Below, one piece after another: positions 1 through 64,000 of a stretch of 64,000 bases of DNA. This stretch comes from Pedobacter caeni (GTDB lineage: Bacteria > Bacteroidota > Bacteroidia > Sphingobacteriales > Sphingobacteriaceae): contig NZ_FQUQ01000004.1 in NCBI RefSeq assembly GCF_900129215.1, positions 930,001-994,000 of the forward strand. The letters run 5' to 3'. How positions within the stretch are numbered: position 1 is the stretch's first letter; every line of letters starts with the position of its first letter. Under the pieces are notes generated by a model. The model worked only from the letters and a program-made list of their open reading frames with translations. It was not told where the DNA came from and searched no databases. The position numbers and the translations under genes are program-made.

Positions 1-2
1 TC

Positions 3-965
3 GCTGATGCCAGCGGTGATTATGCAACGGTACATGGCAGCTATGTTATCCGCCGAAAAACCACAAACTTCGCATTAACGAACTACAGCATCAAAGATGG
101 TTACCATGAAAACTGCTGGCGAAGGGATGCCGCTATGCAATCCATCACTGAACTGAAACCGTATGGATTAAATGACATCACCAATATCCTCCAAAAAACG
201 AGTCAGAAGGAACCAGGTAACCTGATCTCGAACTACTCCATGGCCACAAATCTGGGAAAGAAGACAATTCATCTTTATTATAAAAATGATTTCAGTAGCC
301 CGGCAGTGATTACTTTAGCATCGGAATTGAAAAAGGGTAAACACCACCAGGATATGCAACGCTATTTCCCAATGGGTTTAAAAGAACCGCTGCTTAAAAA
401 ATACCAGGAGGGAGGGATAACAGCTGTGATATCGACCTACAAAGACCTTAGGCTGAACTTTCCTGGAAAGTACAATTTTAAAAATAACGAGGTTCTGAAC
501 CTCGCAGAACAGGCAATAGCCAGGGGAAATACCGCTGATGCCATCCAATTACTGGAATGCCTGAGCAATTATGATCCCAGACGGACGGACATCCATACCT
601 GGCTTGGCGTGGCCTATCGCCGTGACGGCAGAATTTCCGAAAGTGATACCTGTTTCAGATCAGTGCTGCAAAGCGACCCTGAAAATTATATTGCCACCCT
701 CTTTGGGAAGCAAAAAGATCAGATCGTGACGTTTAAAATGAATGATTTTGAGGGCGCTGAGGAACTCTCCCTGATTGGTGATTTTTCAAACTGGAAACCG
801 ATACCAATGGTAAAAGAAAATGGCAGGTGGACCTGCCATTTATACATCGCCCCGGGGGCATACAATTATAAGTTTTTGGTAAACAAAGAATACCTGGCCG
901 ATCAGATCAATCTGATGTATACCGGATCAGGACCAAAGATCTATTCTAAACTTTATGTATGGTGA
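3..965 (+). CDS. C-terminal part of a TPR protein with glycogen-binding-like domain; N-terminal part probably an Ntn acyltransferase-like fold (5' partial)
   Basis: The frame is open to the left window edge, so the gene starts upstream; the first in-window Met codon (135) is internal. The first 150 or so residues resemble the C-terminal half of C45-like linear amide hydrolase/acyltransferase proteins (a TNYS segment, then CWRRDAAM), but without the N-terminal nucleophile this stays tentative. Next comes a TPR-like helical stretch (about 510-700 in DNA) containing LGVAYRRDGRISESD. The last 80 residues look like an AMPK-type carbohydrate-binding module, with LIGDFSNW and a closing YNYKFLVN strand. 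It is convergent with the next gene, with 7 bases between the two stop codons. The enzymatic role is unknown. Confidence 0.6.
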   Translation, partial: ADASGDYATVHGSYVIRRKTTNFALTNYSIKDGYHENCWRRDAAMQSITELKPYGLNDITNILQKTSQKEPGNLISNYSMATNLGKKTIHLYYKNDFSSPAVITLASELKKGKHHQDMQRYFPMGLKEPLLKKYQEGGITAVISTYKDLRLNFPGKYNFKNNEVLNLAEQAIARGNTADAIQLLECLSNYDPRRTDIHTWLGVAYRRDGRISESDTCFRSVLQSDPENYIATLFGKQKDQIVTFKMNDFEGAEELSLIGDFSNWKPIPMVKENGRWTCHLYIAPGAYNYKFLVNKEYLADQINLMYTGSGPKIYSKLYVW

Positions 966-972
966 TCCCGGT

Positions 973-2274
973 TTATCCGTGTTTCTTCTTCATGGTCATT
1001 TTGGCTTTTTGACCAATGCCATAGTTATAGTCTTTGGTATTGCTTTCTTTCTTCTCATGGTACGCACCTCCACCCTGAGGTGCCACATTCTTCTCTTTAA
1101 CAATCCTGCTTTTGTCTATTCCGCCTTTAGATTTGATTACTTTATCAATTACCAGGTCTTCAGGCAATTCCATCAGTGCTATTTTCTTTCCGATAGACTG
1201 CTCAATCTTTTTCACTTCTACCAGTTCCATATCCGTAGAGAAGGTAATGGCAACCACTTCTTCCTCATTGGTTTTTACAATTCTGGATAAGAAGGTTTCT
1301 TTTTGTTCCGGAACTTCAAAGTGGAACAGGAAAGGAATACCAGACAGATCTAATGTACCGGCACCTTCATTCGCAACGATCAGGACCCTTGCTTCCGGAG
1401 TTTCCTTGAAATCTTCGATATGATCAAAACCTTCTTCATCAAAGAACAAAGGGTTCAATACCGAAACTGCACCAGGTCTGGCTGAATGTAAGCTTTTTCC
1501 TAGCTTTTGGGCAGTTAAGCGGGTGTTTACAAATACAACCACCTTATCAAATACCTCATCATCTCTTAAAAGAAGGTTCAGCAGGTTGATTTTTGTTTTA
1601 AAGTTAGGGACAGGATATAAAATCAGTTCATGGGTATTGGCCTGACTCTCGCCAAGATCTTCTACTTCTAAGGTTGTTGGAAAGTTCAGGAACTGATCAA
1701 TCATATTGTTCAGTTTTTCATGAACAACAGTGGTAAAAATCAGGTGTTGACATTTGCCCGCACTTCTTGCCAGTTCACAAACCGGAAGCTGCATTCCCTG
1801 TTTTACAATTACTTCTGCATCATCTACAATAAACATTTGCAGTTTGCTCATGTTTAAACCAAGCTTCAGATAAATTGCACGTGCACGCGTTGGCAAAGCC
1901 ACTACGATATCTACTCCGTCTACCAGATCCAGGACATCCTGTTCTGTCCCACCGGTTCCGTAAAGGCCCATGATGCGAAGGTTTTTATTTCTGTTCAGCT
2001 TCTCGAATTCGGCAATAACTTCCAATACTTTTTCCTTAGTCGGAACAAGGATCAAAACTTTCGGTGCTTCATCCGCAGTATATTTAAAGCGCATCAGGAC
2101 CCCAAGCACATAATTCGTTGTTTTACCTGAACCTTCAGGACCAACAGCAATGATATCCTGTCCGCCAAGAATTCTTGACATTGTTTTTGCCTGAATCTCT
2201 TTTGCGGATATATATCCGGCATCAGTCATTGCTGTTACCAGTTGCTTGCTTAGTTTTAATTTCTCTAATGACAC
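973..2274 (-). CDS. Degenerate DEAD-box-like RNA helicase/ATPase
   Basis: This is a 433-residue protein with the two-RecA-domain layout of DEAD-box helicases but eroded motifs. Walker A is intact (GPEGSGKT, residues 45-52) and a Q-motif-like Gln28 is present. Motif II reads DDAE (151-154) instead of DEAD, and motif III reads TTV instead of SAT. A motif IV-like VVVFVNTR is near 246. The motif VI region (about 318-334) lacks the HRxGRxGR arginines. The tail is Lys/Gly-rich, as in RNA-binding helicase tails. ATP binding looks possible, but canonical unwinding is doubtful. A TAAATTTG -7-like box (minus strand, 2301-2308) lies 26 bases before the start. Alternative: a non-catalytic RNA-binding relative. 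Confidence 0.8.
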   Translation of the reverse strand: MSLEKLKLSKQLVTAMTDAGYISAKEIQAKTMSRILGGQDIIAVGPEGSGKTTNYVLGVLMRFKYTADEAPKVLILVPTKEKVLEVIAEFEKLNRNKNLRIMGLYGTGGTEQDVLDLVDGVDIVVALPTRARAIYLKLGLNMSKLQMFIVDDAEVIVKQGMQLPVCELARSAGKCQHLIFTTVVHEKLNNMIDQFLNFPTTLEVEDLGESQANTHELILYPVPNFKTKINLLNLLLRDDEVFDKVVVFVNTRLTAQKLGKSLHSARPGAVSVLNPLFFDEEGFDHIEDFKETPEARVLIVANEGAGTLDLSGIPFLFHFEVPEQKETFLSRIVKTNEEEVVAITFSTDMELVEVKKIEQSIGKKIALMELPEDLVIDKVIKSKGGIDKSRIVKEKNVAPQGGGAYHEKKESNTKDYNYGIGQKAKMTMKKKHG

Positions 2275-2378
2275 AGTTTCCTTATTAGTATATAATTCTG
2301 CAAATTTACGTAATATTTAATTGAGGTCTGTAGGGTTTTCAAATTGTCTTGCCTAATTGCCTGTAAAAGCTGTTCTAA

Positions 2379-3137
2379 ATGATTAAAAACTGGCATCAGG
2401 CCTACATTTCAACAGATCTTCAGCACCTGCTGAAGGAAACTGCTCACCGTCCATGGGAAATCCCCTCCGGAGATTGGAAATATTACCAGGAATGGAATGA
2501 GGTATTGTTCTTTCATTGGAAGGTGCCAGCGGAACTTTTAAAACCGCTCATTCCGGAAGGACTCGAATTAGACCGCTTTGAAAATGAGGCCTGGATTTCT
2601 CTGGTTCCATTTACCATGCAGAAAATTAGTCCGGCAGGGCTTCCTCCCCTGGCTTTCATCTCTGATTTTCACGAAATTAACCTGAGAACCTATGTACTGG
2701 TGGAAGGAAAGCCCGGAGTCTATTTTCTGAATATAGAAGCGCAAAAGCATTTGTCGGTATGGATTGCCAAACAGCTATCAGGACTACCCTATGAGAAAGC
2801 AGTAATCAGCCGTAGCAAAGACATTTACCGCTCGCAGAATGACCTGAAGGGCTTTAACCTGGATATTGAGTTTGAGGTTAAAGATTTTATAACCCTAAAA
2901 AGCAAGCTGGACCTCTGGCTTACAGAGCGGTATTGCCTTTATCTTGATCGGGAGGAAAAACTTTTCAGATATGAAATCCATCATCTGGAATGGCAGGTTG
3001 CTGAAGTAGCGCTAAAAAAAATCCGGATCAATTACCATGTTAACGGTTTTAATCTGGACAGCCGTACTCCAGACCTGATCCGTTATTCACCGGGCGTAAA
3101 AGTCCTGGCCTGGACAAAAAAAGAAATCAAAACATAA
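2379..3137 (+). CDS. YqjF family protein (DUF2071)
   Basis: The 252-residue product matches the DUF2071/YqjF family, whose fold is related to acetoacetate decarboxylase. Seen features are the N-terminal HRPW followed by FFHWKVP, the LxPLIPEGLELD segment, WISLVPF, and an INLRTYV strand followed by GVYFLNIEA. No enzymatic activity has been firmly assigned to the family as far as I know. The next gene starts 6 bases downstream on the same strand, so the two are probably co-transcribed. Confidence 0.85.
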   Translation: MIKNWHQAYISTDLQHLLKETAHRPWEIPSGDWKYYQEWNEVLFFHWKVPAELLKPLIPEGLELDRFENEAWISLVPFTMQKISPAGLPPLAFISDFHEINLRTYVLVEGKPGVYFLNIEAQKHLSVWIAKQLSGLPYEKAVISRSKDIYRSQNDLKGFNLDIEFEVKDFITLKSKLDLWLTERYCLYLDREEKLFRYEIHHLEWQVAEVALKKIRINYHVNGFNLDSRTPDLIRYSPGVKVLAWTKKEIKT

Positions 3138-3143
3138 ATCCCG

Positions 3144-3686
3144 ATGACTGAAGAACTTGAAAAACTTAAATACCCTATAGGGCAGCATGAAAAACCGACT
3201 TTAATTACGCAAGAGCTCATGCAAAGCTATATCCAAAAGATCGCTGCCTTTCCGGGAAATCTTAAAGAAGCCGTCATAAGCCTGACTGATGAACAACTGG
3301 ATACTCCTTACCGGCCAGATGGCTGGACCATAAGGCAAGTAGTACACCATTGTGCTGATAGTCATATGAATGCCCTTTGCAGGTTTAAATTGGCATTAAC
3401 AGAAGACAATCCAACGATTAAACCTTACCATGAGGAACTATGGGCGGAACTTGCAGATAGTAAAACCCTGGAGATCAGCCCAAGTCTGATCCTGCTGGAA
3501 GGATTACACCAGCGTTGGGTGAAATTACTCAGCAGCCTGTCTGCCGCAGAACTGCAGCGCAGCTTTGTACACCCTGCACATGGGAACAAAGTGTTCCTCG
3601 ATGAGAATACAAGCATCTATGCCTGGCATGGTGAACATCACCTGGCGCACATCACTGAATTAAAAAAGAGAAAGGACTGGAATTAA
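3144..3686 (+). CDS. YfiT/BstA-type DinB-fold metal-dependent thiol transferase or hydrolase
   Basis: The 180-residue product belongs to the DinB/YfiT superfamily of four-helix metalloenzymes. Family signatures seen are an N-terminal YPIGxH, the DGWTIRQVVHH segment with His68/His69, and the C-terminal WHGEHHLAHI with His162, His166 and His169. Together these give the usual three-His metal site. Bacillus YfiT was described as a metal-dependent hydrolase, and relatives as bacillithiol S-transferases; Bacteroidota members are usually annotated only as putative metal-dependent hydrolases. It is probably in an operon with the DUF2071 gene and is convergent with the ABC exporter genes. Confidence 0.85.
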   Translation: MTEELEKLKYPIGQHEKPTLITQELMQSYIQKIAAFPGNLKEAVISLTDEQLDTPYRPDGWTIRQVVHHCADSHMNALCRFKLALTEDNPTIKPYHEELWAELADSKTLEISPSLILLEGLHQRWVKLLSSLSAAELQRSFVHPAHGNKVFLDENTSIYAWHGEHHLAHITELKKRKDWN

Positions 3687-3703
3687 TCTATGCAGGTGGG
3701 CGG

Positions 3704-5461
3704 TTAGCTTTTTCTCTTTCCCTTTAACAGCATGTCCATTGCATGGTCTAAAGTCCCTGCTCTGAGCACCTCTCCCGAGTTCACAAAAAAGATTTCATCG
3801 GCATTCTCAATTGTATTCAGTCGGTGGGCAATGATCACAAGCGTCGTATCCTTAGATAATTTCTTTAGAATCTTACCGAGCAATTGCTCGGTAATCGTAT
3901 CTATATTTGCCGTGGCCTCATCCAGAATCAACAATTCCGGATTGCGCAGCACAGCCCTCATAAAGGCAATCAGTTGTTTCTGCCCAAGGCTGATGTTGTC
4001 TGATCCTGAGGTCACCGGGGTTTCCAGTCCTTCATCGAATATGGCCAGCAGGGCTTCCAGGTTTGCCGCTTTGATCACTTCTTCCAACTCAGCGTTTGAA
4101 TAATCTTTGTACTTCGCATTTCCATACAGGATATTGTCCTTCACCGTTCCGCTAAATAGAAAAGGTTCCTGTAAGATAAACCCAATCTTATTACTTCTTT
4201 CCTCATCTGTATACGAACGGATGTCTTTTCCCCCAAGCAAAACTGTCCCTTCAGTGGCATCATACAACCTGGCAATCAAAGAAGCCGTTGTTGTTTTCCC
4301 CCCTCCCGTAGGGCCAATCAGTGCATATGTTTTTCCTTTTTCCAGACTGAAATTAATGTGATGCAGAATTTCCTTTCCGGCGGTATAGGAGAAATGCACA
4401 TTCCTGAATTCCAGTAATGAGCCGGAGGTTTCCACATTGTCTTTTAGTAAAGGCAAATCGTTTTCCATGGATAGGATCTGTGAGATCCTGTCCCAACCTG
4501 CCATGGCCACCTGAAAACTCGCCCATAAAGCCGCCAGTTGTCGGAGTGGATTATAAAAGTTAGTCGCATAAGACAGGTAACTCACCAACAGACCAATTGT
4601 AAACTCTCCTGTGGAAATCAGGTATATTCCAAACAGTAAAACAATCAGTTGCGCCATACTTGACAGCAAACCATACACTGGCATTAAGATGTTATTGGCC
4701 AGTCCGGCACCTATTGCAGTACGGTAATTATTCTGGTTGGCCTCATCAAAGCGCTTTCTGAAATAATCTCTGCGGTTAAAGGCAATGATCACTTTAAAGT
4801 TATTCAGGCTTTCCTGAATCTCGGCACTCATCCCTCCTACGCTCTTTAAATTGGCCGCATTTCTTCTTTTCACCCATGGAGAAACCAGTGCTGTAAAAAG
4901 CAGGATCAGCACAGCAGGGCCCAATGCCGCAGCACCAAGCTTAAAATTGATCAGCAGCAAGAAAATCCCTGCCCCGGTCATCGTTACAATACTTCCGATA
5001 AACTGCATCAGCGACTGGGAGAAAAAATTATTGATTTTATCCGTATCGCTGTTTACCCTGGAGATCAGGTCTCCGGCTTTATTTTCATTAAAAAAGGCCA
5101 CCGGCAATTCCTGCAATTTATTGAAGATGGCATTTCGAAGGGTATAAAGCATCCGTTGCCCCACCCCACCCATCAGTTTTGTCTGCAGGTATCCCGTGCA
5201 AAAAGCAATCAGGTACATTCCCAGTAAAATACCTGCAAATACCAATACACCATGGTATTGTTTGGTCCGTACATAGGTATCAATAGTGTGTCCGATTAAT
5301 AACGGTCCCAGTAGCAACAGACCGGAATTGATGAGGATAGTTCCTGAAGCAATCCACAGGTTTCTCTTTTCGTTACTGATCAGTTGTATCAGCTTCTTTA
5401 GAGCCTGATAAGTAGATGGTTTCTCCTTCCCGGCACTATCCTGGTTAAGATTGTAATTCAT
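3704..5461 (-). CDS. ABC exporter half-transporter, catalytic-site subunit
   Basis: This fused permease/ATPase half-transporter has an N-terminal six-helix exporter domain and a C-terminal nucleotide-binding domain. The NBD has Walker A GPTGGGKT, Walker B LLILDEATA with the catalytic Glu, and the switch His in IIAHRL. Its signature reads SLGQKQ rather than LSGGQ. A start at 5500 is possible, but I prefer the Met at 5461, which overlaps the end of the upstream partner by 17 bases and suggests translational coupling. The atypical signature would face the degenerate Walker site of the partner gene (5445-7181), as in heterodimeric type IV exporters such as TM287/288 and BmrCD. The substrate is unknown; multidrug or lipid export is typical. 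Confidence 0.85.
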   Translation of the reverse strand: MNYNLNQDSAGKEKPSTYQALKKLIQLISNEKRNLWIASGTILINSGLLLLGPLLIGHTIDTYVRTKQYHGVLVFAGILLGMYLIAFCTGYLQTKLMGGVGQRMLYTLRNAIFNKLQELPVAFFNENKAGDLISRVNSDTDKINNFFSQSLMQFIGSIVTMTGAGIFLLLINFKLGAAALGPAVLILLFTALVSPWVKRRNAANLKSVGGMSAEIQESLNNFKVIIAFNRRDYFRKRFDEANQNNYRTAIGAGLANNILMPVYGLLSSMAQLIVLLFGIYLISTGEFTIGLLVSYLSYATNFYNPLRQLAALWASFQVAMAGWDRISQILSMENDLPLLKDNVETSGSLLEFRNVHFSYTAGKEILHHINFSLEKGKTYALIGPTGGGKTTTASLIARLYDATEGTVLLGGKDIRSYTDEERSNKIGFILQEPFLFSGTVKDNILYGNAKYKDYSNAELEEVIKAANLEALLAIFDEGLETPVTSGSDNISLGQKQLIAFMRAVLRNPELLILDEATANIDTITEQLLGKILKKLSKDTTLVIIAHRLNTIENADEIFFVNSGEVLRAGTLDHAMDMLLKGKRKS

Positions 5462-7181
5462 AATTGCTTGTGCTCTGTTGTGAAGTATAAATCTGTACAT
5501 ACTCAGGGCTGCTTTTCATCAGCTCCGCATGTGTTCCCTGGGCTACGATCTCGCCCTGCATCAAGACAATTACCTTATCGTAATGTGCTACAGCGGCTAC
5601 TTTTTGCGTCACAGAAAGTAAGGTAATGCCAGGATAATTACGTTGTACATTTTCTAAGATCCTCTTTTCTGTATTGTGGTCTACGCGGGAAGTAAAATCA
5701 TCCAGCAGCAAAACTTTTGGATTTAGTGCCAAGGCCCTGGCCAGCATAATGCGCTGTTTTTGTCCGCCTGAAAGGTTAGATCCCCTTTCAGAAACGATGG
5801 TATTCAGCTGATCCGGAAGTCCGGCAATGAAATCATTCAGTTCGGCAGTTTCAATTGCCTTTTCCAGGGATTGATCAGTAACCGTATCACTGAATGCAAT
5901 ATTTTCCCGGATGCTCATATTAAAAATGATGCTGTCCTGAAACACAAAACCTACCTGTTGGTGGAAAGCTTCCTGGTTATAACTGTTGATGTCGTGACCG
6001 TCAAATAAGACCGCTCCGGATTCCGGGTTGATCAGACCGGTAAGGATGTACAGCAGCTGCGATTTCCCTGCCGCAGTAGGGCCGATAATTGCTGTTTTGG
6101 ATCCTGCTTTTAAAGTAAAGGAAATATTTTTCAACGCAGGTTTTTGTCCGTACGAAAGACAGACTTCTTTCAGTTCCAGTTCTCCTTTTAACGGGCTGCT
6201 TACTGGTCTTTCAGATGGGACTTCAGCGATGTTCAAGACTCCTTCAATCCGTTGATAAGAGGTGCTGGCCTGGGCAATCACGTTGCTCATGAAACCAATC
6301 ACCAGGATCGGGAAAATCAGAATACTCAGATAACTGTTAAAAGCAGCAAATTCACCCAACGACATGGTCCCCTGGATCACAAAATGACCACCTAAGGCGA
6401 GGATCGTCAAAGCGGCCATATTGGCGATAAAAATGATGAACGGGATTAAACCGGCAAATAACTTCAGAATCGATAAACCAAGTTCCTTTGCCTGAGTATT
6501 CGCAGAGAGGAACTTATCATACTCCAGCTGTTGGGAATTGATGACCCGGATAATCGCCGCACCTAAAATACTTTCATTGATGACCTTATTGAGCCAGTCG
6601 ATCACTTCCCTGCTTTTCTTAAACAGTGGTTTAACTTTACTCAGTACCAGGTAAAAGGAGGTTCCTATAATGGGAACGATCGCAATTACAGCCAAAGCAA
6701 GTTTCCAGTTCAGGCTGAGCAGCAGGATGCTGGCACCAATTATAATGAAAATGGAAGAAGAAATGGATACAATCGCTTGCGACACAAAGGATTTTATGGC
6801 ATCTACATCGGTAGTCAGATTGGTGAGCAATTTCGAAGGGTTAGCCTTTTCAATGTACACATGACTCTGACGGGAAATCTGATCGGAAAGCCGCATTCTC
6901 AGGTCCCGGGCCACCCGCTCGGAAGCATAGGTCTGAACCACACTCTGCAGGTAAGTAAACAGGAATATAATGAGGATTGCGATTCCAAATTCTATAAATA
7001 TCAACCGGATTTCAAAGCTTCCGGCAGTATAGGCATCGATGCTGTTCGCAATGATTTTAGGGAGTAAAAGGTTCACCCCATTGCTCAGCAAGGCCAGGAA
7101 GATCAATAAAAGGATCATTCCCTTGTATGGCTTTAGCAGACTAAAAACACTTGACTTCTGCTCTGCTTTTGTAGTTTTCAT
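5445..7181 (-). CDS. ABC exporter half-transporter, degenerate-site subunit
   Basis: The 578-residue product has an N-terminal exporter domain with six predicted helices and a C-terminal ATPase domain. Walker A is GPTAAGKS and the signature is a canonical LSGGQKQR. The residue after Walker B is Asp (LLLDDFTS) in place of the catalytic Glu, and the switch His is replaced by Gln (SVTQKV). This combination marks the non-hydrolysing half of heterodimeric exporters of the TM287/BmrC type. It is the first gene of a two-gene operon with the canonical partner downstream, and the two overlap. The substrate cannot be told from the sequence. Confidence 0.88.
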   Translation of the reverse strand: MKTTKAEQKSSVFSLLKPYKGMILLLIFLALLSNGVNLLLPKIIANSIDAYTAGSFEIRLIFIEFGIAILIIFLFTYLQSVVQTYASERVARDLRMRLSDQISRQSHVYIEKANPSKLLTNLTTDVDAIKSFVSQAIVSISSSIFIIIGASILLLSLNWKLALAVIAIVPIIGTSFYLVLSKVKPLFKKSREVIDWLNKVINESILGAAIIRVINSQQLEYDKFLSANTQAKELGLSILKLFAGLIPFIIFIANMAALTILALGGHFVIQGTMSLGEFAAFNSYLSILIFPILVIGFMSNVIAQASTSYQRIEGVLNIAEVPSERPVSSPLKGELELKEVCLSYGQKPALKNISFTLKAGSKTAIIGPTAAGKSQLLYILTGLINPESGAVLFDGHDINSYNQEAFHQQVGFVFQDSIIFNMSIRENIAFSDTVTDQSLEKAIETAELNDFIAGLPDQLNTIVSERGSNLSGGQKQRIMLARALALNPKVLLLDDFTSRVDHNTEKRILENVQRNYPGITLLSVTQKVAAVAHYDKVIVLMQGEIVAQGTHAELMKSSPEYVQIYTSQQSTSNYELQS

Positions 7182-7202
7182 GTGCTGATGAGTTATAATA
7201 AG

Positions 7203-8423
7203 CTATTTAAACCTGATGGCCTTAAGAGGGGAGATTTTACTGACCAGTAAAGATGGCAAAGTTAATACCACAAAACAGATGAGCACTGTACAGATATTTA
7301 ACAGCAATACTTCAGAAAAATGAAGCTGTATAGGTACATAAGACAAATAATAAGAACCCTGGTCCAGTTTAAACAGATGGGTATACTGTTGTAAAAAAGC
7401 CAATCCAAGACCCAGGAGATTCCCTAATAACAAGCCTATCCCAACCAGATAAATGGCATTGTAAAGGAAAATTTTCATCACTCCAAAATCAGTCATCCCA
7501 AAGGCTTTCAGCATACCAATCATATTGGTTCTTTCCAGGATCATGATCAGCAGGGCCGTAATCATATTGATCACCCCCACAATCATCATCAGAATGAGTA
7601 AAACTCTTGTATTGACATCCAGCAGCGACAACCAGGTAAAGATCGCAGGAAAAAATTCAGAAACGGATTCCGATTTAAGGTTTACTTCCAGGTCCTTATA
7701 CAGGTCGGCAGCAACGAGTTTGAGTTTAGCAAAGTCTTTAATTCTGATTTCTATGGCTCCGATTTCATCCGGCGACCAGTTGTTTAACCTGCGGATCACA
7801 TTCAGATCACCCAGCACAAAGCCTTTATCAATCTCTTCTACGCCAACACTGTAAATACCCACGACGGTAAACTTCCTGCTTCGGGGTGGATTCTGCACAA
7901 AATTCATGATAAAAGAATCACCGCTTTTCAGTTTCAGCCGGTTTGCAGTAAACTGAGAGATCATGATTTCTTTCATGGCCTGAGCACTATCGGTAAAATT
8001 GATTACCCTGCCCGTCAGCAGATGTTCGCTGATGTATTTCCAGTTGAAGGTTTTGTCTATTCCCTTAAAATTAACCCCCTCTACCTCATCATTCACAGAA
8101 ATAATCGCGGGTTTGGTGGCATAAGGCTGGTAATACTCCACATCCTTATTATTTTTAAGACCATTAATGGTTTCCGCCTCCGGAACGAATGGCGTCATTT
8201 CAAAAGAATTGTTCAGGTCGAACTTAAAGATGCGCACATCTCCCAGATACCCCCTGACCTTTTCCTGAATCTCCGTTTTAAAACCGTTAATGATACCAAC
8301 AGACAGGATCATTACGGCCAGACTGAGCATCACACCAGCTATGGCGATACGAACAATCAGCTTAGAAAAAGTACGCTCAGATTTAATGGCTATCCGCCCT
8401 GCTATGAAATATTCTGTATTCAA
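7203..8423 (-). CDS. LolC/LolE-like ABC transporter permease (MacB/FtsX family)
   Basis: The 406-residue inner-membrane protein has the MacB/FtsX permease layout: one N-terminal membrane segment (about 23-48, containing ISVGII-like residues), a large periplasmic domain, and three C-terminal segments (about 270-300, 315-345, 370-395). The start MNTEYFIAGR resembles the FIAxR opening of LolC/LolE, which work with LolD to release lipoproteins from the inner membrane. No ATPase partner is adjacent; the gene ends 21 bases upstream of the ABC exporter operon start on the same strand, so read-through is possible. It is divergent from the NamZ-like lipoprotein gene. Confidence 0.85.
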   Translation of the reverse strand: MNTEYFIAGRIAIKSERTFSKLIVRIAIAGVMLSLAVMILSVGIINGFKTEIQEKVRGYLGDVRIFKFDLNNSFEMTPFVPEAETINGLKNNKDVEYYQPYATKPAIISVNDEVEGVNFKGIDKTFNWKYISEHLLTGRVINFTDSAQAMKEIMISQFTANRLKLKSGDSFIMNFVQNPPRSRKFTVVGIYSVGVEEIDKGFVLGDLNVIRRLNNWSPDEIGAIEIRIKDFAKLKLVAADLYKDLEVNLKSESVSEFFPAIFTWLSLLDVNTRVLLILMMIVGVINMITALLIMILERTNMIGMLKAFGMTDFGVMKIFLYNAIYLVGIGLLLGNLLGLGLAFLQQYTHLFKLDQGSYYLSYVPIQLHFSEVLLLNICTVLICFVVLTLPSLLVSKISPLKAIRFK

Positions 8424-8504
8424 TCTTTTGCTATAAATGGTAACTTAGCAAAAATGCTCAATTGATTTTGATTTAAAGTGATAATTATAAAAAAAGGTTC
8501 CTTC

Positions 8505-9776
8505 ATGAAACGATTACCCGCTTATATTTTCCAGGCTGTATTGCTGACTTTTAGTCTTCAGGCCTGTGCTTCCCGTACCGCTGTTACTGCTCATCCAACA
8601 ATAAATAATGAGGTAGTCAAAGAAACGAAGACCTCAAAAGTTCCGGAAAACCCCATCCGTACCGGAGCCGAACAAACAGAAAAATACCTGCCTTACCTGA
8701 AAGGTAAGCGCATTGGAATGGTGGTCAATCCAACCTCTGTGATAGGAAAAGAAACGTCTGTAGACAGCCTGTTGAAACTGGGTGTAAACATTGTGAAAAT
8801 ATTTGGACCGGAACATGGTTTTCGCGGTGATGCCAGTGCAGGTATCCATGTAAACGATGCGGTAGATGCAAAAACAGGGATTAAAGCCGTTTCCCTATAT
8901 GGTAAACATTCTACGCCTACCAAAGAAGACCTGGCAGATGTAGACCTGATGATCTTTGACATTCAGGATGTTGGGGTTCGTTTTTACACCTATATCAATA
9001 CCCTGCAACATGTGATGGAGGCCTGTGCGGCAGAAAACAAAGAAGTACTGATCCTCGACCGGCCCAACCCCAACGGTTTCTATATTGACGGTCCGATCCT
9101 GGATCCAAAACTCGTTTCGGGAATAGGCTTACAGGCCATCCCTATCGTTCATGGACTGACCGTTGGAGAATACGCCCAAATGCTCAATGGTGAAGGCTGG
9201 CTAAAGAACAGGGTAAAATGTAAAATCAAGATCATTACGGTAGAAAACTATAACCATGACCTACCTTATGACCTTCCGGTGAAACCATCACCAAACCTGA
9301 ATACGCAACAATCCATTTTGCTTTACCCAACGCTATGCCTTTTTGAAGGAACTTACCTAAGCCAGGGACGTGGTACCTTATTTCCATTCACGGTATTGGG
9401 TGCACCGGCATTAAAAGGAAAATACGACTTCAGCTTTACGCCTAAAAGCATCAAAGGAATGGCCGAAACACCTTTACACCAGAACAAAGCCTGTTATGGC
9501 CTGGATTTAAGAGCTTACGATGTGGCAAGAATCCGCAAAGACAAAGCATTAAACTTGAACTGGTTAATAGAATTGTATAACGCTTATCCCAATAAAGCAG
9601 ATTTTTTCAACTTTAAGCTCAGCACCCAGATGGGGAATTTTGATAAGCTTTCGGGAGACTACGCTCTGAAACAACAGATCATTGCTGGCAAATCAGAAAA
9701 AGAAATTCGTGCCAGCTGGGAGCCTGGACTAAGGAAGTATAAAACAATGCGTCAGCAGTACTTGTTGTATCCTTAA
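8505..9776 (+). CDS. DUF1343 exo-beta-N-acetylmuramidase (NamZ-like) lipoprotein
   Basis: The best start is the ATG at 8505, because a GTG at 8478 would put nine residues before the signal peptide. Residues 1-21 form a lipoprotein signal ending in LQAC with acylated Cys21. The rest matches DUF1343, the family of Tannerella NamZ, which removes terminal N-acetylmuramic acid from peptidoglycan fragments. The conserved GPEHGFRG (residues 101-108, with the candidate catalytic Glu103), DIQDVGVRFYTY and DRPNPNG segments are present. Cell-wall recycling or scavenging at the envelope is the likely role. A small Lys-rich protein is encoded 7 bases downstream. Confidence 0.87.
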   Translation: MKRLPAYIFQAVLLTFSLQACASRTAVTAHPTINNEVVKETKTSKVPENPIRTGAEQTEKYLPYLKGKRIGMVVNPTSVIGKETSVDSLLKLGVNIVKIFGPEHGFRGDASAGIHVNDAVDAKTGIKAVSLYGKHSTPTKEDLADVDLMIFDIQDVGVRFYTYINTLQHVMEACAAENKEVLILDRPNPNGFYIDGPILDPKLVSGIGLQAIPIVHGLTVGEYAQMLNGEGWLKNRVKCKIKIITVENYNHDLPYDLPVKPSPNLNTQQSILLYPTLCLFEGTYLSQGRGTLFPFTVLGAPALKGKYDFSFTPKSIKGMAETPLHQNKACYGLDLRAYDVARIRKDKALNLNWLIELYNAYPNKADFFNFKLSTQMGNFDKLSGDYALKQQIIAGKSEKEIRASWEPGLRKYKTMRQQYLLYP

Positions 9777-9783
9777 AGAAAGG

Positions 9784-10002
9784 ATGCCCATGAACAGCGG
9801 ACCCAAAAAGAAAAGCGACAAACCAGGCAGCAATTACCTGGAAGAAAGCCCTAAGGATAAGGTTCCTGCCGGAGATAAGGCAGTAAAGAAACCAGAAGAT
9901 AAAGACTACCGGAAAGAGGAAGCCAATTTTGAAAATCCGGCTAAAAAGAGAGAGCAGGGAGAACAACCCGTCCATCCGATAAAAAAGGCACCTAAAGAAT
10001 AA
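9784..10002 (+). CDS. Small Lys/Glu/Pro-rich hydrophilic protein
   Basis: The 72-residue, highly charged protein has no hydrophobic segment and is probably disordered. It starts 7 bases after the NamZ-like gene with an AAAGG stretch just before the ATG, and is followed by a strong hairpin terminator at 10008-10039, so it is probably the last gene of a two-gene transcript. I do not recognise a family. A Phe/Leu-rich open frame on the opposite strand is simply the complement of the Lys/Glu-rich codons. A second Met two codons in (9790) could also be the start. Confidence 0.6.
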   Translation: MPMNSGPKKKSDKPGSNYLEESPKDKVPAGDKAVKKPEDKDYRKEEANFENPAKKREQGEQPVHPIKKAPKE

Positions 10003-10007
10003 CTCCG

Positions 10008-10039
10008 GCCCTGAGCTGAGCTCAGGGCTTCTTTTTTTT
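10008..10039 (+). terminator. Rho-independent terminator after the NamZ-like operon
   Basis: A perfect 9-bp stem GCCCTGAGC / GCTCAGGGC with a 3-base loop is followed by a T-rich tract on the plus strand. It overlaps the last codons of the convergent topoisomerase gene, whose poly-Lys C-terminus is encoded by the complement of the T tract. Confidence 0.85.
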
Positions 10040-11077
10040 CCGGGTATTTTTTAAAAATGACATCAATACCTTTTCATCGTTTTTCATTCCTGCTAAAGTA
10101 TCAGCCGGTTCAATATTGATTTTCTTCAGGTATTTTGTGAGCTCCCCCTGCTCGAAAGCCTCCAGCAACAAAGGATATACGTAAGAACTTTTGCATACCG
10201 CCCTGGTGTTTCCTAATCTGGATGCCACGCAATCCAGAACTTCAATAATGATTTTTTTCCTGGATTTTTCTTCATCAGCACCAGTCCCACAGACGGCCAG
10301 CTGCCGGAGGGCTTCCAAAGTTCCTCCCCAGGTCCGGAAGTCTTTGGCGCTAAAATCACCTCCTGTGATCTCTTTGATATAATTGTTAATCATGCCGGAA
10401 TCAATTGGCTTCCGTTCATTTCCATCAGCATAAAATTGAAATAAGTCCTGACCAGGAATATCTTTGCATTTTCTCAATAACCTGGACAGACTGCGGTCAT
10501 TGAGATTCAATTCTTGTTGAACCCCTTTTTTCCCAACAAAACTCAAAACCAGGTGATTTCCATTGATCTTTACATGCTTATTCCGCAAAGTACTCAGGCC
10601 ATAGCTTCCATAAAGTTGTTTATACGACTCATTGCCGATCCTGATTAAAGTTTTCTGCATAAATTCTATACAGATTGCCAGCACTTTCCGCTCATCAAAA
10701 TCTTTACGTCTCAGGTCGGAGGTCATTCTTTTTCTTGCAGCGGGCAATGCTTTCCCAAAATCCAGCAGCCTGAAATACTTGCTGTCGGAACGTCTGGAAG
10801 TCCACTCGGTATGGTAACGGTATTGTTTTCTTCCGGCCACATCAATTCCTGTTGCCTGCAAATACCCATTTTGCTTCGGGGAAATCCATACCTCTGTCCA
10901 TGCCGGCGGAAGCACCAGCTTTTTAATCCTGTCCAGGTCATCTTTGTCTTTCAGGGTATTTCCGTCTTTATCTTCATAACGAAACTGACCAGGCTTCCCC
11001 TTTCTGTATATCCCAGGTTTGCTGTCGGTTACATAGACCAATCCGGTTGATTTGAGCGCTTCCAGTGTCTCCACCAT
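10022..11077 (-). CDS. DNA topoisomerase IB (poxvirus/eukaryote type)
   Basis: The 351-residue product is a bacterial type IB topoisomerase, which relaxes supercoils through a 3'-phosphotyrosyl intermediate. Supporting segments are the N-terminal LPPAW with a GIDVAGRKQYRYH region (about 56-90), then the catalytic domain with GLSTLRNKHV (Arg165), DFRTWGGT (Arg248), and LGNTRAVCKSSYV, where Tyr299 is the nucleophile. Length agrees with other bacterial members. It is divergently oriented from fmt, with 56 bases between the starts. The last residues are a Lys-rich tail shaped by the overlapping terminator. Confidence 0.92.
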   Translation of the reverse strand: MVETLEALKSTGLVYVTDSKPGIYRKGKPGQFRYEDKDGNTLKDKDDLDRIKKLVLPPAWTEVWISPKQNGYLQATGIDVAGRKQYRYHTEWTSRRSDSKYFRLLDFGKALPAARKRMTSDLRRKDFDERKVLAICIEFMQKTLIRIGNESYKQLYGSYGLSTLRNKHVKINGNHLVLSFVGKKGVQQELNLNDRSLSRLLRKCKDIPGQDLFQFYADGNERKPIDSGMINNYIKEITGGDFSAKDFRTWGGTLEALRQLAVCGTGADEEKSRKKIIIEVLDCVASRLGNTRAVCKSSYVYPLLLEAFEQGELTKYLKKINIEPADTLAGMKNDEKVLMSFLKNTRKKKKP

Positions 11078-11133
11078 ACAATTCGATAAAATATGCGTGA
11101 AATTTTTAGTTATTTTGTTATCTAAAACAACGG

Positions 11134-12057
11134 ATGATGAGATTAGTTTTTATGGGTACCCCCGATTTTGCAGTGGCTTCTTTAAATGCTTTGGTGGAAG
11201 CAGGATTTGATGTAGTAGGTGTGGTTACTGCCGCCGATAAGCCTGCAGGAAGAGGTCAGAAGCTACAGGAAAGTGCAGTAAAGCAGTATGCTGTTGCAAA
11301 AGGCTTAACGGTGTTGCAACCCCTGAAACTAAAAGATCCGGAATTTATTGCGCAATTAAAGGCATTGAATGCCGATTTACAAGTGGTGGTTGCCTTCCGC
11401 ATGTTACCGGAAATCGTATGGGATATGCCCGCTAAAGGAACGATTAACCTCCATGGCTCCTTATTGCCGCAATACCGTGGGGCTGCTCCCATCAACCATG
11501 CCATCATCAACGGAGAAAAAGAAAGTGGGGTCACCACATTTTTCCTGAAACATGAAATAGATACAGGCGATGTGATCTTCTCTGAGCGCGTAAACATTGG
11601 CGAAGCGGAAACTGCAGGCGAACTCCATGATCAGCTCATGAACGTAGGCGCAGGACTCCTGGTGAAGACTGTAAAAGCAATTGAGGAAGGGAATTATGAA
11701 GAGCAACCGCAACCTCAGCATGATGAGCTGAAACACGCGCCTAAAATCTTCAAGGATTTTTGTCTGATCGACTGGAATCAGCCGGCAAGGAAAATCTATA
11801 ACCTGATCCGCGGACTAAGTCCTTATCCTACCGCATTTACGAAGCTCAACGATAAAACACTCAAGGTATTCGGCGCCGAGCTGGAAGAAAAAGAGCCGGG
11901 CATTTCGGCCGGAGGTTTCTTATCGGATGGCAAAACCTTTATTAAATTCGCAGCAAAGGATGGCTTCATCAAACTCACCGACCTGCAATACGAAGGAAAG
12001 AAAAGAATGACAACTGAAGAATTCCTAAGAGGTTATCGCATTGAGCCTGGCACTTAA
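11134..12057 (+). CDS. fmt: Methionyl-tRNA formyltransferase
   Basis: The 307-residue protein formylates initiator Met-tRNA with 10-formyl-tetrahydrofolate. It begins with LVFMGTPDFA, carries the family hallmark SLLPQYRGAAPI, and has the catalytic Asn-His-Asp set in NLHGS and IDTGD. The C-terminal OB-like domain contains IYNLIRGLSPYPTA. An ATG ATG pair opens the gene. Its 3' end overlaps the convergent aminotransferase gene by 33 bases. This is a normal housekeeping gene without its usual partner def nearby. Confidence 0.97.
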   Translation: MMRLVFMGTPDFAVASLNALVEAGFDVVGVVTAADKPAGRGQKLQESAVKQYAVAKGLTVLQPLKLKDPEFIAQLKALNADLQVVVAFRMLPEIVWDMPAKGTINLHGSLLPQYRGAAPINHAIINGEKESGVTTFFLKHEIDTGDVIFSERVNIGEAETAGELHDQLMNVGAGLLVKTVKAIEEGNYEEQPQPQHDELKHAPKIFKDFCLIDWNQPARKIYNLIRGLSPYPTAFTKLNDKTLKVFGAELEEKEPGISAGGFLSDGKTFIKFAAKDGFIKLTDLQYEGKKRMTTEEFLRGYRIEPGT

Positions 12058-12870
12058 GTCTTTGGAGATCTCGTTAAAATAACGTTTCCTTCCATAACCC
12101 ATCACCCATCTGATCCCGCCTGTTGCATTCGTGATAAATACCTCTTCTGCTTCCTTAAGCACTTCAGGATTGATCTGCGCTTCAATAAGCGGGATGTTAT
12201 TGCTCTTGGCCATATTCATCACCACGCTACGCATTACGCCTGCAATGCAGCCTTCAGACAAAGCAGGGGTATAAATCTGTTTATCATAGACTACAAAAAC
12301 ATTAGAGCTGATGCTTTCACATAGAAAGCCATGCTGGTTTAAAATAAAAGCCTCATCCAGGTTGTGCTGTTTCTTATACAGACCCGCCATTACATACAAC
12401 AAAGAATTTGTCGTTTTGTAATTGGAGAGTTTGTTTACCGGCTTGGTAAGCTCGTCATAAACATCTACAATAAGCCCTTTTTTGTTCAGCTCATAGGTAG
12501 GATGAGCTAAAGGAGCAGCTTCCAGGACGTAGCCTGATTTGTTGCTATCCGGAGTATACAAACCTTCCCCTTCCCTATACACGGAAAGGCGGAAACGGAT
12601 GTGATCCTTCAATTTGTTCTTTTTACAGAGCTCTGCAGTTTTCTGTTTCAGAAAATACTCGTCCATCAGGTTACTGCCATCCATTTTCAGAGCTTTCATC
12701 CCTGCCCTGAGGCGGTCTGCATGCTGCTCTGCAAATTTCAGTTTCCCATTGTCCATGCGCATAGACTCAAACAAGCCATCACCATATCTGAATGCACGGT
12801 TCTGCACCCCGATCACAGGGTGGTTTGCCGCTACAAACTCATCATTATGTAAAATATATTCCTGTTGCAT
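12025..12870 (-). CDS. Class IV PLP aminotransferase (PabC / branched-chain aminotransferase-like)
   Basis: The 281-residue product has the fold-type IV PLP enzyme signatures: FRYGDGLFESMR near the N-terminus, SNYKTTNSLLY with the PLP lysine Lys152, and GFLCESISSNVF with Glu185. This family includes 4-amino-4-deoxychorismate lyase, branched-chain aminotransferases and D-amino-acid aminotransferases. The size fits PabC or DAAT better than IlvE, but the substrate cannot be fixed by eye. The start codon abuts the stop codon of the upstream pseudouridine synthase (12871), so the two are translated from one message. Confidence 0.85.
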   Translation of the reverse strand: MQQEYILHNDEFVAANHPVIGVQNRAFRYGDGLFESMRMDNGKLKFAEQHADRLRAGMKALKMDGSNLMDEYFLKQKTAELCKKNKLKDHIRFRLSVYREGEGLYTPDSNKSGYVLEAAPLAHPTYELNKKGLIVDVYDELTKPVNKLSNYKTTNSLLYVMAGLYKKQHNLDEAFILNQHGFLCESISSNVFVVYDKQIYTPALSEGCIAGVMRSVVMNMAKSNNIPLIEAQINPEVLKEAEEVFITNATGGIRWVMGYGRKRYFNEISKDLSARLNAITS

Positions 12871-13902
12871 TTATGACGGCTCAACGATATAGTTTCTCCA
12901 TTTGTTTAATACCGAATCAAAATCAGGAGGCAAAGGTGCCTCAAATTCCATGTACTCTTTAGTAGTCGGATGGATAAATCCTAAAGTTTGTGCATGTAAA
13001 GCCTGACGTGGCAACATCTGAAAACAGTTTTGAACGAACTGTTTGTACTTATTGAAAGTTGTCCCTTTTAATATTTTATCTCCACCATAATTGGCATCGT
13101 TGAATAAAGGGTGTCCGATATGTTGCATATGCGCTCTGATTTGGTGTGTGCGGCCAGTTTCCAGCTGACAACTAATTAAGGTTACATATCCTAAACGCTC
13201 CAATACCGAATAATGTGTTACAGACCACTTACCTTTTTCTTCATCATCATACACATCCATTACAATTCTGTTCTTCGCGCTCCTTCCGATATAACCGGTA
13301 ACGGTTCCATCTTCCAGAACATCGCCCCAGGCCATTGCGATATATTTACGGGTAATGGTATGGTCAAAAAACTGTTTTGCCAGTTTGGTCATGGTGATCT
13401 CGTTTTTACTGATCAGCAACAGACCCGAAGTATCTTTATCAATCCGGTGAACCAAACCCGGCCGGCCTTCATTCCCTGGCAATTGTGGTAATTTTTCAAA
13501 ATGGTAGGCAAGGGCATTCACCAGTGTACCTGTATAATTATTAAATCCAGGATGCACCACCATCCCTGCCGGCTTGTTGACAACCAGCAAATCATCATCT
13601 TCATAAACGATATCCAATGGGATATTTTCCGGATAAACTTCGGTGTCTCTTGGTGGATGTGGGAAGACAATAGAGATCTCATCTGCCGGTTTTACCTTAT
13701 AGCTCGCCTTAACAGTCCCCTGGTTAACCAACACATTTCCAGCATCAATGGCATTTTGAATACGGTTACGGGAAGCATTTTCCATGCGTCCCATCAAAAA
13801 TTTGTCTATTCTTAACAAAGACTGTCCTTTATCAACAACAATATTAAAATGTTCGTATAAATCCTGCTCTTCTAATTCCTGCACACTGTTGCTATTTTCC
13901 AT
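12871..13902 (-). CDS. RluD/RluA-type 23S rRNA pseudouridine synthase
   Basis: The 343-residue protein has an N-terminal S4 RNA-binding domain (about 28-75, with RIDKFL and AIDAGNVLVN) and a pseudouridine synthase domain. The catalytic motif is HRIDKDTSGLLL with Asp155, and RTHQIRAHMQHIGHP is the C-terminal signature. The S4 domain and size favour RluD, which modifies the helix 69 loop of 23S rRNA. The gene opens a two-gene unit with the class IV aminotransferase. A Bacteroidota-type promoter candidate lies at 13959-13990 on the minus strand. Confidence 0.9.
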   Translation of the reverse strand: MENSNSVQELEEQDLYEHFNIVVDKGQSLLRIDKFLMGRMENASRNRIQNAIDAGNVLVNQGTVKASYKVKPADEISIVFPHPPRDTEVYPENIPLDIVYEDDDLLVVNKPAGMVVHPGFNNYTGTLVNALAYHFEKLPQLPGNEGRPGLVHRIDKDTSGLLLISKNEITMTKLAKQFFDHTITRKYIAMAWGDVLEDGTVTGYIGRSAKNRIVMDVYDDEEKGKWSVTHYSVLERLGYVTLISCQLETGRTHQIRAHMQHIGHPLFNDANYGGDKILKGTTFNKYKQFVQNCFQMLPRQALHAQTLGFIHPTTKEYMEFEAPLPPDFDSVLNKWRNYIVEPS

Positions 13903-14253
13903 GAAATGTATCTCTGTTTATGATTGAAGAAGCCACCTTCGAGGATGGTTTCATTATGCAAAACTAATCTTTAACAACTACATAATTCAAAAAAAATAAA
14001 TTGGTCTGCTTTTTGATAAGCCCGTAGTCCAATCACAAATTATATTTTTTGTGAATTCTTCAAGGCTTAGGCTTATAAAACAGCGGGTAGCAAAGGCCGT
14101 GACGAATCAGGATTAACAACTTAAATTCCATGATTATGAAAAACTTTACTCAAAACGTTAAAATCATCTTGAACTTTTTCCCTTATTTGTTGAGAAAAAT
14201 CTATTTCAAGCCTTAAGTTATCTACTTAGAAAAAGGCGTTTATATTTGTAAAC
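13903..14253. other. 351-base intergenic region between divergent genes
   Basis: This AT-rich spacer separates rluD-like (minus) and the PLP deaminase gene (plus). It holds the promoter candidate at 13959-13990, a 28-codon open frame at 14130-14216 (a basic, hydrophobic peptide with ATG but no visible ribosome site), and a -7-like box at 14241-14248. I looked for a riboswitch-like fold around 14060-14110 and could not match one. Confidence 0.4.
13959..13990 (-). promoter_or_regulatory. Candidate promoter of the pseudouridine synthase gene
   Basis: On the minus strand a TTG (13990-13988) is followed after 21 bases by TAGTTTTG (13966-13959), matching the Bacteroidota TTG / TAnnTTTG pattern. 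The transcript would start about 50 bases before the gene start at 13902. The -33 match is short, so this is only a candidate. Confidence 0.35.
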
Positions 14254-14262
14254 ATGTTTACA
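14241..14262 (+). promoter_or_regulatory. -7 box and palindrome overlapping the start of the PLP deaminase gene
   Basis: TATATTTG (14241-14248) fits the Bacteroidota -7 consensus and ends five bases before the ATG at 14254, which would give a leaderless or nearly leaderless mRNA. A perfect 16-bp palindrome, TGTAAACATGTTTACA, spans 14247-14262 and contains the start codon. A clear -33 TTG at the right distance is missing. The palindrome could be an operator, but no regulator is adjacent. Confidence 0.35.
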
Positions 14263-15123
14263 GATATTTATAGTCCGCTTCAACAATTAAAACATCCCAT
14301 TCTTTCCCAATTCTGGATGAAAAGAGATGATTTAATTGATCCCTACATCTCAGGAAATAAATGGCGTAAACTAAAATACCTTCTAGCCAGAGCCTTTAAA
14401 GAGAATAAGCACCACCTGGTTACTTTTGGAGGCGCTTATTCTAATCACCTTGTCGCTACAGCCGCTGCAGCTGCCAAAGCAGGACTAAAATCATCAGCCT
14501 TTGTACGTGGGGAAGAAGTAGAAAATGAGATGCTCATGATCTGCCGGCTTTTCGGAATGAACCTGATCTTTACCGATAGAACCAGCTACAAAGACAAGAC
14601 TCAACTGTTTCTACAACATTTTGCTGAACAGCCTGAAGCCTTCTTTATTGACGAAGGAGGCGCAAGCGCGGAAGCGGTACAAGGTTGTGCAGAAATCATT
14701 GCCGAACTCCCCGGAGATATTGACCATATTTTCTGTGCTGCCGGAACGGGCACTACAGCCGCAGGACTTTTAAAAGGAATCCAGGAACGGGGACTAAAAA
14801 CAACCCTTCATGTCGTTCCTGCACTAAAAGGAGGCCAGTTTATTGAAGATGAAATCTTTAAATATATCGGCAATACAGCTCAACTCGTGCTCCATACCAA
14901 TTACCATTTTGGTGGTTATGCCAAAACCCAACCAGCCCTCATCAGCTTCATGAAAGATTTTGTGAGTAAACAGGGCATTCTGATCGATCCGGTCTATACC
15001 GCTAAAATGCTTTTTGCCATAGAAGACCTTATTGCCACAGACTACTTTAAACCGCAGGACAAAATAGTTGCCCTCCATACCGGCGGGCTCCTTGGCATCC
15101 TGGGAATGAAGGAGAAATTTTAA
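14254..15123 (+). CDS. ACC deaminase / D-cysteine desulfhydrase family PLP enzyme
   Basis: The 289-residue protein belongs to the fold-type II PLP family of 1-aminocyclopropane-1-carboxylate deaminase and D-cysteine desulfhydrase. Visible features are the N-terminal KRDDLIDPYISGNKWRKL with the probable PLP lysine Lys36, GGAYSNHLVATAAAA as substrate/PLP loop, and the glycine-rich CAAGTGTTAAG phosphate-binding loop. It is shorter than classic ACC deaminases (about 338 residues), which is common for Bacteroidota members; true ACC deaminase activity cannot be claimed. A methyltransferase gene follows 43 bases downstream. Confidence 0.85.
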   Translation: MFTDIYSPLQQLKHPILSQFWMKRDDLIDPYISGNKWRKLKYLLARAFKENKHHLVTFGGAYSNHLVATAAAAAKAGLKSSAFVRGEEVENEMLMICRLFGMNLIFTDRTSYKDKTQLFLQHFAEQPEAFFIDEGGASAEAVQGCAEIIAELPGDIDHIFCAAGTGTTAAGLLKGIQERGLKTTLHVVPALKGGQFIEDEIFKYIGNTAQLVLHTNYHFGGYAKTQPALISFMKDFVSKQGILIDPVYTAKMLFAIEDLIATDYFKPQDKIVALHTGGLLGILGMKEKF

Positions 15124-15166
15124 TGGGATAATAAGAAATTCAGAACCTACGTTTATTAAGCTAACT

Positions 15167-15958
15167 ATGGATTTATACCATCAAACCGGACTAACCTATA
15201 ATAAAACCAGAGCAGCAGATCCATTGATTAAACAGCGGCTCATTGCACTGATCAATCCTAAAAACGGAAAAGACATTCTTGATGTCGGTTGTGGCACAGG
15301 CAACTACACCATTGAATTGTCCAGGGCTGGCTTAAATATGTATGGAACAGACCCTTCCGATCAAATGCTCAGGATTGCAGCTGAAAACAGTGATCCGGTG
15401 GCCTGGAAAAAAGGATATGCAGAAAAGATTGACTTTGCCGGGGATACTTTTGACGGAGCCATTGCCACCTTAACCATCCACCATTGGATTGACCTGGCAC
15501 AATCCTTAAAAGAGCTGTACAGAGTGCTCAAACCAGGATCAAACCTGGTGATCTTTAGTGCGACCTCCGAACAAATGAGAAATTACTGGTTACATCATTA
15601 TTTTCCAAAGATGATGGCCGCGGCCATGAACCAAATGCCCTCTTTCTCAAAAATATGGGAGTATGGTACGGATGCAGGATTCGAGGTGGTTAAAACCGAA
15701 AAGTATGTTGTGCATGACGAGTTGCAAGACTTGTTTCTTTATGCAGGAAAACGAAAACCTGAAATGTACCTCGACCCGGAAATCAGGGAAGGAATTTCAT
15801 CTTTTACAGATCTCTCAGCTGCGGATGAAATCAGCTCGGGGCTCACATTGCTGGAACGCGATATAAAATCCAAAAAAATCAATATTATTCTTGATAAGTT
15901 TGATGACCGGATGGGCGATTATCTTTTTATGGTACTATCCAAACCAGAACAACCTTAA
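15167..15958 (+). CDS. Class I SAM-dependent methyltransferase
   Basis: The 263-residue product has the Methyltransf_11-type motif I DVGCGTGNYT (about 40-49), an acidic TDPSDQML after strand 2, and LTIHHWIDL followed by EL.RVLKPGG-like motif IV/post-motif residues (LKPGSNLVIF). It resembles small-molecule methyltransferases of the UbiE/arsenite type, but the substrate is not evident. It lies between the PLP enzyme gene and a lipoprotein gene on the same strand. Confidence 0.85.
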   Translation: MDLYHQTGLTYNKTRAADPLIKQRLIALINPKNGKDILDVGCGTGNYTIELSRAGLNMYGTDPSDQMLRIAAENSDPVAWKKGYAEKIDFAGDTFDGAIATLTIHHWIDLAQSLKELYRVLKPGSNLVIFSATSEQMRNYWLHHYFPKMMAAAMNQMPSFSKIWEYGTDAGFEVVKTEKYVVHDELQDLFLYAGKRKPEMYLDPEIREGISSFTDLSAADEISSGLTLLERDIKSKKINIILDKFDDRMGDYLFMVLSKPEQP

Positions 15959-15972
15959 CAAACCAAATATTG

Positions 15973-16911
15973 ATGATGAGAAAAATACTCCTTTGTTTAT
16001 TAATGAGCAGTTCATTACTTTCCTGTGCACAAAATAATCCTGCGATTCCCGACTTATACAAAGAGGTGAAATTCAAGAATAAAAACATCCATTACAGGCT
16101 TGGAATTCAGGTAGCTGCCTGTAATTTCAGCTTATTCATTAACGACGTTCCGGTAGTCCGGAATTTTGAAGAAGCTTCGGGCACATTCAATACCAGTGCA
16201 CCGGTTAATGATCTGATTCTGAAAAGTGGGAAACAACACTTTAAGCTGATCTTATATCCGGGTTTCAAAAACGGATTACCACTTCCGGCTTTAGCTGAAA
16301 ATATCCTGGCAAAAATCACCGTTGAAGGCTTGAAATATGAAGGCGAAGGAGTAAAGACCCTGATTGACCCTTTTACTATTCTGGAAATTGGCGGAGAGGG
16401 TAAGAAGTTTACCGAAAAAGGAAAAACAACGGCTGTTTATGAGGGGACATTTGAAGCCAAAGTTCCTTACGACCTTACGGCATGGTCCGGAAGTAAAGAC
16501 CTGAGGAAGGAAGATCCGGCAACTCTGGAGAAAGAAGTGCTGGCCTTTTATCAGCAATACATCAGTATTGTAAAAGAGAAGGATGAAAAAGCATTAGCCA
16601 GGCTCGTTTACGAAAAAGAGAAATATTATGCGCAGGCACTATTTCTGGGTCAGGACGGAAGTCAGGCACAATGGGATGCTTATCTGGATTTGACCAGAAA
16701 TTCGACATTGGTCATGATGCCCCTGGAGAAATACAAAATGAATTTCTATGCGAACGGACGTTTAGTCACGCTGGAACGTATCGATTATCCAAATATCGGG
16801 GAACCGGCATTGCGCTCCGAATCCCAGGAAAACGGAAGAACAGTGGTGGGATTTTACTTCTGTCAGCTGCATAAACGGGAAGGAAGTAATCAGCTGGAAC
16901 TGATCCATTAA
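15973..16911 (+). CDS. Hypothetical lipoprotein, 312 residues
   Basis: The protein begins with a lipoprotein signal peptide (MMRKILLCLLM, lipobox LLSC). An alternative TTG start lies one codon earlier at 15970; the ATG at 15973 or 15976 is more natural. After the signal I see a beta-rich region about 30-175 and a charged helical segment near 185-215 (VLAFYQQYISIVKEKDEK). I do not recognise a domain. It starts 14 bases after the methyltransferase gene, probably in the same transcript. Confidence 0.7.
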   Translation: MMRKILLCLLMSSSLLSCAQNNPAIPDLYKEVKFKNKNIHYRLGIQVAACNFSLFINDVPVVRNFEEASGTFNTSAPVNDLILKSGKQHFKLILYPGFKNGLPLPALAENILAKITVEGLKYEGEGVKTLIDPFTILEIGGEGKKFTEKGKTTAVYEGTFEAKVPYDLTAWSGSKDLRKEDPATLEKEVLAFYQQYISIVKEKDEKALARLVYEKEKYYAQALFLGQDGSQAQWDAYLDLTRNSTLVMMPLEKYKMNFYANGRLVTLERIDYPNIGEPALRSESQENGRTVVGFYFCQLHKREGSNQLELIH

Positions 16912-16942
16912 GCGCTCCGCTTCAAACAATTTTTCATATGTC

Positions 16943-16972
16943 TTGACTTTTTTCTAATAATTGTTACCTTTG
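16943..16972 (+). promoter_or_regulatory. Bacteroidota-type promoter of the SusC/SusD-like pair
   Basis: TTG at 16943-16945 and TACCTTTG at 16965-16972 are separated by 19 bases, a close match to the Bacteroidota TTG / TAnnTTTG promoter. Transcription would start near 16978, leaving a leader of about 87 bases before the SusC start at 17065. Confidence 0.6.
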
Positions 16973-16981
16973 CGGCCAATT

Positions 16982-17013
16982 GGCTTATTTAGATTTAAAC
17001 TAAATAGCAAGCC
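16982..17013 (+). promoter_or_regulatory. Leader hairpin upstream of SusC
   Basis: GGCTT (16982-16986) pairs with AAGCC (17009-17013), and ATTTAG (16987-16992) pairs with CTAAAT (17000-17005), with a 7-base loop and a 3-base bulge. It sits at the very start of the predicted transcript. A short purine-rich stretch GAGGGGAGGA follows near 17023-17032, still 33 bases before the start codon. Confidence 0.4.
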
Positions 17014-17064
17014 TATTCTTCTGAGGGGAGGATGACCGTTTCTGCGAATAATTAGAATACACAT

Positions 17065-19908
17065 ATGAATAGATTTTTTACCATTTTAGGGGTACTAATG
17101 CTCCTTTGCACTGCCGTAAATGCACAGCTGATCAAAGGAACCATATACGACAAGAGTACCGGCGAAAGTATCATCGGGGCAAGTATTGCCATCAAAGAAC
17201 AGCCAGGAAAAGGCGTAATGGCGGATGAAAAGGGACAATTTAGCATTCAATTGCAATCCGGCGAGACCTTAGTGGTTAAAATGGTCGGTTATAAAACCCT
17301 TCAAAAGCAATACCATTCCAAAGATGGCCAGCAACTCAGCATTTACCTGGAATCCGGACTGGCTTTAAGCGAGGTGATGGTAACCGCCAGTTTAGCAAAT
17401 TCCAGAAGTAAAAAAGCAATTGGAACCAATGTGGATCATATTGATGCCGCTGCCGTTGCTGCAACCAGCAATCCTTCTTCCCTTGCAGATATTGTAAATG
17501 GAAGAATCTCTGGCGCACAGGTATATAACACCAATGGAAAAGTGGGCATGCCCATCCGCTTCGACATCCGCTCTGCGGCAACCTTTAGCATGGAACGTGA
17601 TCCTCTGATCTTTATTGATGGGGTCCGCTATAACAACAGCAATACTGCAGATGTGAATTCTCCACAGGAAGCCATGAGTGCTTTGAATGACCTGCCTTTA
17701 AATGATATCGCTTCAATAGATGTGATTAAGGGTCCTGCAGCTGCCGCCTCTTATGGTGCAGAGGCGGCAAATGGGGTAGTAATTATTCAAACTAAACGTG
17801 GCTTAAGCGGACAAAAAGGAGTAGCGGTAAACGTAAAATACACTGCCGGCTTTAGTGAACTGGCAAAAAAATATGATCAGTTTGTCAACAATGATCCCTT
17901 AAATGATTTCTTCAGAAAAGGAACACAACAGCAATTATACGCGAATTTAACGGCACAGTTGGACCAGAGCAACAGCATCTTCTTTTCTGCCAATACCAAT
18001 AAAAATGCAGGAATTGTTCCGGGAAACCAGGACAACAGACATACTTTCCGTACCGGATATGACCTGGTAAAAGATCGTTTTAAACTTTCTGTTACCGCTG
18101 GTTATGTGAAAGGAAAACTCAGCATTCCACAATCGGCTTCCGGACGTGATGATGCGATATGGAACCTGATGAGAGACCGCACACCATGGCCTTTTATCGC
18201 TGAAGAAACCTGGAGAGCCATTCAGAAACAATACGATAATGACCGCTTTACCGGAAGTGTAAAATTAGGTTATACCTTACCTTTCGAAATCAAAATGGAG
18301 ACCCTGATTGGTCTGGACCTGAATCATATTGAAGGTTTAAATTACCTTCCTTACGGATACCTGCAAGGCACAAACAATACAGGAGCCAAACAGATCAGCA
18401 GCCGTCGCAATCAGAACATGAACTGGGACTTTAAAGTGTCACGTAACTTTGTGTTCAGTCCGAAATGGCAATTGAACTTAAGTGTACTCTCGCAGTTAAC
18501 CAGTGCTACAGAACGGGTAAACGGAATCAGTGTAAAAAACTTTGCTGTTCCGGGCATCAGCAATATTGCTTCTGCAGCAGAGATCCTTGGTGTAACCGAT
18601 ACAGATTATGAGAAACGTACACATGGTTTATACGGAGAGGCTTTCCTGAGTTATGATAACAAATTGTTCATCAATGCCGGACTTAGAAGAGATGTTTCCA
18701 ATATGATCGGTGCCAATGTAGCCAATATCTGGTATCCTACCGTAAGTGTGGCTTATAATGTGGCAGAGATGCCCTTCCTGAAAGGAAAAGTAGAAGCATG
18801 GAAGTTCAGGGCTGCTTATGGGGAATCCGGCCGTTTGCCTTACCCTAATGATGCACAAACCGCTTATCTTGTAGAAGCTTCTTCTTTTGGTACCATGGTC
18901 AGACCTTTAAGAAAAGGAAATCCTGACATCAAACCAGAGCGGACAGGAGAGCTGGAAATGGGAACAGACATCAGCCTGTTTGGTCAGCGCTTTGGCTTTA
19001 CCTATTATCAGCAACATACCCGTGATGCCATCGTTTACACCACCTTATTGCCTTCTCTGGGCTGGCCATCGAGCTTAAGCGGAGACTATCCTGAAAACAT
19101 CGGAAAGATCAAAGGAAAAGGGATTGAAGTAACCTATAACGGCCGTGTGTTTACCAGCAGCAATAAAAAACACAGCCTGGACATCTTTGCGATCTTCAAC
19201 CATCAGTCAAATGAAGTGGTCAATTCAGGTGGCAGGGATATCCTGAATACTGTGAACCTGATCCGCGAAGGATTGCCTGCCTTTGCTTTTTACTCCAACG
19301 TTTCTGAAGGTCCTGTTTTCAATGCAAAAGGAGAATATACAGGGGCAAAAGAAAGTGGATTAAAAGAACTGGGCAAGCCCTTCCCCACCTATAATGGTTC
19401 ATTTGGTTTTGGGCTGCAGCTATTTGAAAACCTGCGTTTACAATCGCTCTTCACCTATTCCAAAGGTGCAAAAGTGTACAACATTTCCCATCGTAATGTA
19501 GCCAGTCAGGGGACAAACTTTAAAGCCAAAGAAGATTTAAAAGAACAACTGGCCACCCAAACTCCGGGAACAGCAGATTACATCGCCACGGCAACACAAT
19601 TGTCTAAATTCGAAGGAACAAGAGGTGATTACATCCAGAAAGCAGATTTCCTCAGATTGAGCAACCTGACCCTTTCTTACGACCTGGGTTCATGGGCAAA
19701 GAAACAAAGCAATGGTATTCTGAAAAGATGTGTGGTTTCCGTTACCGGAAATAACCTTTGGCTAAGCAGCAATTATGGTGGAGCTGAGCCTCAGATCGAC
19801 TCTCAGGGAGGAAGCAAAAGAAACAGAGGAATCAGCTACCTTTCTTCCGACTGGACCACAGTCCCTACTCCACGCACTTATGCATTTAGTTTAAATATTG
19901 GATTTTAA
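17065..19908 (+). CDS. SusC/RagA family TonB-linked outer-membrane transporter
   Basis: The 947-residue protein has a signal peptide (cleavage after about VNA, residue 20), a CarboxypepD_reg-like domain (about 22-100, ending in VVKMVGYKT), a plug domain (about 115-230) with the SusC signature DPLIFIDGVRYNN and SIDVIKGPAAAASYGAEAANGV, and a beta-barrel ending in Phe (LNIGF). It lacks the STN domain seen in the two other SusC proteins of the window, so FecR-type signalling is not expected. It is paired with the SusD-like gene immediately downstream. The ligand is unknown. Confidence 0.93.
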   Translation: MNRFFTILGVLMLLCTAVNAQLIKGTIYDKSTGESIIGASIAIKEQPGKGVMADEKGQFSIQLQSGETLVVKMVGYKTLQKQYHSKDGQQLSIYLESGLALSEVMVTASLANSRSKKAIGTNVDHIDAAAVAATSNPSSLADIVNGRISGAQVYNTNGKVGMPIRFDIRSAATFSMERDPLIFIDGVRYNNSNTADVNSPQEAMSALNDLPLNDIASIDVIKGPAAAASYGAEAANGVVIIQTKRGLSGQKGVAVNVKYTAGFSELAKKYDQFVNNDPLNDFFRKGTQQQLYANLTAQLDQSNSIFFSANTNKNAGIVPGNQDNRHTFRTGYDLVKDRFKLSVTAGYVKGKLSIPQSASGRDDAIWNLMRDRTPWPFIAEETWRAIQKQYDNDRFTGSVKLGYTLPFEIKMETLIGLDLNHIEGLNYLPYGYLQGTNNTGAKQISSRRNQNMNWDFKVSRNFVFSPKWQLNLSVLSQLTSATERVNGISVKNFAVPGISNIASAAEILGVTDTDYEKRTHGLYGEAFLSYDNKLFINAGLRRDVSNMIGANVANIWYPTVSVAYNVAEMPFLKGKVEAWKFRAAYGESGRLPYPNDAQTAYLVEASSFGTMVRPLRKGNPDIKPERTGELEMGTDISLFGQRFGFTYYQQHTRDAIVYTTLLPSLGWPSSLSGDYPENIGKIKGKGIEVTYNGRVFTSSNKKHSLDIFAIFNHQSNEVVNSGGRDILNTVNLIREGLPAFAFYSNVSEGPVFNAKGEYTGAKESGLKELGKPFPTYNGSFGFGLQLFENLRLQSLFTYSKGAKVYNISHRNVASQGTNFKAKEDLKEQLATQTPGTADYIATATQLSKFEGTRGDYIQKADFLRLSNLTLSYDLGSWAKKQSNGILKRCVVSVTGNNLWLSSNYGGAEPQIDSQGGSKRNRGISYLSSDWTTVPTPRTYAFSLNIGF

Positions 19909-19930
19909 TAACAACAGATTACCGCTGTTG

Positions 19931-21181
19931 ATGATCAATAAAATTATGTTAAAGAACACAAAAAGCCTTTTAAGCACCGCAGCGATGTTCATCCTTGCAT
20001 TCAGCTTTTCATCTTGTGATAAATGGGTAAACGATTCAAAATTACCCAATAACACAGTTGATGAATCTCAATTGAACAACATTCAAATGCTGGGCCGCAT
20101 TGAAAAGGGGAATTATGTATACGGACCTGTTATTGCGGGAGTATGGCGTGCAGGTGCTGCTTCAGCCTCAGACTTATTGGTGGCTTCAGGTGCAATTGCT
20201 GATGAAATTATTCCTACAGCAGTCCCAAACTCCCCTTTTTACAAGGAACTGGATGAGGATAAACTCAGCCCCGACAATACTTCCCTTTATAGTGTATGGT
20301 CTAATGTGCAGAACTACAGGGCCCGCGCTGAAGATGCCATCAAAATTGCAGAGCAGCTAAACCCGGCTGATGCCGATCAGATTAAAATCAAACAATCAGC
20401 CCTCTATAACGCTAAACTTCATGCAGGTTATGCCTGGATGTTAATGGCTGATTATTTCAGTGTGAGTGAAACCAGTCCCGCAGTTTATGCGGATCAGCAA
20501 TTGGTAAAACATGCAGATGCTTACGCTAAAACGCAACGTTATTGGGAAGAAGCCCTGCCCCTGGCCAATGACCAGGAAAAAAGACTACTTCACTCCTTAC
20601 TGGCTAAACTGGGAATTCATACCAGCAATTTTCCGCTTGCCGTATCACACATCAACCAATCGTTCCAGACAGGCGAAAACTTTTCCTTTCTGAATACGGT
20701 GGGTACTACCAGTAATGCATTCTTTACCGCTTTAAATGTGAATGTGAGAGATGCTGCGGTTGATCCGACTTTAGTTGCCCAACTGAAAACAGCTGCTGAA
20801 AAAACACGTATTCCAGTGGTAAAAGCAGCAAAAGGGCACTGGTCATTGACCTATTACAAAGAAAGAGACCCCTTAATGGTAACCGATGAAGAAGAGATGC
20901 AACTGATCAGGGCTGAACTGGTATTCCGCGGTTTAATTTCCGGAAATGCCATGGAGCTGGTCAATACAGTCATTCAGAAATATGATGTTACGGGAAACTC
21001 CAACCTAAAAACTCCGGTTTCGGACCTTTCAACATTAACTGCTATCCGAAGGATCTTTTTATCCTGGAGAGGTACCCGCTTAATTGACCTGAGAAGGCTC
21101 AATATTGATGGAGATCTGAATCCAGGCTTTACCAAAAGGAAATGGCACTGGATCAGTGTTCCTGAAATTGAAACCCGCTAA
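19931..21181 (+). CDS. SusD/RagB-like outer-membrane lipoprotein
   Basis: The likely start is the ATG at 19931 or 19946; a TTG at 19898 would overlap the SusC gene. The signal peptide ends in the lipobox FSSC, followed by DKWVNDSKLPNN. At about 416 residues it is shorter than usual SusD proteins (450-600) and divergent, but it keeps the TPR-like helical body (ALYNAKLHAGYAWMLMADYF) and the C-terminal RRIFLSWRGTRLIDLRRLN segment typical of the family. It would cap the SusC barrel and bind the ligand. The gene is followed by a strong terminator. Confidence 0.8.
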   Translation: MINKIMLKNTKSLLSTAAMFILAFSFSSCDKWVNDSKLPNNTVDESQLNNIQMLGRIEKGNYVYGPVIAGVWRAGAASASDLLVASGAIADEIIPTAVPNSPFYKELDEDKLSPDNTSLYSVWSNVQNYRARAEDAIKIAEQLNPADADQIKIKQSALYNAKLHAGYAWMLMADYFSVSETSPAVYADQQLVKHADAYAKTQRYWEEALPLANDQEKRLLHSLLAKLGIHTSNFPLAVSHINQSFQTGENFSFLNTVGTTSNAFFTALNVNVRDAAVDPTLVAQLKTAAEKTRIPVVKAAKGHWSLTYYKERDPLMVTDEEEMQLIRAELVFRGLISGNAMELVNTVIQKYDVTGNSNLKTPVSDLSTLTAIRRIFLSWRGTRLIDLRRLNIDGDLNPGFTKRKWHWISVPEIETR

Positions 21182-21233
21182 CACTTTAATCGGTAATCCC
21201 TGATTGAATTAATAGTTTAAGATAAATTTAAAT

Positions 21234-21276
21234 GCCCTGGTAAGAGATGAAATACTGACCAGGGCTTTTCTTTTCT
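21234..21276 (+). terminator. Rho-independent terminator after the SusC/SusD-like pair
   Basis: A perfect 8-bp stem GCCCTGGT (21234-21241) / ACCAGGGC (21258-21265) with a 16-base loop is followed by TTTTCTTTTCT. It closes the SusC/SusD-like transcript 50 bases after the SusD stop codon. Confidence 0.8.
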
Positions 21277-21278
21277 AC

Positions 21279-21330
21279 TTCAAAATGAAAATTTCCCCTT
21301 TCAAAATGAAAAATACCCTACCATTTTGAA
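21279..21330. repeat. Two direct copies and one inverted copy of TTCAAAATGAA upstream of the band-7 gene
   Basis: TTCAAAATGAAAA occurs at 21279-21291 and again at 21300-21312, with a 21-base period, and its complement CATTTTGAA occurs at 21322-21330. Each unit is itself an interrupted palindrome (TTCA-AAA-TGAA). Two sites on one helix face suggest binding of a dimeric or tandem regulator; the target gene would be 21461 or 21570. Confidence 0.4.
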
Positions 21331-21460
21331 AGATCTCCCGAAATCAGATCGCTTTCAGAAAAAAGAAAAATCTTCTTTTAGACGTCCTGGCAGGCTTTTA
21401 TCCACGATTATCACTTTCGGGCATCCCCTTTGCCGCTTCCATCCTATAAAAATCAAAAAG

Positions 21461-21559
21461 ATGGAAAACAACAAACTTCCTGGCAGCCTCGCTCTTCAGG
21501 CCATGACTACATTGCTGCTTGAAAAAGCAGGCCCAAAATCTCAGATAAATCTAAACTAA
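21461..21559 (+). CDS. Possible 32-residue small protein
   Basis: An ATG at 21461, after an A-rich stretch, opens a 32-codon frame that ends 10 bases before the band-7 gene. The upstream part of the same open frame (from 21326) looks non-coding. The peptide is mixed polar/hydrophobic with LALQAMTTLLLEKAG in the centre. It could be a small protein or a leader that couples translation to the next gene. There is no homology I recognise. Confidence 0.3.
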   Translation: MENNKLPGSLALQAMTTLLLEKAGPKSQINLN

Positions 21560-21569
21560 GCCTCAGATC

Positions 21570-22472
21570 ATGTTTCTTATTATTTTAGGATTACTCATAG
21601 TAATTGTAAGCTTCGTAATTGCCAGAGCTGAAGAGCAGGTAGCCCGGTTCAGCAAAATCATCCGTATTGCAGGTCTTGTACTTCTCTTATTAGGTGCAGC
21701 ATTATCCATGTTCAAAGTGGTCGATGCCGGGCAGGTGGGCGTAAAAACCTTATACGGAAAAGTAGATAATGATGTACTTTACAGCGGACTGAACATCATT
21801 AATCCGTTGGTAGAAGTCACTACTTTTGATGTTAAAACACAAAACTACACCATGTCTGCCATTCATGATGAGGGTAGCAAATCGGGTGATGATGCCATTA
21901 GAATCTTAACCTCCGATGGACTGGAAGTAACGATCGACCTTTCTGTTTTGTTTAGTGTACAGCCCCGGGATGCACCGAAGATCCTCAAAGAAATCGGTGG
22001 TGATTACCTGGACAAAGTCGTTCGCCCGATTACACGAACGGCCATCCGGGACAATGCAGTTTCTTATGAGGCGGTATCCTTGTATTCGACCAAACGGCAG
22101 GAGTTTCAAAACAAGATCGTTTCTGAGATCAACCGTAGTTTTGCAAAAAGGGGACTTAAACTCGAGCAGTTGCTCATCAGAAATGTAACCCTCCCTGAAT
22201 CCGTTCGTAAAACGATTGAATCTAAGATCAATGCTGAGCAGGATGCCCAGAAAATGCAGTTCGTCTTGCAGAAAGAAAAACAGGAAGCCGAACGGAAGCG
22301 TGTGGAAGCACAGGGTATCGCCGATTATCAGCATATCCTATCTACTGGTCTGAGCGATAAACAGCTCCAGTACGAATCCATAAAAGCGCAGAAAGAGATC
22401 GCACTCTCCCCTAATACCAAGGTAATCATTATGGGGAATGGAAAAAATCCTGTAATTTTAGGCGGAAACTAA
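21570..22472 (+). CDS. Prohibitin-like SPFH/band-7 membrane protein
   Basis: The 300-residue protein has two N-terminal membrane segments (about 2-17 and 31-50), then an SPFH domain with VDAGQVGVKTLYGKV, followed by the prohibitin-like TSDGLEVTIDLSVLFSV and a long coiled coil rich in Glu, Lys and Arg (about 210-260, KINAEQDAQKMQFVLQKEKQEAERKR). Members form large membrane-attached rings that influence protease activity or membrane order. It is followed 17 bases later by the aspartate kinase gene, without an obvious functional link. Confidence 0.9.
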   Translation: MFLIILGLLIVIVSFVIARAEEQVARFSKIIRIAGLVLLLLGAALSMFKVVDAGQVGVKTLYGKVDNDVLYSGLNIINPLVEVTTFDVKTQNYTMSAIHDEGSKSGDDAIRILTSDGLEVTIDLSVLFSVQPRDAPKILKEIGGDYLDKVVRPITRTAIRDNAVSYEAVSLYSTKRQEFQNKIVSEINRSFAKRGLKLEQLLIRNVTLPESVRKTIESKINAEQDAQKMQFVLQKEKQEAERKRVEAQGIADYQHILSTGLSDKQLQYESIKAQKEIALSPNTKVIIMGNGKNPVILGGN

Positions 22473-22489
22473 GCCGTTATAAACCTTAC

Positions 22490-23866
22490 ATGTTAACAGT
22501 AGAAAAAATTGGTGGCACTTCGATGAGTGCCTTACAGGAAGTCATAAAAAATATCATATTATTTGAACGTACCGGAGCACAATTGTACAACAGGATATTC
22601 GTAGTCTCTGCATTTTCAGGGGTTACGGATCTCCTTTTGGAGAATAAGAAAACCGGAGCTCCGGGTGTTTACCACCGCATTGCAAAACAACAGGATTTTC
22701 ATCGCCCGCTAAAGGAACTGATTGTTAAATTAAAATCCATCAATAAAAAATACGTAGACCTGGGTTTAGACCTTGCTGTTGCCGATCGTTTTATTGAAAG
22801 CCATATCAAAGAAGCACAAACCTATCTGGAAAACCTGGCCAATATCCTGGCCTCAGGTTATGTAAGCAGAGAAGGAATCCTTCAGGCTGCCCGCGAAATC
22901 CTGGCTTCCATCGGAGAAAGCCATTCGGCATTTAACTTTACCAATATCCTGCAAAACATGGGCATCAATACCCGCCTGGTTGACCTGAGCGGATTTGGTG
23001 ATCATCGTCCTTTTACCATTGACCAACGGATCAAACACGCCTTCAAAAACATTGATTTTGAACAAACCATTTGCATCACTACCGGTTATGCGAAAGGTAC
23101 TGAAGGGATCATGAGAGAGTTTGACAGGGGCTATTCGGAAGTCACTTTCAGTAAAATTGCGGAGTTTTTAAAACCGCAGGAAGCGATCATCCATAAGGAA
23201 TACCACCTCTCTACTGCCGATCCGGCATTGGTAGGTATAGAAAACTGCATTCCGGTTGGTTATACCAATTATGATATCGCCGATCAGCTGGCAGATGTGG
23301 GCATGGAAGCCATCCACCCTAAAGCGTCAAAACCGCTGGAAGTAAGTGGCATCCACCTAAGGATCAAAAACACTTTTGAACCCTCCCATCCCGGAACATT
23401 GATCACACGTGAGTTCATTTGTGAAACCAAACGTGTAGAAGTCATCACAGGAACGGATAAACTGATGATGATTGATGTTTATGATCCTTCAATGGTAGGA
23501 AATGTAGGATCTGACCTTCAGATCATGCAGACCTTTTTTGATTATAATGTCAGTTATACGTTCAAATCAACCAGTGCCAACAGCATCTCTATTGTGATCT
23601 GGGCACGTGATTTCAATAAGAAGCTGATCAGCAAACTGGAAGAAGATTTTGAGAAAGTTACCGTAGAAAATGTAGCTATGGTGTGTTTGTTGGGTACCAA
23701 TATGGACCAGCCTGGCTTACTTGCAAAAAGCGCTGCCGCTCTGACCGATGATGGTATCAATATCAAAAGTGCCGGATTTGCATTGAGAAAAGTAAACATA
23801 CAGTTCCTGATTGATCCTGAACATTTCAAAAGAGCCATTATTGCCTTAAATAAAGTGATGGGCTAA
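22490..23866 (+). CDS. Aspartate kinase, Ask_Ect-like type
   Basis: The 458-residue protein is an aspartokinase (aspartate to aspartyl phosphate). It starts with VEKIGGTSMS, the variant of KFGGTS found in the Ask_Ect branch of ectoine gene clusters. It has the kinase core with VVSAFSGVTDLL and ASIGESHSA, then a C-terminal pair of ACT domains (about 320-458, with ADQLADVGMEAIHP before them and LLAKSAAALTDDGINI in the second). No ectABC genes lie next to it. The following GNAT gene overlaps its stop codon. Confidence 0.9.
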   Translation: MLTVEKIGGTSMSALQEVIKNIILFERTGAQLYNRIFVVSAFSGVTDLLLENKKTGAPGVYHRIAKQQDFHRPLKELIVKLKSINKKYVDLGLDLAVADRFIESHIKEAQTYLENLANILASGYVSREGILQAAREILASIGESHSAFNFTNILQNMGINTRLVDLSGFGDHRPFTIDQRIKHAFKNIDFEQTICITTGYAKGTEGIMREFDRGYSEVTFSKIAEFLKPQEAIIHKEYHLSTADPALVGIENCIPVGYTNYDIADQLADVGMEAIHPKASKPLEVSGIHLRIKNTFEPSHPGTLITREFICETKRVEVITGTDKLMMIDVYDPSMVGNVGSDLQIMQTFFDYNVSYTFKSTSANSISIVIWARDFNKKLISKLEEDFEKVTVENVAMVCLLGTNMDQPGLLAKSAAALTDDGINIKSAGFALRKVNIQFLIDPEHFKRAIIALNKVMG

Positions 23867-24366
23867 TGACAAATAGAATTTACACCCGGAAATTCTCCAC
23901 ACTTACGGATTTTTCTGACTATTACCTGCTCGTTTCCAATGAGCAGGTAATGGCAATGGTTACGGAAAGAGCTATTCCATTAGAAGAGGCAACAGCAACC
24001 TTTGAAGACATTCTTAAACAAAACGAAAAACACCCTGATTTTGGGCGTTTTAAAATATTTGACGCTGCAACAGATCAGTTTATAGGTTTAGGGAAACTCG
24101 AACTTAGTGAAACCGTTGCCACTGAAGCAGAACTTGGTTATTTACTCTTACCGGAATATTGGGGTAGAGGTCTTGGAACGGAAATCGCAAATCATTTTAT
24201 GGCACTTGCAGCAACTACTCCATTTCTGACCAGAGTTACTGCCATCATTGATCCTGCAAACCTTGCCTCAAGAAGCATCCTCATCAGACAAGGATTTATT
24301 TCTGAGTTTGTTGGAGAAATAGAAGGCCTGCCTGGAGAGATACTGGCTAAAAAAATTATAAGGTAG
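23866..24366 (+). CDS. GNAT N-acetyltransferase (RimJ/RimL type)
   Basis: The 166-residue product has the GNAT fold with an ELGYLLLPEYWGRGLGTEIANHF acetyl-CoA pyrophosphate loop (about 93-115; QxxGxG equivalent RGLGTE) and an IDPANLASRSILIRQGF segment typical of the Acetyltransf_3/RimJ-RimL group. The ATG overlaps the stop codon of the aspartate kinase gene by one base, implying coupled translation. The N-terminus (TRKFSTLTDF) is not of the EctA type. The substrate is unknown. Confidence 0.87.
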   Translation: MTNRIYTRKFSTLTDFSDYYLLVSNEQVMAMVTERAIPLEEATATFEDILKQNEKHPDFGRFKIFDAATDQFIGLGKLELSETVATEAELGYLLLPEYWGRGLGTEIANHFMALAATTPFLTRVTAIIDPANLASRSILIRQGFISEFVGEIEGLPGEILAKKIIR

Positions 24367-24760
24367 TTTTCTTTTTATCCGCCTTCGTTTTCTTTTTATC
24401 GGCCTTTGCCAGGTTTTCCTGAATCCTGTACTCCACGATCTTTGTGATCAGGGTTAATGGCATGCGCTGATTGATTGGAAACTGAATGGAACCTTTTCCT
24501 GTCTTATAAACAGCTAACTCCTTTTGAAAGGCTTCATTTCCAGTAGGCAGCGCATAAAAGCCTATGTGTGCTTTATAAGCAGCAAAATAAACCAGAATTC
24601 CTTTATAGGTAAAGGCAGGCATTGCATAACTAATGGTTTCTTCTGCCATTGGTGCCGCTTTTTTGATCGTTCCACGAACTTCTTCCAGAATGCCCTGCAC
24701 CTCTTCAGGAAATCCCGAAATGTATTCGTCTATGTTTTTAGGCTTAGGTGTTGTTTCCAT
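24356..24760 (-). CDS. DUF1801 / YdhG-like protein
   Basis: The product of about 134 residues matches the DUF1801 family (YdhG, related to frataxin-like iron chaperones): NIDEYISGFPEEVQ, EVRGTIKKAAPMAEETISYAMPAF, YFAAYKAHIGFY and KGSIQFPINQRMP are all typical. The tail holds a duplicated KADKKKT unit, a recent-looking short tandem repeat. A longer start at 24784 adds eight residues; the 24760 ATG fits the family better. It overlaps the end of the convergent GNAT gene by 11 bases. Confidence 0.85.
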   Translation of the reverse strand: METTPKPKNIDEYISGFPEEVQGILEEVRGTIKKAAPMAEETISYAMPAFTYKGILVYFAAYKAHIGFYALPTGNEAFQKELAVYKTGKGSIQFPINQRMPLTLITKIVEYRIQENLAKADKKKTKADKKKTTL

Positions 24761-24832
24761 ACTTCTGTATCTTTCTTCCACCAATATAAATAATCCATGT
24801 CATCTTACCAGTGCAAATTTTAATTTCCGGGT

Positions 24833-25738
24833 TTATCCCCTCGCAATTAAACTCGTTCTGCTCAGATTCTGGTAAGCATCAATATATGCTCTTGGTGATT
24901 GCCCGGTAATGCTTTTAAATACCCGGTTAAAATTCGTGAGGCTGTTAAAGCCGGCTTTGTATGCTACCCCGGAAATGCCAGTCACTTTATTCCCCGCAAG
25001 CAGACTTTTACAGGCATCATTTACCCGGACTTCATTTAAAAAAGATACAAAAGTATGTCCGGTATGTTGTTTGAAATAACGACAAAAAGCAGGTGGGGTC
25101 ATGTACGCCTTATTGGCAATGTCATCCAAAGTGATTTGCTGGTTATAGTTACGCATGATAAAATTGATGATATTGCTCAGTCTTATGCCTTCATTTTCTG
25201 AAATATCGGAAGAATAGATCTCCGGGCAAAGCGCTTCGACCGGTTCATTTATACCTTGTAAGATATTTAACAACTGAACCAGGTTAAACAAAACATCCGT
25301 TCCTGAAGCCTCATGGACAGCAAAAATTTTAGATGAAATGTCCTTATTCCATTTAGCGGGGATTTTAAATCCATGTTTGTTATTCTTAAAAAAGACATTC
25401 AACAACTTCATTTCGGGTAAATCAAACAATGCTCTTAAAATCCCTGAGGGGTTAAAATAAAGAGAACAGGCTTCAATGCTTTTACTTTCATCACCTACGA
25501 AATAGGCCGGACTGGATTTGAAAAGATGCGGCAGGTTGGCACCAATCAAAAAGATATCTCCTGCAGAAAAGGAATGCATGTTATTACCGGCAATCAACGT
25601 TCCTTCCCCCCTCTGCACCCGGGTAATCTGCCATTCATCATGGCGGTGGAGGTACTGGTAAAAATGAGGTTGCATGATGTGTTCCGATATCACACTCTTA
25701 TCGTCTGGTACGAAAACGGTAAATGGAAGTACTTTCAT
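24833..25738 (-). CDS. AraC family regulator of the hydroxyproline operon
   Basis: The 301-residue protein has an N-terminal cupin-like sensor (HRHDEWQITRVQRGEGTLIAGN, about 30-52, and DIFLIGANLPH) and two C-terminal helix-turn-helix units (about 198-298, with ITLDDIANKAYMTPPAFCRYFK and VAYKAGFNSLTNFNRVFK). It is the last gene of the minus-strand hydroxyproline cluster. Upstream lies a 14-bp-arm inverted repeat (25752-25783) and two direct repeats 21 bases apart (25807-25841) that match a motif in the operon promoter, so autoregulation and activation of the cluster are plausible. Confidence 0.88.
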   Translation of the reverse strand: MKVLPFTVFVPDDKSVISEHIMQPHFYQYLHRHDEWQITRVQRGEGTLIAGNNMHSFSAGDIFLIGANLPHLFKSSPAYFVGDESKSIEACSLYFNPSGILRALFDLPEMKLLNVFFKNNKHGFKIPAKWNKDISSKIFAVHEASGTDVLFNLVQLLNILQGINEPVEALCPEIYSSDISENEGIRLSNIINFIMRNYNQQITLDDIANKAYMTPPAFCRYFKQHTGHTFVSFLNEVRVNDACKSLLAGNKVTGISGVAYKAGFNSLTNFNRVFKSITGQSPRAYIDAYQNLSRTSLIARG

Positions 25739-25751
25739 ATGAGTTGCTTTG

Positions 25752-25783
25752 CTGGAAGTTAATATACGGATATTAACTTCCAG
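25752..25783. repeat. Perfect 14-bp inverted repeat upstream of araC
   Basis: CTGGAAGTTAATAT (25752-25765) is the exact complement of ATATTAACTTCCAG (25770-25783), with a 4-base loop. It ends 13 bases upstream of the araC start. No T-tract follows on the minus strand, so an operator or a leader hairpin is more likely than a terminator. Confidence 0.6.
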
Positions 25784-25806
25784 TCACCAAATACAAGCAA
25801 CATCAT

Positions 25807-25841
25807 GTTAAGATATGGTCAATACCTGTTAATATTTGTCA
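25807..25841. promoter_or_regulatory. Direct repeats with 21-base period, candidate AraC binding sites
   Basis: GTTAAGATATGGTCA (25807-25821) and GTTAATATTTGTCA (25828-25841) are direct repeats starting 21 bases apart, the spacing seen at classical AraC half-sites. A related GTTAATATCCGGTCA lies on the minus strand at 30739-30753, next to the -33 box of the catabolic operon. Confidence 0.45.
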
Positions 25842-25844
25842 ACA

Positions 25845-27089
25845 TCAGCCCCTTGATGGAGAAAAGGCTTTGAGGTCAATACTGGTTTGCTGACCAGAAA
25901 TGAGCTGACTCACCAGTGCGCCCGTAGCAGGGCCAAGGCTTAAACCCATCATGCCATGTCCGGTAGCTATGGTCAGGTTTTTCATTTTGGAACTGTTTCC
26001 AATATATGGCAGTCCATCTGGCGAAGATGGCCTGAAGCCAAACCAGACCCCTTCGGCTGAAGGAAGTTTTGGATGCAGGTTGGGAAAGTACTTTGGTACC
26101 GATTCCACAATACCTTTTACCCTTTGCATATTGACCCTTGTGTTTATTTTATCCAGCTCCATGGTTCCACTGTACCTGATATCGCCGTTCATTGGCGTAA
26201 TGGCTACCCTGGCTTCACAAAGCAAAGCGGGAATCGTCATTCGCTGTTCCGGTTCTCTTTCCATAAAGGAGTAGCCCTTGCCAGGCATTAATGGCACATT
26301 AATGTCCATCATTTTGGCAATGGCCGGTGACCATGAGCCGGAAGCCAGTACATAGTGATCCGCTTCCCATACTTTATTTCCCGTAAAAACTTTGACGATC
26401 TTTCCGTCTTTCTTTTCAACCGCTGTTACCTCAGAGTGACGCACAACATGGGCTCCGTTTTGTTCCAGGAAATTCAGTAAAGCCCCCATTAATTTTGGCG
26501 GATACAAATGTCCGTCGCAACGATAATGTACTGCGCCAAGCACATCTAACTGAAGGCCTGGTTGAAGCAGTTGACATTCCTCCGGATTTAACACGCCCAT
26601 ATCCAGTCCAAGTTCTGTTCCTTTTTGCGCCAGATGTACCTCTTCTTCTCCTGCTTTCTCCGTTTTGTAAAAAGCAAGAATTCCTTTATTTTTCAACTCA
26701 AACTCAAAACCGGGTTCCCGGCTAAGCGCCTCAAAAAGCTCTTTACTAAGCAGGGATAAATCCCTTAACGGAACTGCAGAACGGGAAACGTGCCCCTCAT
26801 TTGCTGATTTAAGGAATTTCCATCCCCATCTGATCAGGTTCAGGTCCAGGGAAGGTCTGACATAAAACGGACTTTTGCTATTGAACATCCAGCGGATGCC
26901 CTGTTGAACCATCCCCGGTGAAGCCAGGGGAACAAAATGACTTGGCACGATCATTCCTGCATTTCCAAAAGAACAGCTCCCGGAGATGTCCCCTTTATCT
27001 AAAACCGTGACCTGATGACCTTGTTTGTGGAGGTAATAAGCGGAACTCAAGCCCACAATTCCTCCTCCTATAATTAAAACATGCGACAT
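25845..27089 (-). CDS. FAD-dependent D-amino-acid dehydrogenase (D-hydroxyproline dehydrogenase candidate)
   Basis: The 414-residue DadA-like flavoprotein begins with the dinucleotide-binding IIGGGIVGLSSAYYL (residues 6-20), followed by VTVLDKGDISGSCSFGNAGMI. The C-terminus has the second FAD-contact segment ATGHGMMGLSLGPATG. In the context of a 4-hydroxyproline epimerase and a DapA-family deaminase, the expected reaction is cis-4-hydroxy-D-proline to 1-pyrroline-4-hydroxy-2-carboxylate. It is third-step membrane-associated chemistry in other bacteria, usually passing electrons to the respiratory chain. It lies 34 bases downstream of the epimerase gene. Confidence 0.88.
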   Translation of the reverse strand: MSHVLIIGGGIVGLSSAYYLHKQGHQVTVLDKGDISGSCSFGNAGMIVPSHFVPLASPGMVQQGIRWMFNSKSPFYVRPSLDLNLIRWGWKFLKSANEGHVSRSAVPLRDLSLLSKELFEALSREPGFEFELKNKGILAFYKTEKAGEEEVHLAQKGTELGLDMGVLNPEECQLLQPGLQLDVLGAVHYRCDGHLYPPKLMGALLNFLEQNGAHVVRHSEVTAVEKKDGKIVKVFTGNKVWEADHYVLASGSWSPAIAKMMDINVPLMPGKGYSFMEREPEQRMTIPALLCEARVAITPMNGDIRYSGTMELDKINTRVNMQRVKGIVESVPKYFPNLHPKLPSAEGVWFGFRPSSPDGLPYIGNSSKMKNLTIATGHGMMGLSLGPATGALVSQLISGQQTSIDLKAFSPSRG

Positions 27090-27123
27090 TTAAATTCCGT
27101 TTTTTTTAAAAAATATGACCAAA

Positions 27124-28125
27124 TTAAATCACCTGAAATCCATGTGCATACGGATCATCATCATCGATCTTTATCGTATTGTAACCATATACTTTTGCCC
27201 ATCCTTCTACACTTGGAATGATCGCATCAAGATCCCCTAACTTCAGGACCTCCTCTACTTTTCCTGTAAATTTGCTCCCAATAATACTCTCATGAATAAA
27301 GGCTTGTCCGGGTAATAATTTTCCTTTTGCATGCCATTGCGCCATACGGGCAGAAGTACCGGTGCCGCAAGGAGAACGGTCAATCGCTTTATCTCCATAA
27401 AAGACAGCATTGCGTGCGGTGGATGTTGGATCCAGGGGCTCGCCTGCCCAAAGAATATGGCTGCAACCATTGATGGTATCATCTAAGGGATGAACAAAGG
27501 TATGTGCTTCATTGATGCGTTTACGGATCACCTGACTCCAGGCAATCAATTGCCCTGCAGTATACTCCTCCAGACCGGGAAAATTAGGCTGAGGGTCTAC
27601 AATTGCATAAAAATTACCCCCGTAAGCCACATCAAAAGTAATTGTTCCAAGGTCAGGACATTCAACTTCCAATCCGGATGCAGCAAGATAAGCAGGAACG
27701 TTCCTGAGTTTTACAGCGGTTACTTTTTTCCCTTCCTGCCGGTACTCAATGAGCACCAGACCTGCGGGAGCTTCCATTCTTACCAGCCCGGGAACCTTAG
27801 GGTGGATTAATCCTTCCTCTATGGCAATGGTGATCGTTCCGATCGTTCCATGACCGCACATCGGCAAACAGCCACTCGTTTCTATAAACAGTACCGCAAC
27901 ATCATTTTCCGGATCGTGTGGCGGATAAAGTATACTTCCCGACATCATATCATGGCCTCTCGGCTCGAACATCAGCCCGGTACGGATCCAATCGTATTCT
28001 TTAAGAAAATGCTGGCGTTTTTCACTCATATTGGCTCCTCTCAGCTGAGGGCCTCCTCCGGCAACCAACCTTACCGGATTTCCACAGGTATGTGCATCTA
28101 CACAAAAAAATGTTTTACTTGACAT
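27124..28125 (-). CDS. 4-hydroxyproline 2-epimerase (proline racemase family)
   Basis: The start is taken at 28125, where the ATG overlaps the upstream stop codon by one base; a longer frame to 28215 would overlap the dehydrogenase gene. The 333-residue product has both catalytic cysteines of the family: Cys90 in MCGHGT and Cys253 in SPCGTGTSAR. These two Cys act as the acid/base pair, as in proline racemase and 4-hydroxyproline epimerase; a Thr in the second position would have indicated a dehydratase. The neighbours make trans-4-hydroxy-L-proline to cis-4-hydroxy-D-proline the most likely reaction. Confidence 0.9.
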   Translation of the reverse strand: MSSKTFFCVDAHTCGNPVRLVAGGGPQLRGANMSEKRQHFLKEYDWIRTGLMFEPRGHDMMSGSILYPPHDPENDVAVLFIETSGCLPMCGHGTIGTITIAIEEGLIHPKVPGLVRMEAPAGLVLIEYRQEGKKVTAVKLRNVPAYLAASGLEVECPDLGTITFDVAYGGNFYAIVDPQPNFPGLEEYTAGQLIAWSQVIRKRINEAHTFVHPLDDTINGCSHILWAGEPLDPTSTARNAVFYGDKAIDRSPCGTGTSARMAQWHAKGKLLPGQAFIHESIIGSKFTGKVEEVLKLGDLDAIIPSVEGWAKVYGYNTIKIDDDDPYAHGFQVI

Positions 28126-29705
28126 TAGGCTTGAATTCGTTTTTGGTTGATCAGTCTGTAAATTCCGAGGGGGTTGCCATCTTTCAGCGCATCCGGTAAA
28201 AGTTCCGGATCCCAATCCTGCCAGGCAAGCGGGCGGACAAAACGATAAATCGCCGAAGTTCCGACTGAACTAAACCTGCTGTCGTTGGTTGCAGGATATG
28301 GCCCCCCATGTTGCATTGCGCTACAGACTTCTACGCCTGTTGGCACTCCGTTTCTGATGATCCGACCTGTTTTATCCATGATCTGACTGACTAAGTCTGG
28401 GTATTGCGCCAGTTCATCTCCCGCAGCAAACAGGGTGATGGTCAGCTGTCCTTCAAGTGCAGCGATCAGTTCCTCCAGTTCAATGGTATTTTCGGCCACA
28501 ACCAGCAAGGAATAAGGACCAAAGACCTCTTCCTGCAGCGCCGGTGATTTCAGAAAAGTAGCGGCAGTAACCTGAGCTATTTTAGCGGTAGACTGGTGTT
28601 TTAACTCCTCGTTCCTTAGTCCGGACTCCGCTAGCAGGCTAAGCCCGGCTTCCTGTAAGATCTTTCCCGAGCGCTGCTCATAATTGTTAAAGATACCAGG
28701 TGTCAGCATTGTTGCCGAAGGCGTTTCCGAGATCAGGGTACTTAACAATTGTTTAAAACGCTCCAAACCTTCAGACTGAACAGCGATCAACAAACCTGGA
28801 TTGGTGCAAAACTGCCCTGCTCCAAGGGTAATAGAGGCGGCACATTTTCTGGCCAGGTCTTCCGGATTTTCTGCAATCGCCTGTGGAAGTAAAATCACCG
28901 GATTGATACTCCCCATTTCGGCAAACACGGGAATCGGTTGTTTTCGTTCCTGTGCCAGTTTAACCAACTCCATTCCTCCTTTAAACGAGCCCGTAAAAGT
29001 CACGGCCCTGGTTTTTGGATGTTTTACCAGATAGGCACCGATTTCATATCCATCGTCATACAATAATGAAAATACGCCCTCCGGTACCCCAGATTTACGA
29101 ATGGCCTTTATTACAGCAGATCCGACCAGGCTACTGGTGCCTAAATGTGCCGGATGTGCCTTTACAATTACCGGACAACCTGAAGCAAGTGCTGAAGCGG
29201 TATCTCCTCCCGCAACCGAAAATGCAAGTGGAAAATTGCTCGCCCCAAAAACGACAACCGGGCCCAGGGGAACCAGCATACGTCTGATATCCGGTCTTGG
29301 GAGGGGTTGTCTTTCCGGCATGGCCGTATCTATAACCGCCTCTACCCATGATCCTTCTTCTACCAGTTGTGCGAACAACCTCAACTGTCCGGTTGTACGT
29401 CCCAGTTCTCCCTGCAACCGTCCTATTGGCAAACCACTCTCTTCAGCGGCCCTATGGATCAGTTCGTCTCCTAAAGCGGCGATCTCATCGGCTATGCACC
29501 TTAGAAAGGCAGCTTTTACATCCTTATGGAGATGCTTGTAAGTTTGAAATGCCAGTTCTGCACCTTTCAATGCTTCATCTGCCTCGGTTATTCCAGCCTT
29601 AAAGAAATCTCCTTCCAGTATTTTACCGGTAGCCGGATTTAGAGCGGAGAAACTGCCATTGGCAGTTTCCCGTTCATACGAGCAAACCATATTTTTTCCG
29701 TTCAT
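28125..29705 (-). CDS. Alpha-ketoglutarate semialdehyde dehydrogenase
   Basis: The 526-residue aldehyde dehydrogenase belongs to the branch of ketoglutarate semialdehyde dehydrogenases with an N-terminal SALNPATGKIL. Active-site residues seen are Asn157 in GASNFPLAF, Glu263 in FAEMGSINP, and nucleophile Cys300 in GAGQFCTNPG. It oxidises 2,5-dioxopentanoate to 2-oxoglutarate, the last step of hydroxyproline catabolism (also of some sugar acid pathways). The context with the epimerase and deaminase favours the hydroxyproline route. It is 20 bases downstream of the deaminase gene. Confidence 0.9.
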   Translation of the reverse strand: MNGKNMVCSYERETANGSFSALNPATGKILEGDFFKAGITEADEALKGAELAFQTYKHLHKDVKAAFLRCIADEIAALGDELIHRAAEESGLPIGRLQGELGRTTGQLRLFAQLVEEGSWVEAVIDTAMPERQPLPRPDIRRMLVPLGPVVVFGASNFPLAFSVAGGDTASALASGCPVIVKAHPAHLGTSSLVGSAVIKAIRKSGVPEGVFSLLYDDGYEIGAYLVKHPKTRAVTFTGSFKGGMELVKLAQERKQPIPVFAEMGSINPVILLPQAIAENPEDLARKCAASITLGAGQFCTNPGLLIAVQSEGLERFKQLLSTLISETPSATMLTPGIFNNYEQRSGKILQEAGLSLLAESGLRNEELKHQSTAKIAQVTAATFLKSPALQEEVFGPYSLLVVAENTIELEELIAALEGQLTITLFAAGDELAQYPDLVSQIMDKTGRIIRNGVPTGVEVCSAMQHGGPYPATNDSRFSSVGTSAIYRFVRPLAWQDWDPELLPDALKDGNPLGIYRLINQKRIQA

Positions 29706-29725
29706 ATTTTTCAGTATAGATCTGT

Positions 29726-30643
29726 TTAGATTCCCCAGCTACCTTCCGGCAATTGTGGACGATTGGCCAGTGCATCGTTAATGACCTTTAACACGCGTTC
29801 TCTTTCTGCACCTTTGATCGCCAGACGCGGTGCCCTTACGGTCTCGGTTCCTATGCCTGTTGCAGTTTCTGCAAGTTTGATGTATTGAACCAGCTTAGGG
29901 TGGATATCCAGTTCCAATACCGGCAGAAACCAACGGTAAATCGTCAAAGCTTCCGGAATACGGTTCTGTTTTACCAACCTGAAAATTGCTACTGTCTCTT
30001 TAGGGAAAGCGTCAACCAATCCTGCTACCCATCCATGGGCTCCCATCACCAGGCTTTCCATTGCCAGGGGATCTACTCCGGTCAGGATTTTAAACCTGTC
30101 GCCAAAGCGGTTGATCATCCGGGTCACATTAGAAATATCTCTTGTCGACTCTTTTACGGCCTGTATGTTTTCATGTTTCGATAATACCTCAAACATATCC
30201 AGCGTCACTTCTATCTTATAATCTACAGGATTGTTATAAATCATGATTGGCAATGGTGTGCTTAGCGCCACTGCTTCAAAAAAGGCAAGTGTTTCTTCCT
30301 GATCTGCAAAATAGCGCATTGGAGGAAGCAGCATCAGTCCGTTTGCCCCTAATTGTTCTGCCTTCTTAGCCGCAGCTACTGCTTTTTTTGTAGTTGGTTC
30401 TGCAATATTTAACAATACCGGAACTCTTCCGTTAATCACCTTTAGAGTATGAGACAATAACTCAAACTTTTCCTCATCACTCAGCACACTCGCCTCTCCT
30501 AAGGAGCCTCCAAGAATAATACCTGCAGCACCTGCAGCCAGCTGAGCCTCCAGGTTAATATTAATCATGTTAAAATCTAACTCATCCTGGTCCGTAAATT
30601 TTGTGGTTACAGCAGGAAATACCCCCATCCAATTGATACTCAT
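29726..30643 (-). CDS. DapA-family lyase, candidate 1-pyrroline-4-hydroxy-2-carboxylate deaminase
   Basis: The 305-residue TIM-barrel enzyme belongs to the DHDPS/NAL family. The Schiff-base lysine is Lys164 in IQAVKEST and the conserved Tyr136 is in IMIYNNPVDY; GGSLGEASVLS replaces the GTTGE loop of true DapA. Within this operon the expected reaction is deamination of 1-pyrroline-4-hydroxy-2-carboxylate to alpha-ketoglutarate semialdehyde. It is the first gene of the catabolic operon, with a promoter candidate at 30710-30738. Confidence 0.87.
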   Translation of the reverse strand: MSINWMGVFPAVTTKFTDQDELDFNMININLEAQLAAGAAGIILGGSLGEASVLSDEEKFELLSHTLKVINGRVPVLLNIAEPTTKKAVAAAKKAEQLGANGLMLLPPMRYFADQEETLAFFEAVALSTPLPIMIYNNPVDYKIEVTLDMFEVLSKHENIQAVKESTRDISNVTRMINRFGDRFKILTGVDPLAMESLVMGAHGWVAGLVDAFPKETVAIFRLVKQNRIPEALTIYRWFLPVLELDIHPKLVQYIKLAETATGIGTETVRAPRLAIKGAERERVLKVINDALANRPQLPEGSWGI

Positions 30644-30709
30644 ACGTTATTTGATTTATTTTTTAATTAAAAACAAGAGCTGATTGCCTTTATAGCTCCT
30701 GATGAAAAT

Positions 30710-30738
30710 CAAATTTAGTCGTTTAACAGGGGGCCAAA
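30710..30738 (-). promoter_or_regulatory. Promoter of the hydroxyproline catabolic operon
   Basis: On the minus strand TTTG (30738-30735) and TAAATTTG (30717-30710) are separated by 17 bases, matching the Bacteroidota promoter pattern. It lies 67 bases before the DapA-family start. The motif GTTAATATCCGGTCA (30753-30739, minus strand) directly abuts the -33 box, the classical position for an AraC-type activator. Confidence 0.5.
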
Positions 30739-30817
30739 TGACCGGATATTAACCAATATGCCTTGTAAATACACCAGATCATTTCCATTCATAAAGAATC
30801 CGGGTTCGGGAAAGAAA

Positions 30818-30852
30818 ATAAAAAAACAGGTACGCGACCAAACGTACCTGTT
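30818..30852 (-). terminator. Rho-independent terminator after SusD
   Basis: A perfect 10-bp stem AACAGGTACG (30825-30834) / CGTACCTGTT (30843-30852) with an 8-base loop is followed on the minus strand by a run of T. It ends the SusC/SusD transcript, so the catabolic genes downstream rely on their own promoter. Confidence 0.85.
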
Positions 30853-30904
30853 AACCAACCTAAAGTAAATGGAGAGCGTTAATTCTCAGATGGAGTTTAT
30901 TTTC

Positions 30905-32671
30905 TTACCATCCGGGATTTTGTTTGATTGCCGGATTTAAACTCATCTGTTCGATTGGAATTGGTGATAAATAATCCCGTTGAATCTTGAACTGGTAACC
31001 AGCAGCCATTGCTGGAATATTCTTGAACAATTCAATATAACCGTTTGCATCAACAGGATAACCGGACAGATTTCCCGCAGGAACTATTCCAACCCACTGC
31101 GCCAATATTGCACCTTTAGGTTTCCAACCCACTAACAATTCATCGGCCGCAGCCCAACGGTAAAGGTCATCTCTGCGATAGCCTTCACAAGCCAGCTCTA
31201 TTCTTCTTTCTCTCCGCACTTCATTGATGATTGGTCCCAATGCTGGAAACTCCCATTTAGGATCCGGAGTAATTCCTCCCAATACCAGGTTAGGCATTCC
31301 AACCCTTGTTCTCAATTTATTAATGGTCAGGTCGGCATCTCCCTGAGTAAAAGTTCCTAATTCCGCTTTAGCTTCTGCATTGATCAATAATGCTTCCGCA
31401 AATCTGAAAATGATGTACCCTGTTGTTCCTCTGTCCTGTTGCTGATTATAATCCGGGTTATGCCCTTTATAAACCTGATAGCCTGTAGCAGGTTTGCTTT
31501 CATTGGCAGCAGTAAAACTTGGGACGGTAAAAGGGATACTCGCTCCACCGTTAGGTACATTATTCGTGTTAAAGTGATTGCCGTCATTCACATATAGGGT
31601 CTGCACCATTCTCGGATCTCTGTTTTTAACGACATTCAACAAATTGGCATCTCCCTGATATAAAGCATTTCCGGTAATCGGTTTTCCATCAGTACAGAGG
31701 TAATAATCGATCAGATTTTTAGTAATCCCTCTTCCTGCACCTGAATTGGTATATCTATGCCAGTAATGCCCACCTACTGTACTCAGGTCATATTGTCGCC
31801 AGAGCATCATCTCAGGATTTGTGGAGTAATTGCTTTGATTAAACAGCTTCCAGTATCCATCTGGCCCGGGTGTCGGGGCAAGGCCATAGCCACCGGCATC
31901 TCCGATCAGGGTGGTCGTTACTGTTGCTGCCTTTTCCAGGAATTTTTTGCCATCAGAACCACTTACACCAAAAGGAGTATTGGCATGGTATTTCTCCCAT
32001 GTTCCTTCAAAAAGAGCTATCCTTGCCTGAAGCAATTGTGCTACCTGTTTATTTACTCTGGAAGCCTGTGCGGCAGGTTTGGAGGGTAAATATTGTACTG
32101 CTTTATCCAGGTCATTCATAATGGAATCAACAATGACCGATCTTGATAATCTTCCGGCTGTCAATTCATCTGAAGCTGGATTCAGGGGGGTATTGATCCA
32201 TGGAAGATCGCCAAACTGTTTCAGTTTACTAAAATAAAACCAGGCTCTGAAAAATAAAGCCTCTCCTACATAGCTTTTAGTATTATCCCAGGAAGCATTT
32301 ACCTTATTGTAATTGGCCATAAAGTAATTGATATTTCTCAGCATGGTCCAATCGCCGGTTGCCCATCCACCGGCAGAGCCCGGCACTACCCTCGCTCCAT
32401 TCAATGTTTCATTTACTGACATCGTGATCATATTGTCGCTCCCCTCATCGGCATCCTGTCCATATGGACCTATCGTACCAAATGCGCTTATTGTAGATGG
32501 AAAAGCAGTGTATAGGTTATTGACATATAACTGAAGATCTCCCGGAGTTTTCCAAAATTCTGTTTCACTGATGTTCGTTTCCGGATTCCTGTCCAGAAAA
32601 TCTTTCTTACAACCCGCCAAAAAAATCAGGCCTATAAGTACTGTTAGATATAGTTTATTGCGCATAATCAT
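30905..32671 (-). CDS. SusD/RagB family nutrient-binding lipoprotein
   Basis: The 588-residue lipoprotein has the signal peptide MIMRNKLYLTVLIGLIF with lipobox LAGC; a second ATG two codons in (32665) could be the start. It then shows KKDFLDRNPETNISETEFWKT, typical of SusD N-termini, a helical TPR-like body, and a C-terminal SusD_RagB end with VRRERRIELACEGYRRDDLYRW and LSPIPIEQMSLNP. It caps the SusC transporter encoded 22 bases upstream. Given the downstream genes, the ligand is probably a peptide rather than a glycan. Confidence 0.93.
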   Translation of the reverse strand: MIMRNKLYLTVLIGLIFLAGCKKDFLDRNPETNISETEFWKTPGDLQLYVNNLYTAFPSTISAFGTIGPYGQDADEGSDNMITMSVNETLNGARVVPGSAGGWATGDWTMLRNINYFMANYNKVNASWDNTKSYVGEALFFRAWFYFSKLKQFGDLPWINTPLNPASDELTAGRLSRSVIVDSIMNDLDKAVQYLPSKPAAQASRVNKQVAQLLQARIALFEGTWEKYHANTPFGVSGSDGKKFLEKAATVTTTLIGDAGGYGLAPTPGPDGYWKLFNQSNYSTNPEMMLWRQYDLSTVGGHYWHRYTNSGAGRGITKNLIDYYLCTDGKPITGNALYQGDANLLNVVKNRDPRMVQTLYVNDGNHFNTNNVPNGGASIPFTVPSFTAANESKPATGYQVYKGHNPDYNQQQDRGTTGYIIFRFAEALLINAEAKAELGTFTQGDADLTINKLRTRVGMPNLVLGGITPDPKWEFPALGPIINEVRRERRIELACEGYRRDDLYRWAAADELLVGWKPKGAILAQWVGIVPAGNLSGYPVDANGYIELFKNIPAMAAGYQFKIQRDYLSPIPIEQMSLNPAIKQNPGW

Positions 32672-32693
32672 ATTTTTTTATAATCCCTGTTAA

Positions 32694-35600
32694 TTAAAAG
32701 GTCACACTTAATCCGGCAGAATAACTTCTTTGCAGCGGATATACTTTTCCTTCATTCAAAGTCAGTTCAGGATCCAGAGCTTTGGTAAATTTGGTAAAGG
32801 TGGCCAGGTTTTCTATGCTCAGATAAAACCTGACTTTACTCACTTTTACCCTTTCCAGCCATTCTTTTTTCAGGGTATATCCCAGCTGTACATTTTTTAT
32901 TCTCATGTATGATGCATCCTGCAGGTAACGCGTTTGTGCCTGGGTATTTTTATTATTCTGGCCACTCATATAAGCTTTAGGATAATACCCATTCGGATTC
33001 CCGGCCGACCAGCGGTCCATATGCGTGGTAAATAAGGAGCTTTGCCATTCATCACCAACAATGCCCCAGAAGTAATTTCCAGTGATTGCAGCATCTCGTT
33101 TACCTACTCCCTGTACAAAGATCATGGCATCAAATCCATTCCAGTTCGCATCAAGGGTAAGTCCATAGGCATATCTGGCGGTATTGTTTCCAATGATTTT
33201 ACGATCACCCGGATCAGAAAGCGTAGAAGTTCCCGCATCTATTTTCCCATCTCCATTAAGATCCGCATAACGTACATCTCCCGGAGTCCAGGCATTCTGA
33301 TCAATTCTGGACTGTGAAGGTGCTCCTGCTACTTCTTCAGCACTTTGGAAAAGCCCCATCGTTTGGTAACCCCAGATTTCGCCCAGTTGCTGGCCTTTAT
33401 ACGAAGTACTTAGCTGACCTGTTGGATTTGGATAATTGGTTACTTTTCCACTATAATCACTTAGTACCCCTTTAAATCCATAATTCACATTTCCGATTTT
33501 ATCTCTCCATCCAACCGACAGTTCCCATCCTCTGGTTTCAACAGAAGAATTATTTACCTGTGGAGAACCTGTCCCTAAAACCGCAGGCACAACGGCTGCC
33601 GGGCCTCTGACATCAGTTGCCTTACGGATATACCAGTCGAATGAGGTATTCAGTCTATTGTTAAAGAAAGCGATGTCTGTTCCAAAATTCAAAGTAGCTG
33701 TTGTTACCCAGGTCAGGTTATTGTTTACCAATCCAGGCAAACCTACTACTGCCTGTTGTGCACCACCAAACAACCAGGAACCTCTTCCCGTAGGCAGGCT
33801 AGGATAGAAAGGGTAATAATTATTCTCTAAAAACAGCTGATCACCCAACTCTCCATAAGAAGCCCTGAATTTTAAATTGTTTACATACTTTTTTACCGGT
33901 TCAAAGAAAGATTCCTTATCGACATTCCAGCCAGCCGAAACTCCCGGATAAGCCTTCCACCTTACATCACTTAAAAAACGGGACGTTCCATCATAACGGG
34001 CACTCAATTCAAGCAGGTATTTTTCTTTATAATTATAGTTTAACCGACCGAAAAAGCCTTCCGAAGCCAATTTTCTAATTTGATCAGAAACCCCCGGGCT
34101 CGTTCCGTAAGAAGTAGAAAGTGAAGGAATATTATCAGAATACAGAAAATTATTGCTGGCGGTATAGGCCTGAAAATTGGTATAATCACTTACAAACCCG
34201 CCCATCACGCTGAAATAATGATCTTCCAGCTGTTTTTCATATTGTGAGTAAATATTGATCACCTCATGCTGAATTCTTTCATTATACCGGGTAAAACCAT
34301 TAGGTGTTGTTCCACCTAATGTCCGTTGAGAACCATCAGGCAGATAAGTATATAAGGTCTTCAGGTGGTTACTCTGGTCAAAATAAGTACCATCAAAAGT
34401 ATAATTTGCAACTGCTGTCCATCCCTTTGCCAATTTAAAATTAAGCTCACCGGTTAGCAAACCTTTATCTGTGATTTGATTGTCCCGTCCCCCTTCTTCC
34501 ATTAACTGCACATTACTATCTGCGGAGAAACGTCCATCCGGATTGTAAAGCGGAACAGTTGGAAACTTGCGGGCGATCTGATGCATATAGGCACGATCGC
34601 CACCTCCGGTTTGTCCGGCATAAACATTTGGTGTATTGAACAATTCCCTGGAGAAGGTACCTCTTACACTCATGGTCAGCCATTTGGAAACATCAGAAGT
34701 CAGGTTCACACGAAGGTTATAACGTTTATATTTATCATCACCGTAAGTGTACATTCCACTCCTGTCGTTAAAACCTGCACCCACAAAATAAGTTGAAGCT
34801 GCAGAGCCTCCGTTGAGGCTTAAATTGTGTTGCTGGCTATAAGAATGGTCTTTATAATAAATTTTAAACCATTCGTTATTTGCGTTCGCAGCATTGTAAG
34901 AGAAGTAATTATTGTTTGCAGGATCCTTGATTGTTTCTGTACTCAGGATTCCGGCCTGAAAGTCCTTGATTCGCTGAAGGGTAGGTCCATCAAAGAAAGG
35001 AGATTTTCCTGCGTTTACAAATGCTTCGTTATACGTATTGGCAAAATCCAGGGAGTTTACCATTTGCGGTAAATTGAAGATTTTGTTCATGGAGATGTTG
35101 TTGTTGTAGGTGATGGTTGTTGGCTTATTTCTATCTCCCTGCTTGGTTTTGATCAGGATGACTCCATAAGGTGCACTTGAACCATAAATCGCAGCAGAGG
35201 ACGCATCCTTCAGTACCGAAATACTTTCCACATCATCCGGATTGAGGGTATTGATATCTCCCCCCTGAATTCCGTCGATCACGATTAAAGGACTTCCGGG
35301 TTCCCCAAGTCCGGTATACCCTCTGACATTTATTCCCTGTTTTGCATTTGGCCCCCCTCCGGAATTTCCAATACTGATGTTTAAATTCGCAACCTGTCCT
35401 TGCAAAGCCTGGCTTACGCGGGTGATGGGACGATCGGCAAGATCTTTTCCAGTCACCTGAGCAACAGCACCTGTCAGGCGTGTTTTCTTCTGACTTCCGT
35501 AAGCCACCACCACCACGTCCTCCAGTTCATTTGGTTTGGGCAATAACTTAATGACCATATTTTGAGAACCAGCCTTGATTTCCTGAGAAATATAACCCAC

Positions 35601-36155
35601 AAAAGAAACTTCGAGGATGGCATTCTCGTCAACGCCTGCGAGTAAAAAGGCACCGTTGACATCCGTTACAGCTCCTTTACTCCCTCCTTTTACTTTAACT
35701 GAGGCCCCTGGCAAGGGGCTGCCGCTTTCATCCAGAACTTTCCCTTTAACATCCAGGAAACGAAGGATCACCTGGATTTTTTCAGAAATGACCGTTTCTT
35801 TTTCTCTGATGACCACGATTTTATCTTCTACCACATAGGTTAGTGGCAAATCTTTAAGGCAAACATCCAATACCGTTTCGATGGAAGCATTGTTAAAGTT
35901 TGCATTCACACTGGTGGTATTTTTTACTTTTTTAGCCGACCAGATAATGTTGTAACCTGTTTGTTTATTGATTTCATTAAACACCTGTTTAAGGGTCGCA
36001 TTTTTTCTGGAATAAGTAACTTTTTGTGCGAAGCCTGTAGCACTTACCTGCAGGGCTGTAGCGATTAAGAAAATGACGGTCAGTTTTACACTTACCAGAA
36101 ATTTACGGGTATACCTGGGCGGCACACCAAAACTTTTAGTATAATTTTTATACAT
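32694..36155 (-). CDS. SusC/RagA family TonB-linked transporter with STN domain
   Basis: The 1153-residue protein has an extended N-terminus and signal peptide ending ATGFAQ (about residue 44), an STN domain (about 48-118, LKQVFNEINKQTGYNIIW), a CarboxypepD_reg domain (about 136-208), a plug with VIDGIQGGDINTLNPDDVESISVLKDASSAAIYGS, and a barrel ending in Phe (SAGLSVTF). The STN domain signals to FecR, matching the fecR and sigma-ECF genes directly upstream. It forms a transport pair with the SusD downstream and probably serves the hydroxyproline catabolic genes. Confidence 0.95.
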   Translation of the reverse strand: MYKNYTKSFGVPPRYTRKFLVSVKLTVIFLIATALQVSATGFAQKVTYSRKNATLKQVFNEINKQTGYNIIWSAKKVKNTTSVNANFNNASIETVLDVCLKDLPLTYVVEDKIVVIREKETVISEKIQVILRFLDVKGKVLDESGSPLPGASVKVKGGSKGAVTDVNGAFLLAGVDENAILEVSFVGYISQEIKAGSQNMVIKLLPKPNELEDVVVVAYGSQKKTRLTGAVAQVTGKDLADRPITRVSQALQGQVANLNISIGNSGGGPNAKQGINVRGYTGLGEPGSPLIVIDGIQGGDINTLNPDDVESISVLKDASSAAIYGSSAPYGVILIKTKQGDRNKPTTITYNNNISMNKIFNLPQMVNSLDFANTYNEAFVNAGKSPFFDGPTLQRIKDFQAGILSTETIKDPANNNYFSYNAANANNEWFKIYYKDHSYSQQHNLSLNGGSAASTYFVGAGFNDRSGMYTYGDDKYKRYNLRVNLTSDVSKWLTMSVRGTFSRELFNTPNVYAGQTGGGDRAYMHQIARKFPTVPLYNPDGRFSADSNVQLMEEGGRDNQITDKGLLTGELNFKLAKGWTAVANYTFDGTYFDQSNHLKTLYTYLPDGSQRTLGGTTPNGFTRYNERIQHEVINIYSQYEKQLEDHYFSVMGGFVSDYTNFQAYTASNNFLYSDNIPSLSTSYGTSPGVSDQIRKLASEGFFGRLNYNYKEKYLLELSARYDGTSRFLSDVRWKAYPGVSAGWNVDKESFFEPVKKYVNNLKFRASYGELGDQLFLENNYYPFYPSLPTGRGSWLFGGAQQAVVGLPGLVNNNLTWVTTATLNFGTDIAFFNNRLNTSFDWYIRKATDVRGPAAVVPAVLGTGSPQVNNSSVETRGWELSVGWRDKIGNVNYGFKGVLSDYSGKVTNYPNPTGQLSTSYKGQQLGEIWGYQTMGLFQSAEEVAGAPSQSRIDQNAWTPGDVRYADLNGDGKIDAGTSTLSDPGDRKIIGNNTARYAYGLTLDANWNGFDAMIFVQGVGKRDAAITGNYFWGIVGDEWQSSLFTTHMDRWSAGNPNGYYPKAYMSGQNNKNTQAQTRYLQDASYMRIKNVQLGYTLKKEWLERVKVSKVRFYLSIENLATFTKFTKALDPELTLNEGKVYPLQRSYSAGLSVTF

Positions 36156-36265
36156 TTGGTTGTTCTTTTCGTCTGATTGCCACAGCTTTCGAAGGTTATG
36201 GGCAATTAGAAAATGATTAAGAAAATAATTGATTTCAATTTTTTTAACGATCGCAGAACATTAGT

Positions 36266-36287
36266 CAGGGGCGTTCCAGCGCTCCTG
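36266..36287. other. Hairpin in the fecR-susC interval
   Basis: An 8-bp stem CAGGGGCG / CGCTCCTG (one G-T pair if read on the plus strand) with a 6-base loop lies in the 245-base gap between fecR and susC. No T-tract follows on the minus strand. It may be a leader structure or an attenuator that sets the ratio of fecR to susC expression. Confidence 0.35.
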
Positions 36288-36400
36288 ATTTTGTGGACTG
36301 AGCATCTATTGATCTAGCTAGGGATCTTTTTCTACATGTCTCATACTTGGTTAGGTTTTTGGTTAGTAATATTTATTTTCTCTGGTCTGATTCTTAGTTG

Positions 36401-37537
36401 TTATTTTTTGTGTCCGATGATGATCTTTCTACCTTCCAGTTTAAAGCTTAGCTCTTTGGTCATTTCCAACATTTTCAATACCTGAGAGACTTTTTCAGAG
36501 CGCTTTACAATTCCACCAAACTCCAGCTCTTTAAGGTCCTCATTCTGAAATTCAATTTCCACATCGTACCATCTGGAGACTTTTTTCATGATACTCTCCA
36601 GGGATTCATCATCAAACCTGAAGTTCCCCATTTTCCAGGCCATCACATTTTCGATATCCGCGGGGACGACCTTTATGTTTTTTCCATTAAGCACAGATTG
36701 TTGATCAGGCCTAAGCCGCGTTCCATTTACCACAATACTTCCCTCTAATAAGGTGGTGTATGTATTTTGTTCATCAGGATAACTATTGATGTTAAAATGG
36801 GTTCCTAATACACTCACTTCCTGTCCGGCGGAACTCACGACAAATGCTTTCTTTGGATCTTTGGCCACCTCAAAATAGGCCTCACCAATCAGCTCTACCC
36901 GACGTTCATTACTGGCAGAAAAATTTGTTGGGAATTTCAGAGAAGAGGCCGCATTTAACCAGACCTTTGTTCCATCCGGCAGGTTCACCTGATATTGACC
37001 AGCCCTTGGTGTACTGATCGTATTGTATTCGAGCTTAGTTCCGGCGGAAGGCATCACAGTATAAATTAATTGTGCGTCTTTTCCTTTGCTGATCTTTACC
37101 CCTGCCTGTTCAATCAGTTTACCTGATTTGGTATCTGTAAGAGATAATTTAGTGCCATCCGCGAGGGTTAGAAAAGCTTTATTCGATCCAGGTAAAATAT
37201 CCAGTTTAGCAATATCCTGCGGTTGATCCTTCGATGTTGAAGCATATCGGTAGAAGAACAATCCAAAAGAAAGACTGATGAGCAGGATTGCTGCTATGGC
37301 AATGCGGTACCTGATAAAAAATGGTTTTTCCTGCCGGATTTCCTGCTGGATTTTTTTAAACATTCTGGACTTATGCCAATCTTCATTATTTACAAACGTT
37401 TCCGGAATTTCCAGATCCAGGTTCTGGTCTCTGTTATACCAATTGGCAAACTCTACCTCTTCTTCGGCTGTAATTGTTTTATCCAGCCATTTAGAAGCCA
37501 GTTCCTGATACCGTTTATTTTCTTTAGAATCGTCCAT
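36401..37537 (-). CDS. FecR-type anti-sigma factor
   Basis: The 378-residue protein has a cytoplasmic N-terminal domain (about 1-75) that would hold the sigma factor, one membrane segment (about 76-96, RIAIAAILLISLSFGLFFY), and a periplasmic FecR domain with the hallmark YQVNLPDGTKVWLNAASSLKFP, VELIGEAYFEVAKD, VLGTHFNINSY, and a C-terminal DUF4974/STN-like segment. It transmits the loading state of the STN-containing SusC to the sigma-ECF encoded immediately upstream. Confidence 0.93.
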   Translation of the reverse strand: MDDSKENKRYQELASKWLDKTITAEEEVEFANWYNRDQNLDLEIPETFVNNEDWHKSRMFKKIQQEIRQEKPFFIRYRIAIAAILLISLSFGLFFYRYASTSKDQPQDIAKLDILPGSNKAFLTLADGTKLSLTDTKSGKLIEQAGVKISKGKDAQLIYTVMPSAGTKLEYNTISTPRAGQYQVNLPDGTKVWLNAASSLKFPTNFSASNERRVELIGEAYFEVAKDPKKAFVVSSAGQEVSVLGTHFNINSYPDEQNTYTTLLEGSIVVNGTRLRPDQQSVLNGKNIKVVPADIENVMAWKMGNFRFDDESLESIMKKVSRWYDVEIEFQNEDLKELEFGGIVKRSEKVSQVLKMLEMTKELSFKLEGRKIIIGHKK

Positions 37538-37604
37538 CCGTTATAGGGCTATATAACAGAGGTCTCCTGTGAAAGGCGAATCCCTTAGTGGAATTAAAAA
37601 TATT

Positions 37605-38168
37605 TTACAACAAGGTCGTCATAAATTGATTTAGCCCTGCCCGCAAAGTTTTCAAAGCTTTACCTAAATGGGCCTCAACCGTCTTTTCAGAGATTTCCAG
37701 CTCTTCCGCGATTTTTTTCTGAGAGCAGCCATTTTCTCTACTCATCCGGTATACGAGGCGGCATTTTTCGGGTAAGGCACAAACGAGTTTTTCCAGACGT
37801 TCTTTCAATTCCAGGAAGTCAAGCCATTCCTGAGTAGAATCGTCTGTAATTCCTTTCATGCCAAGACTGGCAGTATATTTTTGCTGGTTGTATTGTTTAT
37901 CCAGGGATTTAATGACCCTATATTTTACAGAGACAGCGAGGTAGGCAGAAAGGCTGGAGGTAATTTTCAAACTGTCTCTCCTGTTCCAAAGAGAAACGAA
38001 AATATGCTGCACAATTTCTTCTGCCTCTCCCAGGTCTTTTATTTTATGCGCTGCCACGAGAAATAGCTTTTTCCAATACCTGTTGTAGATCTCGGTAAAA
38101 GCGGCATGGTCTCCATTCTCCAGCAGAGCAGTCAGTTCCGGATCAGTAAAATTTCGATACCTATTCAT
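37605..38168 (-). CDS. ECF RNA polymerase sigma factor (Bacteroidota FecI-like)
   Basis: The start is taken at the ATG at 38168 (MNRYRNFTD), since the longer frame adds an unrelated hydrophobic stretch. The 187-residue protein has sigma region 2 (FTEIYNRYWKKLFLVAAHKI, AEEIVQHIFVSLWNRR) and region 4 (LPEKCRLVYRMSRENGCSQKKIAEELEISEKTVEAHLGKALKTLR). It is the first gene of the fecI/fecR/susC/susD set and should direct transcription of the transporter genes. Confidence 0.93.
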   Translation of the reverse strand: MNRYRNFTDPELTALLENGDHAAFTEIYNRYWKKLFLVAAHKIKDLGEAEEIVQHIFVSLWNRRDSLKITSSLSAYLAVSVKYRVIKSLDKQYNQQKYTASLGMKGITDDSTQEWLDFLELKERLEKLVCALPEKCRLVYRMSRENGCSQKKIAEELEISEKTVEAHLGKALKTLRAGLNQFMTTLL

Positions 38169-38481
38169 GATGATTCCCCTTTCATAAATCCTAAAGAATA
38201 ATACCATTAAAGAATGGCCTATCTCTATACATGTCCCCACACAATTGTAACGAAAAAATTAAGCAAAAAGAATTGAGAGAGACGATGAAAGGCTGCGCAT
38301 ACGTTTGCATTGACAATTTCAAACGTATGCGTAATTTTCTGGCGGGAGGAAATCAAACACTCAAATTGGAGGAACACATGAGATATCTTGATGTCCTGAC
38401 ATCTGAATATATACATATCTTAATATCAGAACTATATAAATCTTCAAAAGATCATTAACATGACAATAAATTAGAAGAGCA
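38169..38481. other. 313-base region with a 12-bp inverted repeat
   Basis: The stretch upstream of the sigma-ECF gene holds CGCATACGTTTG (38296-38307) and its exact complement CAAACGTATGCG (38320-38331) around a 12-base loop. A 75-codon plus-strand frame (38231-38458) crosses it, but has no visible ribosome site or recognisable product, so I do not call it. No clear promoter was found. Confidence 0.45.
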
Positions 38482-39000
38482 TTAGCTCAATCTCCATACC
38501 TTGTCATACCAATCCTTTTTACTATTGATAGCCAGCTCAAAATCTGGTTCAATCTGCATCCCTTGTACTTTATTGAAAGCATAGTTTCCAATTTCTGTTA
38601 ATGCTGGATTTAACTGTGACCAACACCTCCCCCCCTTTTCATATTCCCAATTTACCGGGATATCAGGATGTTTGGTTTCTTCAAAATCTCTGAGTTCAAA
38701 ATCAGCAGGATTACAATTTCGCTGCATCCATGTCTCTGGTTTAAATAATTCAGCACCTTCGAGGTCCCCATCTAAAAGGAGTTCTTCATATTCTTCTTTA
38801 TCAAATTCATTTGATTGTTTCACTACTTGTTCTGAGTTCTGCTTGCCGTCAAAACTAATGGCACTAGCAGCGGCATTGGGATCTGTCCAGATACTGATCG
38901 TATAAATTACAAAGTCCGGTTTTTCTGCGTTCAGTCTTGCTATCGCTTTATCTACCATAACTTTCATTTCCAGCAGATATTTTTCTTTGTTAAAGGCCAT
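38482..39000 (-). CDS. DUF4303-like small cytosolic protein
   Basis: The 172-residue acidic protein has no signal peptide or membrane segment. VIYTISIWTDPNAAASAISFDG and the overall layout recall DUF4303, a family found in polymorphic-toxin immunity arrays, but the match is by eye and tentative. It lies 60 bases after the DUF4272 gene on the same strand and is probably co-transcribed with it. Confidence 0.55.
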   Translation of the reverse strand: MAFNKEKYLLEMKVMVDKAIARLNAEKPDFVIYTISIWTDPNAAASAISFDGKQNSEQVVKQSNEFDKEEYEELLLDGDLEGAELFKPETWMQRNCNPADFELRDFEETKHPDIPVNWEYEKGGRCWSQLNPALTEIGNYAFNKVQGMQIEPDFELAINSKKDWYDKVWRLS

Positions 39001-39060
39001 AAATCTTTGTGTTAATGGAACACATATTCACGATGTTCCATTATTTTCTACCATCTACTC

Positions 39061-39702
39061 CTAAGTTCCCATTTCGACATCATCCCAATCATTAGCTCTG
39101 TTGAAGACCCATTCTAAAGCCCTCCGTCTTTCATAGACTTGTCCTTCGTTTAGTTTTGGTTCTCTGCCATTTAATCTTTCATCAACGCAATACCAATGCA
39201 GACGGTAATAATAGTCTAACATCGTATAAATTTCCAGTTCTGGTCTGATGTCCTGTATACTGTCGAGTTTTTCATTTGTATCACCATCTTCCAGATTTGG
39301 CAACAGGCTAGCCATGTTGTCTCCCACGTGTTTTTCTGCTTCCAGTTTATCTACCATTCCTGTCAGCCACATCAATGCCCACAACGCTTCGAGGTACCAC
39401 ATAAGTAAATTGACTTCTTCTGTTGTCAGGTCCTCATTTTCTTTAGCTAAAATCTGTTGTTCTTCCTCTGACAGAAAAACAGTCAGTTTCTGTGCTTTAA
39501 TCCATTCATCAATAATATAAGTTGGTGCTTCAAAAGCGATGTTAATCATTGCATTCATGACCGACATGCGTCCTTTTATTTCTTCAACTGTCCTTAACTT
39601 TGGCGTATCTAAAATAGGAAGCCAGTTGTTGACACGGTATCCTTTCTGATTAATAATCTGATCATTCTCTAATTTAATCTGCTGTTTCTGTTCGTCTGTC
39701 AT
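39061..39702 (-). CDS. DUF4272 protein
   Basis: The 213-residue cytosolic protein matches DUF4272: an N-terminal YRVNNWLPIL, LRTVEEIKGR, the central LWALMWLTG, and the C-terminal RRRALEWVFNRANDWDDVEMGT, which is close to the family ending. The function is unknown; members often occur with SMI1/KNR4 and other putative immunity genes. It is followed by the DUF4303-like gene in the same direction. Confidence 0.8.
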   Translation of the reverse strand: MTDEQKQQIKLENDQIINQKGYRVNNWLPILDTPKLRTVEEIKGRMSVMNAMINIAFEAPTYIIDEWIKAQKLTVFLSEEEQQILAKENEDLTTEEVNLLMWYLEALWALMWLTGMVDKLEAEKHVGDNMASLLPNLEDGDTNEKLDSIQDIRPELEIYTMLDYYYRLHWYCVDERLNGREPKLNEGQVYERRRALEWVFNRANDWDDVEMGT

Positions 39703-39983
39703 AAATGATAATCGCTAAAGCTTAAGGTAATGTTCCAAATTGAAAAATAGACAATATGGCTAATCTTCCCAAATCGGCAAAAACCATGCTAAGGTTTACC
39801 ATCAGATTGATGTAACAGGAAATTAAGATCCTCTAACAGGGATAGGATGCCAGCTTATTTTTCTGAATCAGACTAATCATTTAAAAAACAACAGATTGAG
39901 TATCTCCCCGCTTTGGGTAATCTTTTTGTATATTATCTTCTGATAATACCTTTACCTTAATAGGTGTCTAGCCAAAAATAAAG

Positions 39984-40490
39984 ATGAAAATTGAAACCAG
40001 GGAGTATTTAGGTCGATTTCAAAAAAGCGCTGATGAACTGGACAAACTGGTCAACTTCAATCAAAAAGAACTGGTGTATAATGTTGGGATCTGGTTAGAT
40101 TCAGTGGTGTTAAAAATCCAGAACAGATCCTGGCTTAACACTTCTCCAGAGACAAAACCATTTGAAGAATCTGTTTTCTTTTCGGTTTGGTTAAACGACG
40201 AGTCCATACAGAAAGGAAAAATATATTATAATATACATGCTTTAAAACTAAGGCAACTGACAAACTATTCCATCAAAAGCAGGGAATTTTCTAATGCTTT
40301 CCGGTTGAGGTTTATGCCCTTTGAAAAACAATGGCCAAATGTCAGTGTCGATTTTGGTCCTCTGACGCTAATGGAAGGCTGGGTTCCCTTTGATCATGAA
40401 CATATTGAAAAGCTGGTTGCTGATCTTGCCAGCAATTTTTTGGAAATAGCAGTTATCATTGAGGATCTTCTGAAGGAAAGAAAAAAATAA
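39984..40490 (+). CDS. Hypothetical protein, 168 residues
   Basis: The protein is soluble and rich in Phe, Trp and Lys, with an alternating beta-strand middle (ELVYNVGIWLDSVVLKIQNRSW, VFFSVWLNDESIQKGKIYYNIHALKL) and a helical end. I do not recognise a family. It is isolated on the plus strand between two minus-strand genes in a region of immunity-like genes. Confidence 0.65.
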   Translation: MKIETREYLGRFQKSADELDKLVNFNQKELVYNVGIWLDSVVLKIQNRSWLNTSPETKPFEESVFFSVWLNDESIQKGKIYYNIHALKLRQLTNYSIKSREFSNAFRLRFMPFEKQWPNVSVDFGPLTLMEGWVPFDHEHIEKLVADLASNFLEIAVIIEDLLKERKK

Positions 40491-40517
40491 TTGTAAACAC
40501 CAAAAACAAACGCAGAA

Positions 40518-41450
40518 TTACAATTTCTCAATTTCTTCAACTGAAAGCTTTGTGATTTTGGAAATTTGATCAACTGGCATCCCTGTTTCCTTTAATTCAA
40601 GGGCAATAGCCAATCTTGCTTTTTGGTCACCTCTCTCCATCCCTTCCTGCAGACCTTTCTGCCTACCTTCCTCTACCCCCTCAATCCTGGCCTCTTCCAT
40701 CCCCTCTTTTCTGGCGAATTCAATAGTAGCCATATAATCCCGTTTCGCCTTTAAATTAGATTCATAAACTTTCCGTTGTTCTTCTGTTAATTTACTCACC
40801 TCTGCGATTTTAAATAGTTTTTGAAAAATTCCTTTATTGAGGTACAATGGGATCTTGTCCATTTGGCTCATATTTTTTAGAATATAAAGCCACTTGTCCA
40901 GATCTGATTCCAGTTCGTTGCCCCCTTTATCAAAATTAGGTAATTCCAGGAATTTAAACCCTAACCTATCGTAGAAAACTTCACCCGTATCTTTGTTCAT
41001 TAAGGCGATGTCATGTAAATAACGGTCATGATCCTGATCTTTAAGCTTGAATTCCAATATTGCGATTAAATACACCTCCTTAAGCTTGGTATCCCAATTT
41101 GGTGTTCCTTTGGGAAGCTGTTCGCTAATTAATCTGGATAAATAAAAAATGCAACGGTCATGAAAACATTCTTGTTCCCTCCGCTGCATTTCGATAATAA
41201 ACTGGTCACCATCTTTTCCTGTACACATCAGGTCAAAAAAGACTTTCTTATACTCATCGGTGTTTCCCCCATACTCTGTCGGACTAAAAACCAGATCCAC
41301 AATTTCCTTTTTTCCTGCAAAAATGGCATTCAGAAAAGCAATCATGATTTCTTTATTGGGTTCACTCCCTAAAAGATGTTTAAAACCAAAGTCTGTAAGC
41401 GGATCAATGTATCGGGATATAGGACCGGAAGTTATCGTTGTAAGTATCAT
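40518..41450 (-). CDS. Rpn family PD-(D/E)XK nuclease (PDDEXK_2)
   Basis: The 310-residue protein belongs to the Rpn/transposase_31-related family. It has PLTDFGFKHLLGSEPNKEIMIAFLNAI, then the nuclease core VFFDLMCTGKDGDQFIIEMQR, with Asp and Glu-x-Gln in the places of the PD-(D/E)XK motif. The C-terminal half carries the characteristic charged repeat (GMEEARIEGVEEGRQKGLQEGMERG) and a short helical motif ending in LSVEEIEKL. E. coli RpnA promotes RecA-independent recombination; some relatives act in phage defence. No inverted repeats or target duplications flank it, so it is not called an insertion sequence. Confidence 0.88.
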   Translation of the reverse strand: MILTTITSGPISRYIDPLTDFGFKHLLGSEPNKEIMIAFLNAIFAGKKEIVDLVFSPTEYGGNTDEYKKVFFDLMCTGKDGDQFIIEMQRREQECFHDRCIFYLSRLISEQLPKGTPNWDTKLKEVYLIAILEFKLKDQDHDRYLHDIALMNKDTGEVFYDRLGFKFLELPNFDKGGNELESDLDKWLYILKNMSQMDKIPLYLNKGIFQKLFKIAEVSKLTEEQRKVYESNLKAKRDYMATIEFARKEGMEEARIEGVEEGRQKGLQEGMERGDQKARLAIALELKETGMPVDQISKITKLSVEEIEKL

Positions 41451-41771
41451 AGGCTAACTTATACATTACACACAACAAAAACCACAAATAAAGAAAATAA
41501 TTATTCTATTAATAAATAATCCACTTACTTTCAGTACATAAATCTTTAAATCATCCTCCTGAAGCTGATCCTTATTAGATAACCCGATAAGGTCGAACAT
41601 CACTCTTTAGTATAAATTCCATTAGAAATTCTGATACCAATACATCTTTAAATCTTGACACCTATATATCATCAGCCACCTTAACACCAACCATCTTCAG
41701 ATTTCCAGATCCCCTTTCTAAATATCAAAACAAACGGCTAATATCTTGTAAAACAGACTAACTTTGAAGGT
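41451..41771. other. 321-base AT-rich intergenic region
   Basis: No gene, RNA or strong hairpin was found. The only signal is TAACTTTG at 41759-41766, a -7-like box five bases before the ATG of the Crp/Fnr regulator. The segment is clearly AT-richer than the genes around it. Confidence 0.4.
41759..41766 (+). promoter_or_regulatory. -7 box immediately upstream of the Crp/Fnr gene
   Basis: TAACTTTG matches TAnnTTTG and ends five bases before the ATG, the same spacing as at 14241-14248. A leaderless transcript is suggested. No TTG lies at the usual -33 distance. Confidence 0.3.
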
Positions 41772-42374
41772 ATGGAACTGACCTATCTACATACCATGCT
41801 AAAGGCTTTTGCCAACATTTCAGAAGAAGACTATAAGCTATCAGAAACCTTTTGGAGCATAAAATCTTATAAAAAAGGCAGCTTTTTCAACAACTATAAA
41901 GGAGTTTGTAAAACGGCAGGATTCATTATGGACGGCGCCTTCCGGGCTTATCATATTGATGAAAAGACAGAAGCCGAGAAGAATGTATTTCTGTATTCCA
42001 AAGACCAGATTGTAGTGGCATATAAGAGTTTTATCGACCAGGTCCCCTGCAATTATTATACCCAGGCACTTACTGATGCCACGATCATTTCCATTTCTTA
42101 TGACAAATTGATTAAGCTATATGGATTATCGCATGGATGGGAAAGGTTCGGAAGATTAATGGCCGAGTATGCCAGTAAAATTGCGGTAGAACGCATGGAA
42201 AGTTTCTTATTTCAGACACCTGAAGAGCGTTACCTGAGCATGATGAACCACCATCCGGAAATTTTAAACACCGTTCAGCTATACCACATATCGTCCTATC
42301 TTGGTATTCAGGGCCCCTCCTTAAGCCGGATCAGAAAAAGATTGTGCCATGTGAACGATTTTAACCGAGGTTAA
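41772..42374 (+). CDS. Crp/Fnr family transcriptional regulator
   Basis: The 200-residue protein shows the cyclic-nucleotide-binding domain organisation (about 20-120: YKKGSFFNNYKGVCKTAGFIMDGAFRAYH) and a C-terminal winged helix (YHISSYLGIQGPSLSRIRKRL). The nucleotide contact motif of CRP is absent, as usual for Bacteroidota members of this group. The alpha/beta hydrolase gene starts 64 bases downstream on the same strand and is a plausible target. Confidence 0.85.
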   Translation: MELTYLHTMLKAFANISEEDYKLSETFWSIKSYKKGSFFNNYKGVCKTAGFIMDGAFRAYHIDEKTEAEKNVFLYSKDQIVVAYKSFIDQVPCNYYTQALTDATIISISYDKLIKLYGLSHGWERFGRLMAEYASKIAVERMESFLFQTPEERYLSMMNHHPEILNTVQLYHISSYLGIQGPSLSRIRKRLCHVNDFNRG

Positions 42375-42438
42375 TATTTCTGGCTTTGTTTCTGCTGATC
42401 TTTGATCTCAATATCTATTCACCTAAAGAATAACAATT

Positions 42439-43134
42439 ATGAAAAAGAAAATCAACATTGCATTGGTACATGGCGCATGGGGCGATGGTTCACACTGGCG
42501 TAAAGTGATCCCAATTTTAACCGCCGCCGGATATACAGTAGGTTCCGTTCAAAATCCACTGACTTCCCTTTCGGATGACAGTGAGCAAACCCGCAGACTG
42601 GTCGAATCTTTTGACGGACCAACATTATTGGTCGGACATTCATATGGTGGCGCTGTAATTACAGAAGCTGCCGGAAAGAGTGATAAAGTTGCTGGCCTTG
42701 TCTATATTGCTGCTTTTGCACCTGATGAAAATGAGAACCTGGGCATGCTACTGGGCAGAACTACCGCTCCCGCTGGTGCCGCAGCATTACGTCCCGATCA
42801 ATATGGTTTTCTATGGATTGAAAAAAGTTTGTTTGCAGAGAATTTCGCTCATGACCTTCCCGCAGATGAATCTCTGGTCATGGCACTTGCACAAAAACCG
42901 ACTTCAGGAAAATGCTTTGAAGATAAACCAGATTATGTGGGCTGGAAAAAATTACCAACCTGGTATCAGGTCTCTGAGCTGGACAGGATGATCCCGCCGG
43001 AAACACAACATTTTTTTGCAGAAAGAATGAAAGCAGAAACGATTAGTTTATCATCAAGTCATGCTTCAATGGCTTCTCATCCACAGGAAATCGCCGATTT
43101 GATTATAAAAGCAGCAAAAACACTGGAAGGATAA
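42439..43134 (+). CDS. Alpha/beta hydrolase
   Basis: The 231-residue protein has the hydrolase fold signatures: oxyanion-loop VHGAWGDGSHW (10-20), nucleophile elbow GHSYGG with Ser68, an acid in VSELDRMIPP, and His in SSSHASMASHP. It resembles salicylate-esterase-like/EstC enzymes widely annotated as alpha/beta hydrolases, with unknown substrate. It follows the Crp/Fnr gene and ends at a bidirectional-looking terminator. Confidence 0.88.
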   Translation: MKKKINIALVHGAWGDGSHWRKVIPILTAAGYTVGSVQNPLTSLSDDSEQTRRLVESFDGPTLLVGHSYGGAVITEAAGKSDKVAGLVYIAAFAPDENENLGMLLGRTTAPAGAAALRPDQYGFLWIEKSLFAENFAHDLPADESLVMALAQKPTSGKCFEDKPDYVGWKKLPTWYQVSELDRMIPPETQHFFAERMKAETISLSSSHASMASHPQEIADLIIKAAKTLEG

Positions 43135-43153
43135 GGTTATCTTATTAGAAAAC

Positions 43154-43185
43154 ACCTCCTGATCCCAGCCATAAGATCAGGAGGT
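43154..43185. terminator. Hairpin terminator between convergent genes
   Basis: A perfect 11-bp stem ACCTCCTGATC (43154-43164) / GATCAGGAGGT (43175-43185) with a 10-base loop lies between the hydrolase gene (plus) and the terpene operon (minus). The minus-strand exit reads GTTTTC; the plus-strand exit is ATTTATG. It probably serves both sides. Confidence 0.65.
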
Positions 43186-43196
43186 ATTTATGCTGT

Positions 43197-44219
43197 TTAC
43201 TTTACAAAATCACGGTGTGGAATAAAAATATCATCCCCCTCCCTTCCATATTGCGGCACAATAAACGCCTTGCTTTCGTAACGTTTGGTCCCTGAATTAT
43301 AGTACCAGTCCGCGCATCCGCTGATCTGCAATTTGATGTGATAAACATAATTGGATGCTTCCTCCTGGTATGGACTAAAATCGGGTAGAGAGGCATGTAT
43401 TTCATTCAGCTCTTTCGCATATTCATCATGAATTCTCATCCCTTCAATACAAGCTTCCTGATAAGATAACTGATAGTGATGCCTTAGAATAAATACGATA
43501 TTCATAAACTCACCTTCTATATCAAGTTCCTTTTTCAGAGAAGCAAAATCATTCTGAATGACAATGATCAATGCAAGCAACTCATTTGCACGCTTAATCA
43601 AAGGATGCTTATGAATATGCACCGGCAATGCAAAATTGGTACAAGGATCGATCAGATCGCCAAAAGGTCCCATCCCGATAGAATACTTGCGAAAACTGAA
43701 GTAATGGGCCAGCGTAGGATAAGTTCTCTTTTCAGCCAGTTTAAATGGTGCTTCCTCGAGCATTCCATAAACGATAAATTCATAAAAATTCAGAGAAACC
43801 CGCTCTATCCAGAAACGCGGCATAAATACTTCCCATTCCTTTCTTGCCTCAGCCATTTGCCGGAGTATACCGAGTTCATCAGGCTGAGGATCATCACCAA
43901 GCATGACTTCATAAACCCGGTCCGCAATGGCCTTTAATTCCTTTACAGGAGTGAGTCCAAAATAATCATCGAAAAGTGTGATATAAATCATCAGCCTTGC
44001 ACAAGGACGCATACGCTCTATACTATCACAGGTTGGGTTCATATAAGTGGCCACCTGAGAAAGCTGTTGTATTTTACACCTTTTTATTCCTTCTTCAGAG
44101 ATAAAAGTATAATCATTGTCGTACCAGGCAATTTCTTCCTGATCAAAATCTGTTGCGATCGGACTTGGTATGGTAGCCCATGGATAATAGCACTTAGGGA
44201 CAACTAGTTCTTCATTCAT
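43197..44219 (-). CDS. Terpene synthase (class I cyclase), copy 1
   Basis: The 340-residue protein is a bacterial class I terpene cyclase. Metal-binding motifs are complete: Asp84-Asp85 in LFDDYFG, sensor Arg177 in SFRKYS, and the NSE triad Asn223, Ser227 and Glu231 (NDFASLKKE). The C-terminal region contains a TKRYES segment resembling the RY pair. It would ionise a prenyl diphosphate and cyclise it; substrate length (FPP or GGPP) is not certain. It is the last gene of the terpenoid operon, 28 bases after its paralogue. Confidence 0.92.
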   Translation of the reverse strand: MNEELVVPKCYYPWATIPSPIATDFDQEEIAWYDNDYTFISEEGIKRCKIQQLSQVATYMNPTCDSIERMRPCARLMIYITLFDDYFGLTPVKELKAIADRVYEVMLGDDPQPDELGILRQMAEARKEWEVFMPRFWIERVSLNFYEFIVYGMLEEAPFKLAEKRTYPTLAHYFSFRKYSIGMGPFGDLIDPCTNFALPVHIHKHPLIKRANELLALIIVIQNDFASLKKELDIEGEFMNIVFILRHHYQLSYQEACIEGMRIHDEYAKELNEIHASLPDFSPYQEEASNYVYHIKLQISGCADWYYNSGTKRYESKAFIVPQYGREGDDIFIPHRDFVK

Positions 44220-44247
44220 ATATTTGAGTATTAAAAAAGTGTAATCA

Positions 44248-45240
44248 TTAATTATTGAGTACCGGTTTCACCTTTTCTGCTGAAGGGAAACCATTTAGTG
44301 AATTGTATCTTTCCATCTTTGCGGATACATTTTTCCAGCCACTTAAAGTCATGCTGATATAATGTATACGGTTCACTACTGCATCCTGCCATTCTCCAAA
44401 ATCAGGAAGCGAATTTTGCAGGTACAGGAATTCTTCCAGTGCTTCATTGTGTATCCGCAAATCCTCCAGACAAGCTTCCTCTAAGGAAATGTTCCGGTTA
44501 TACTGAATGGCTTTTACCACATTGTAATAGATGCTATCCGTTGCTTCATCCTTGATCACAGATTGCACCTCGTTGTAGTAAACCATCATTCTGCTGGCCA
44601 GTGCTTTCAACCGCTGAATAACAGGATTTCCGTAAATTTCTGCCGGCAATGGCAATTTCGTTTCTACATCGGCAAGCTCCAGAAAGGGAAAAAGGCAGAG
44701 TGAATCTTCCCGGATGGCAATACATTCTTCCACACTTGGGAAGGCTCTTTTATGCTTGTAAATGAGCTCCTGCTCCAGCCCCTTAAAGTACCTGCTGAGT
44801 GCTGTCGTAAAATGAAGAAAAGATTCTTCGGATATAAACTGAAGCAATTCAGTTCTCAGGGAAGCCAGTAAACCGGCCAGGGGAATTTGGGCATCTTCCA
44901 CAGACAATACGCCTTTAAGCACCGCGAGCGACTGTTCATGGACCATCCTGATTTCTTCAGGAGTCCCTTCTTCATACTTATCATCATTATAAAGTGTCCA
45001 TAACATGAACCGGCAAATGGGCTTCAACCGCTCAGGACTGGCAGTCGGAAACCATTGAGAGGCAATGTGTGCCGTTTTCGTTTTCTTGTACTTATACCTG
45101 GTGTCAGGATCATCCTTGTATAACCAGAGGTACTCCCCATCAATCCACTGATGATCCGTGAGTTCTTGCAAAGCCTCGGCAGATGGATTCTTCAGCATGG
45201 GAAAAGGGTAATGAAATTGGGAAAGCAGGTGTGCGTTCAT
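44248..45240 (-). CDS. Terpene synthase (class I cyclase), copy 2 with altered NSE motif
   Basis: The 330-residue protein is a paralogue of the cyclase encoded next to it. Motifs sit at matching positions: Asp86-Asp87 in YNDDKYEE, Arg177, Asn223, Ser227. The metal triad is altered: Glu224 follows Asn, and residue 231 is Asp instead of Glu, with Glu232 next (NEVQSVIKDE). It may still be active, since Glu/Asp exchanges are tolerated in some cyclases, or it may have a changed product. It lies 17 bases after dxr on the minus strand. Confidence 0.87.
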   Translation of the reverse strand: MNAHLLSQFHYPFPMLKNPSAEALQELTDHQWIDGEYLWLYKDDPDTRYKYKKTKTAHIASQWFPTASPERLKPICRFMLWTLYNDDKYEEGTPEEIRMVHEQSLAVLKGVLSVEDAQIPLAGLLASLRTELLQFISEESFLHFTTALSRYFKGLEQELIYKHKRAFPSVEECIAIREDSLCLFPFLELADVETKLPLPAEIYGNPVIQRLKALASRMMVYYNEVQSVIKDEATDSIYYNVVKAIQYNRNISLEEACLEDLRIHNEALEEFLYLQNSLPDFGEWQDAVVNRIHYISMTLSGWKNVSAKMERYNSLNGFPSAEKVKPVLNN

Positions 45241-45257
45241 AGGACATGATTTTTATG

Positions 45258-46445
45258 TTATATATTGATAACAGTTCTTTTTTTAACGAGGGAAGCAGCA
45301 ATCTGACGGGCCTCCTGATCACACTCGATATAATCATCAAGGCTTAGTTGCTCCATAAATGGCATGACCGACATGGTGTGTCCGATCACATCGCTCATCT
45401 GAAGAAATCCAACATTTTGCAAAAGAAAGGCAGCCACAGCAACCTCATTGGCAGCATTCAGCACACAAGGGATATTTCCTCCTCTGTAGAGCGCATCTTT
45501 TGCCAGTAAAAAATTCGGAAAAGTGTCGGTATCTATCTTTTCAAAACTCAGCTGACTGGAACAATCAAAATCAAACCGAGGTAATTTTCCCGCCAGCCTT
45601 TCCGGGTAAGACAAGGCGTATTGAATCGGCAACCTCATATCCGGAACTCCCATTTGGGCCTTGATACAGCCGTCTTCAAACTGCACCATACTATGTATGA
45701 TGCTTTGAGGATGCACCACGGCTTCTATCTGGTCCGGTCTCACGTCAAACAGCCATTTTGCTTCGATCATTTCCAATCCCTTGTTCATCAGCGAAGCGGA
45801 ATCAATGGTCACTTTAGCGCCCATATCCCAATTTGGATGCTTTAATGCATCTGCAGGTCCAATCCGCTCCAGATCATATTTCTTCTTTCCCCTGAAAGGC
45901 CCTCCGGAAGCGGTGAGGATCAATTTTTCTATGTTATTTAGTTTCTCCCCTTCCAGGCATTGGAAAATCGCAGAATGTTCTGAATCCACAGGTAGTATCT
46001 CCGAACCGCTGATTTTCGCCATTCTGGTGATCAGTTCTCCGGCAACCACAAGGGTTTCTTTATTGGCAAGGCCAATTTTCTTTCCTTTTTCAACGGCTTT
46101 CATGGTTGGTCTCAAACCTGCATAACCTACAATGGCTGCAATCATGATGTCGTAAACTCCCATTTCAGCTGCATGTTCTAATGCCTTTACCCCTGCAGCC
46201 ACAATGGTTTCGATGTTGATCAGAGCATCTTTCACCTGGTGGTATTTTTCTTCTCGTCCAATCACAACGAGGTCAGGTTCAAATTCTTTAGCCTGACGGA
46301 TCAGCAGATCGGCATTTTCATAAGCAGTAAGGACAGTTATTTTAAAGCGTTCAGGATATTGCCTGATGACGTCTAAAGTCTGGATGCCAATGGACCCTGT
46401 GGATCCAAAAACGGCAACTCTTATTAATTCGGAGTGATGGTTCAT
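45258..46445 (-). CDS. dxr: 1-deoxy-D-xylulose 5-phosphate reductoisomerase
   Basis: The 395-residue enzyme converts DXP to MEP with NADPH, the second step of the MEP pathway. It begins with the cofactor-binding VAVFGSTGSIGIQTLDV (10-26) and has the conserved LANKETLVVAG, the metal-site PVDSEHSAIFQCL with acidic ligands, and the flexible-loop region LTASGGPFRG. Length matches E. coli Dxr (398). It lies 14 bases after ispH and 17 before the first terpene synthase gene. Confidence 0.96.
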   Translation of the reverse strand: MNHHSELIRVAVFGSTGSIGIQTLDVIRQYPERFKITVLTAYENADLLIRQAKEFEPDLVVIGREEKYHQVKDALINIETIVAAGVKALEHAAEMGVYDIMIAAIVGYAGLRPTMKAVEKGKKIGLANKETLVVAGELITRMAKISGSEILPVDSEHSAIFQCLEGEKLNNIEKLILTASGGPFRGKKKYDLERIGPADALKHPNWDMGAKVTIDSASLMNKGLEMIEAKWLFDVRPDQIEAVVHPQSIIHSMVQFEDGCIKAQMGVPDMRLPIQYALSYPERLAGKLPRFDFDCSSQLSFEKIDTDTFPNFLLAKDALYRGGNIPCVLNAANEVAVAAFLLQNVGFLQMSDVIGHTMSVMPFMEQLSLDDYIECDQEARQIAASLVKKRTVINI

Positions 46446-46459
46446 ATAGGGATGATGAT

Positions 46460-47665
46460 TTAGTAGAGATCAATAGACAGATCGTAATAGGAGAGCAGTT
46501 TCCTGATGACATTTTCAATGAGGATATCGGGACAGGATGCACCACTTGTCAGATGAACCACAACAGGTTCTTTCGCTGGCAGATAAGAGAAGCTGGTTTT
46601 CAGTTCTCTGGAATGAATATCCCAATGACTGATCTCCTGATCAGACACCATACTATCACAGGAAGAAATAAAATAAGTAGGGAGCTTTTCTTCACATAAC
46701 TCCACCAGATGAGAGGAGTTGGAACTGTTATAACCACCCACCACAATTGCCAGATCTGCATCCATTAACAACATGTTGATGACTGCACTCTGGTTGTCAT
46801 TAGTGGCATAACAAAGCGTATCCTTCATATTCGCAAAATGCTGCGAAGTATTGGATTCCGTTAAGCCATGTTTTTCCTTCACGGTTTGCAATAGAAAATC
46901 AGCGATATCCTGTGTATCACTCGCGAGTAAGGTTGTCTGATTGACCACTCCTATCCGGTTCAGGTCCTGGGTAGCATCAAAACCTTCAGAATACCGGTTC
47001 CTGAATACTTCAGGAAAGTCAGTTGCCGGCCTTCTGTTCATCATAAAATCGGCGAGCAATAAAGCTTCTGCCATATCCTTAATGATCAGAGAGGGCGCAA
47101 CACTTTTACTATGTGAGAAAGTAGCCCTGGTTTCCTCATGATCAGGCTGACCATGGACAATTACCGTATAATCACTATCCGCTATCTGAGAAACCCTGGT
47201 CCATACTTTTTCTACAAAAGGACATTTACTTTTATAATAAATCTGCTTTATCCCTTTGTTCTTTAAAATACGCTCCATCTCAAGCGTAGTTCCAAATGCA
47301 GGAATAATAATCACATCGTCTGCATTTATTTCCTCCCATGGAATGAGCTGTTTACCGGCGGTGTCCATGATAAACCGGACTCCATTCTCCTGTAAGGCGA
47401 GGTTAACATGCGAATTGTGAATGATCTCGCTCAGTAAAAAGATTCTTTTGCCAGGATTTTCATTGATGGCGGCATAAGCAATTTCTATCGCATTCTCCAC
47501 CCCATAGCAAAAACCGAAATGACGGGCAAGGTGAATCCTGACTTTTCCAAAATCAAGTATAGAAGGCATAAGATCCCTTTTCATCCGGTCATTCTCCTGC
47601 CGGCCTTTTTTTATGGAGGTGATGAATTCACTTTTATAGATCTCGGGAATATCAAAAGCTTTCAT
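46460..47665 (-). CDS. ispH: 4-hydroxy-3-methylbut-2-enyl diphosphate reductase, long (cyanobacterial/plant) type
   Basis: The 401-residue iron-sulfur enzyme makes IPP and DMAPP from HMBPP. The cluster cysteines are Cys53 (GFCYGVENA), Cys146 (KSKCPFVEKVW) and Cys283 (TLCYATNDNQ). It has the N-terminal extension and insert of the long class: segments IIHNSHVNLAL, HGQPDHEETRAT, GFDATQDLNRIGVVNQTT and GGYNSSNSSHLVEL closely parallel cyanobacterial IspH as I remember it, not the 290-320 residue E. coli type. The start overlaps the end of dxs by 14 bases. Confidence 0.94.
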   Translation of the reverse strand: MKAFDIPEIYKSEFITSIKKGRQENDRMKRDLMPSILDFGKVRIHLARHFGFCYGVENAIEIAYAAINENPGKRIFLLSEIIHNSHVNLALQENGVRFIMDTAGKQLIPWEEINADDVIIIPAFGTTLEMERILKNKGIKQIYYKSKCPFVEKVWTRVSQIADSDYTVIVHGQPDHEETRATFSHSKSVAPSLIIKDMAEALLLADFMMNRRPATDFPEVFRNRYSEGFDATQDLNRIGVVNQTTLLASDTQDIADFLLQTVKEKHGLTESNTSQHFANMKDTLCYATNDNQSAVINMLLMDADLAIVVGGYNSSNSSHLVELCEEKLPTYFISSCDSMVSDQEISHWDIHSRELKTSFSYLPAKEPVVVHLTSGASCPDILIENVIRKLLSYYDLSIDLY

Positions 47666-49598
47666 GTCGCAGGAGTTTTATGGTCAATACCTTTTCTCCA
47701 AGACACGCTCTCGCCGCCGCAACTATTCCCTCCTTGTCGTATTCACATTCCTTATACAACTCCTCTACTTTTCCATGCTCAACGATGCGGTCGGGAACAC
47801 CCAGAATATGAACTTCTGCATGATATTTATGCTCAGCCATAAATTCCACAACTGCCGTTCCCAATCCCCCGATCCGGCAGCCATCTTCCACTGTAATCAG
47901 CTGATTATAATTCTGAAAAATATGATGTAAAAGTTTTTCGTCCAGGGGCTTTACAAACCTCATATCGAAGAGCCCGGCACTAATCCCTTCTTTTTCCAGT
48001 TCGTCGCAAGCTTCACTTGCAAAATTTCCGGGATGTCCAAATGATAAAATAGCAATATCACTTCCTTCCCTGATCACCCTCCCGGTTCCGATTTCAATTT
48101 CCTCAAAAGGTCTTCTCCAATCTGACATCACTCCCTGCCCCCTCGGGTAGCGAATGATAAATGGGCGGTCCATTTCTTCCAGCTGAGCGGTATACATCAG
48201 GTTTCTCAACTCGCCCTCATTCATTGGGGAGCTGATGATCAGATCCGGCAAACAGCGGGAATAAGCGATGTCATAAATTCCGTGATGTGTGGCTCCATCT
48301 TCGCCCACCAATCCGCCACGGTCCAGACAAAAGATAACCGGCAACCGCTGCAAGACCACATCATGGATCATCTGGTCATACCCCCGCTGCATGAAGGAGG
48401 AATAAATGTTGCAAAACGCTTTCAGGCCCTGTGCAGCAAAACCTGCAGATAGTGTTACCGCATGTTGTTCGCAAATTCCGACATCAAATGTCCGGTCGGG
48501 CATTTTTTCCATCATAAATTTGAGGGAAGAACCCGATAACATGGCAGGAGTTATTCCTACTATTTTTTCATTCAGTTCTGCCAGCTCAATGATGGTATGA
48601 CCAAAGACATCCTGGTACTTAGGTGGCTGAGGTTCTGCGCTTACCTTTTTATGTATTTCTCCGGTCACTTTATCAAAAAGACCGGGGAAATGCCATAAGG
48701 TTTTTTCTTCTTCGGCAGGCAAAAAACCTTTCCCTTTAGTGGTCACGACATGAAGAAGTTTAGGCCCTGGAATGGCTTTCAGGTCTTCCAGGATATCCGC
48801 CAGTTTCAACACGTCATGCCCGTCAACAGGCCCAAAGTACCGCATATTCAAGGCTTCAAAGAAATTAGCATGTTCCGCCATTGCACTTTTCAATCCGGCC
48901 TTCGCATGGTTCAGAATGTCTTTGGAAAGCTCTCCCACTACAGGGATTTTATCCAGAGTCCTTCCCAGTTTCCGCCGGATTTTGTTGTATGTTTTTGAAA
49001 GCGTCAGATGGGTCAGGTATTCTTTTAACGCACCAACATTCTGATCTATGGACATACAGTTGTCGTTCAGGATCACAATCAGGTTCGTATCGGAAATTCC
49101 CGCATGATTGAGTGCTTCGAAGGCCAGGCCTGCAGTCATTGCCCCATCTCCAATTACAGCGATGTGTTGTTTATCATGTTGTCCTTTGCGTTTTGCGGCA
49201 AGCGCCATTCCCAGTGCAGCCGAAATAGAGGTAGAAGAATGACCCGTTCCGAAAGTATCATAGTCACTTTCATTTCTTCTTGGGAAACCACTGAGTCCTT
49301 TATATTTCCGGTTGGTGTGGAAATGAGCTTTCCTGCCAGTCAGGATTTTATGGCCATAAGCCTGATGCCCCACATCCCAGACCAGCTGATCGTAGGGAGT
49401 ATTCATTACATAATGTAAAGCAGCAGTCAGTTCAACGACCCCAAGACTGGCCCCAAAATGCCCTCCGTTCTGACTCACAGTATCGATGATAAATGACCTC
49501 AGTTCGGCACACAACTGAGGAAGTTCTGATTGGTCTAATTTTCGCAAATCTGCAGGAAAATTGATCTGATCCAGTAGTGGAAGTTCAATATTTTTCAT
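47652..49598 (-). CDS. dxs: 1-deoxy-D-xylulose-5-phosphate synthase
   Basis: The 648-residue thiamine diphosphate enzyme condenses pyruvate and glyceraldehyde 3-phosphate, the entry and usual rate-setting step of the MEP pathway. Features: GGHFGASLGVVELTAALHYV near the start, GHQAYGHKILTGR, ThDP motif GDGAMTAG to LNDN, and a transketolase-like second half with GLVGEDGATHHGIYDIAYSR. Length matches the family. The gene lies between ispG (57 bases) and ispH (overlap). Confidence 0.96.
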   Translation of the reverse strand: MKNIELPLLDQINFPADLRKLDQSELPQLCAELRSFIIDTVSQNGGHFGASLGVVELTAALHYVMNTPYDQLVWDVGHQAYGHKILTGRKAHFHTNRKYKGLSGFPRRNESDYDTFGTGHSSTSISAALGMALAAKRKGQHDKQHIAVIGDGAMTAGLAFEALNHAGISDTNLIVILNDNCMSIDQNVGALKEYLTHLTLSKTYNKIRRKLGRTLDKIPVVGELSKDILNHAKAGLKSAMAEHANFFEALNMRYFGPVDGHDVLKLADILEDLKAIPGPKLLHVVTTKGKGFLPAEEEKTLWHFPGLFDKVTGEIHKKVSAEPQPPKYQDVFGHTIIELAELNEKIVGITPAMLSGSSLKFMMEKMPDRTFDVGICEQHAVTLSAGFAAQGLKAFCNIYSSFMQRGYDQMIHDVVLQRLPVIFCLDRGGLVGEDGATHHGIYDIAYSRCLPDLIISSPMNEGELRNLMYTAQLEEMDRPFIIRYPRGQGVMSDWRRPFEEIEIGTGRVIREGSDIAILSFGHPGNFASEACDELEKEGISAGLFDMRFVKPLDEKLLHHIFQNYNQLITVEDGCRIGGLGTAVVEFMAEHKYHAEVHILGVPDRIVEHGKVEELYKECEYDKEGIVAAARACLGEKVLTIKLLRHESF

Positions 49599-49655
49599 GG
49601 TTTAAAGAGGTTAATCAGGGATGAAACTTTCTAGTATAGGAAAAGAAATATCTGG

Positions 49656-51599
49656 CTATGGGGGTTCTTCCCACATTTCATACTCCTTAATGAGGTCTAT
49701 CAGCATATCTACAGCCACTTCACTAGCCACATTTCTCCTGATCATGTCCTTCCCCCGATAGAGAGAGATCCTCCCCGGTCCGCTTCCTACATATCCGAAG
49801 TCTGCATCCGCCATTTCTCCCGGACCATTTACAATACAGCCCATAATCGCTATTTTCAATCCTTTAAGGTGATTGGTGGCCAGACGGACCTTCTCTGTTG
49901 TGGTTTGCAGGTCGAATAAGGTACGGCCACAGGATGGACAGGAAATATATTCGGTACCCGAAATTCTTGCACGGGTAACCTGAAGAATGCCGAAAGCGAT
50001 ATTGTTTAAAACCAGGGGCAGGTGATCAAATTCATTACTTACAGGCGGAACTAACCAGATGCCATCTTTCCAGCCATTTAAAATCAGTTCGCCTGCATAG
50101 GCAGCATAGTTAACGATTAAATCGTCCATACTGCGATCATCAGGATAAGCTCTTAAAATACAGGGAACCTGCAGCTTACTGATTTCTAAAAGATGAAGTT
50201 GTTTTATGCAATCCTTTGCCGGGCTTAGCCCAGCGGTATCGATCACTAAAACTACCTTAGATAGATCCTGGCCTTCAAATTCAGCGATAAAAGAGCCTAT
50301 TTCCAAATAATTAAGCAGAATCATATTCGCCTTGCCGGAAGTATACCGGCTGGATTTATACTCATCTAATTCAAAAAGAGGGAAATAGGTCTCTTTATCA
50401 GGGAGCGTTCTCCACACCTGAAATGGCAAAATCATGCCCATCATTCCTGGGGGAGAAAAAGACAAAGGGCGGTCAAGAAAAATATAATCCGCAGCGGCAT
50501 GGCCGATATTCCATTTATCGGTAAGCTCATTATAGCCATATCCGATCGCTGCAAAATCAGCACTGCTGATCTCTTCTATTCCTGAAAAATCAGCCACTAC
50601 AATTGGTGGACGATCTGCCCCGATATTTAAAATTTTAGCAGTGGAAACCCGGTCCTGACGAAAACTATGGTTCAATTTTTCTTCAGGAGATCGGGTGGCT
50701 GAACCTGATCGGGGGCTATACCTTTGCACAATGCTGCGGCAAACGGGCAGCTCAAATTCCGGAGCTTCCGTAAGTGATACCCTGATGGTATCGCCGATCC
50801 CGCTTTCCAGTAAAGTCCCTATTCCAATTGCAGATTTAATCCTGCCTTGTTCGGTATCTCCTGCCTCAGTAACTCCCAGATGTAAGGGATAACAATGTTT
50901 CAGTTCCTGTTGCATGTTCTCAACGAGCAAATGATAGGCACCGATCATCACCAATGGATTACTGGATTTCATGCTCAATACGATGTTGTAAAAATTGAGG
51001 TCTTCAGCAATGCGGAGAAATTCCATGGCACTCTCCACCATTCCGATTGGAGAATCCCCATATCTGCTCATGATCCGGTCGCTTAGGGAGCCATGGTTTG
51101 TACCGATACGGAGTGCGGTGCCATATTCCTTGCAAATCTTAATCAATGGAACAAACCTGCTTCGGATTCTGTCCAGCTCATACTGATAAGCATCATCGTT
51201 GTAATCAATGGATTCAAACTTCTTTTTATCGGCATAATTACCAGGATTGATCCTTACTTTTTCTACAATTCTCGCTGCCGCTTCCGCTGCGTTAGGGGTA
51301 AAATGAATGTCTGCAACAAGCGGGACAAAACATCCGTTTTTACGTAAACTCTGCTGAATATTTAACAAGTTTTCTGCGTCACGCAGACCAGGTGCTGTGA
51401 TCCGGACCAGATCGGCCCCTGCATCGACACACTTCATCACCTGATCAACAGTAGCAATCGTATCCATGGTATCGGTGGTGGTCATGGTTTGAAGCCTGAT
51501 AGGAAAAGAGCTTCCTAAAAGCAAATTTCCGGCTTTCACGTCAACGGTGGTTAGTCTGTTAGATGGCCTGGCATCTAAACTCAAAACTTCAGATTGCAT
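49656..51599 (-). CDS. ispG: (E)-4-hydroxy-3-methylbut-2-enyl-diphosphate synthase, long form
   Basis: The 647-residue protein is IspG with the TIM-barrel, extra middle domain and iron-sulfur domain found in Bacteroidota, Chlamydiae and plants (E. coli IspG has 372 residues). N-terminal part: TVDVKAGNLLLGSSFPIRLQTMTTTDT; C-terminal cluster domain: ISCPSCGRTLFDLQ and MGCIVNGPGEMADADFGYVG. It converts MEcPP to HMBPP and needs reduced ferredoxin or flavodoxin. It starts 27 bases after the prenyl synthase gene. Confidence 0.96.
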   Translation of the reverse strand: MQSEVLSLDARPSNRLTTVDVKAGNLLLGSSFPIRLQTMTTTDTMDTIATVDQVMKCVDAGADLVRITAPGLRDAENLLNIQQSLRKNGCFVPLVADIHFTPNAAEAAARIVEKVRINPGNYADKKKFESIDYNDDAYQYELDRIRSRFVPLIKICKEYGTALRIGTNHGSLSDRIMSRYGDSPIGMVESAMEFLRIAEDLNFYNIVLSMKSSNPLVMIGAYHLLVENMQQELKHCYPLHLGVTEAGDTEQGRIKSAIGIGTLLESGIGDTIRVSLTEAPEFELPVCRSIVQRYSPRSGSATRSPEEKLNHSFRQDRVSTAKILNIGADRPPIVVADFSGIEEISSADFAAIGYGYNELTDKWNIGHAAADYIFLDRPLSFSPPGMMGMILPFQVWRTLPDKETYFPLFELDEYKSSRYTSGKANMILLNYLEIGSFIAEFEGQDLSKVVLVIDTAGLSPAKDCIKQLHLLEISKLQVPCILRAYPDDRSMDDLIVNYAAYAGELILNGWKDGIWLVPPVSNEFDHLPLVLNNIAFGILQVTRARISGTEYISCPSCGRTLFDLQTTTEKVRLATNHLKGLKIAIMGCIVNGPGEMADADFGYVGSGPGRISLYRGKDMIRRNVASEVAVDMLIDLIKEYEMWEEPP

Positions 51600-51626
51600 A
51601 TCGATTTCAGATAAAAAGGTGAGTTT

Positions 51627-52598
51627 TTAAGATTGACGGACCAACAGGGAATTAGCTAATTCTGCTAATTTTTCTTTCTTGTATACCGGTATATCGATCA
51701 GGTCAAGGCTTTTAAAAGCAATTTCGGTATAGTGTAAAATGGCAGTACTGGCCCATTCATCTACTTTCAGATTTTTATACAGTCCAATAACTGTATGAAT
51801 CCTTTCTTCTCCGATGAGCAGCATTGCTGCTTTCAGTTCCATCTTCTGTAATGGATCTGCCAATTCAAAAGCCTTTAACAGGAGTGCTGTTTTTTTATTC
51901 TCCAGAATATCGCTACCTACCTGTTTCCCTGTGATGGAAACATCTCCGAAAGCATCCAGAAAATCATCCTGGATCTGAAAAGCAATTCCTATGTTTTCAC
52001 CAAAATCATAAATGTTATTTTGCTGTTGAGGGTTTGCTAAGCCAATAATGGCCCCGATCTGAGCTGCAGTACCTAGTAAAACAGATGTTTTGAAGGTGAT
52101 CATCCTGAGGTAGTCCGTATATTTCAGCGTTTCAATTTCCCGCTTTTCAAAATCAATATCCATTTGTTGTCCTTCACAGATCCGGCAGGCCATTTCTGAA
52201 AATAAATGAGTAATCTGCTCACGGTAAGAGATGTTGATTTTATTCAGCTGCATGTAAGCATGGATCAACAGGATATCGCCGGCTAAAATGGCTGTATTTT
52301 CCCCATACTTCAGGTGTAGAGTGGGACGGCCCCTGCGTAAAACGGAATGATCCATAATGTCGTCATGAACTAGCGAAAAGTTATGAAACAACTCGACCGC
52401 ATTGGCAACATGATAAGCGTCGGCATGGACTTCCTTAAAAAGTTCATTACTCATAAGACATAAAACCGGCCTTATTTTCTTGCCTGGACTACGCAGGAAA
52501 TAGGTAATTGATCCGTATAAATTTTCCGGTTGGACAGGAAAAATGATTGAATCTGTTTGAGTCTGGTAGGACTCAAATATTTCTGAGAAAGAGCGCAT
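51627..52598 (-). CDS. Short-chain polyprenyl diphosphate synthase (possibly GGPP synthase)
   Basis: The 323-residue trans-prenyltransferase has the first Asp-rich motif DDIMD (79-83) and the second DDFLD (211-215), plus RRGRPTLH. There is no two-residue insertion in the first motif, unlike bacterial FPP synthase. The residue five before it is Phe74 with Ser at -4, the pattern described for type I (archaeal-like) GGPP synthases. I therefore lean to GGPP, with FPP possible. It is the first gene of the terpenoid operon and supplies the substrate of the two cyclases. Confidence 0.9.
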   Translation of the reverse strand: MRSFSEIFESYQTQTDSIIFPVQPENLYGSITYFLRSPGKKIRPVLCLMSNELFKEVHADAYHVANAVELFHNFSLVHDDIMDHSVLRRGRPTLHLKYGENTAILAGDILLIHAYMQLNKINISYREQITHLFSEMACRICEGQQMDIDFEKREIETLKYTDYLRMITFKTSVLLGTAAQIGAIIGLANPQQQNNIYDFGENIGIAFQIQDDFLDAFGDVSITGKQVGSDILENKKTALLLKAFELADPLQKMELKAAMLLIGEERIHTVIGLYKNLKVDEWASTAILHYTEIAFKSLDLIDIPVYKKEKLAELANSLLVRQS

Positions 52599-52997
52599 AT
52601 GTTTATGATTAAGTAAACAAAAGGGATTGGATTACAATAAAGACAACTACATAGATAAAATTTTAAACAAACAAATAAGACTGCCACACAAATGTAAAGG
52701 GCTGCAGCTCAAAATACATTCATTCATTTTATTCCTTATTGCTCTATTTTGGCATAAACCGACTTAATCCATTAAAAAGACGCATTACCTCATTTACAAA
52801 CAGTCATCACCAATCAGTGACATTTTTTTTCAAAAACCTCATTCATTCTATTCACAATTAATGAACAACCCGAAACGAAGTCTTAAACCAGGTTTAAAGC
52901 AGTATTTCACACAAACAGCGTAAAAAGAATAAAATCGACAAAATGAATAAATTGTACACAGAAAAATGAATAAACAAAAAGGAAATCAAATTTTCAA
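52599..52997. other. 399-base control region upstream of the terpenoid operon
   Basis: This AT-rich region lies between the ferredoxin-NADP reductase gene and the prenyl synthase gene, both on the minus strand. It holds a TACATTTG -7-like box on the minus strand (52696-52689, 91 bases before the operon start) without a well-spaced -33 box, a 15-bp palindrome TTAAACCAGGTTTAA (52883-52897), and two copies of AAATGAATAAA (52941-52951 and 52964-52974). No gene is visible in it. Confidence 0.45.
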
Positions 52998-54008
52998 CTA
53001 AAACTCAGTAACCCCATTTACAGTCGTGTACTTCATCGTATATTTCACACCGGGGTTAATGTACTGGTAAGCGCTATGGCTCATCAGTGCTGCTTCATGA
53101 AACCCGCAAAGAATAAGCTTAAGTTTATTCTTATAGGTATTAATGTCACCAATCGCATAAATACCTGGAATGTTTGTAGAATAATCCTCTGTATTGACCT
53201 CAATTGCGCTCTTGTTGATGTTCAGGTTCCAGGCTTCGATAGGTCCTAGTTTTGGACTTAAACCATACAGAGGAATCAAATGGTTTGTGGCCACACTGAT
53301 TACCTCATTACTCTCATTGTGGATGAGTTCGACATTTTCAAGCCGGTCATACCCTGAAATAGAATGCAGGTTACTGTTCAGTGCAAGGTTTATTTTTCCG
53401 CTCCCTGCAAGTTCCATAACCTTATTAACGGAGTCCGGAGCCCCGCGGAAATTCTCACTTCTATGAACCAGCGTTAATTCTTCTACAATATCAGATAAAA
53501 AAATAGTCCAGTCTAAAGCAGAATCCCCGCCTCCGGCAATGACCATTTTTTGTCCGTTATATTGTTCAGGATTGAGGATCATATAGTTTACTCCCCCTCC
53601 GTTTTCAAATCGTTCAATCCCCGACAACACGGGTTTACGCGGTTCAAAACAACCTAAGCCTCCGGCAATTACGATCACCTTAGCCGAGATCACTGTCCCC
53701 ATGTTCGTTGTCAGGATAAAATCAGCTTCTCCCCGTTTTTCGAGCATTTCAACCCGTTCCCCCATGGTAAAACCCGGATGAAAAGGCTTTGCCTGCTCCA
53801 GAAGATTCTCCACCAGGTCCTGGGCAAGAATACTTGGATACCCCGGAATGTCATAGATGGGCTTCTTAGGATACAATTCGGACAGTTGTCCTCCAACCTT
53901 AGGCAGGTAATCAATTAAATGGCAACGCATTTTGAGCAAACCTGCTTCAAAAATGGCAAACAGCCCAACGGGGCCTGCCCCGATAATGGCTAAATCAGTT
54001 GAAATCAT
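52998..54008 (-). CDS. Ferredoxin--NADP reductase, thioredoxin-reductase-like type
   Basis: The 336-residue flavoprotein has two Rossmann motifs, IIGAGPVGLFAIF (8-20) for FAD and VIAGGGDSALDWTIF for NADPH, plus the C-terminal PGIYAIGDINTYKNKLKLILCGFHEAALM. The CxxC pair of thioredoxin reductase is absent, which, with this length, places it among YumC-type ferredoxin-NADP reductases. Such enzymes can supply electrons to IspG and IspH through ferredoxin. It has the same orientation as the terpenoid operon but a 399-base gap follows, so it is probably a separate unit. Confidence 0.88.
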   Translation of the reverse strand: MISTDLAIIGAGPVGLFAIFEAGLLKMRCHLIDYLPKVGGQLSELYPKKPIYDIPGYPSILAQDLVENLLEQAKPFHPGFTMGERVEMLEKRGEADFILTTNMGTVISAKVIVIAGGLGCFEPRKPVLSGIERFENGGGVNYMILNPEQYNGQKMVIAGGGDSALDWTIFLSDIVEELTLVHRSENFRGAPDSVNKVMELAGSGKINLALNSNLHSISGYDRLENVELIHNESNEVISVATNHLIPLYGLSPKLGPIEAWNLNINKSAIEVNTEDYSTNIPGIYAIGDINTYKNKLKLILCGFHEAALMSHSAYQYINPGVKYTMKYTTVNGVTEF

Positions 54009-54013
54009 AGCGC

Positions 54014-54040
54014 GTTAATTTTTATTTTATTAAAATTAAC
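54014..54040. repeat. 9-bp inverted repeat just upstream of the ferredoxin-NADP reductase
   Basis: GTTAATTTT (54014-54022) and AAAATTAAC (54032-54040) are perfect complements around a 9-base loop and end six bases before the start codon. It could be an operator or a leader hairpin close to the ribosome site. Confidence 0.4.
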
Positions 54041-54127
54041 ACATAGACTATCAGAATTACCAATTCATTTCATTCATCCCGTTTTGCAGGAAAATTCAAG
54101 CTGAACAGCAACGATCAGGCAAAATAT

Positions 54128-54210
54128 TAAAAAAAAAACAGCCTGAAATATCAGCAAAAAAACAGCTGTAAGAGGTTCTATGCAAAAGCTCAATTGCTTT
54201 TTGCATAGAA
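54128..54210 (-). terminator. Hairpin region at the end of the peroxiredoxin-like gene
   Basis: TTCTATGCAAAAGC (54176-54189) pairs with GCTTTTTGCATAGAA (54196-54210), with one bulged base; the stop codon lies in the loop. Downstream on the minus strand two runs of T follow, one after a second weak stem (GCTGA / TCAGGC, about 54136-54154). The set probably ends the spondin/peroxiredoxin transcript. Confidence 0.6.
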
Positions 54211-54822
54211 TTCTGCTACCACTTTCACCAGATCTGCAGGTATCCTTTTACTATAATCAGGGTTTATATATTCAAATAAGATCTCTCCCGACCTGCTCAC
54301 AATAAATAAGGAGGGTACAGGTAAAAAGTCTTTATTGAGCCCACCGGACGATTTACTGATCAAAGACTTGTACTTCTCCGGTGATTGATAAGCAATGCCC
54401 ACCGCCCTGGAGAGCAAACCTTGGCTATCAGAATAAAGCCCATATCCGAGTTTGTCTTTTATTGTTGCCGCTTTTAACTCCGCAGCAGCATCCGGGCTAA
54501 TGGCCAGCACCTGATATCCCATTGATTTCAAGTGCGCTTCAATCGTTGCCAGTTCAGAAAGGTGTTTGTTACAATACGGGCACCAACCTCCCCTGTAAAA
54601 GATCAGAATCGTTGGCTTGTCTTTAAATAATTCCTTTGTATTCACAGTTCTTCCCTCCTTATCGGTCAGGTTTGTTTCCGGTATTTTTTGTCCCGTCAAT
54701 AGCGGTTTAATGCCTGTTGCCTGTTCCGGAAGCTGTGCAAATGCTCCACCGGCCAGCATGACCAGCACGGTGGTTAACATCGTGAACACCAACAACAGCA
54801 ATGTTTTTTGAATGGTTTTCAT
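54190..54822 (-). CDS. Secreted peroxiredoxin-like AhpC/TSA family protein
   Basis: The 210-residue protein has a signal peptide (about 1-30, ending GAFAQ) and a thioredoxin-fold AhpC/TSA domain with FYRGGWCPYCNKHLSEL; Cys81 and Cys84 form a CPYC pair. This layout matches the PRX-like group found in many Bacteroidota, probably a periplasmic or exported thiol peroxidase or disulfide reductase. It starts 4 bases after the spondin-domain gene, so the two form an operon. Confidence 0.85.
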   Translation of the reverse strand: MKTIQKTLLLLVFTMLTTVLVMLAGGAFAQLPEQATGIKPLLTGQKIPETNLTDKEGRTVNTKELFKDKPTILIFYRGGWCPYCNKHLSELATIEAHLKSMGYQVLAISPDAAAELKAATIKDKLGYGLYSDSQGLLSRAVGIAYQSPEKYKSLISKSSGGLNKDFLPVPSLFIVSRSGEILFEYINPDYSKRIPADLVKVVAEFYAKSN

Positions 54823-54825
54823 CTC

Positions 54826-56097
54826 TTACTTAGTAATGCTGACTTTAATGATATCTTTTGCCTGGAGTACCGGATATTTATTTCCAACTTCTTTGATTGC
54901 CTGTGCTTCAGGAGCCTTCTGATTCGGATTAAACTGAGGCTGGTTATTTCCTGCACCAGGATACTCATCAATTTCGGTTCCGTTATCCATCAGCTTAATC
55001 AAGCTGCTCAGATCGCCATTCAGGGCATTATAACTGATTCCTTTATCCTCAAAGGAATAGAACCAGTCATTGGAACTCCCAAACATAGATACAAAGGTCA
55101 GTTTATCACCAGGACCGATTTCGATCTTAGCTGAAGCACTTCCTCCCGGAACAATCGCTTTGGTTTGCGGTGCTTCGATCACATAGACTTGTTTAACCCC
55201 TTTCATTCCTTTCAACGCGGCAGCTAATGCAGTTGCATCTCCCTCCTGCGCAACCGAAGAAAGACCATTTCCCCTATCGTTTTCTCCGCCTGTAAATATC
55301 GGATTGGTATCCCCATTATACACCACTACCAATGCAGGGGATAAACCAGTGGTAATCCCTGTATTCGCTTTGGTATAATCCGCAAGGGGTTGATTATTTC
55401 CCATCTCTGCCAAAGGCTGAAGGCCATTTGCCGTTTTTTGTCCGACGGTAAACAAAGGATTTTCGTTCAATAGTTTTCCACCGAGGAAACCTGAGACCGT
55501 CCATACACCAGGGCTAAAAGGAGTCGCATTTGTGGTTCCACCTGAGATGTTCTCCAGCGTAATGGTAAATATAGAATTGCCATTGTACTTTAAGGTAGTG
55601 CGCATCAGCTGATCAGCCGAAAGGTAGCTGAACCCTTCCGCGTCTTTACCTTTAACTTCTGTAATCACTCCATTTTGAACTGCTCCGTTATGAGGATTTG
55701 TCATACCTGGTTGCTGATTGACCATACTCCCATTATCCCAGAGCTTTATTTGTGAAGAAACATCTCCCTCCACAGGTTTACCCGCTCCATCGTATAAAGC
55801 GATGCCCGGATTTGCCGGTGCAAAAAATAAATCATTGGACCAGCCATACATGGTTGCAAAGGAAATCGCCTGCCCTTTTCCTGCAGAAAAGCTGAAGCTG
55901 ATTTTGCTGCCCGGCAGGATTACTGGTGGCGTCCCTTCCCCTTTAAAAGTTCCTGATTGAACAAAGGGTTTGGCTACAGAAATGTTTTCAATTTTAAAAG
56001 TAAGTTTAGCGGGATCAGGATCCGGCATGTTGTTTTTGTCTTTCTTGCAGGCAGCGAATGCTGTCAATGCGATAAAAGCACCGAGTAATTTTTTCAT
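54826..56097 (-). CDS. Lipoprotein with two spondin_N-type domains
   Basis: The 423-residue lipoprotein (signal with AFAAC lipobox, then KKDKNN) carries two spondin-N-like domains. The repeats are recognisable by SFATMYGWSNDLFF followed by GDVSSQIKLWDNGS in the first half, and TFVSMFGSSNDWFY followed by GDLSSLIKLMDNGT in the second. Spondin domains in bacteria are poorly characterised; in animals the domain is found in extracellular matrix proteins. It is transcribed together with the peroxiredoxin-like gene; an AraC gene lies 83 bases upstream. Confidence 0.85.
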   Translation of the reverse strand: MKKLLGAFIALTAFAACKKDKNNMPDPDPAKLTFKIENISVAKPFVQSGTFKGEGTPPVILPGSKISFSFSAGKGQAISFATMYGWSNDLFFAPANPGIALYDGAGKPVEGDVSSQIKLWDNGSMVNQQPGMTNPHNGAVQNGVITEVKGKDAEGFSYLSADQLMRTTLKYNGNSIFTITLENISGGTTNATPFSPGVWTVSGFLGGKLLNENPLFTVGQKTANGLQPLAEMGNNQPLADYTKANTGITTGLSPALVVVYNGDTNPIFTGGENDRGNGLSSVAQEGDATALAAALKGMKGVKQVYVIEAPQTKAIVPGGSASAKIEIGPGDKLTFVSMFGSSNDWFYSFEDKGISYNALNGDLSSLIKLMDNGTEIDEYPGAGNNQPQFNPNQKAPEAQAIKEVGNKYPVLQAKDIIKVSITK

Positions 56098-56180
56098 AAG
56101 CTTGATTTTTATTCCTTAAGGTGTAGGAACAAAGCTCATGAACGCCGCCCGTTTTATGCTTACCCTTATTTCCCCGGGTA

Positions 56181-57029
56181 TTACCAATTTTCCCCGGGTT
56201 TTCTCAAACGTGCCTGGGTTCTGAAATCAAGTGGAGAAATCCCCAGGCATTTCTTGAAAAATCTGCTGAAATGAGCAGGCTCTTCAAAGCCCAGTTCATG
56301 CGTAATTTCTTTGGCCGATTTATCCGTATAATACAACAGGCTTCGTGCTTCCTGGATCAACCGGTCGTGAATGACTTTTAATGGAGTAGTTTTATGGTAG
56401 CGATTGAACAAATGAGCGATCGTTTTCGGCGATTTATGCAAGCTTACTGCATAAAATGAGACCTGATGTTGTGTCCTGAAATTCGTCTCTACCAGCATCC
56501 GGTAAGCACGGATCTCATTATAGGGGTCGTCTTCAATCCCATTTTCAAAATACTGTTGCCTGCCTAAACGGGTACAGGTAATAATGAAACGCTTGAGCAA
56601 CATCCTCAGCATTTCCCCCTGTATATGGTCACGGTTGTCGAACTCATCCAGCATCACCTGGTACATGCCCGTAAATTTAGTAGTATCTTCTGCCTGCAGT
56701 TTCAGAATTAATGGATAACTGGTGCCATAAAAAAGAAAACCACTACAGGCAACTTCCGCATCGTGTAGTTCCAGACAATAAAACTCCCTGTTAAAGACCA
56801 GTGAAGACCAGGTAGAATCGCCGGCAATGCTGACCCGGCATTCCGGCCCGATACAAACGATTTGTTCTTTTTCCAGTATCACCGGAATTCCATCGATGAT
56901 GATCTCCATTGACATCCCATGATGCCATAAAATTTTATAATGTGCTTTGATACATTCAAAGTCAGCTTTCTCCTGTTCAGATAACAAAAGAAAACTCGCC
57001 TGAATATTTGATTGTACAAATTGCTTCAT
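56181..57029 (-). CDS. AraC family transcriptional regulator
   Basis: The 282-residue protein has an N-terminal domain without an obvious ligand motif (about 1-170) and a C-terminal AraC HTH pair (about 180-275, KSPKTIAHLFNRYHKTTPLKVIHDRLIQEARSLL-type helix and ELGFEEPAHFSRFFKKCLGISPLDFR). The second HTH matches the family consensus. It lies immediately upstream of the spondin/peroxiredoxin genes in the same direction and may control them. Confidence 0.88.
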   Translation of the reverse strand: MKQFVQSNIQASFLLLSEQEKADFECIKAHYKILWHHGMSMEIIIDGIPVILEKEQIVCIGPECRVSIAGDSTWSSLVFNREFYCLELHDAEVACSGFLFYGTSYPLILKLQAEDTTKFTGMYQVMLDEFDNRDHIQGEMLRMLLKRFIITCTRLGRQQYFENGIEDDPYNEIRAYRMLVETNFRTQHQVSFYAVSLHKSPKTIAHLFNRYHKTTPLKVIHDRLIQEARSLLYYTDKSAKEITHELGFEEPAHFSRFFKKCLGISPLDFRTQARLRKPGENW

Positions 57030-57170
57030 TTTTCAATATGCAGATTAACTTTTTAAATCTACAATAATCGAAAGAAACCAATTATTATTGTAAAGTCATT
57101 ATTTGCAAACAGAAACATTGTTTCAGTAACAAGACGCTACTTCCAGGTTGTTTCTTCAACAGATCTGGAA

Positions 57171-58244
57171 TCAGGAAAGCCATTCAGGTAAATCATACCA
57201 CTTTATACTGCCAGAGGTATGTTTAATCAGGAGTTGATGGTTTTTACTGAGTTTAACATCCAGAATTTCACCTTCATAATCAAATACCTCATCAGGATTA
57301 TTCGTCAGTTTACCCGATTTATTATAAGCGTTAATCTGACATCCCTCAGGCAATAGCTCCCCTATACATTGCATCGTTTCCCTTTCCAACAGCAACAGGC
57401 GGTGGTATCGGGTAAAAACGAGCAGATAATGATCATTAAGGTAAAATACCTGATAATTCAGGCTATCCTCATCTTCTTCCGAAGGATACTCTTCTTGCCT
57501 TCCATCAAAAATAGCCTCCTGTTCAACTGATGCGACTTTTTCTATGACAGGAAAAGAAAAAATTTCAACACCTTCATCATAATGAGGAGCGGTAACAAAC
57601 TCCTTCCCACCAGGTGCAAATGAACCCATTATTCTGTCGTTACATTGCGCAAGTTCACCCAGTTCTATTTTTCCATCTTTAATCTTTAGCAAAAGAATTT
57701 TCCCCTCATCCTGACCTGCAGCAGCATCAAGGATTACCGCATCATGATTTGGCGTGGGGCAAAAATTATAGATGTACTCATCTTCTGCTTTCAGGTGTTC
57801 GGAGGCAAGAACAGTAAAGCTACTGCGATCAAGAACATGTACCTGATCCCCCTTTTCAAAATCCGGAGCAATCAGCCAAATCAAATGATTATCATTTGAA
57901 AAATAGGAATCAGCTTCCTGATAAGGCGACAAACCGGTCAGTTTAAGTTCATAAAGCAAGTTCCCATCCAGGTCGATAATTCTAAACTCCTGATCATAAA
58001 TTAGTCCAAGAAGCAGACCATCCGGACTTATGGTCAGTTTGTATCGCTCGGAAGTTGGAATATAATTCCCAAGATCTTTACGCCAGACTTCCTTTAGATC
58101 AGGATCAAGACGGGCGAATACGGGACTTGATTTAAATTGAAGTAAATAACCACTGTCTCCAATTTCATGAACATCAAGGGGGTTCAAGTCAGGGGTAATT
58201 TCTCTGGTTAGCCTCAGCCTGATTTGTTCAAAGGAATGTTTCAT
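57171..58244 (-). CDS. Beta-propeller-like hypothetical protein
   Basis: The 357-residue cytosolic protein has no signal peptide. It consists of repeated four-strand units with LTISPDGLLLGLIYDQ, RIIDLDGNLLYEL, FSNDNHLIWLIAP and ELLPEGCQINAYN-type segments, suggesting a WD40-like or YVTN-type propeller of about six blades. I do not recognise a named family. It starts 22 bases after the serine hydrolase gene on the same strand, so they may be co-transcribed. Confidence 0.65.
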   Translation of the reverse strand: MKHSFEQIRLRLTREITPDLNPLDVHEIGDSGYLLQFKSSPVFARLDPDLKEVWRKDLGNYIPTSERYKLTISPDGLLLGLIYDQEFRIIDLDGNLLYELKLTGLSPYQEADSYFSNDNHLIWLIAPDFEKGDQVHVLDRSSFTVLASEHLKAEDEYIYNFCPTPNHDAVILDAAAGQDEGKILLLKIKDGKIELGELAQCNDRIMGSFAPGGKEFVTAPHYDEGVEIFSFPVIEKVASVEQEAIFDGRQEEYPSEEDEDSLNYQVFYLNDHYLLVFTRYHRLLLLERETMQCIGELLPEGCQINAYNKSGKLTNNPDEVFDYEGEILDVKLSKNHQLLIKHTSGSIKWYDLPEWLS

Positions 58245-58266
58245 GTTTTAAAGTTGCGCTGGTTTG

Positions 58267-60066
58267 TTATTTTTTGCGGGTTGCTTTAAAATTACCATTA
58301 GGTTGTATAAATGTCAAAGATTCTGCTTTATTTCCGGTCATGTCAAACTTCACACTAAAGCCTTTTAAATTTTTGAGTTCAAAAGAATTCTCTTCTAAAA
58401 AAGTCGTTTCAAATTCCGGCTGTCCGGCGATGGATACAAAAAGGATTTTATCCTTAAGATACACTTTGACTGCAGTCTTAGCCAGATCATAGTCGCCTGT
58501 ATAACGTGCTAACATTTCCTTCGTTAAAACCACTTTTTTTGGAAGAAAGGCAAAAGCAACATTCTTTCCATCCAAAGGCACACTCATGCTTTCCATCTTC
58601 CCATCTATTCCTGAGTTGAAACTGATTCTGAAAGTGTTTATTGCCGTATCAATTACTCCTTTTTTGTCAATGTCCCTTAGCTCAAAAACATCATAATGGT
58701 AATGCTTCAGGAAAATCCTGTTTTTTCCCAATACCGCAAACAGGGAATCGCCTTTTTGAGAGACATCAATTGTGCCTGCGATAGGGTTATGATAAAAGCC
58801 AACATAGTCTTTCGCCGGGTGTGAAGGTTTTGTATTTAAAACCTGTACCAGATCTTTTGATTGTTCCATTTTTTTATTTTTCAGGGCTTCTTCTTTCTTT
58901 TCATTTTGCCGGCCATTCCAATCTATATTGGCCAGCTTAAAGATCCTGTCGGCAATGCTGTTTCGCACCAAGCCGGGAACAGCAGAACCGTTCTGATTGG
59001 TTAAAACGACTATTCCAATCTTATCAACAGGAAAGAAAGCCGCATTTGCAGAAAAACCATCAATGTTTCCACCATGTTCTACCAGATAATGCCCACGATA
59101 AGAACTGATCATCCAGCCAAAGCCATAACTGGCCGAATAAATATCTTTAAACTCTCCTGGTAATGCGCCTTCCATCACCATTTGTGCCGATACAGCCTGT
59201 CCGACATAAGATGGAGGAAGGATTTCTTTTTTATGGTAGTAGCCACCAGTCATCCAAACCTGCAACCAATTGGCCATTTCGTTGACACTGCTATTGATAG
59301 ATCCTGCTGGTCCCATACCGGAAATATCATAATAATCCACCTTTTTAATGATGCTGTCCTTTTCCAGGGTGTAAGGCAAAGAGGCATCTGCATCCTTCTG
59401 CATCTCATAGATACTGGTATTTGAGCGGGTCATCTCCAACGGAGTGAAAAACTTTTCCTTTATGTTCTGTTCCCAGGTTTTTCCTGTTAATTTTTCAGCA
59501 ATCATCCCCTGAGCAAGAAACATGTAATTGTTGTATTGCCATTTCTCTCTTAAGCCTGCATTAGGCTCCATATACTTCACACGCTGGATGATGCTATCCC
59601 TGTTTGGGGTATTAAAGAGATACCAGGAATAATCATAACGGGACAATCCGGTACGGTGGCACATCATGTCGCGAATGGTGATCTGGTTATTCATGTTGTC
59701 ATTGAAAAACTTCAACTGTGGCAGGTAAGTAGTGGCTTTGCCATCTAATGATAATTTCCCTTCTTTTTCCAGTTGGCCAAGCAATGCTGAAGTAAAAGCT
59801 TTCGAGCTGGAACCAATGGCAAAAAGCGTATTGGGGGTAACCGGTTTTTTATGTTCTACATCACGGTAACCAAATCCTTTACTATAAATCACCTTGTCTC
59901 CTTCTACTACAGCAACGGCGAAACCAGCTACCTTCTGATCTTTTAACACTTTATTCAATAACACATCCAGGTCTGCCAGCCGGCTATCTGGAACTGTTTT
60001 ATTTTGCTGCGCAACTGCCGATAACACAAAAAAGGAAAGGAAAAGACAGGTAACTATTTTTTTCAT
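58267..60066 (-). CDS. Exported serine hydrolase (class C beta-lactamase-like)
   Basis: The 599-residue protein has a signal peptide (about 1-20, SAVAQ) and a beta-lactamase/penicillin-binding-like domain with the SxxK motif SSSK (Ser86 to Lys89), the YxN motif YNN (178-180), and HGG (331-333) in the place of KTG. The C-terminal part (about 410-599) is a beta-rich DUF3471-like domain. Such proteins are usually D-aminopeptidases, esterases or peptidoglycan-acting enzymes, and rarely true beta-lactamases. A TATTTTTG -7-like box is at 60114-60121 on the minus strand. Confidence 0.9.
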   Translation of the reverse strand: MKKIVTCLFLSFFVLSAVAQQNKTVPDSRLADLDVLLNKVLKDQKVAGFAVAVVEGDKVIYSKGFGYRDVEHKKPVTPNTLFAIGSSSKAFTSALLGQLEKEGKLSLDGKATTYLPQLKFFNDNMNNQITIRDMMCHRTGLSRYDYSWYLFNTPNRDSIIQRVKYMEPNAGLREKWQYNNYMFLAQGMIAEKLTGKTWEQNIKEKFFTPLEMTRSNTSIYEMQKDADASLPYTLEKDSIIKKVDYYDISGMGPAGSINSSVNEMANWLQVWMTGGYYHKKEILPPSYVGQAVSAQMVMEGALPGEFKDIYSASYGFGWMISSYRGHYLVEHGGNIDGFSANAAFFPVDKIGIVVLTNQNGSAVPGLVRNSIADRIFKLANIDWNGRQNEKKEEALKNKKMEQSKDLVQVLNTKPSHPAKDYVGFYHNPIAGTIDVSQKGDSLFAVLGKNRIFLKHYHYDVFELRDIDKKGVIDTAINTFRISFNSGIDGKMESMSVPLDGKNVAFAFLPKKVVLTKEMLARYTGDYDLAKTAVKVYLKDKILFVSIAGQPEFETTFLEENSFELKNLKGFSVKFDMTGNKAESLTFIQPNGNFKATRKK

Positions 60067-60237
60067 ATGGCTTAAGATTTGATGATCTGACTTCTAATTT
60101 AAAGGATATGTTACAAAAATATTCCAATCTCCTGATTTATCTTTTACCATCAGACCTTATTCAATTTTAGATCATCATGACACATAAACCTATTTTTTCA
60201 TAAAAAATATACTAGTTTAGTAACTCGAACGTTACAA

Positions 60238-60828
60238 ATGAAGCTAAACAGACAAAAAGGCCTATCTGATGAGGAGCTTCTAAAGGCAATTCAAAACGAT
60301 GACCGTTCTGCTTTTGAGAGCTTATATCATAAATACTGGCAGAAACTCTACCTCTCTGCTTACCACATTCTTAAAGATATTCATGCTGCTGAAGATATCA
60401 TTCAGGAAATCTTTGCACAATTGTGGTTAAAACGGAATCAGGTTTCTATAGATAATTTAGCTGCCTATTTATATACTGCAGTTCGTTTTCAAGTATTTAA
60501 AGCCATCCGTGATGGGAAAGCCAGAGTAGATTTATCCGGTCAGGCGGATGAATTTTTTGATAAGAACAGCATTGAAGATACCCTTCATGAAAAGGAACTG
60601 GACAAGCGTTTAGAGGAAAGCATTGCGACGCTGCCGGAAAAGTGTAAAGAAATTTTCATCCTGAGCCGTAAAGAGCACCTGAGTGTTAAAGAAATTGCTG
60701 CACGTCTCCAGATCTCTCCAAAAACTGTCGAAAATCAAATCACCATTGCATTAAGAAAACTTCGTACCCAAATGGGAGACCTCCTGTTCTGGGGGCTGAT
60801 CCTGCTCCGGGTAATCACAAGACATTAG
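60238..60828 (+). CDS. ECF RNA polymerase sigma factor, second copy
   Basis: The 196-residue sigma-ECF has region 2 with FESLYHKYWQKLYLSAYHIL and AAEDIIQEIFAQLWLKR, and region 4 with LPEKCKEIFILSRKEHLSVKEIAARLQISPKTVENQITIALRKLRTQ. The C-terminus has a hydrophobic tail (LLFWGLILLRVIT), common in Bacteroidota sigma-ECF proteins linked to FecR. A short inverted repeat GTAAC/GTTAC (60220-60235) overlaps the region just before the start codon. It opens a sigma-ECF/fecR/susC set reaching the window edge. Confidence 0.93.
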   Translation: MKLNRQKGLSDEELLKAIQNDDRSAFESLYHKYWQKLYLSAYHILKDIHAAEDIIQEIFAQLWLKRNQVSIDNLAAYLYTAVRFQVFKAIRDGKARVDLSGQADEFFDKNSIEDTLHEKELDKRLEESIATLPEKCKEIFILSRKEHLSVKEIAARLQISPKTVENQITIALRKLRTQMGDLLFWGLILLRVITRH

Positions 60829-60925
60829 CCGGTTAAAATTTTCAGACCTAAACATATATTTTATTTTTTTTCAATTCTTTGGGGGATCGCAGCTCCTTAT
60901 GGTACATACCTAAAAAGCAACAATT

Positions 60926-62092
60926 TTGAAAGAAGTGGAATTCAAGCATTTAATAGAAAAATATCTGGACGGAAAAGCCAGTAAAGCTGAACAGGTATTG
61001 CTATTTAACTTCTATGACCAATTACAGGAAGAAGAAGTGGAATGGGATCCCTCAGTGATGGGTGATGCGGAAGAGGTAGAACGGGTTATTTTGGGAAGGA
61101 TCAATGTAAATGTCGATGCAAACGAGGTAAGGCCACTGATTAAAAGATTCCCATGGTGGTCAGTTGCTGCATCTTTATTGATTCTGTTAAATCTGGGCCT
61201 GTACTTCTACAGTTCGCAAGAAGCCCCTCACAAAGCAACTGAAGAGGCTATATCAAAGATTAAAGCAGGGGGAGACAAAGCTTTTTTAATTCTTGCAAAT
61301 GGAACAAGGTTGAGCTTAACTGATGCAGATACCGGAAAAATCGCGGAGCAGATGGGACTAAAGATTTCAAAATCTGCGGATGGACAGCTGATTTATACAG
61401 TATCAGATACAAAATCATCCTTACAAACGACGAAACCTGTTTACAACAAAATTGAAACCCCTTTGGGTGGAAAATACCAGATTAACCTTCCTGATGGAAC
61501 AAAAGTATGGCTGAATGCAGCTTCCTCTTTACGTTACCCTGTGGTGTTTACCGGCACAGAACGGAGGGTAGAACTTACCGGAGAAGGGTATTTTGAGGTC
61601 TCCAAAGATAAAAACAAAAGATTTATCGTGAGTACTGAAGGGCAGGAACTGAGTGTATTTGGCACTCATTTTAACATCAATGCCTATGCGGATGAGCCTG
61701 CTATAAAAACAACCTTACTGGAAGGCAGTGTCAAAGTAAGTCAAACCAACCAATCAGCCCAAGGTCAACCTGCCCTATCCCGTTTTCTTAACCCCGGCCA
61801 GCAATCGATCTTAAATGCAAAGACCTTTGAAGTGAAGAAGGTAGATACAGAAAGCGCGGTAGACTGGAAAAACGGACGGTTTATATTTAACAATGAAGAC
61901 ATTCAAAGCGCGATGCGCAAACTGTCAAGATGGTATAGTATTAAAGTTTCTTATGAAGGGAATTTTAAGAACATCAATTTTGGCGGTTCCTTTTCAAGAT
62001 CGAATCACCTTGCAGACATTATAAAAATCTTAGAGGCCACAAATGAGTTTAAATTTGAAGTAGAAGGAAGGGAGGTGAAGATTGTAAAATAA
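60926..62092 (+). CDS. FecR-type anti-sigma factor, second copy
   Basis: The 388-residue protein starts with a TTG codon; the N-terminal LIEKYLDGKASKAEQ matches the family beginning, so this start is credible despite the rare codon. It has one membrane segment (about 75-92, WWSVAASLLILLNLGLYF) and a FecR domain with YQINLPDGTKVWLNAASSLRYP, VELTGEGYFEVSKD, VFGTHFNINAY, and a C-terminal DUF4974-like segment. It pairs with the sigma-ECF before it and the STN-containing SusC after it. Confidence 0.93.
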   Translation: MKEVEFKHLIEKYLDGKASKAEQVLLFNFYDQLQEEEVEWDPSVMGDAEEVERVILGRINVNVDANEVRPLIKRFPWWSVAASLLILLNLGLYFYSSQEAPHKATEEAISKIKAGGDKAFLILANGTRLSLTDADTGKIAEQMGLKISKSADGQLIYTVSDTKSSLQTTKPVYNKIETPLGGKYQINLPDGTKVWLNAASSLRYPVVFTGTERRVELTGEGYFEVSKDKNKRFIVSTEGQELSVFGTHFNINAYADEPAIKTTLLEGSVKVSQTNQSAQGQPALSRFLNPGQQSILNAKTFEVKKVDTESAVDWKNGRFIFNNEDIQSAMRKLSRWYSIKVSYEGNFKNINFGGSFSRSNHLADIIKILEATNEFKFEVEGREVKIVK

Positions 62093-62122
62093 ACCTTTAC
62101 TCAGCAGCAGCCCAAAATAAAA

Positions 62123-62147
62123 CCGGAAGTGTTGACTCCACTCCCGG
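62123..62147. other. Hairpin in the second fecR-susC interval
   Basis: CCGGAAGTG (62123-62131) pairs with CACTCCCGG (62139-62147) except for one mismatch, with a 7-base loop, and TTTT follows at 62157. Its location parallels the hairpin at 36266-36287 in the other sigma-ECF/fecR/susC locus. It could be an attenuator or weak terminator. Confidence 0.3.
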
Positions 62148-62259
62148 CAGTAATAGTTTTGGGATTGCCATTCCAAGAATCGATATTTTTTAATCAACCA
62201 AATAACAGCACATGAATGTCATGCGATGTCTGTTGTTGAAACCAAAACTAACCAAATGT

Positions 62260-64000
62260 ATGAAAAATTATACTTTTAATTTATATGGCTCCTGCTGTAT
62301 AAAAAATAAGTTATTCGTTACCATGAAATTTACAGTACTCTTAATTATTTCTGCTTTTATGCAGGTAAGTGCTGCCAGCTTCGCTCAGAAAAACATCTCC
62401 TTATCCGAAAAGAACAGCTCTTTAAAACAGGTATTAAAATCTATTGAAGCCCAAAGCGGATACAGTGTCTTTTTTATCGAGAAAATTATTGATAAAGCGC
62501 TTCCGGTAACGATAGAGGTAAAAGATGTTCCGCTAAAAGAGGCCCTGGACAAATGTTTTGAACATCAACCCATCAGTTATTCCATCCGGGCAAACACAAT
62601 CGTGATCAAAGAAAAGGAGCAAAAAGTCCTTAAAGTCAATATCAGTACCAATGCACAGGATGTAACGGGAACTGTAGTTGACGAAAATGGCCTCGGGATT
62701 CCGGGCGCAAACGTCAGGATCAAAGGAACTGAACGCGGAGGTGTCACAGATTCCAGCGGACAATTTAAACTAAGCAATGTACCGGAAGGAGCTGTCTTAG
62801 TCGTTTCTTATGTGGGCTATTTTACACAGGAGGTGAACATCGGTACAAACAGCCGGATCACGGTTAAAATGGAGGTACAACCCAGCGACCTGACCGAGGT
62901 TGTGGTAGTGGGTTATGGGGCACAAAAGAAGGCCAATCTATCCGGATCTGTAGCCACCATCACTTCTGCTCAGTTGAAAGACCGCCCTGTAACTTCGATG
63001 CAAAACGCCTTGCAGGGATTAACGCCAGGATTAACTATTATACAACGTCCGGGAGATGTGACTACAGTCGGTACAGTAACTTTAAGAGGACGTACCAATC
63101 TCGGCTCCGCCAGTCCGATGTACATCATCGACGGGATACCCGCTACCAGTACCCAGTTTGCCTCCCTGAATCCAAATGATGTAGAAAGCATTTCCGTATT
63201 AAAAGATGCTGCAGCTGCCTCAATTTATGGATCAAGAGCAGCCAATGGCGTATTGGTGATCAATACGAAAAGAGGTAAAGGAGAGGACAAAGGAACGATA
63301 GAGTTCAATACCACTTATGGTTTGCAATCGCCTACCAGGTTACCTAAATATACCAATGCTACAGATTATGCAACGCTGTTGAACGAGGCATTGACCAATG
63401 CAGGAAGAGCCGCTCTGTACACTCCAGAACAAATACAGAAATTTGGCAATGGCAGTGATCCGGACAACTATGCCAATACAGACTGGTATAAACTGGCACT
63501 GAGGAAAAATCCGGCACAAAGCAACTCCACCATCAGCATCAGCAGCGCAGGAAAAGCTACGAACTACTACTTAAGTGCTTCTTACTTAAACCAGCAATCT
63601 CTCGTTCCTAATAAAGACCAGAACAGGTATACCCTGAACTTAAATGCAGATACCAAAATAAATTCAATCTTAAAACTGGGAACGAACATTTCCTATTACC
63701 GTCAGAACTACGATATCGCTGGTGGCGACCTGAGCTGGGTATCCTTAAACAGGTTAACGCCTGTCCTTGCCGCCCGTCAGTCTGATGGTTCCTGGGGAAC
63801 AATTGCCGGAGGGGCCTTATCTACCACACTTGCTGCAGATAACGTATTGAGAAGAATGGAAGAATCAGGGAAAAGCTACAACAGGAACAACTACCTGCAA
63901 ACTGCTGCAACCGCTGTACTGACACCGGTAAAGGGCTTATCCATCAATGGTCTTGCTTCCTTAAAAACAACGAACACCAACTCCTGGGCATTTACCAATA
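62260..64000 (+). CDS. SusC/RagA family TonB-linked transporter with STN domain (3' partial)
   Basis: The frame is open to the right window edge. I chose ATG 62260, whose KNYTFNLYG opening resembles the start of the other STN-type SusC; ATG 62212, 62221 and 62323 are also in frame. Seen: a signal segment ending SAASFAQ, an STN domain (LKQVLKSIEAQSGYSVFF), a CarboxypepD_reg domain (VTGTVVDENGLGIPGANV), and the plug with MYIIDGIPA and SISVLKDAAAASIYGSRAANGV. The STN domain fits signalling to the upstream FecR. A SusD partner is expected beyond the edge. Confidence 0.92.
   Translation, partial: MKNYTFNLYGSCCIKNKLFVTMKFTVLLIISAFMQVSAASFAQKNISLSEKNSSLKQVLKSIEAQSGYSVFFIEKIIDKALPVTIEVKDVPLKEALDKCFEHQPISYSIRANTIVIKEKEQKVLKVNISTNAQDVTGTVVDENGLGIPGANVRIKGTERGGVTDSSGQFKLSNVPEGAVLVVSYVGYFTQEVNIGTNSRITVKMEVQPSDLTEVVVVGYGAQKKANLSGSVATITSAQLKDRPVTSMQNALQGLTPGLTIIQRPGDVTTVGTVTLRGRTNLGSASPMYIIDGIPATSTQFASLNPNDVESISVLKDAAAASIYGSRAANGVLVINTKRGKGEDKGTIEFNTTYGLQSPTRLPKYTNATDYATLLNEALTNAGRAALYTPEQIQKFGNGSDPDNYANTDWYKLALRKNPAQSNSTISISSAGKATNYYLSASYLNQQSLVPNKDQNRYTLNLNADTKINSILKLGTNISYYRQNYDIAGGDLSWVSLNRLTPVLAARQSDGSWGTIAGGALSTTLAADNVLRRMEESGKSYNRNNYLQTAATAVLTPVKGLSINGLASLKTTNTNSWAFTN

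Follow-up and report, generated by a model that had tools for sequence, protein, structure and literature searches.

The 64,000-nucleotide stretch of Pedobacter caeni DNA analysed here (the window) carries a hydroxyproline (hyp) operon which is probably independent of the adjacent SusC/SusD (SusCD) genes and driven by an AraC-type regulator. It would work together with a second locus of the same genome, on contig C11, in the use of a plant hydroxyproline-rich glycoprotein, most likely extensin. This reading starts from gene families, synteny, tree placement and a recurring operator-like site, from which we infer regulation, substrate, transport specificity and enzyme activities.

Gene content of the cluster

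All nine genes lie on the minus strand, in the transcription order sigma factor, FecR, SusC, SusD, DHDPS, ALDH, epimerase, D-amino-acid oxidase and AraC. Their identities derive from ORF calls and Pfam/NCBIfam matches. The SusCD unit begins with an ECF sigma factor (37605-38168; TIGR02985, 144.4 bits), read from the ATG at 38168, giving 187 aa; this start was preferred to the GTG at 38240 of the ORF list. It is followed by a FecR anti-sigma factor (36401-37537; PF04773 and PF16344), a SusC TonB-dependent transporter (32694-36155; TIGR04056, 842 bits) and a SusD (30905-32671; PF07980 and PF14322). We place the last two outside the hyp system, SusC from its trees and SusD from its homologues in other loci.

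The first enzyme gene (29726-30643, minus strand) encodes a DHDPS family protein (PF00701, 2e-50), a candidate pyrroline-4-hydroxy-2-carboxylate deaminase (HypD) according to the conserved gene order and to the pathway given in the accessible part of PMC4113996. The second (28125-29705, minus) encodes an ALDH family protein (PF00171, 2.4e-45; nearest solved chains 3v4c and 1eyy), by context a putative 2-oxoglutarate semialdehyde dehydrogenase (HypH). Its stop codon overlaps the start of the 4-hydroxyproline epimerase gene (TAATG; HypE, 27124-28125, minus, 333 aa). HypE scores 595.5 bits against NF010578 (cut-off 376) and 303.2 against the proline racemase model, under that model's own cut-off of 556. 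Cys90 and Cys253 (residues 88 and 251 when numbered from the 331-aa query) are invariant in 7/7 aligned sequences, the relative search and the alignment having been run with 27124-28119, minus the first two residues. We take these cysteines to be the catalytic pair. A two-Cys rule for 4-hydroxyproline 2-epimerase is given in PMC4113996, in the text available. The fourth enzyme belongs to the FAD-dependent D-amino-acid oxidase/dehydrogenase family (25845-27089, minus; PF01266, 1.5e-68) and is a predicted cis-4-hydroxy-D-proline oxidase (HypO); NF001933 gives it 264.8 bits, under the cut-off of 383. The last gene encodes an AraC-type protein (24833-25738, minus; PF12833, 4e-18), which its tree placement and its recurrence in hyp loci suggest to be the regulator of the hyp operon. 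Among the matches listed (25 models for ALDH), none of the DHDPS, DAO and ALDH proteins reached a curated NCBIfam cut-off.

Comparative genomics supports a complete predicted route from trans-4-hydroxy-L-proline to 2-oxoglutarate, encoded on the same strand as SusC/SusD, as an earlier note on this DNA had proposed. The note's observation that the cluster lacks a peptidase also holds: no Pfam family named as peptidase exceeded its cut-off among the 39 distinct window proteins scanned (14254-62092). Among the scanned window proteins, no glycosidase family exceeded its cut-off beside the SusCD genes either.

Signals between susD and the enzyme genes

The enzyme genes are indeed the next ones after SusC/SusD on the same strand, as the note had stated; they do not follow directly: the intervening 261 bp contain a strong hairpin resembling a terminator and the enzyme genes' own conserved promoter. 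The hairpin after SusD, of intrinsic-terminator type (30825-30852, minus), has 11 pairs and a fold of -15.9 kcal/mol (z -4.28). The hyp promoter includes an operator-like conserved element (30739-30776, minus) matched by a position weight matrix (PWM) trained on 28 distinct relatives' promoters, the window trio being excluded. The element scores 30.5 bits and is the sole window match over 4 bits; the same matrix found nothing over 4 bits in a 577 kb control, and with softer weights the window site reached 31.9 versus 15.3 for the best control match. A TAnnTTTG (-7-type) promoter box, TAAATTTG (30710-30717, minus), lies 37 nt beyond the point where the GG core begins, as it does in 32/32 promoters kept (of 51 loci examined, 9 lacked a core, and 10 outliers among the other 42 were removed by eye).

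Because of the hairpin, the conserved element and the box, the DHDPS-ALDH-HypE-DAO genes appear to form their own transcription unit. The AraC protein would switch it on at the conserved site between SusD and DHDPS, the operator core starting 37 nt ahead of the TAnnTTTG box, and the enzymes would then convert trans-4-hydroxy-L-proline to 2-oxoglutarate.

The neighbouring SusCD unit

Hyp loci were compared in two sets. The Pedobacter set (n=54) consists of the window and 53 relatives; the HypE search gave 55 matches, and G011, with a partial HypE at a contig end, was left out. The hyp core is complete in 52/54 loci, the other two being broken by contig ends; in the window the DAAO, DHDPS and ALDH partners form one cluster with the epimerase. 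The named set of 73 loci is what remains of the best 80 of 575 after removal of 7 duplicates of Pedobacter-set loci, and this choice of the best makes it lean to close relatives. SusC searches covered matches listed or above threshold (49 a genome in one search).

The earlier note had read the sigma/FecR/SusC/SusD genes as an importer of a hydroxyproline-rich peptide, functionally coupled to the hyp operon. The two units do adjoin on one strand, and three close relatives also have this SusCD block near their hyp operon: orthologous SusC genes occur within the 54 loci in the window, L032 and L033 only, and also near the hyp operon of P. steynii (L105, named set). However, AraC and BD-FAE esterase genes separate the block from the operon in all three, in addition to the hairpin and promoter that split the two units in the window. 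The window SusC groups in the tree with L032, L033, L105 and L089-L092, outside the two SusC clades (A and B) linked to hyp operons; eight other hyp-adjacent SusCs belong to neither clade. Elsewhere, homologues of the window SusCD are found mostly beside fucosidases, in fucosidase/sulfatase/GH20 loci where no hyp gene occurs within the 20 kb examined, and no operator upstream of the window sigma gene is among the PWM matches listed. Nor is SusC commoner near hyp operons than in random windows of the Pedobacter set (14/54 versus 11/29, p 0.92), and no enrichment was found there; the figure for the named set, drawn from the best 80 of 575, is 19/73 with no matched control.

We therefore reject the coupling as very improbable, since the transcription signals are separate, the neighbourhood is not conserved beyond close relatives, the homologues lie in glycan loci and the SusC belongs to a distinct clade. 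The window SusCD unit probably serves another uptake system, of glycan type. What survives of the proposed ligand is the idea of a plant protein source, which comparative genomics favours, with a different SusCD as its putative importer. The direct adjacency in the window has two possible origins: the AraC and esterase genes may have been lost here, or the relatives may have gained them by insertion. The trees disagree on the place of the window, which pairs with L033 for AraC, making loss the simplest reading, but falls outside L032, L033 and L105 for SusC.

Conserved neighbours of hyp operons in relatives

An AraC-type gene is labelled in 49/54 hyp locus maps, its adjacency to the operon not being constant. 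The other recurrent neighbours, hereafter the module, are GH127 beta-L-arabinofuranosidases, prolyl peptidases, DUF885 proteins and an amino-acid permease; family labels in these maps come from BLAST or phmmer comparison with representatives typed by Pfam. GH127 or a prolyl peptidase is present in 36/54 loci versus 0/29 random windows (p 2.4e-10; our p-values ignore the kinship of relatives, which are not independent, and overstate the effect because the module families were chosen after viewing hyp loci). The same holds for 37/73 further loci from the best 80 of 575. GH127 alone is found in 15/54 and 29/73 loci and in none of the 29 random windows, only 3-6 GH127 matches being present per genome (11 genomes), and GH27 alpha-galactosidases in 13/73. 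Neither GH127 nor prolyl peptidase is nearby in 18/54 loci, the window included, and in 36/73. The counts are lower bounds since contig ends shorten some windows (e.g. L050, L074, L076). The 29 random windows remained after removal of 11/40 lying within ~30 kb of a hyp operon; among those removed, L200, L205 and L209 had module genes and L224 had a permease.

Such a neighbourhood might merely reflect descent, with the module and the operon kept together passively and the operator match described below being background. The loci are related by descent and two-mismatch sites do occur by chance, yet module and hyp genes are found in varied order and strand across Sphingobacteriaceae, Chitinophagaceae and Flavobacteriaceae loci. 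Together with the site and the paralogous regulator of the C11 locus, this makes passive synteny quite improbable. A functional association of the module with the hyp operon is the reading followed below.

The C11 locus

The module has its counterpart in P. caeni on contig C11, at about 244.0-269.5 kb. This locus includes a SusCD pair, GH30, GH35, two GH127, AraC, DUF885, an amino-acid permease and a GH51-type enzyme, as well as a second SusC, which belongs to clade A and has a SusD-like partner (GH30_2, GH35 and the two GH127 were typed by Pfam, SusC/SusD by BLAST). The clade-A SusC (L225 5109-8114) is 76% identical to that of the hyp-linked locus L055 and falls together with the hyp-linked Pedobacter SusCs in a single clade (support 100/100). 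Its putative SusD partner, of 466 aa (L225 8133-9533), was assigned solely by its position after SusC; the corresponding partner in L108 is SusD-like_2. Elsewhere in the genome lies another SusC, 49% identical to that of L055, so that clade A is perhaps not exclusive. No close clade-B SusC was found among the matches listed for this genome (best 38%). The aminopeptidase P of P. caeni is encoded on a third contig that lacks the module; in G070, about 0.1 Mb separates the module from the clade-A SusC.

The C11 AraC nests among the Pedobacter hyp AraCs in the tree and is a paralogue of the window regulator. When up to 2 mismatches are allowed, the 7.83 Mb contain 7 copies of the 16-base window site. 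One of them, differing at 2/16 bases, falls in the gap of 173 bp that precedes the C11 AraC; five further two-mismatch sites lie elsewhere in the genome. Both relatives likewise have a match at the corresponding position upstream of the C11-type AraC, which makes all three genomes tested (G059 at 1 mismatch), reversed-pattern controls giving 0 (G000), 3 (G059) and 1 (G070) matches. The full 38-nt PWM found nothing over 4 bits on C11 (best soft score 8.8). A half-site pattern, drawn by eye from the sites and then used to recover them, was discarded: its 17 two-mismatch matches, including one between the window DAO and AraC genes, equal background (16 for the reversed control). The tree and the 16-base site suggest a single regulon split over the window and C11 loci. 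The C11 enzymes would strip arabinose and galactose from a plant hydroxyproline-rich glycoprotein, and the locus would also cleave the peptide part and take up the fragments.

In DUF885, the residues H-E-L-x-x-G-H, a possible zinc motif, are invariant, with P in the consensus. In VIA-align searches with its model, the best matches after the DUF885 entries were M32, M3 and ACE-type peptidases (Z 13.4 and lower, rmsd about 5-7), at a level where helical models can match as background. The family is a candidate metallopeptidase, perhaps of clan MA. For DUF5695, sequence comparison gave no relative in the PDB (best E 0.87), and its predicted model (mean pLDDT 49.5) is too poor for use.

A plant hydroxyproline-rich protein as source is supported by these genomic comparisons. 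The operon might instead mainly serve free hydroxyproline or peptides of collagen or arabinogalactan proteins, its GH127 neighbours reflecting a broader arabinan or pectin diet. The GH30_2, GH35 and GH51-type enzymes, all present on C11, also suit arabinogalactan; in many hyp loci the stretch examined contains no glycosidase, and one Pfam model, PF07944, covers both GH127 and GH146. The latter was found in plant pectin work, according to the part of PMC7263609 available. This alternative is nevertheless unlikely, given the GH127 frequencies beside hyp operons and their absence from random windows. The galactose on serine in extensin is an alpha anomer. GH27 together with GH127 fits the Hyp-arabinosides and Ser-galactose that extensin carries (PMC7933510, accessible text).

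Relation to known systems

Extensin remains the favoured substrate, and the catabolic half of the system resembles a known one. The epimerase-route cluster for trans-4-hydroxy-L-proline (4HypE, DAAO, DHDPS and ALDH; PMC4113996, in the text available) has the four families that are adjacent in the window, where the epimerase exceeds its curated cut-off and has both candidate catalytic cysteines. In that description the clusters are accompanied by transport systems and regulators; in a word search of the main text SusC, TonB, Pedobacter, Bacteroidetes and arabino- were all absent. The Bifidobacterium longum HypBA1/HypBA2/HypAA system shares a GH127-family enzyme acting on Hyp-linked arabinosides, but uses an ABC sugar importer, and the accessible text of PMC7263609 does not mention hydroxyproline catabolism; the Pedobacter system has SusCD, peptidases, a permease and the hyp operon. 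Like polysaccharide utilisation loci, C11 combines SusCD pairs with glycosidases; unlike them it includes DUF885, a permease and a hyp-type AraC, which suggest a tie to amino-acid catabolism. RagAB of Porphyromonas gingivalis, likened here by description only, is a SusCD-type pair linked to the uptake of protein (PMC11817032, available part), whereas the Pedobacter SusCDs are linked to hydroxyproline genes. Degradation of hydroxyproline-rich glycoproteins with GH127 has been proposed in Latescibacteria (PMC4454575, in the portion available). A hydroxyproline operon joined to SusCD or GH127 was not found in the literature within reach of our search, which excluded most subscription papers, and little was found in it on soil bacterial use of the protein part of extensin.

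It is plausible, though short of probable, that these loci represent a widespread and so far undescribed Bacteroidota system for plant hydroxyproline-rich glycoproteins. Clade-A/B SusCDs would take up arabinosylated hydroxyproline peptides; stripping and cutting these would fall to GH127, alpha-galactosidase, prolyl peptidases and DUF885; and AraC would tie these steps to complete hydroxyproline catabolism, even with the halves on different contigs. Extensins and related glycoproteins are plant cell wall components. If the proposal is true, it provides candidates for the importers, the peptidases and the regulator needed for their use, suggests a setting for the DUF885 and DUF5695 proteins, and implies that the functional partner of a catabolic operon need not be the nearest SusCD.

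Gene content of the hydroxyproline locus

Nine minus-strand genes occupy positions 24833-38168, according to ORF calls and Pfam/NCBIfam profiles. In order they encode an ECF sigma factor, FecR, SusC, SusD, a DHDPS-family protein, ALDH, a 4-hydroxyproline epimerase (HypE), a member of the FAD D-amino-acid oxidase family and an AraC regulator. The presence of all nine on one strand bears out the earlier observation that four enzyme genes lie downstream of a SusC/SusD pair. The epimerase is the surest of these sequence-based calls: its profile score is 595.5 bits (cut-off 376) and both cysteines taken as catalytic are retained in the alignment. The roles of the DHDPS-family, ALDH and D-amino-acid oxidase proteins are assigned from family and context; the epimerase route to 2-oxoglutarate uses the same four families (PMC4113996). 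The ALDH stop and epimerase start overlap by one base (TAATG).

The surrounding window includes a PD-(D/E)XK nuclease family transposase gene (40518-41450, minus strand) that lies in A+T-rich DNA close to the sigma gene and could be relevant to rearrangements affecting the SusCD genes. Another ECF sigma/FecR pair (60238-62092, plus strand) is followed by a SusC match that extends beyond the window end (992659-995676 of contig C17). At 43197-52598 (minus strand) two terpene synthase genes adjoin DXR, LytB/IspH, DXS, GcpE/IspG and polyprenyl synthetase genes, so that terpene and MEP-pathway functions cluster here.

Probable separation of the hyp operon from the adjacent SusCD genes

SusD and the first gene of the four-enzyme (hyp) operon are separated by 261 bp. 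This gap carries a terminator-like hairpin (30825-30852), the top-ranked site of the terminator scan (-15.9 kcal/mol, z -4.28, equalled by 0 of 200 shuffles), followed by a conserved 38-nt promoter element (30739-30776) and a TAnnTTTG box, TAAATTTG (30710-30717). A GG[TC]TAA core occurs in 42 of 51 DHDPS upstream regions, including that of the window. After removal of 10 outliers, the box lies exactly 37 nt past the core start in all 32 promoters kept. A PWM trained on 28 distinct promoters from relatives, excluding the window trio, gave a single match above 4 bits in the 64-kb window, at the hyp promoter, and none in 577 kb of random windows. With softer weights the hyp promoter scored 31.9, against 15.3 for the top control and 13.0 for the second site in the window; among the window matches listed, none lies upstream of the sigma gene. 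The proposed coupling of the window SusCD to the hyp enzymes is unsupported.

HypE matches occur in 55 of 148 genomes, own genome counted. The window and 53 other loci (fetched in windows of up to 20 kb) constitute a first set of 54, all from the same genus except L078 and L084. The four-gene core is intact in 52, the remaining two being truncated by contig ends. An orthologous SusC is confined to the window and two of the other loci, L032 and L033; in a second set, from named genomes, P. steynii L105 has one too. In these three relatives AraC and BD-FAE esterase genes separate SusD from DHDPS; the AraC and SusC trees place the window differently, so that the window may have lost these two genes or the relatives may have gained them. 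SusD homologues of 77-45% identity are not on the hyp-operon contig in five genomes, and no hyp gene was found within the fetched 20 kb around them. In three (G056, G031, G014) a GH29 fucosidase adjoins, with sulfatase, GH20 or GH2; in G049 an RND efflux set lies alongside, and in G026 the single neighbour that was scanned matches Abhydrolase_7 alone, below the threshold.

Genes recurring beside hyp operons

The 54 mapped loci include genes for aminopeptidase P, M24 Xaa-Pro aminopeptidase, M1-like proteins, GH127, DUF5695, DUF885 and amino-acid permeases. For comparison, 40 random windows of 20 kb were fetched from these genomes; 11 were excluded and the other 29 served as controls. GH127 occurs in 15/54 hyp loci, prolyl peptidases in 31/54 and either in 36/54, each against 0/29 controls (p 2.4e-10 for the last, an optimistic value, as are the linkage p-values generally, because the families were picked after viewing the loci, which are themselves related). 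Permeases occur in 19/54 versus 1/29. SusC is not enriched (14/54 versus 11/29, p 0.92). Chance proximity of GH127 to hyp genes is improbable because there are only 3 to 6 GH127 matches per genome (11 genomes).

The named set comprises the best 80 of 575 loci, or 73 after removal of duplicates of the first set. GH127 is present in 29 of these 73, DUF885 in 24, prolyl peptidases in 18, GH127 or prolyl peptidase in 37, SusC in 19 and GH27 alpha-galactosidase in 13. Neither GH127 nor prolyl peptidase is found in 36 of them, nor in 18 of the first 54. Mucilaginibacter L108 combines GH127, SusC, SusD-like_2, the hyp operon, AraC, DUF885, permease and DUF5695; Flagellimonas L174 has SusCD, GH97, M61, AraC, the hyp operon, DPP4, GH127, DUF885 and DUF5695. 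Eight loci from Mucilaginibacter and other Bacteroidetes (L130-L134, L137, L138, L140) carry GH127 and GH27 alpha-galactosidase genes directly before the hyp operon. DUF5695 (PF18951, of unknown function; e.g. L048 13584-16349 and relatives) occurs in 23/54 hyp loci versus 0/29 random windows; structure prediction gave no usable fold.

SusC and AraC phylogeny

A 56-row tree of hyp-adjacent, control and other SusCs contains two clades free of control or other sequences: clade A (12 hyp-adjacent members from Pedobacter, Mucilaginibacter, one Bacteroidetes MAG and Chitinophagaceae) and clade B (5, from Pedobacter, G123 and Allomuricauda). Eight hyp-adjacent SusCs fall outside both (L036, L064, L066, L135, L148, L153, L167, L180). 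The window SusC groups with L032, L033, L105 and L089-L092. Chryseobacterium L114 and L115 have a hyp-operon AraC that nests within the clade from Pedobacter, suggesting that it entered Weeksellaceae by horizontal transfer. Bacteroidota-like hyp loci on MAG contigs titled Williamsia (L160, Actinomycetota) and Thalassovita (L184, Pseudomonadota) are likely mis-binned.

A probable partner locus on contig C11

Two of the three GH127 matches in the own genome lie on C11, where the 244.0-279.9 kb region (L099/L225) carries, in order, SusC, SusD, GH30_2, GH35, GH127, one further gene, GH127, AraC, DUF885, permease, GH51-type, SusC and SusD-like. An aminopeptidase P (69%) maps to C21, where the module does not surround it. 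The second C11 SusC (76% identical to hyp-linked L055) belongs to clade A, where it forms a single 100/100 clade together with the Pedobacter members; the first belongs to neither A nor B. The C11 AraC is 67% identical to that of the window and nests among Pedobacter hyp AraCs. The equivalent in genome G070 contains GH30, GH35, three other genes, both GH127, AraC, DUF885, permease and a GH51-type gene (93% identity to the C11 protein), with a clade-A SusC about 0.1 Mb away. That of G059 contains GH35, one GH127, AraC, DUF885, permease and, about 17 kb from a clade-A SusC, a fragment of a GH51 gene.

An operator-like site may connect the two loci. The search pattern, derived from the window promoter site alone (16 bases, up to 2 mismatches), gave 7 sites in the own genome, including the window's, and one with 2 mismatches lies within the 173-bp GH127-AraC gap on C11; by our arithmetic, the probability of 1 of the 6 other sites landing there is about 1.3e-4. 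G059 has 8 sites, of which just two carry 1 mismatch: one at the hyp promoter, the other in the gap preceding the C11-type AraC, where a short gene replaces GH127. Both positions are also matched among 3 sites in G070. Reversed patterns matched 0, 3 and 1 times in the own genome, G059 and G070, respectively. A broader by-eye pattern, which is circular, found three sites in the own genome (up to 1 mismatch), the window's and two on C11.

Proposed function

Extensin bears Hyp-O-arabinosides and Ser-O-galactose (PMC7933510) and the GH127 enzyme HypBA1 is part of a system for Hyp-arabinosides (PMC7263609). The HEL..GH motif of DUF885 is invariant in the alignment, and its model is closest to solved DUF885 structures, then to M32, M3 and ACE-type peptidases; these likenesses are no more than suggestive. 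Each kind of component is already known; their combination was not found in the literature searched, mostly outside subscription papers. The earlier idea of a SusCD system serving hydroxyproline use stands in part: a wider fitting system exists, but with another SusCD than that of the window. Its substrate, transport and regulation are what we infer from gene content and sites: a single regulon for plant hydroxyproline-rich glycoprotein, which would comprise the hyp operon together with the C11 locus, is the most likely reading.
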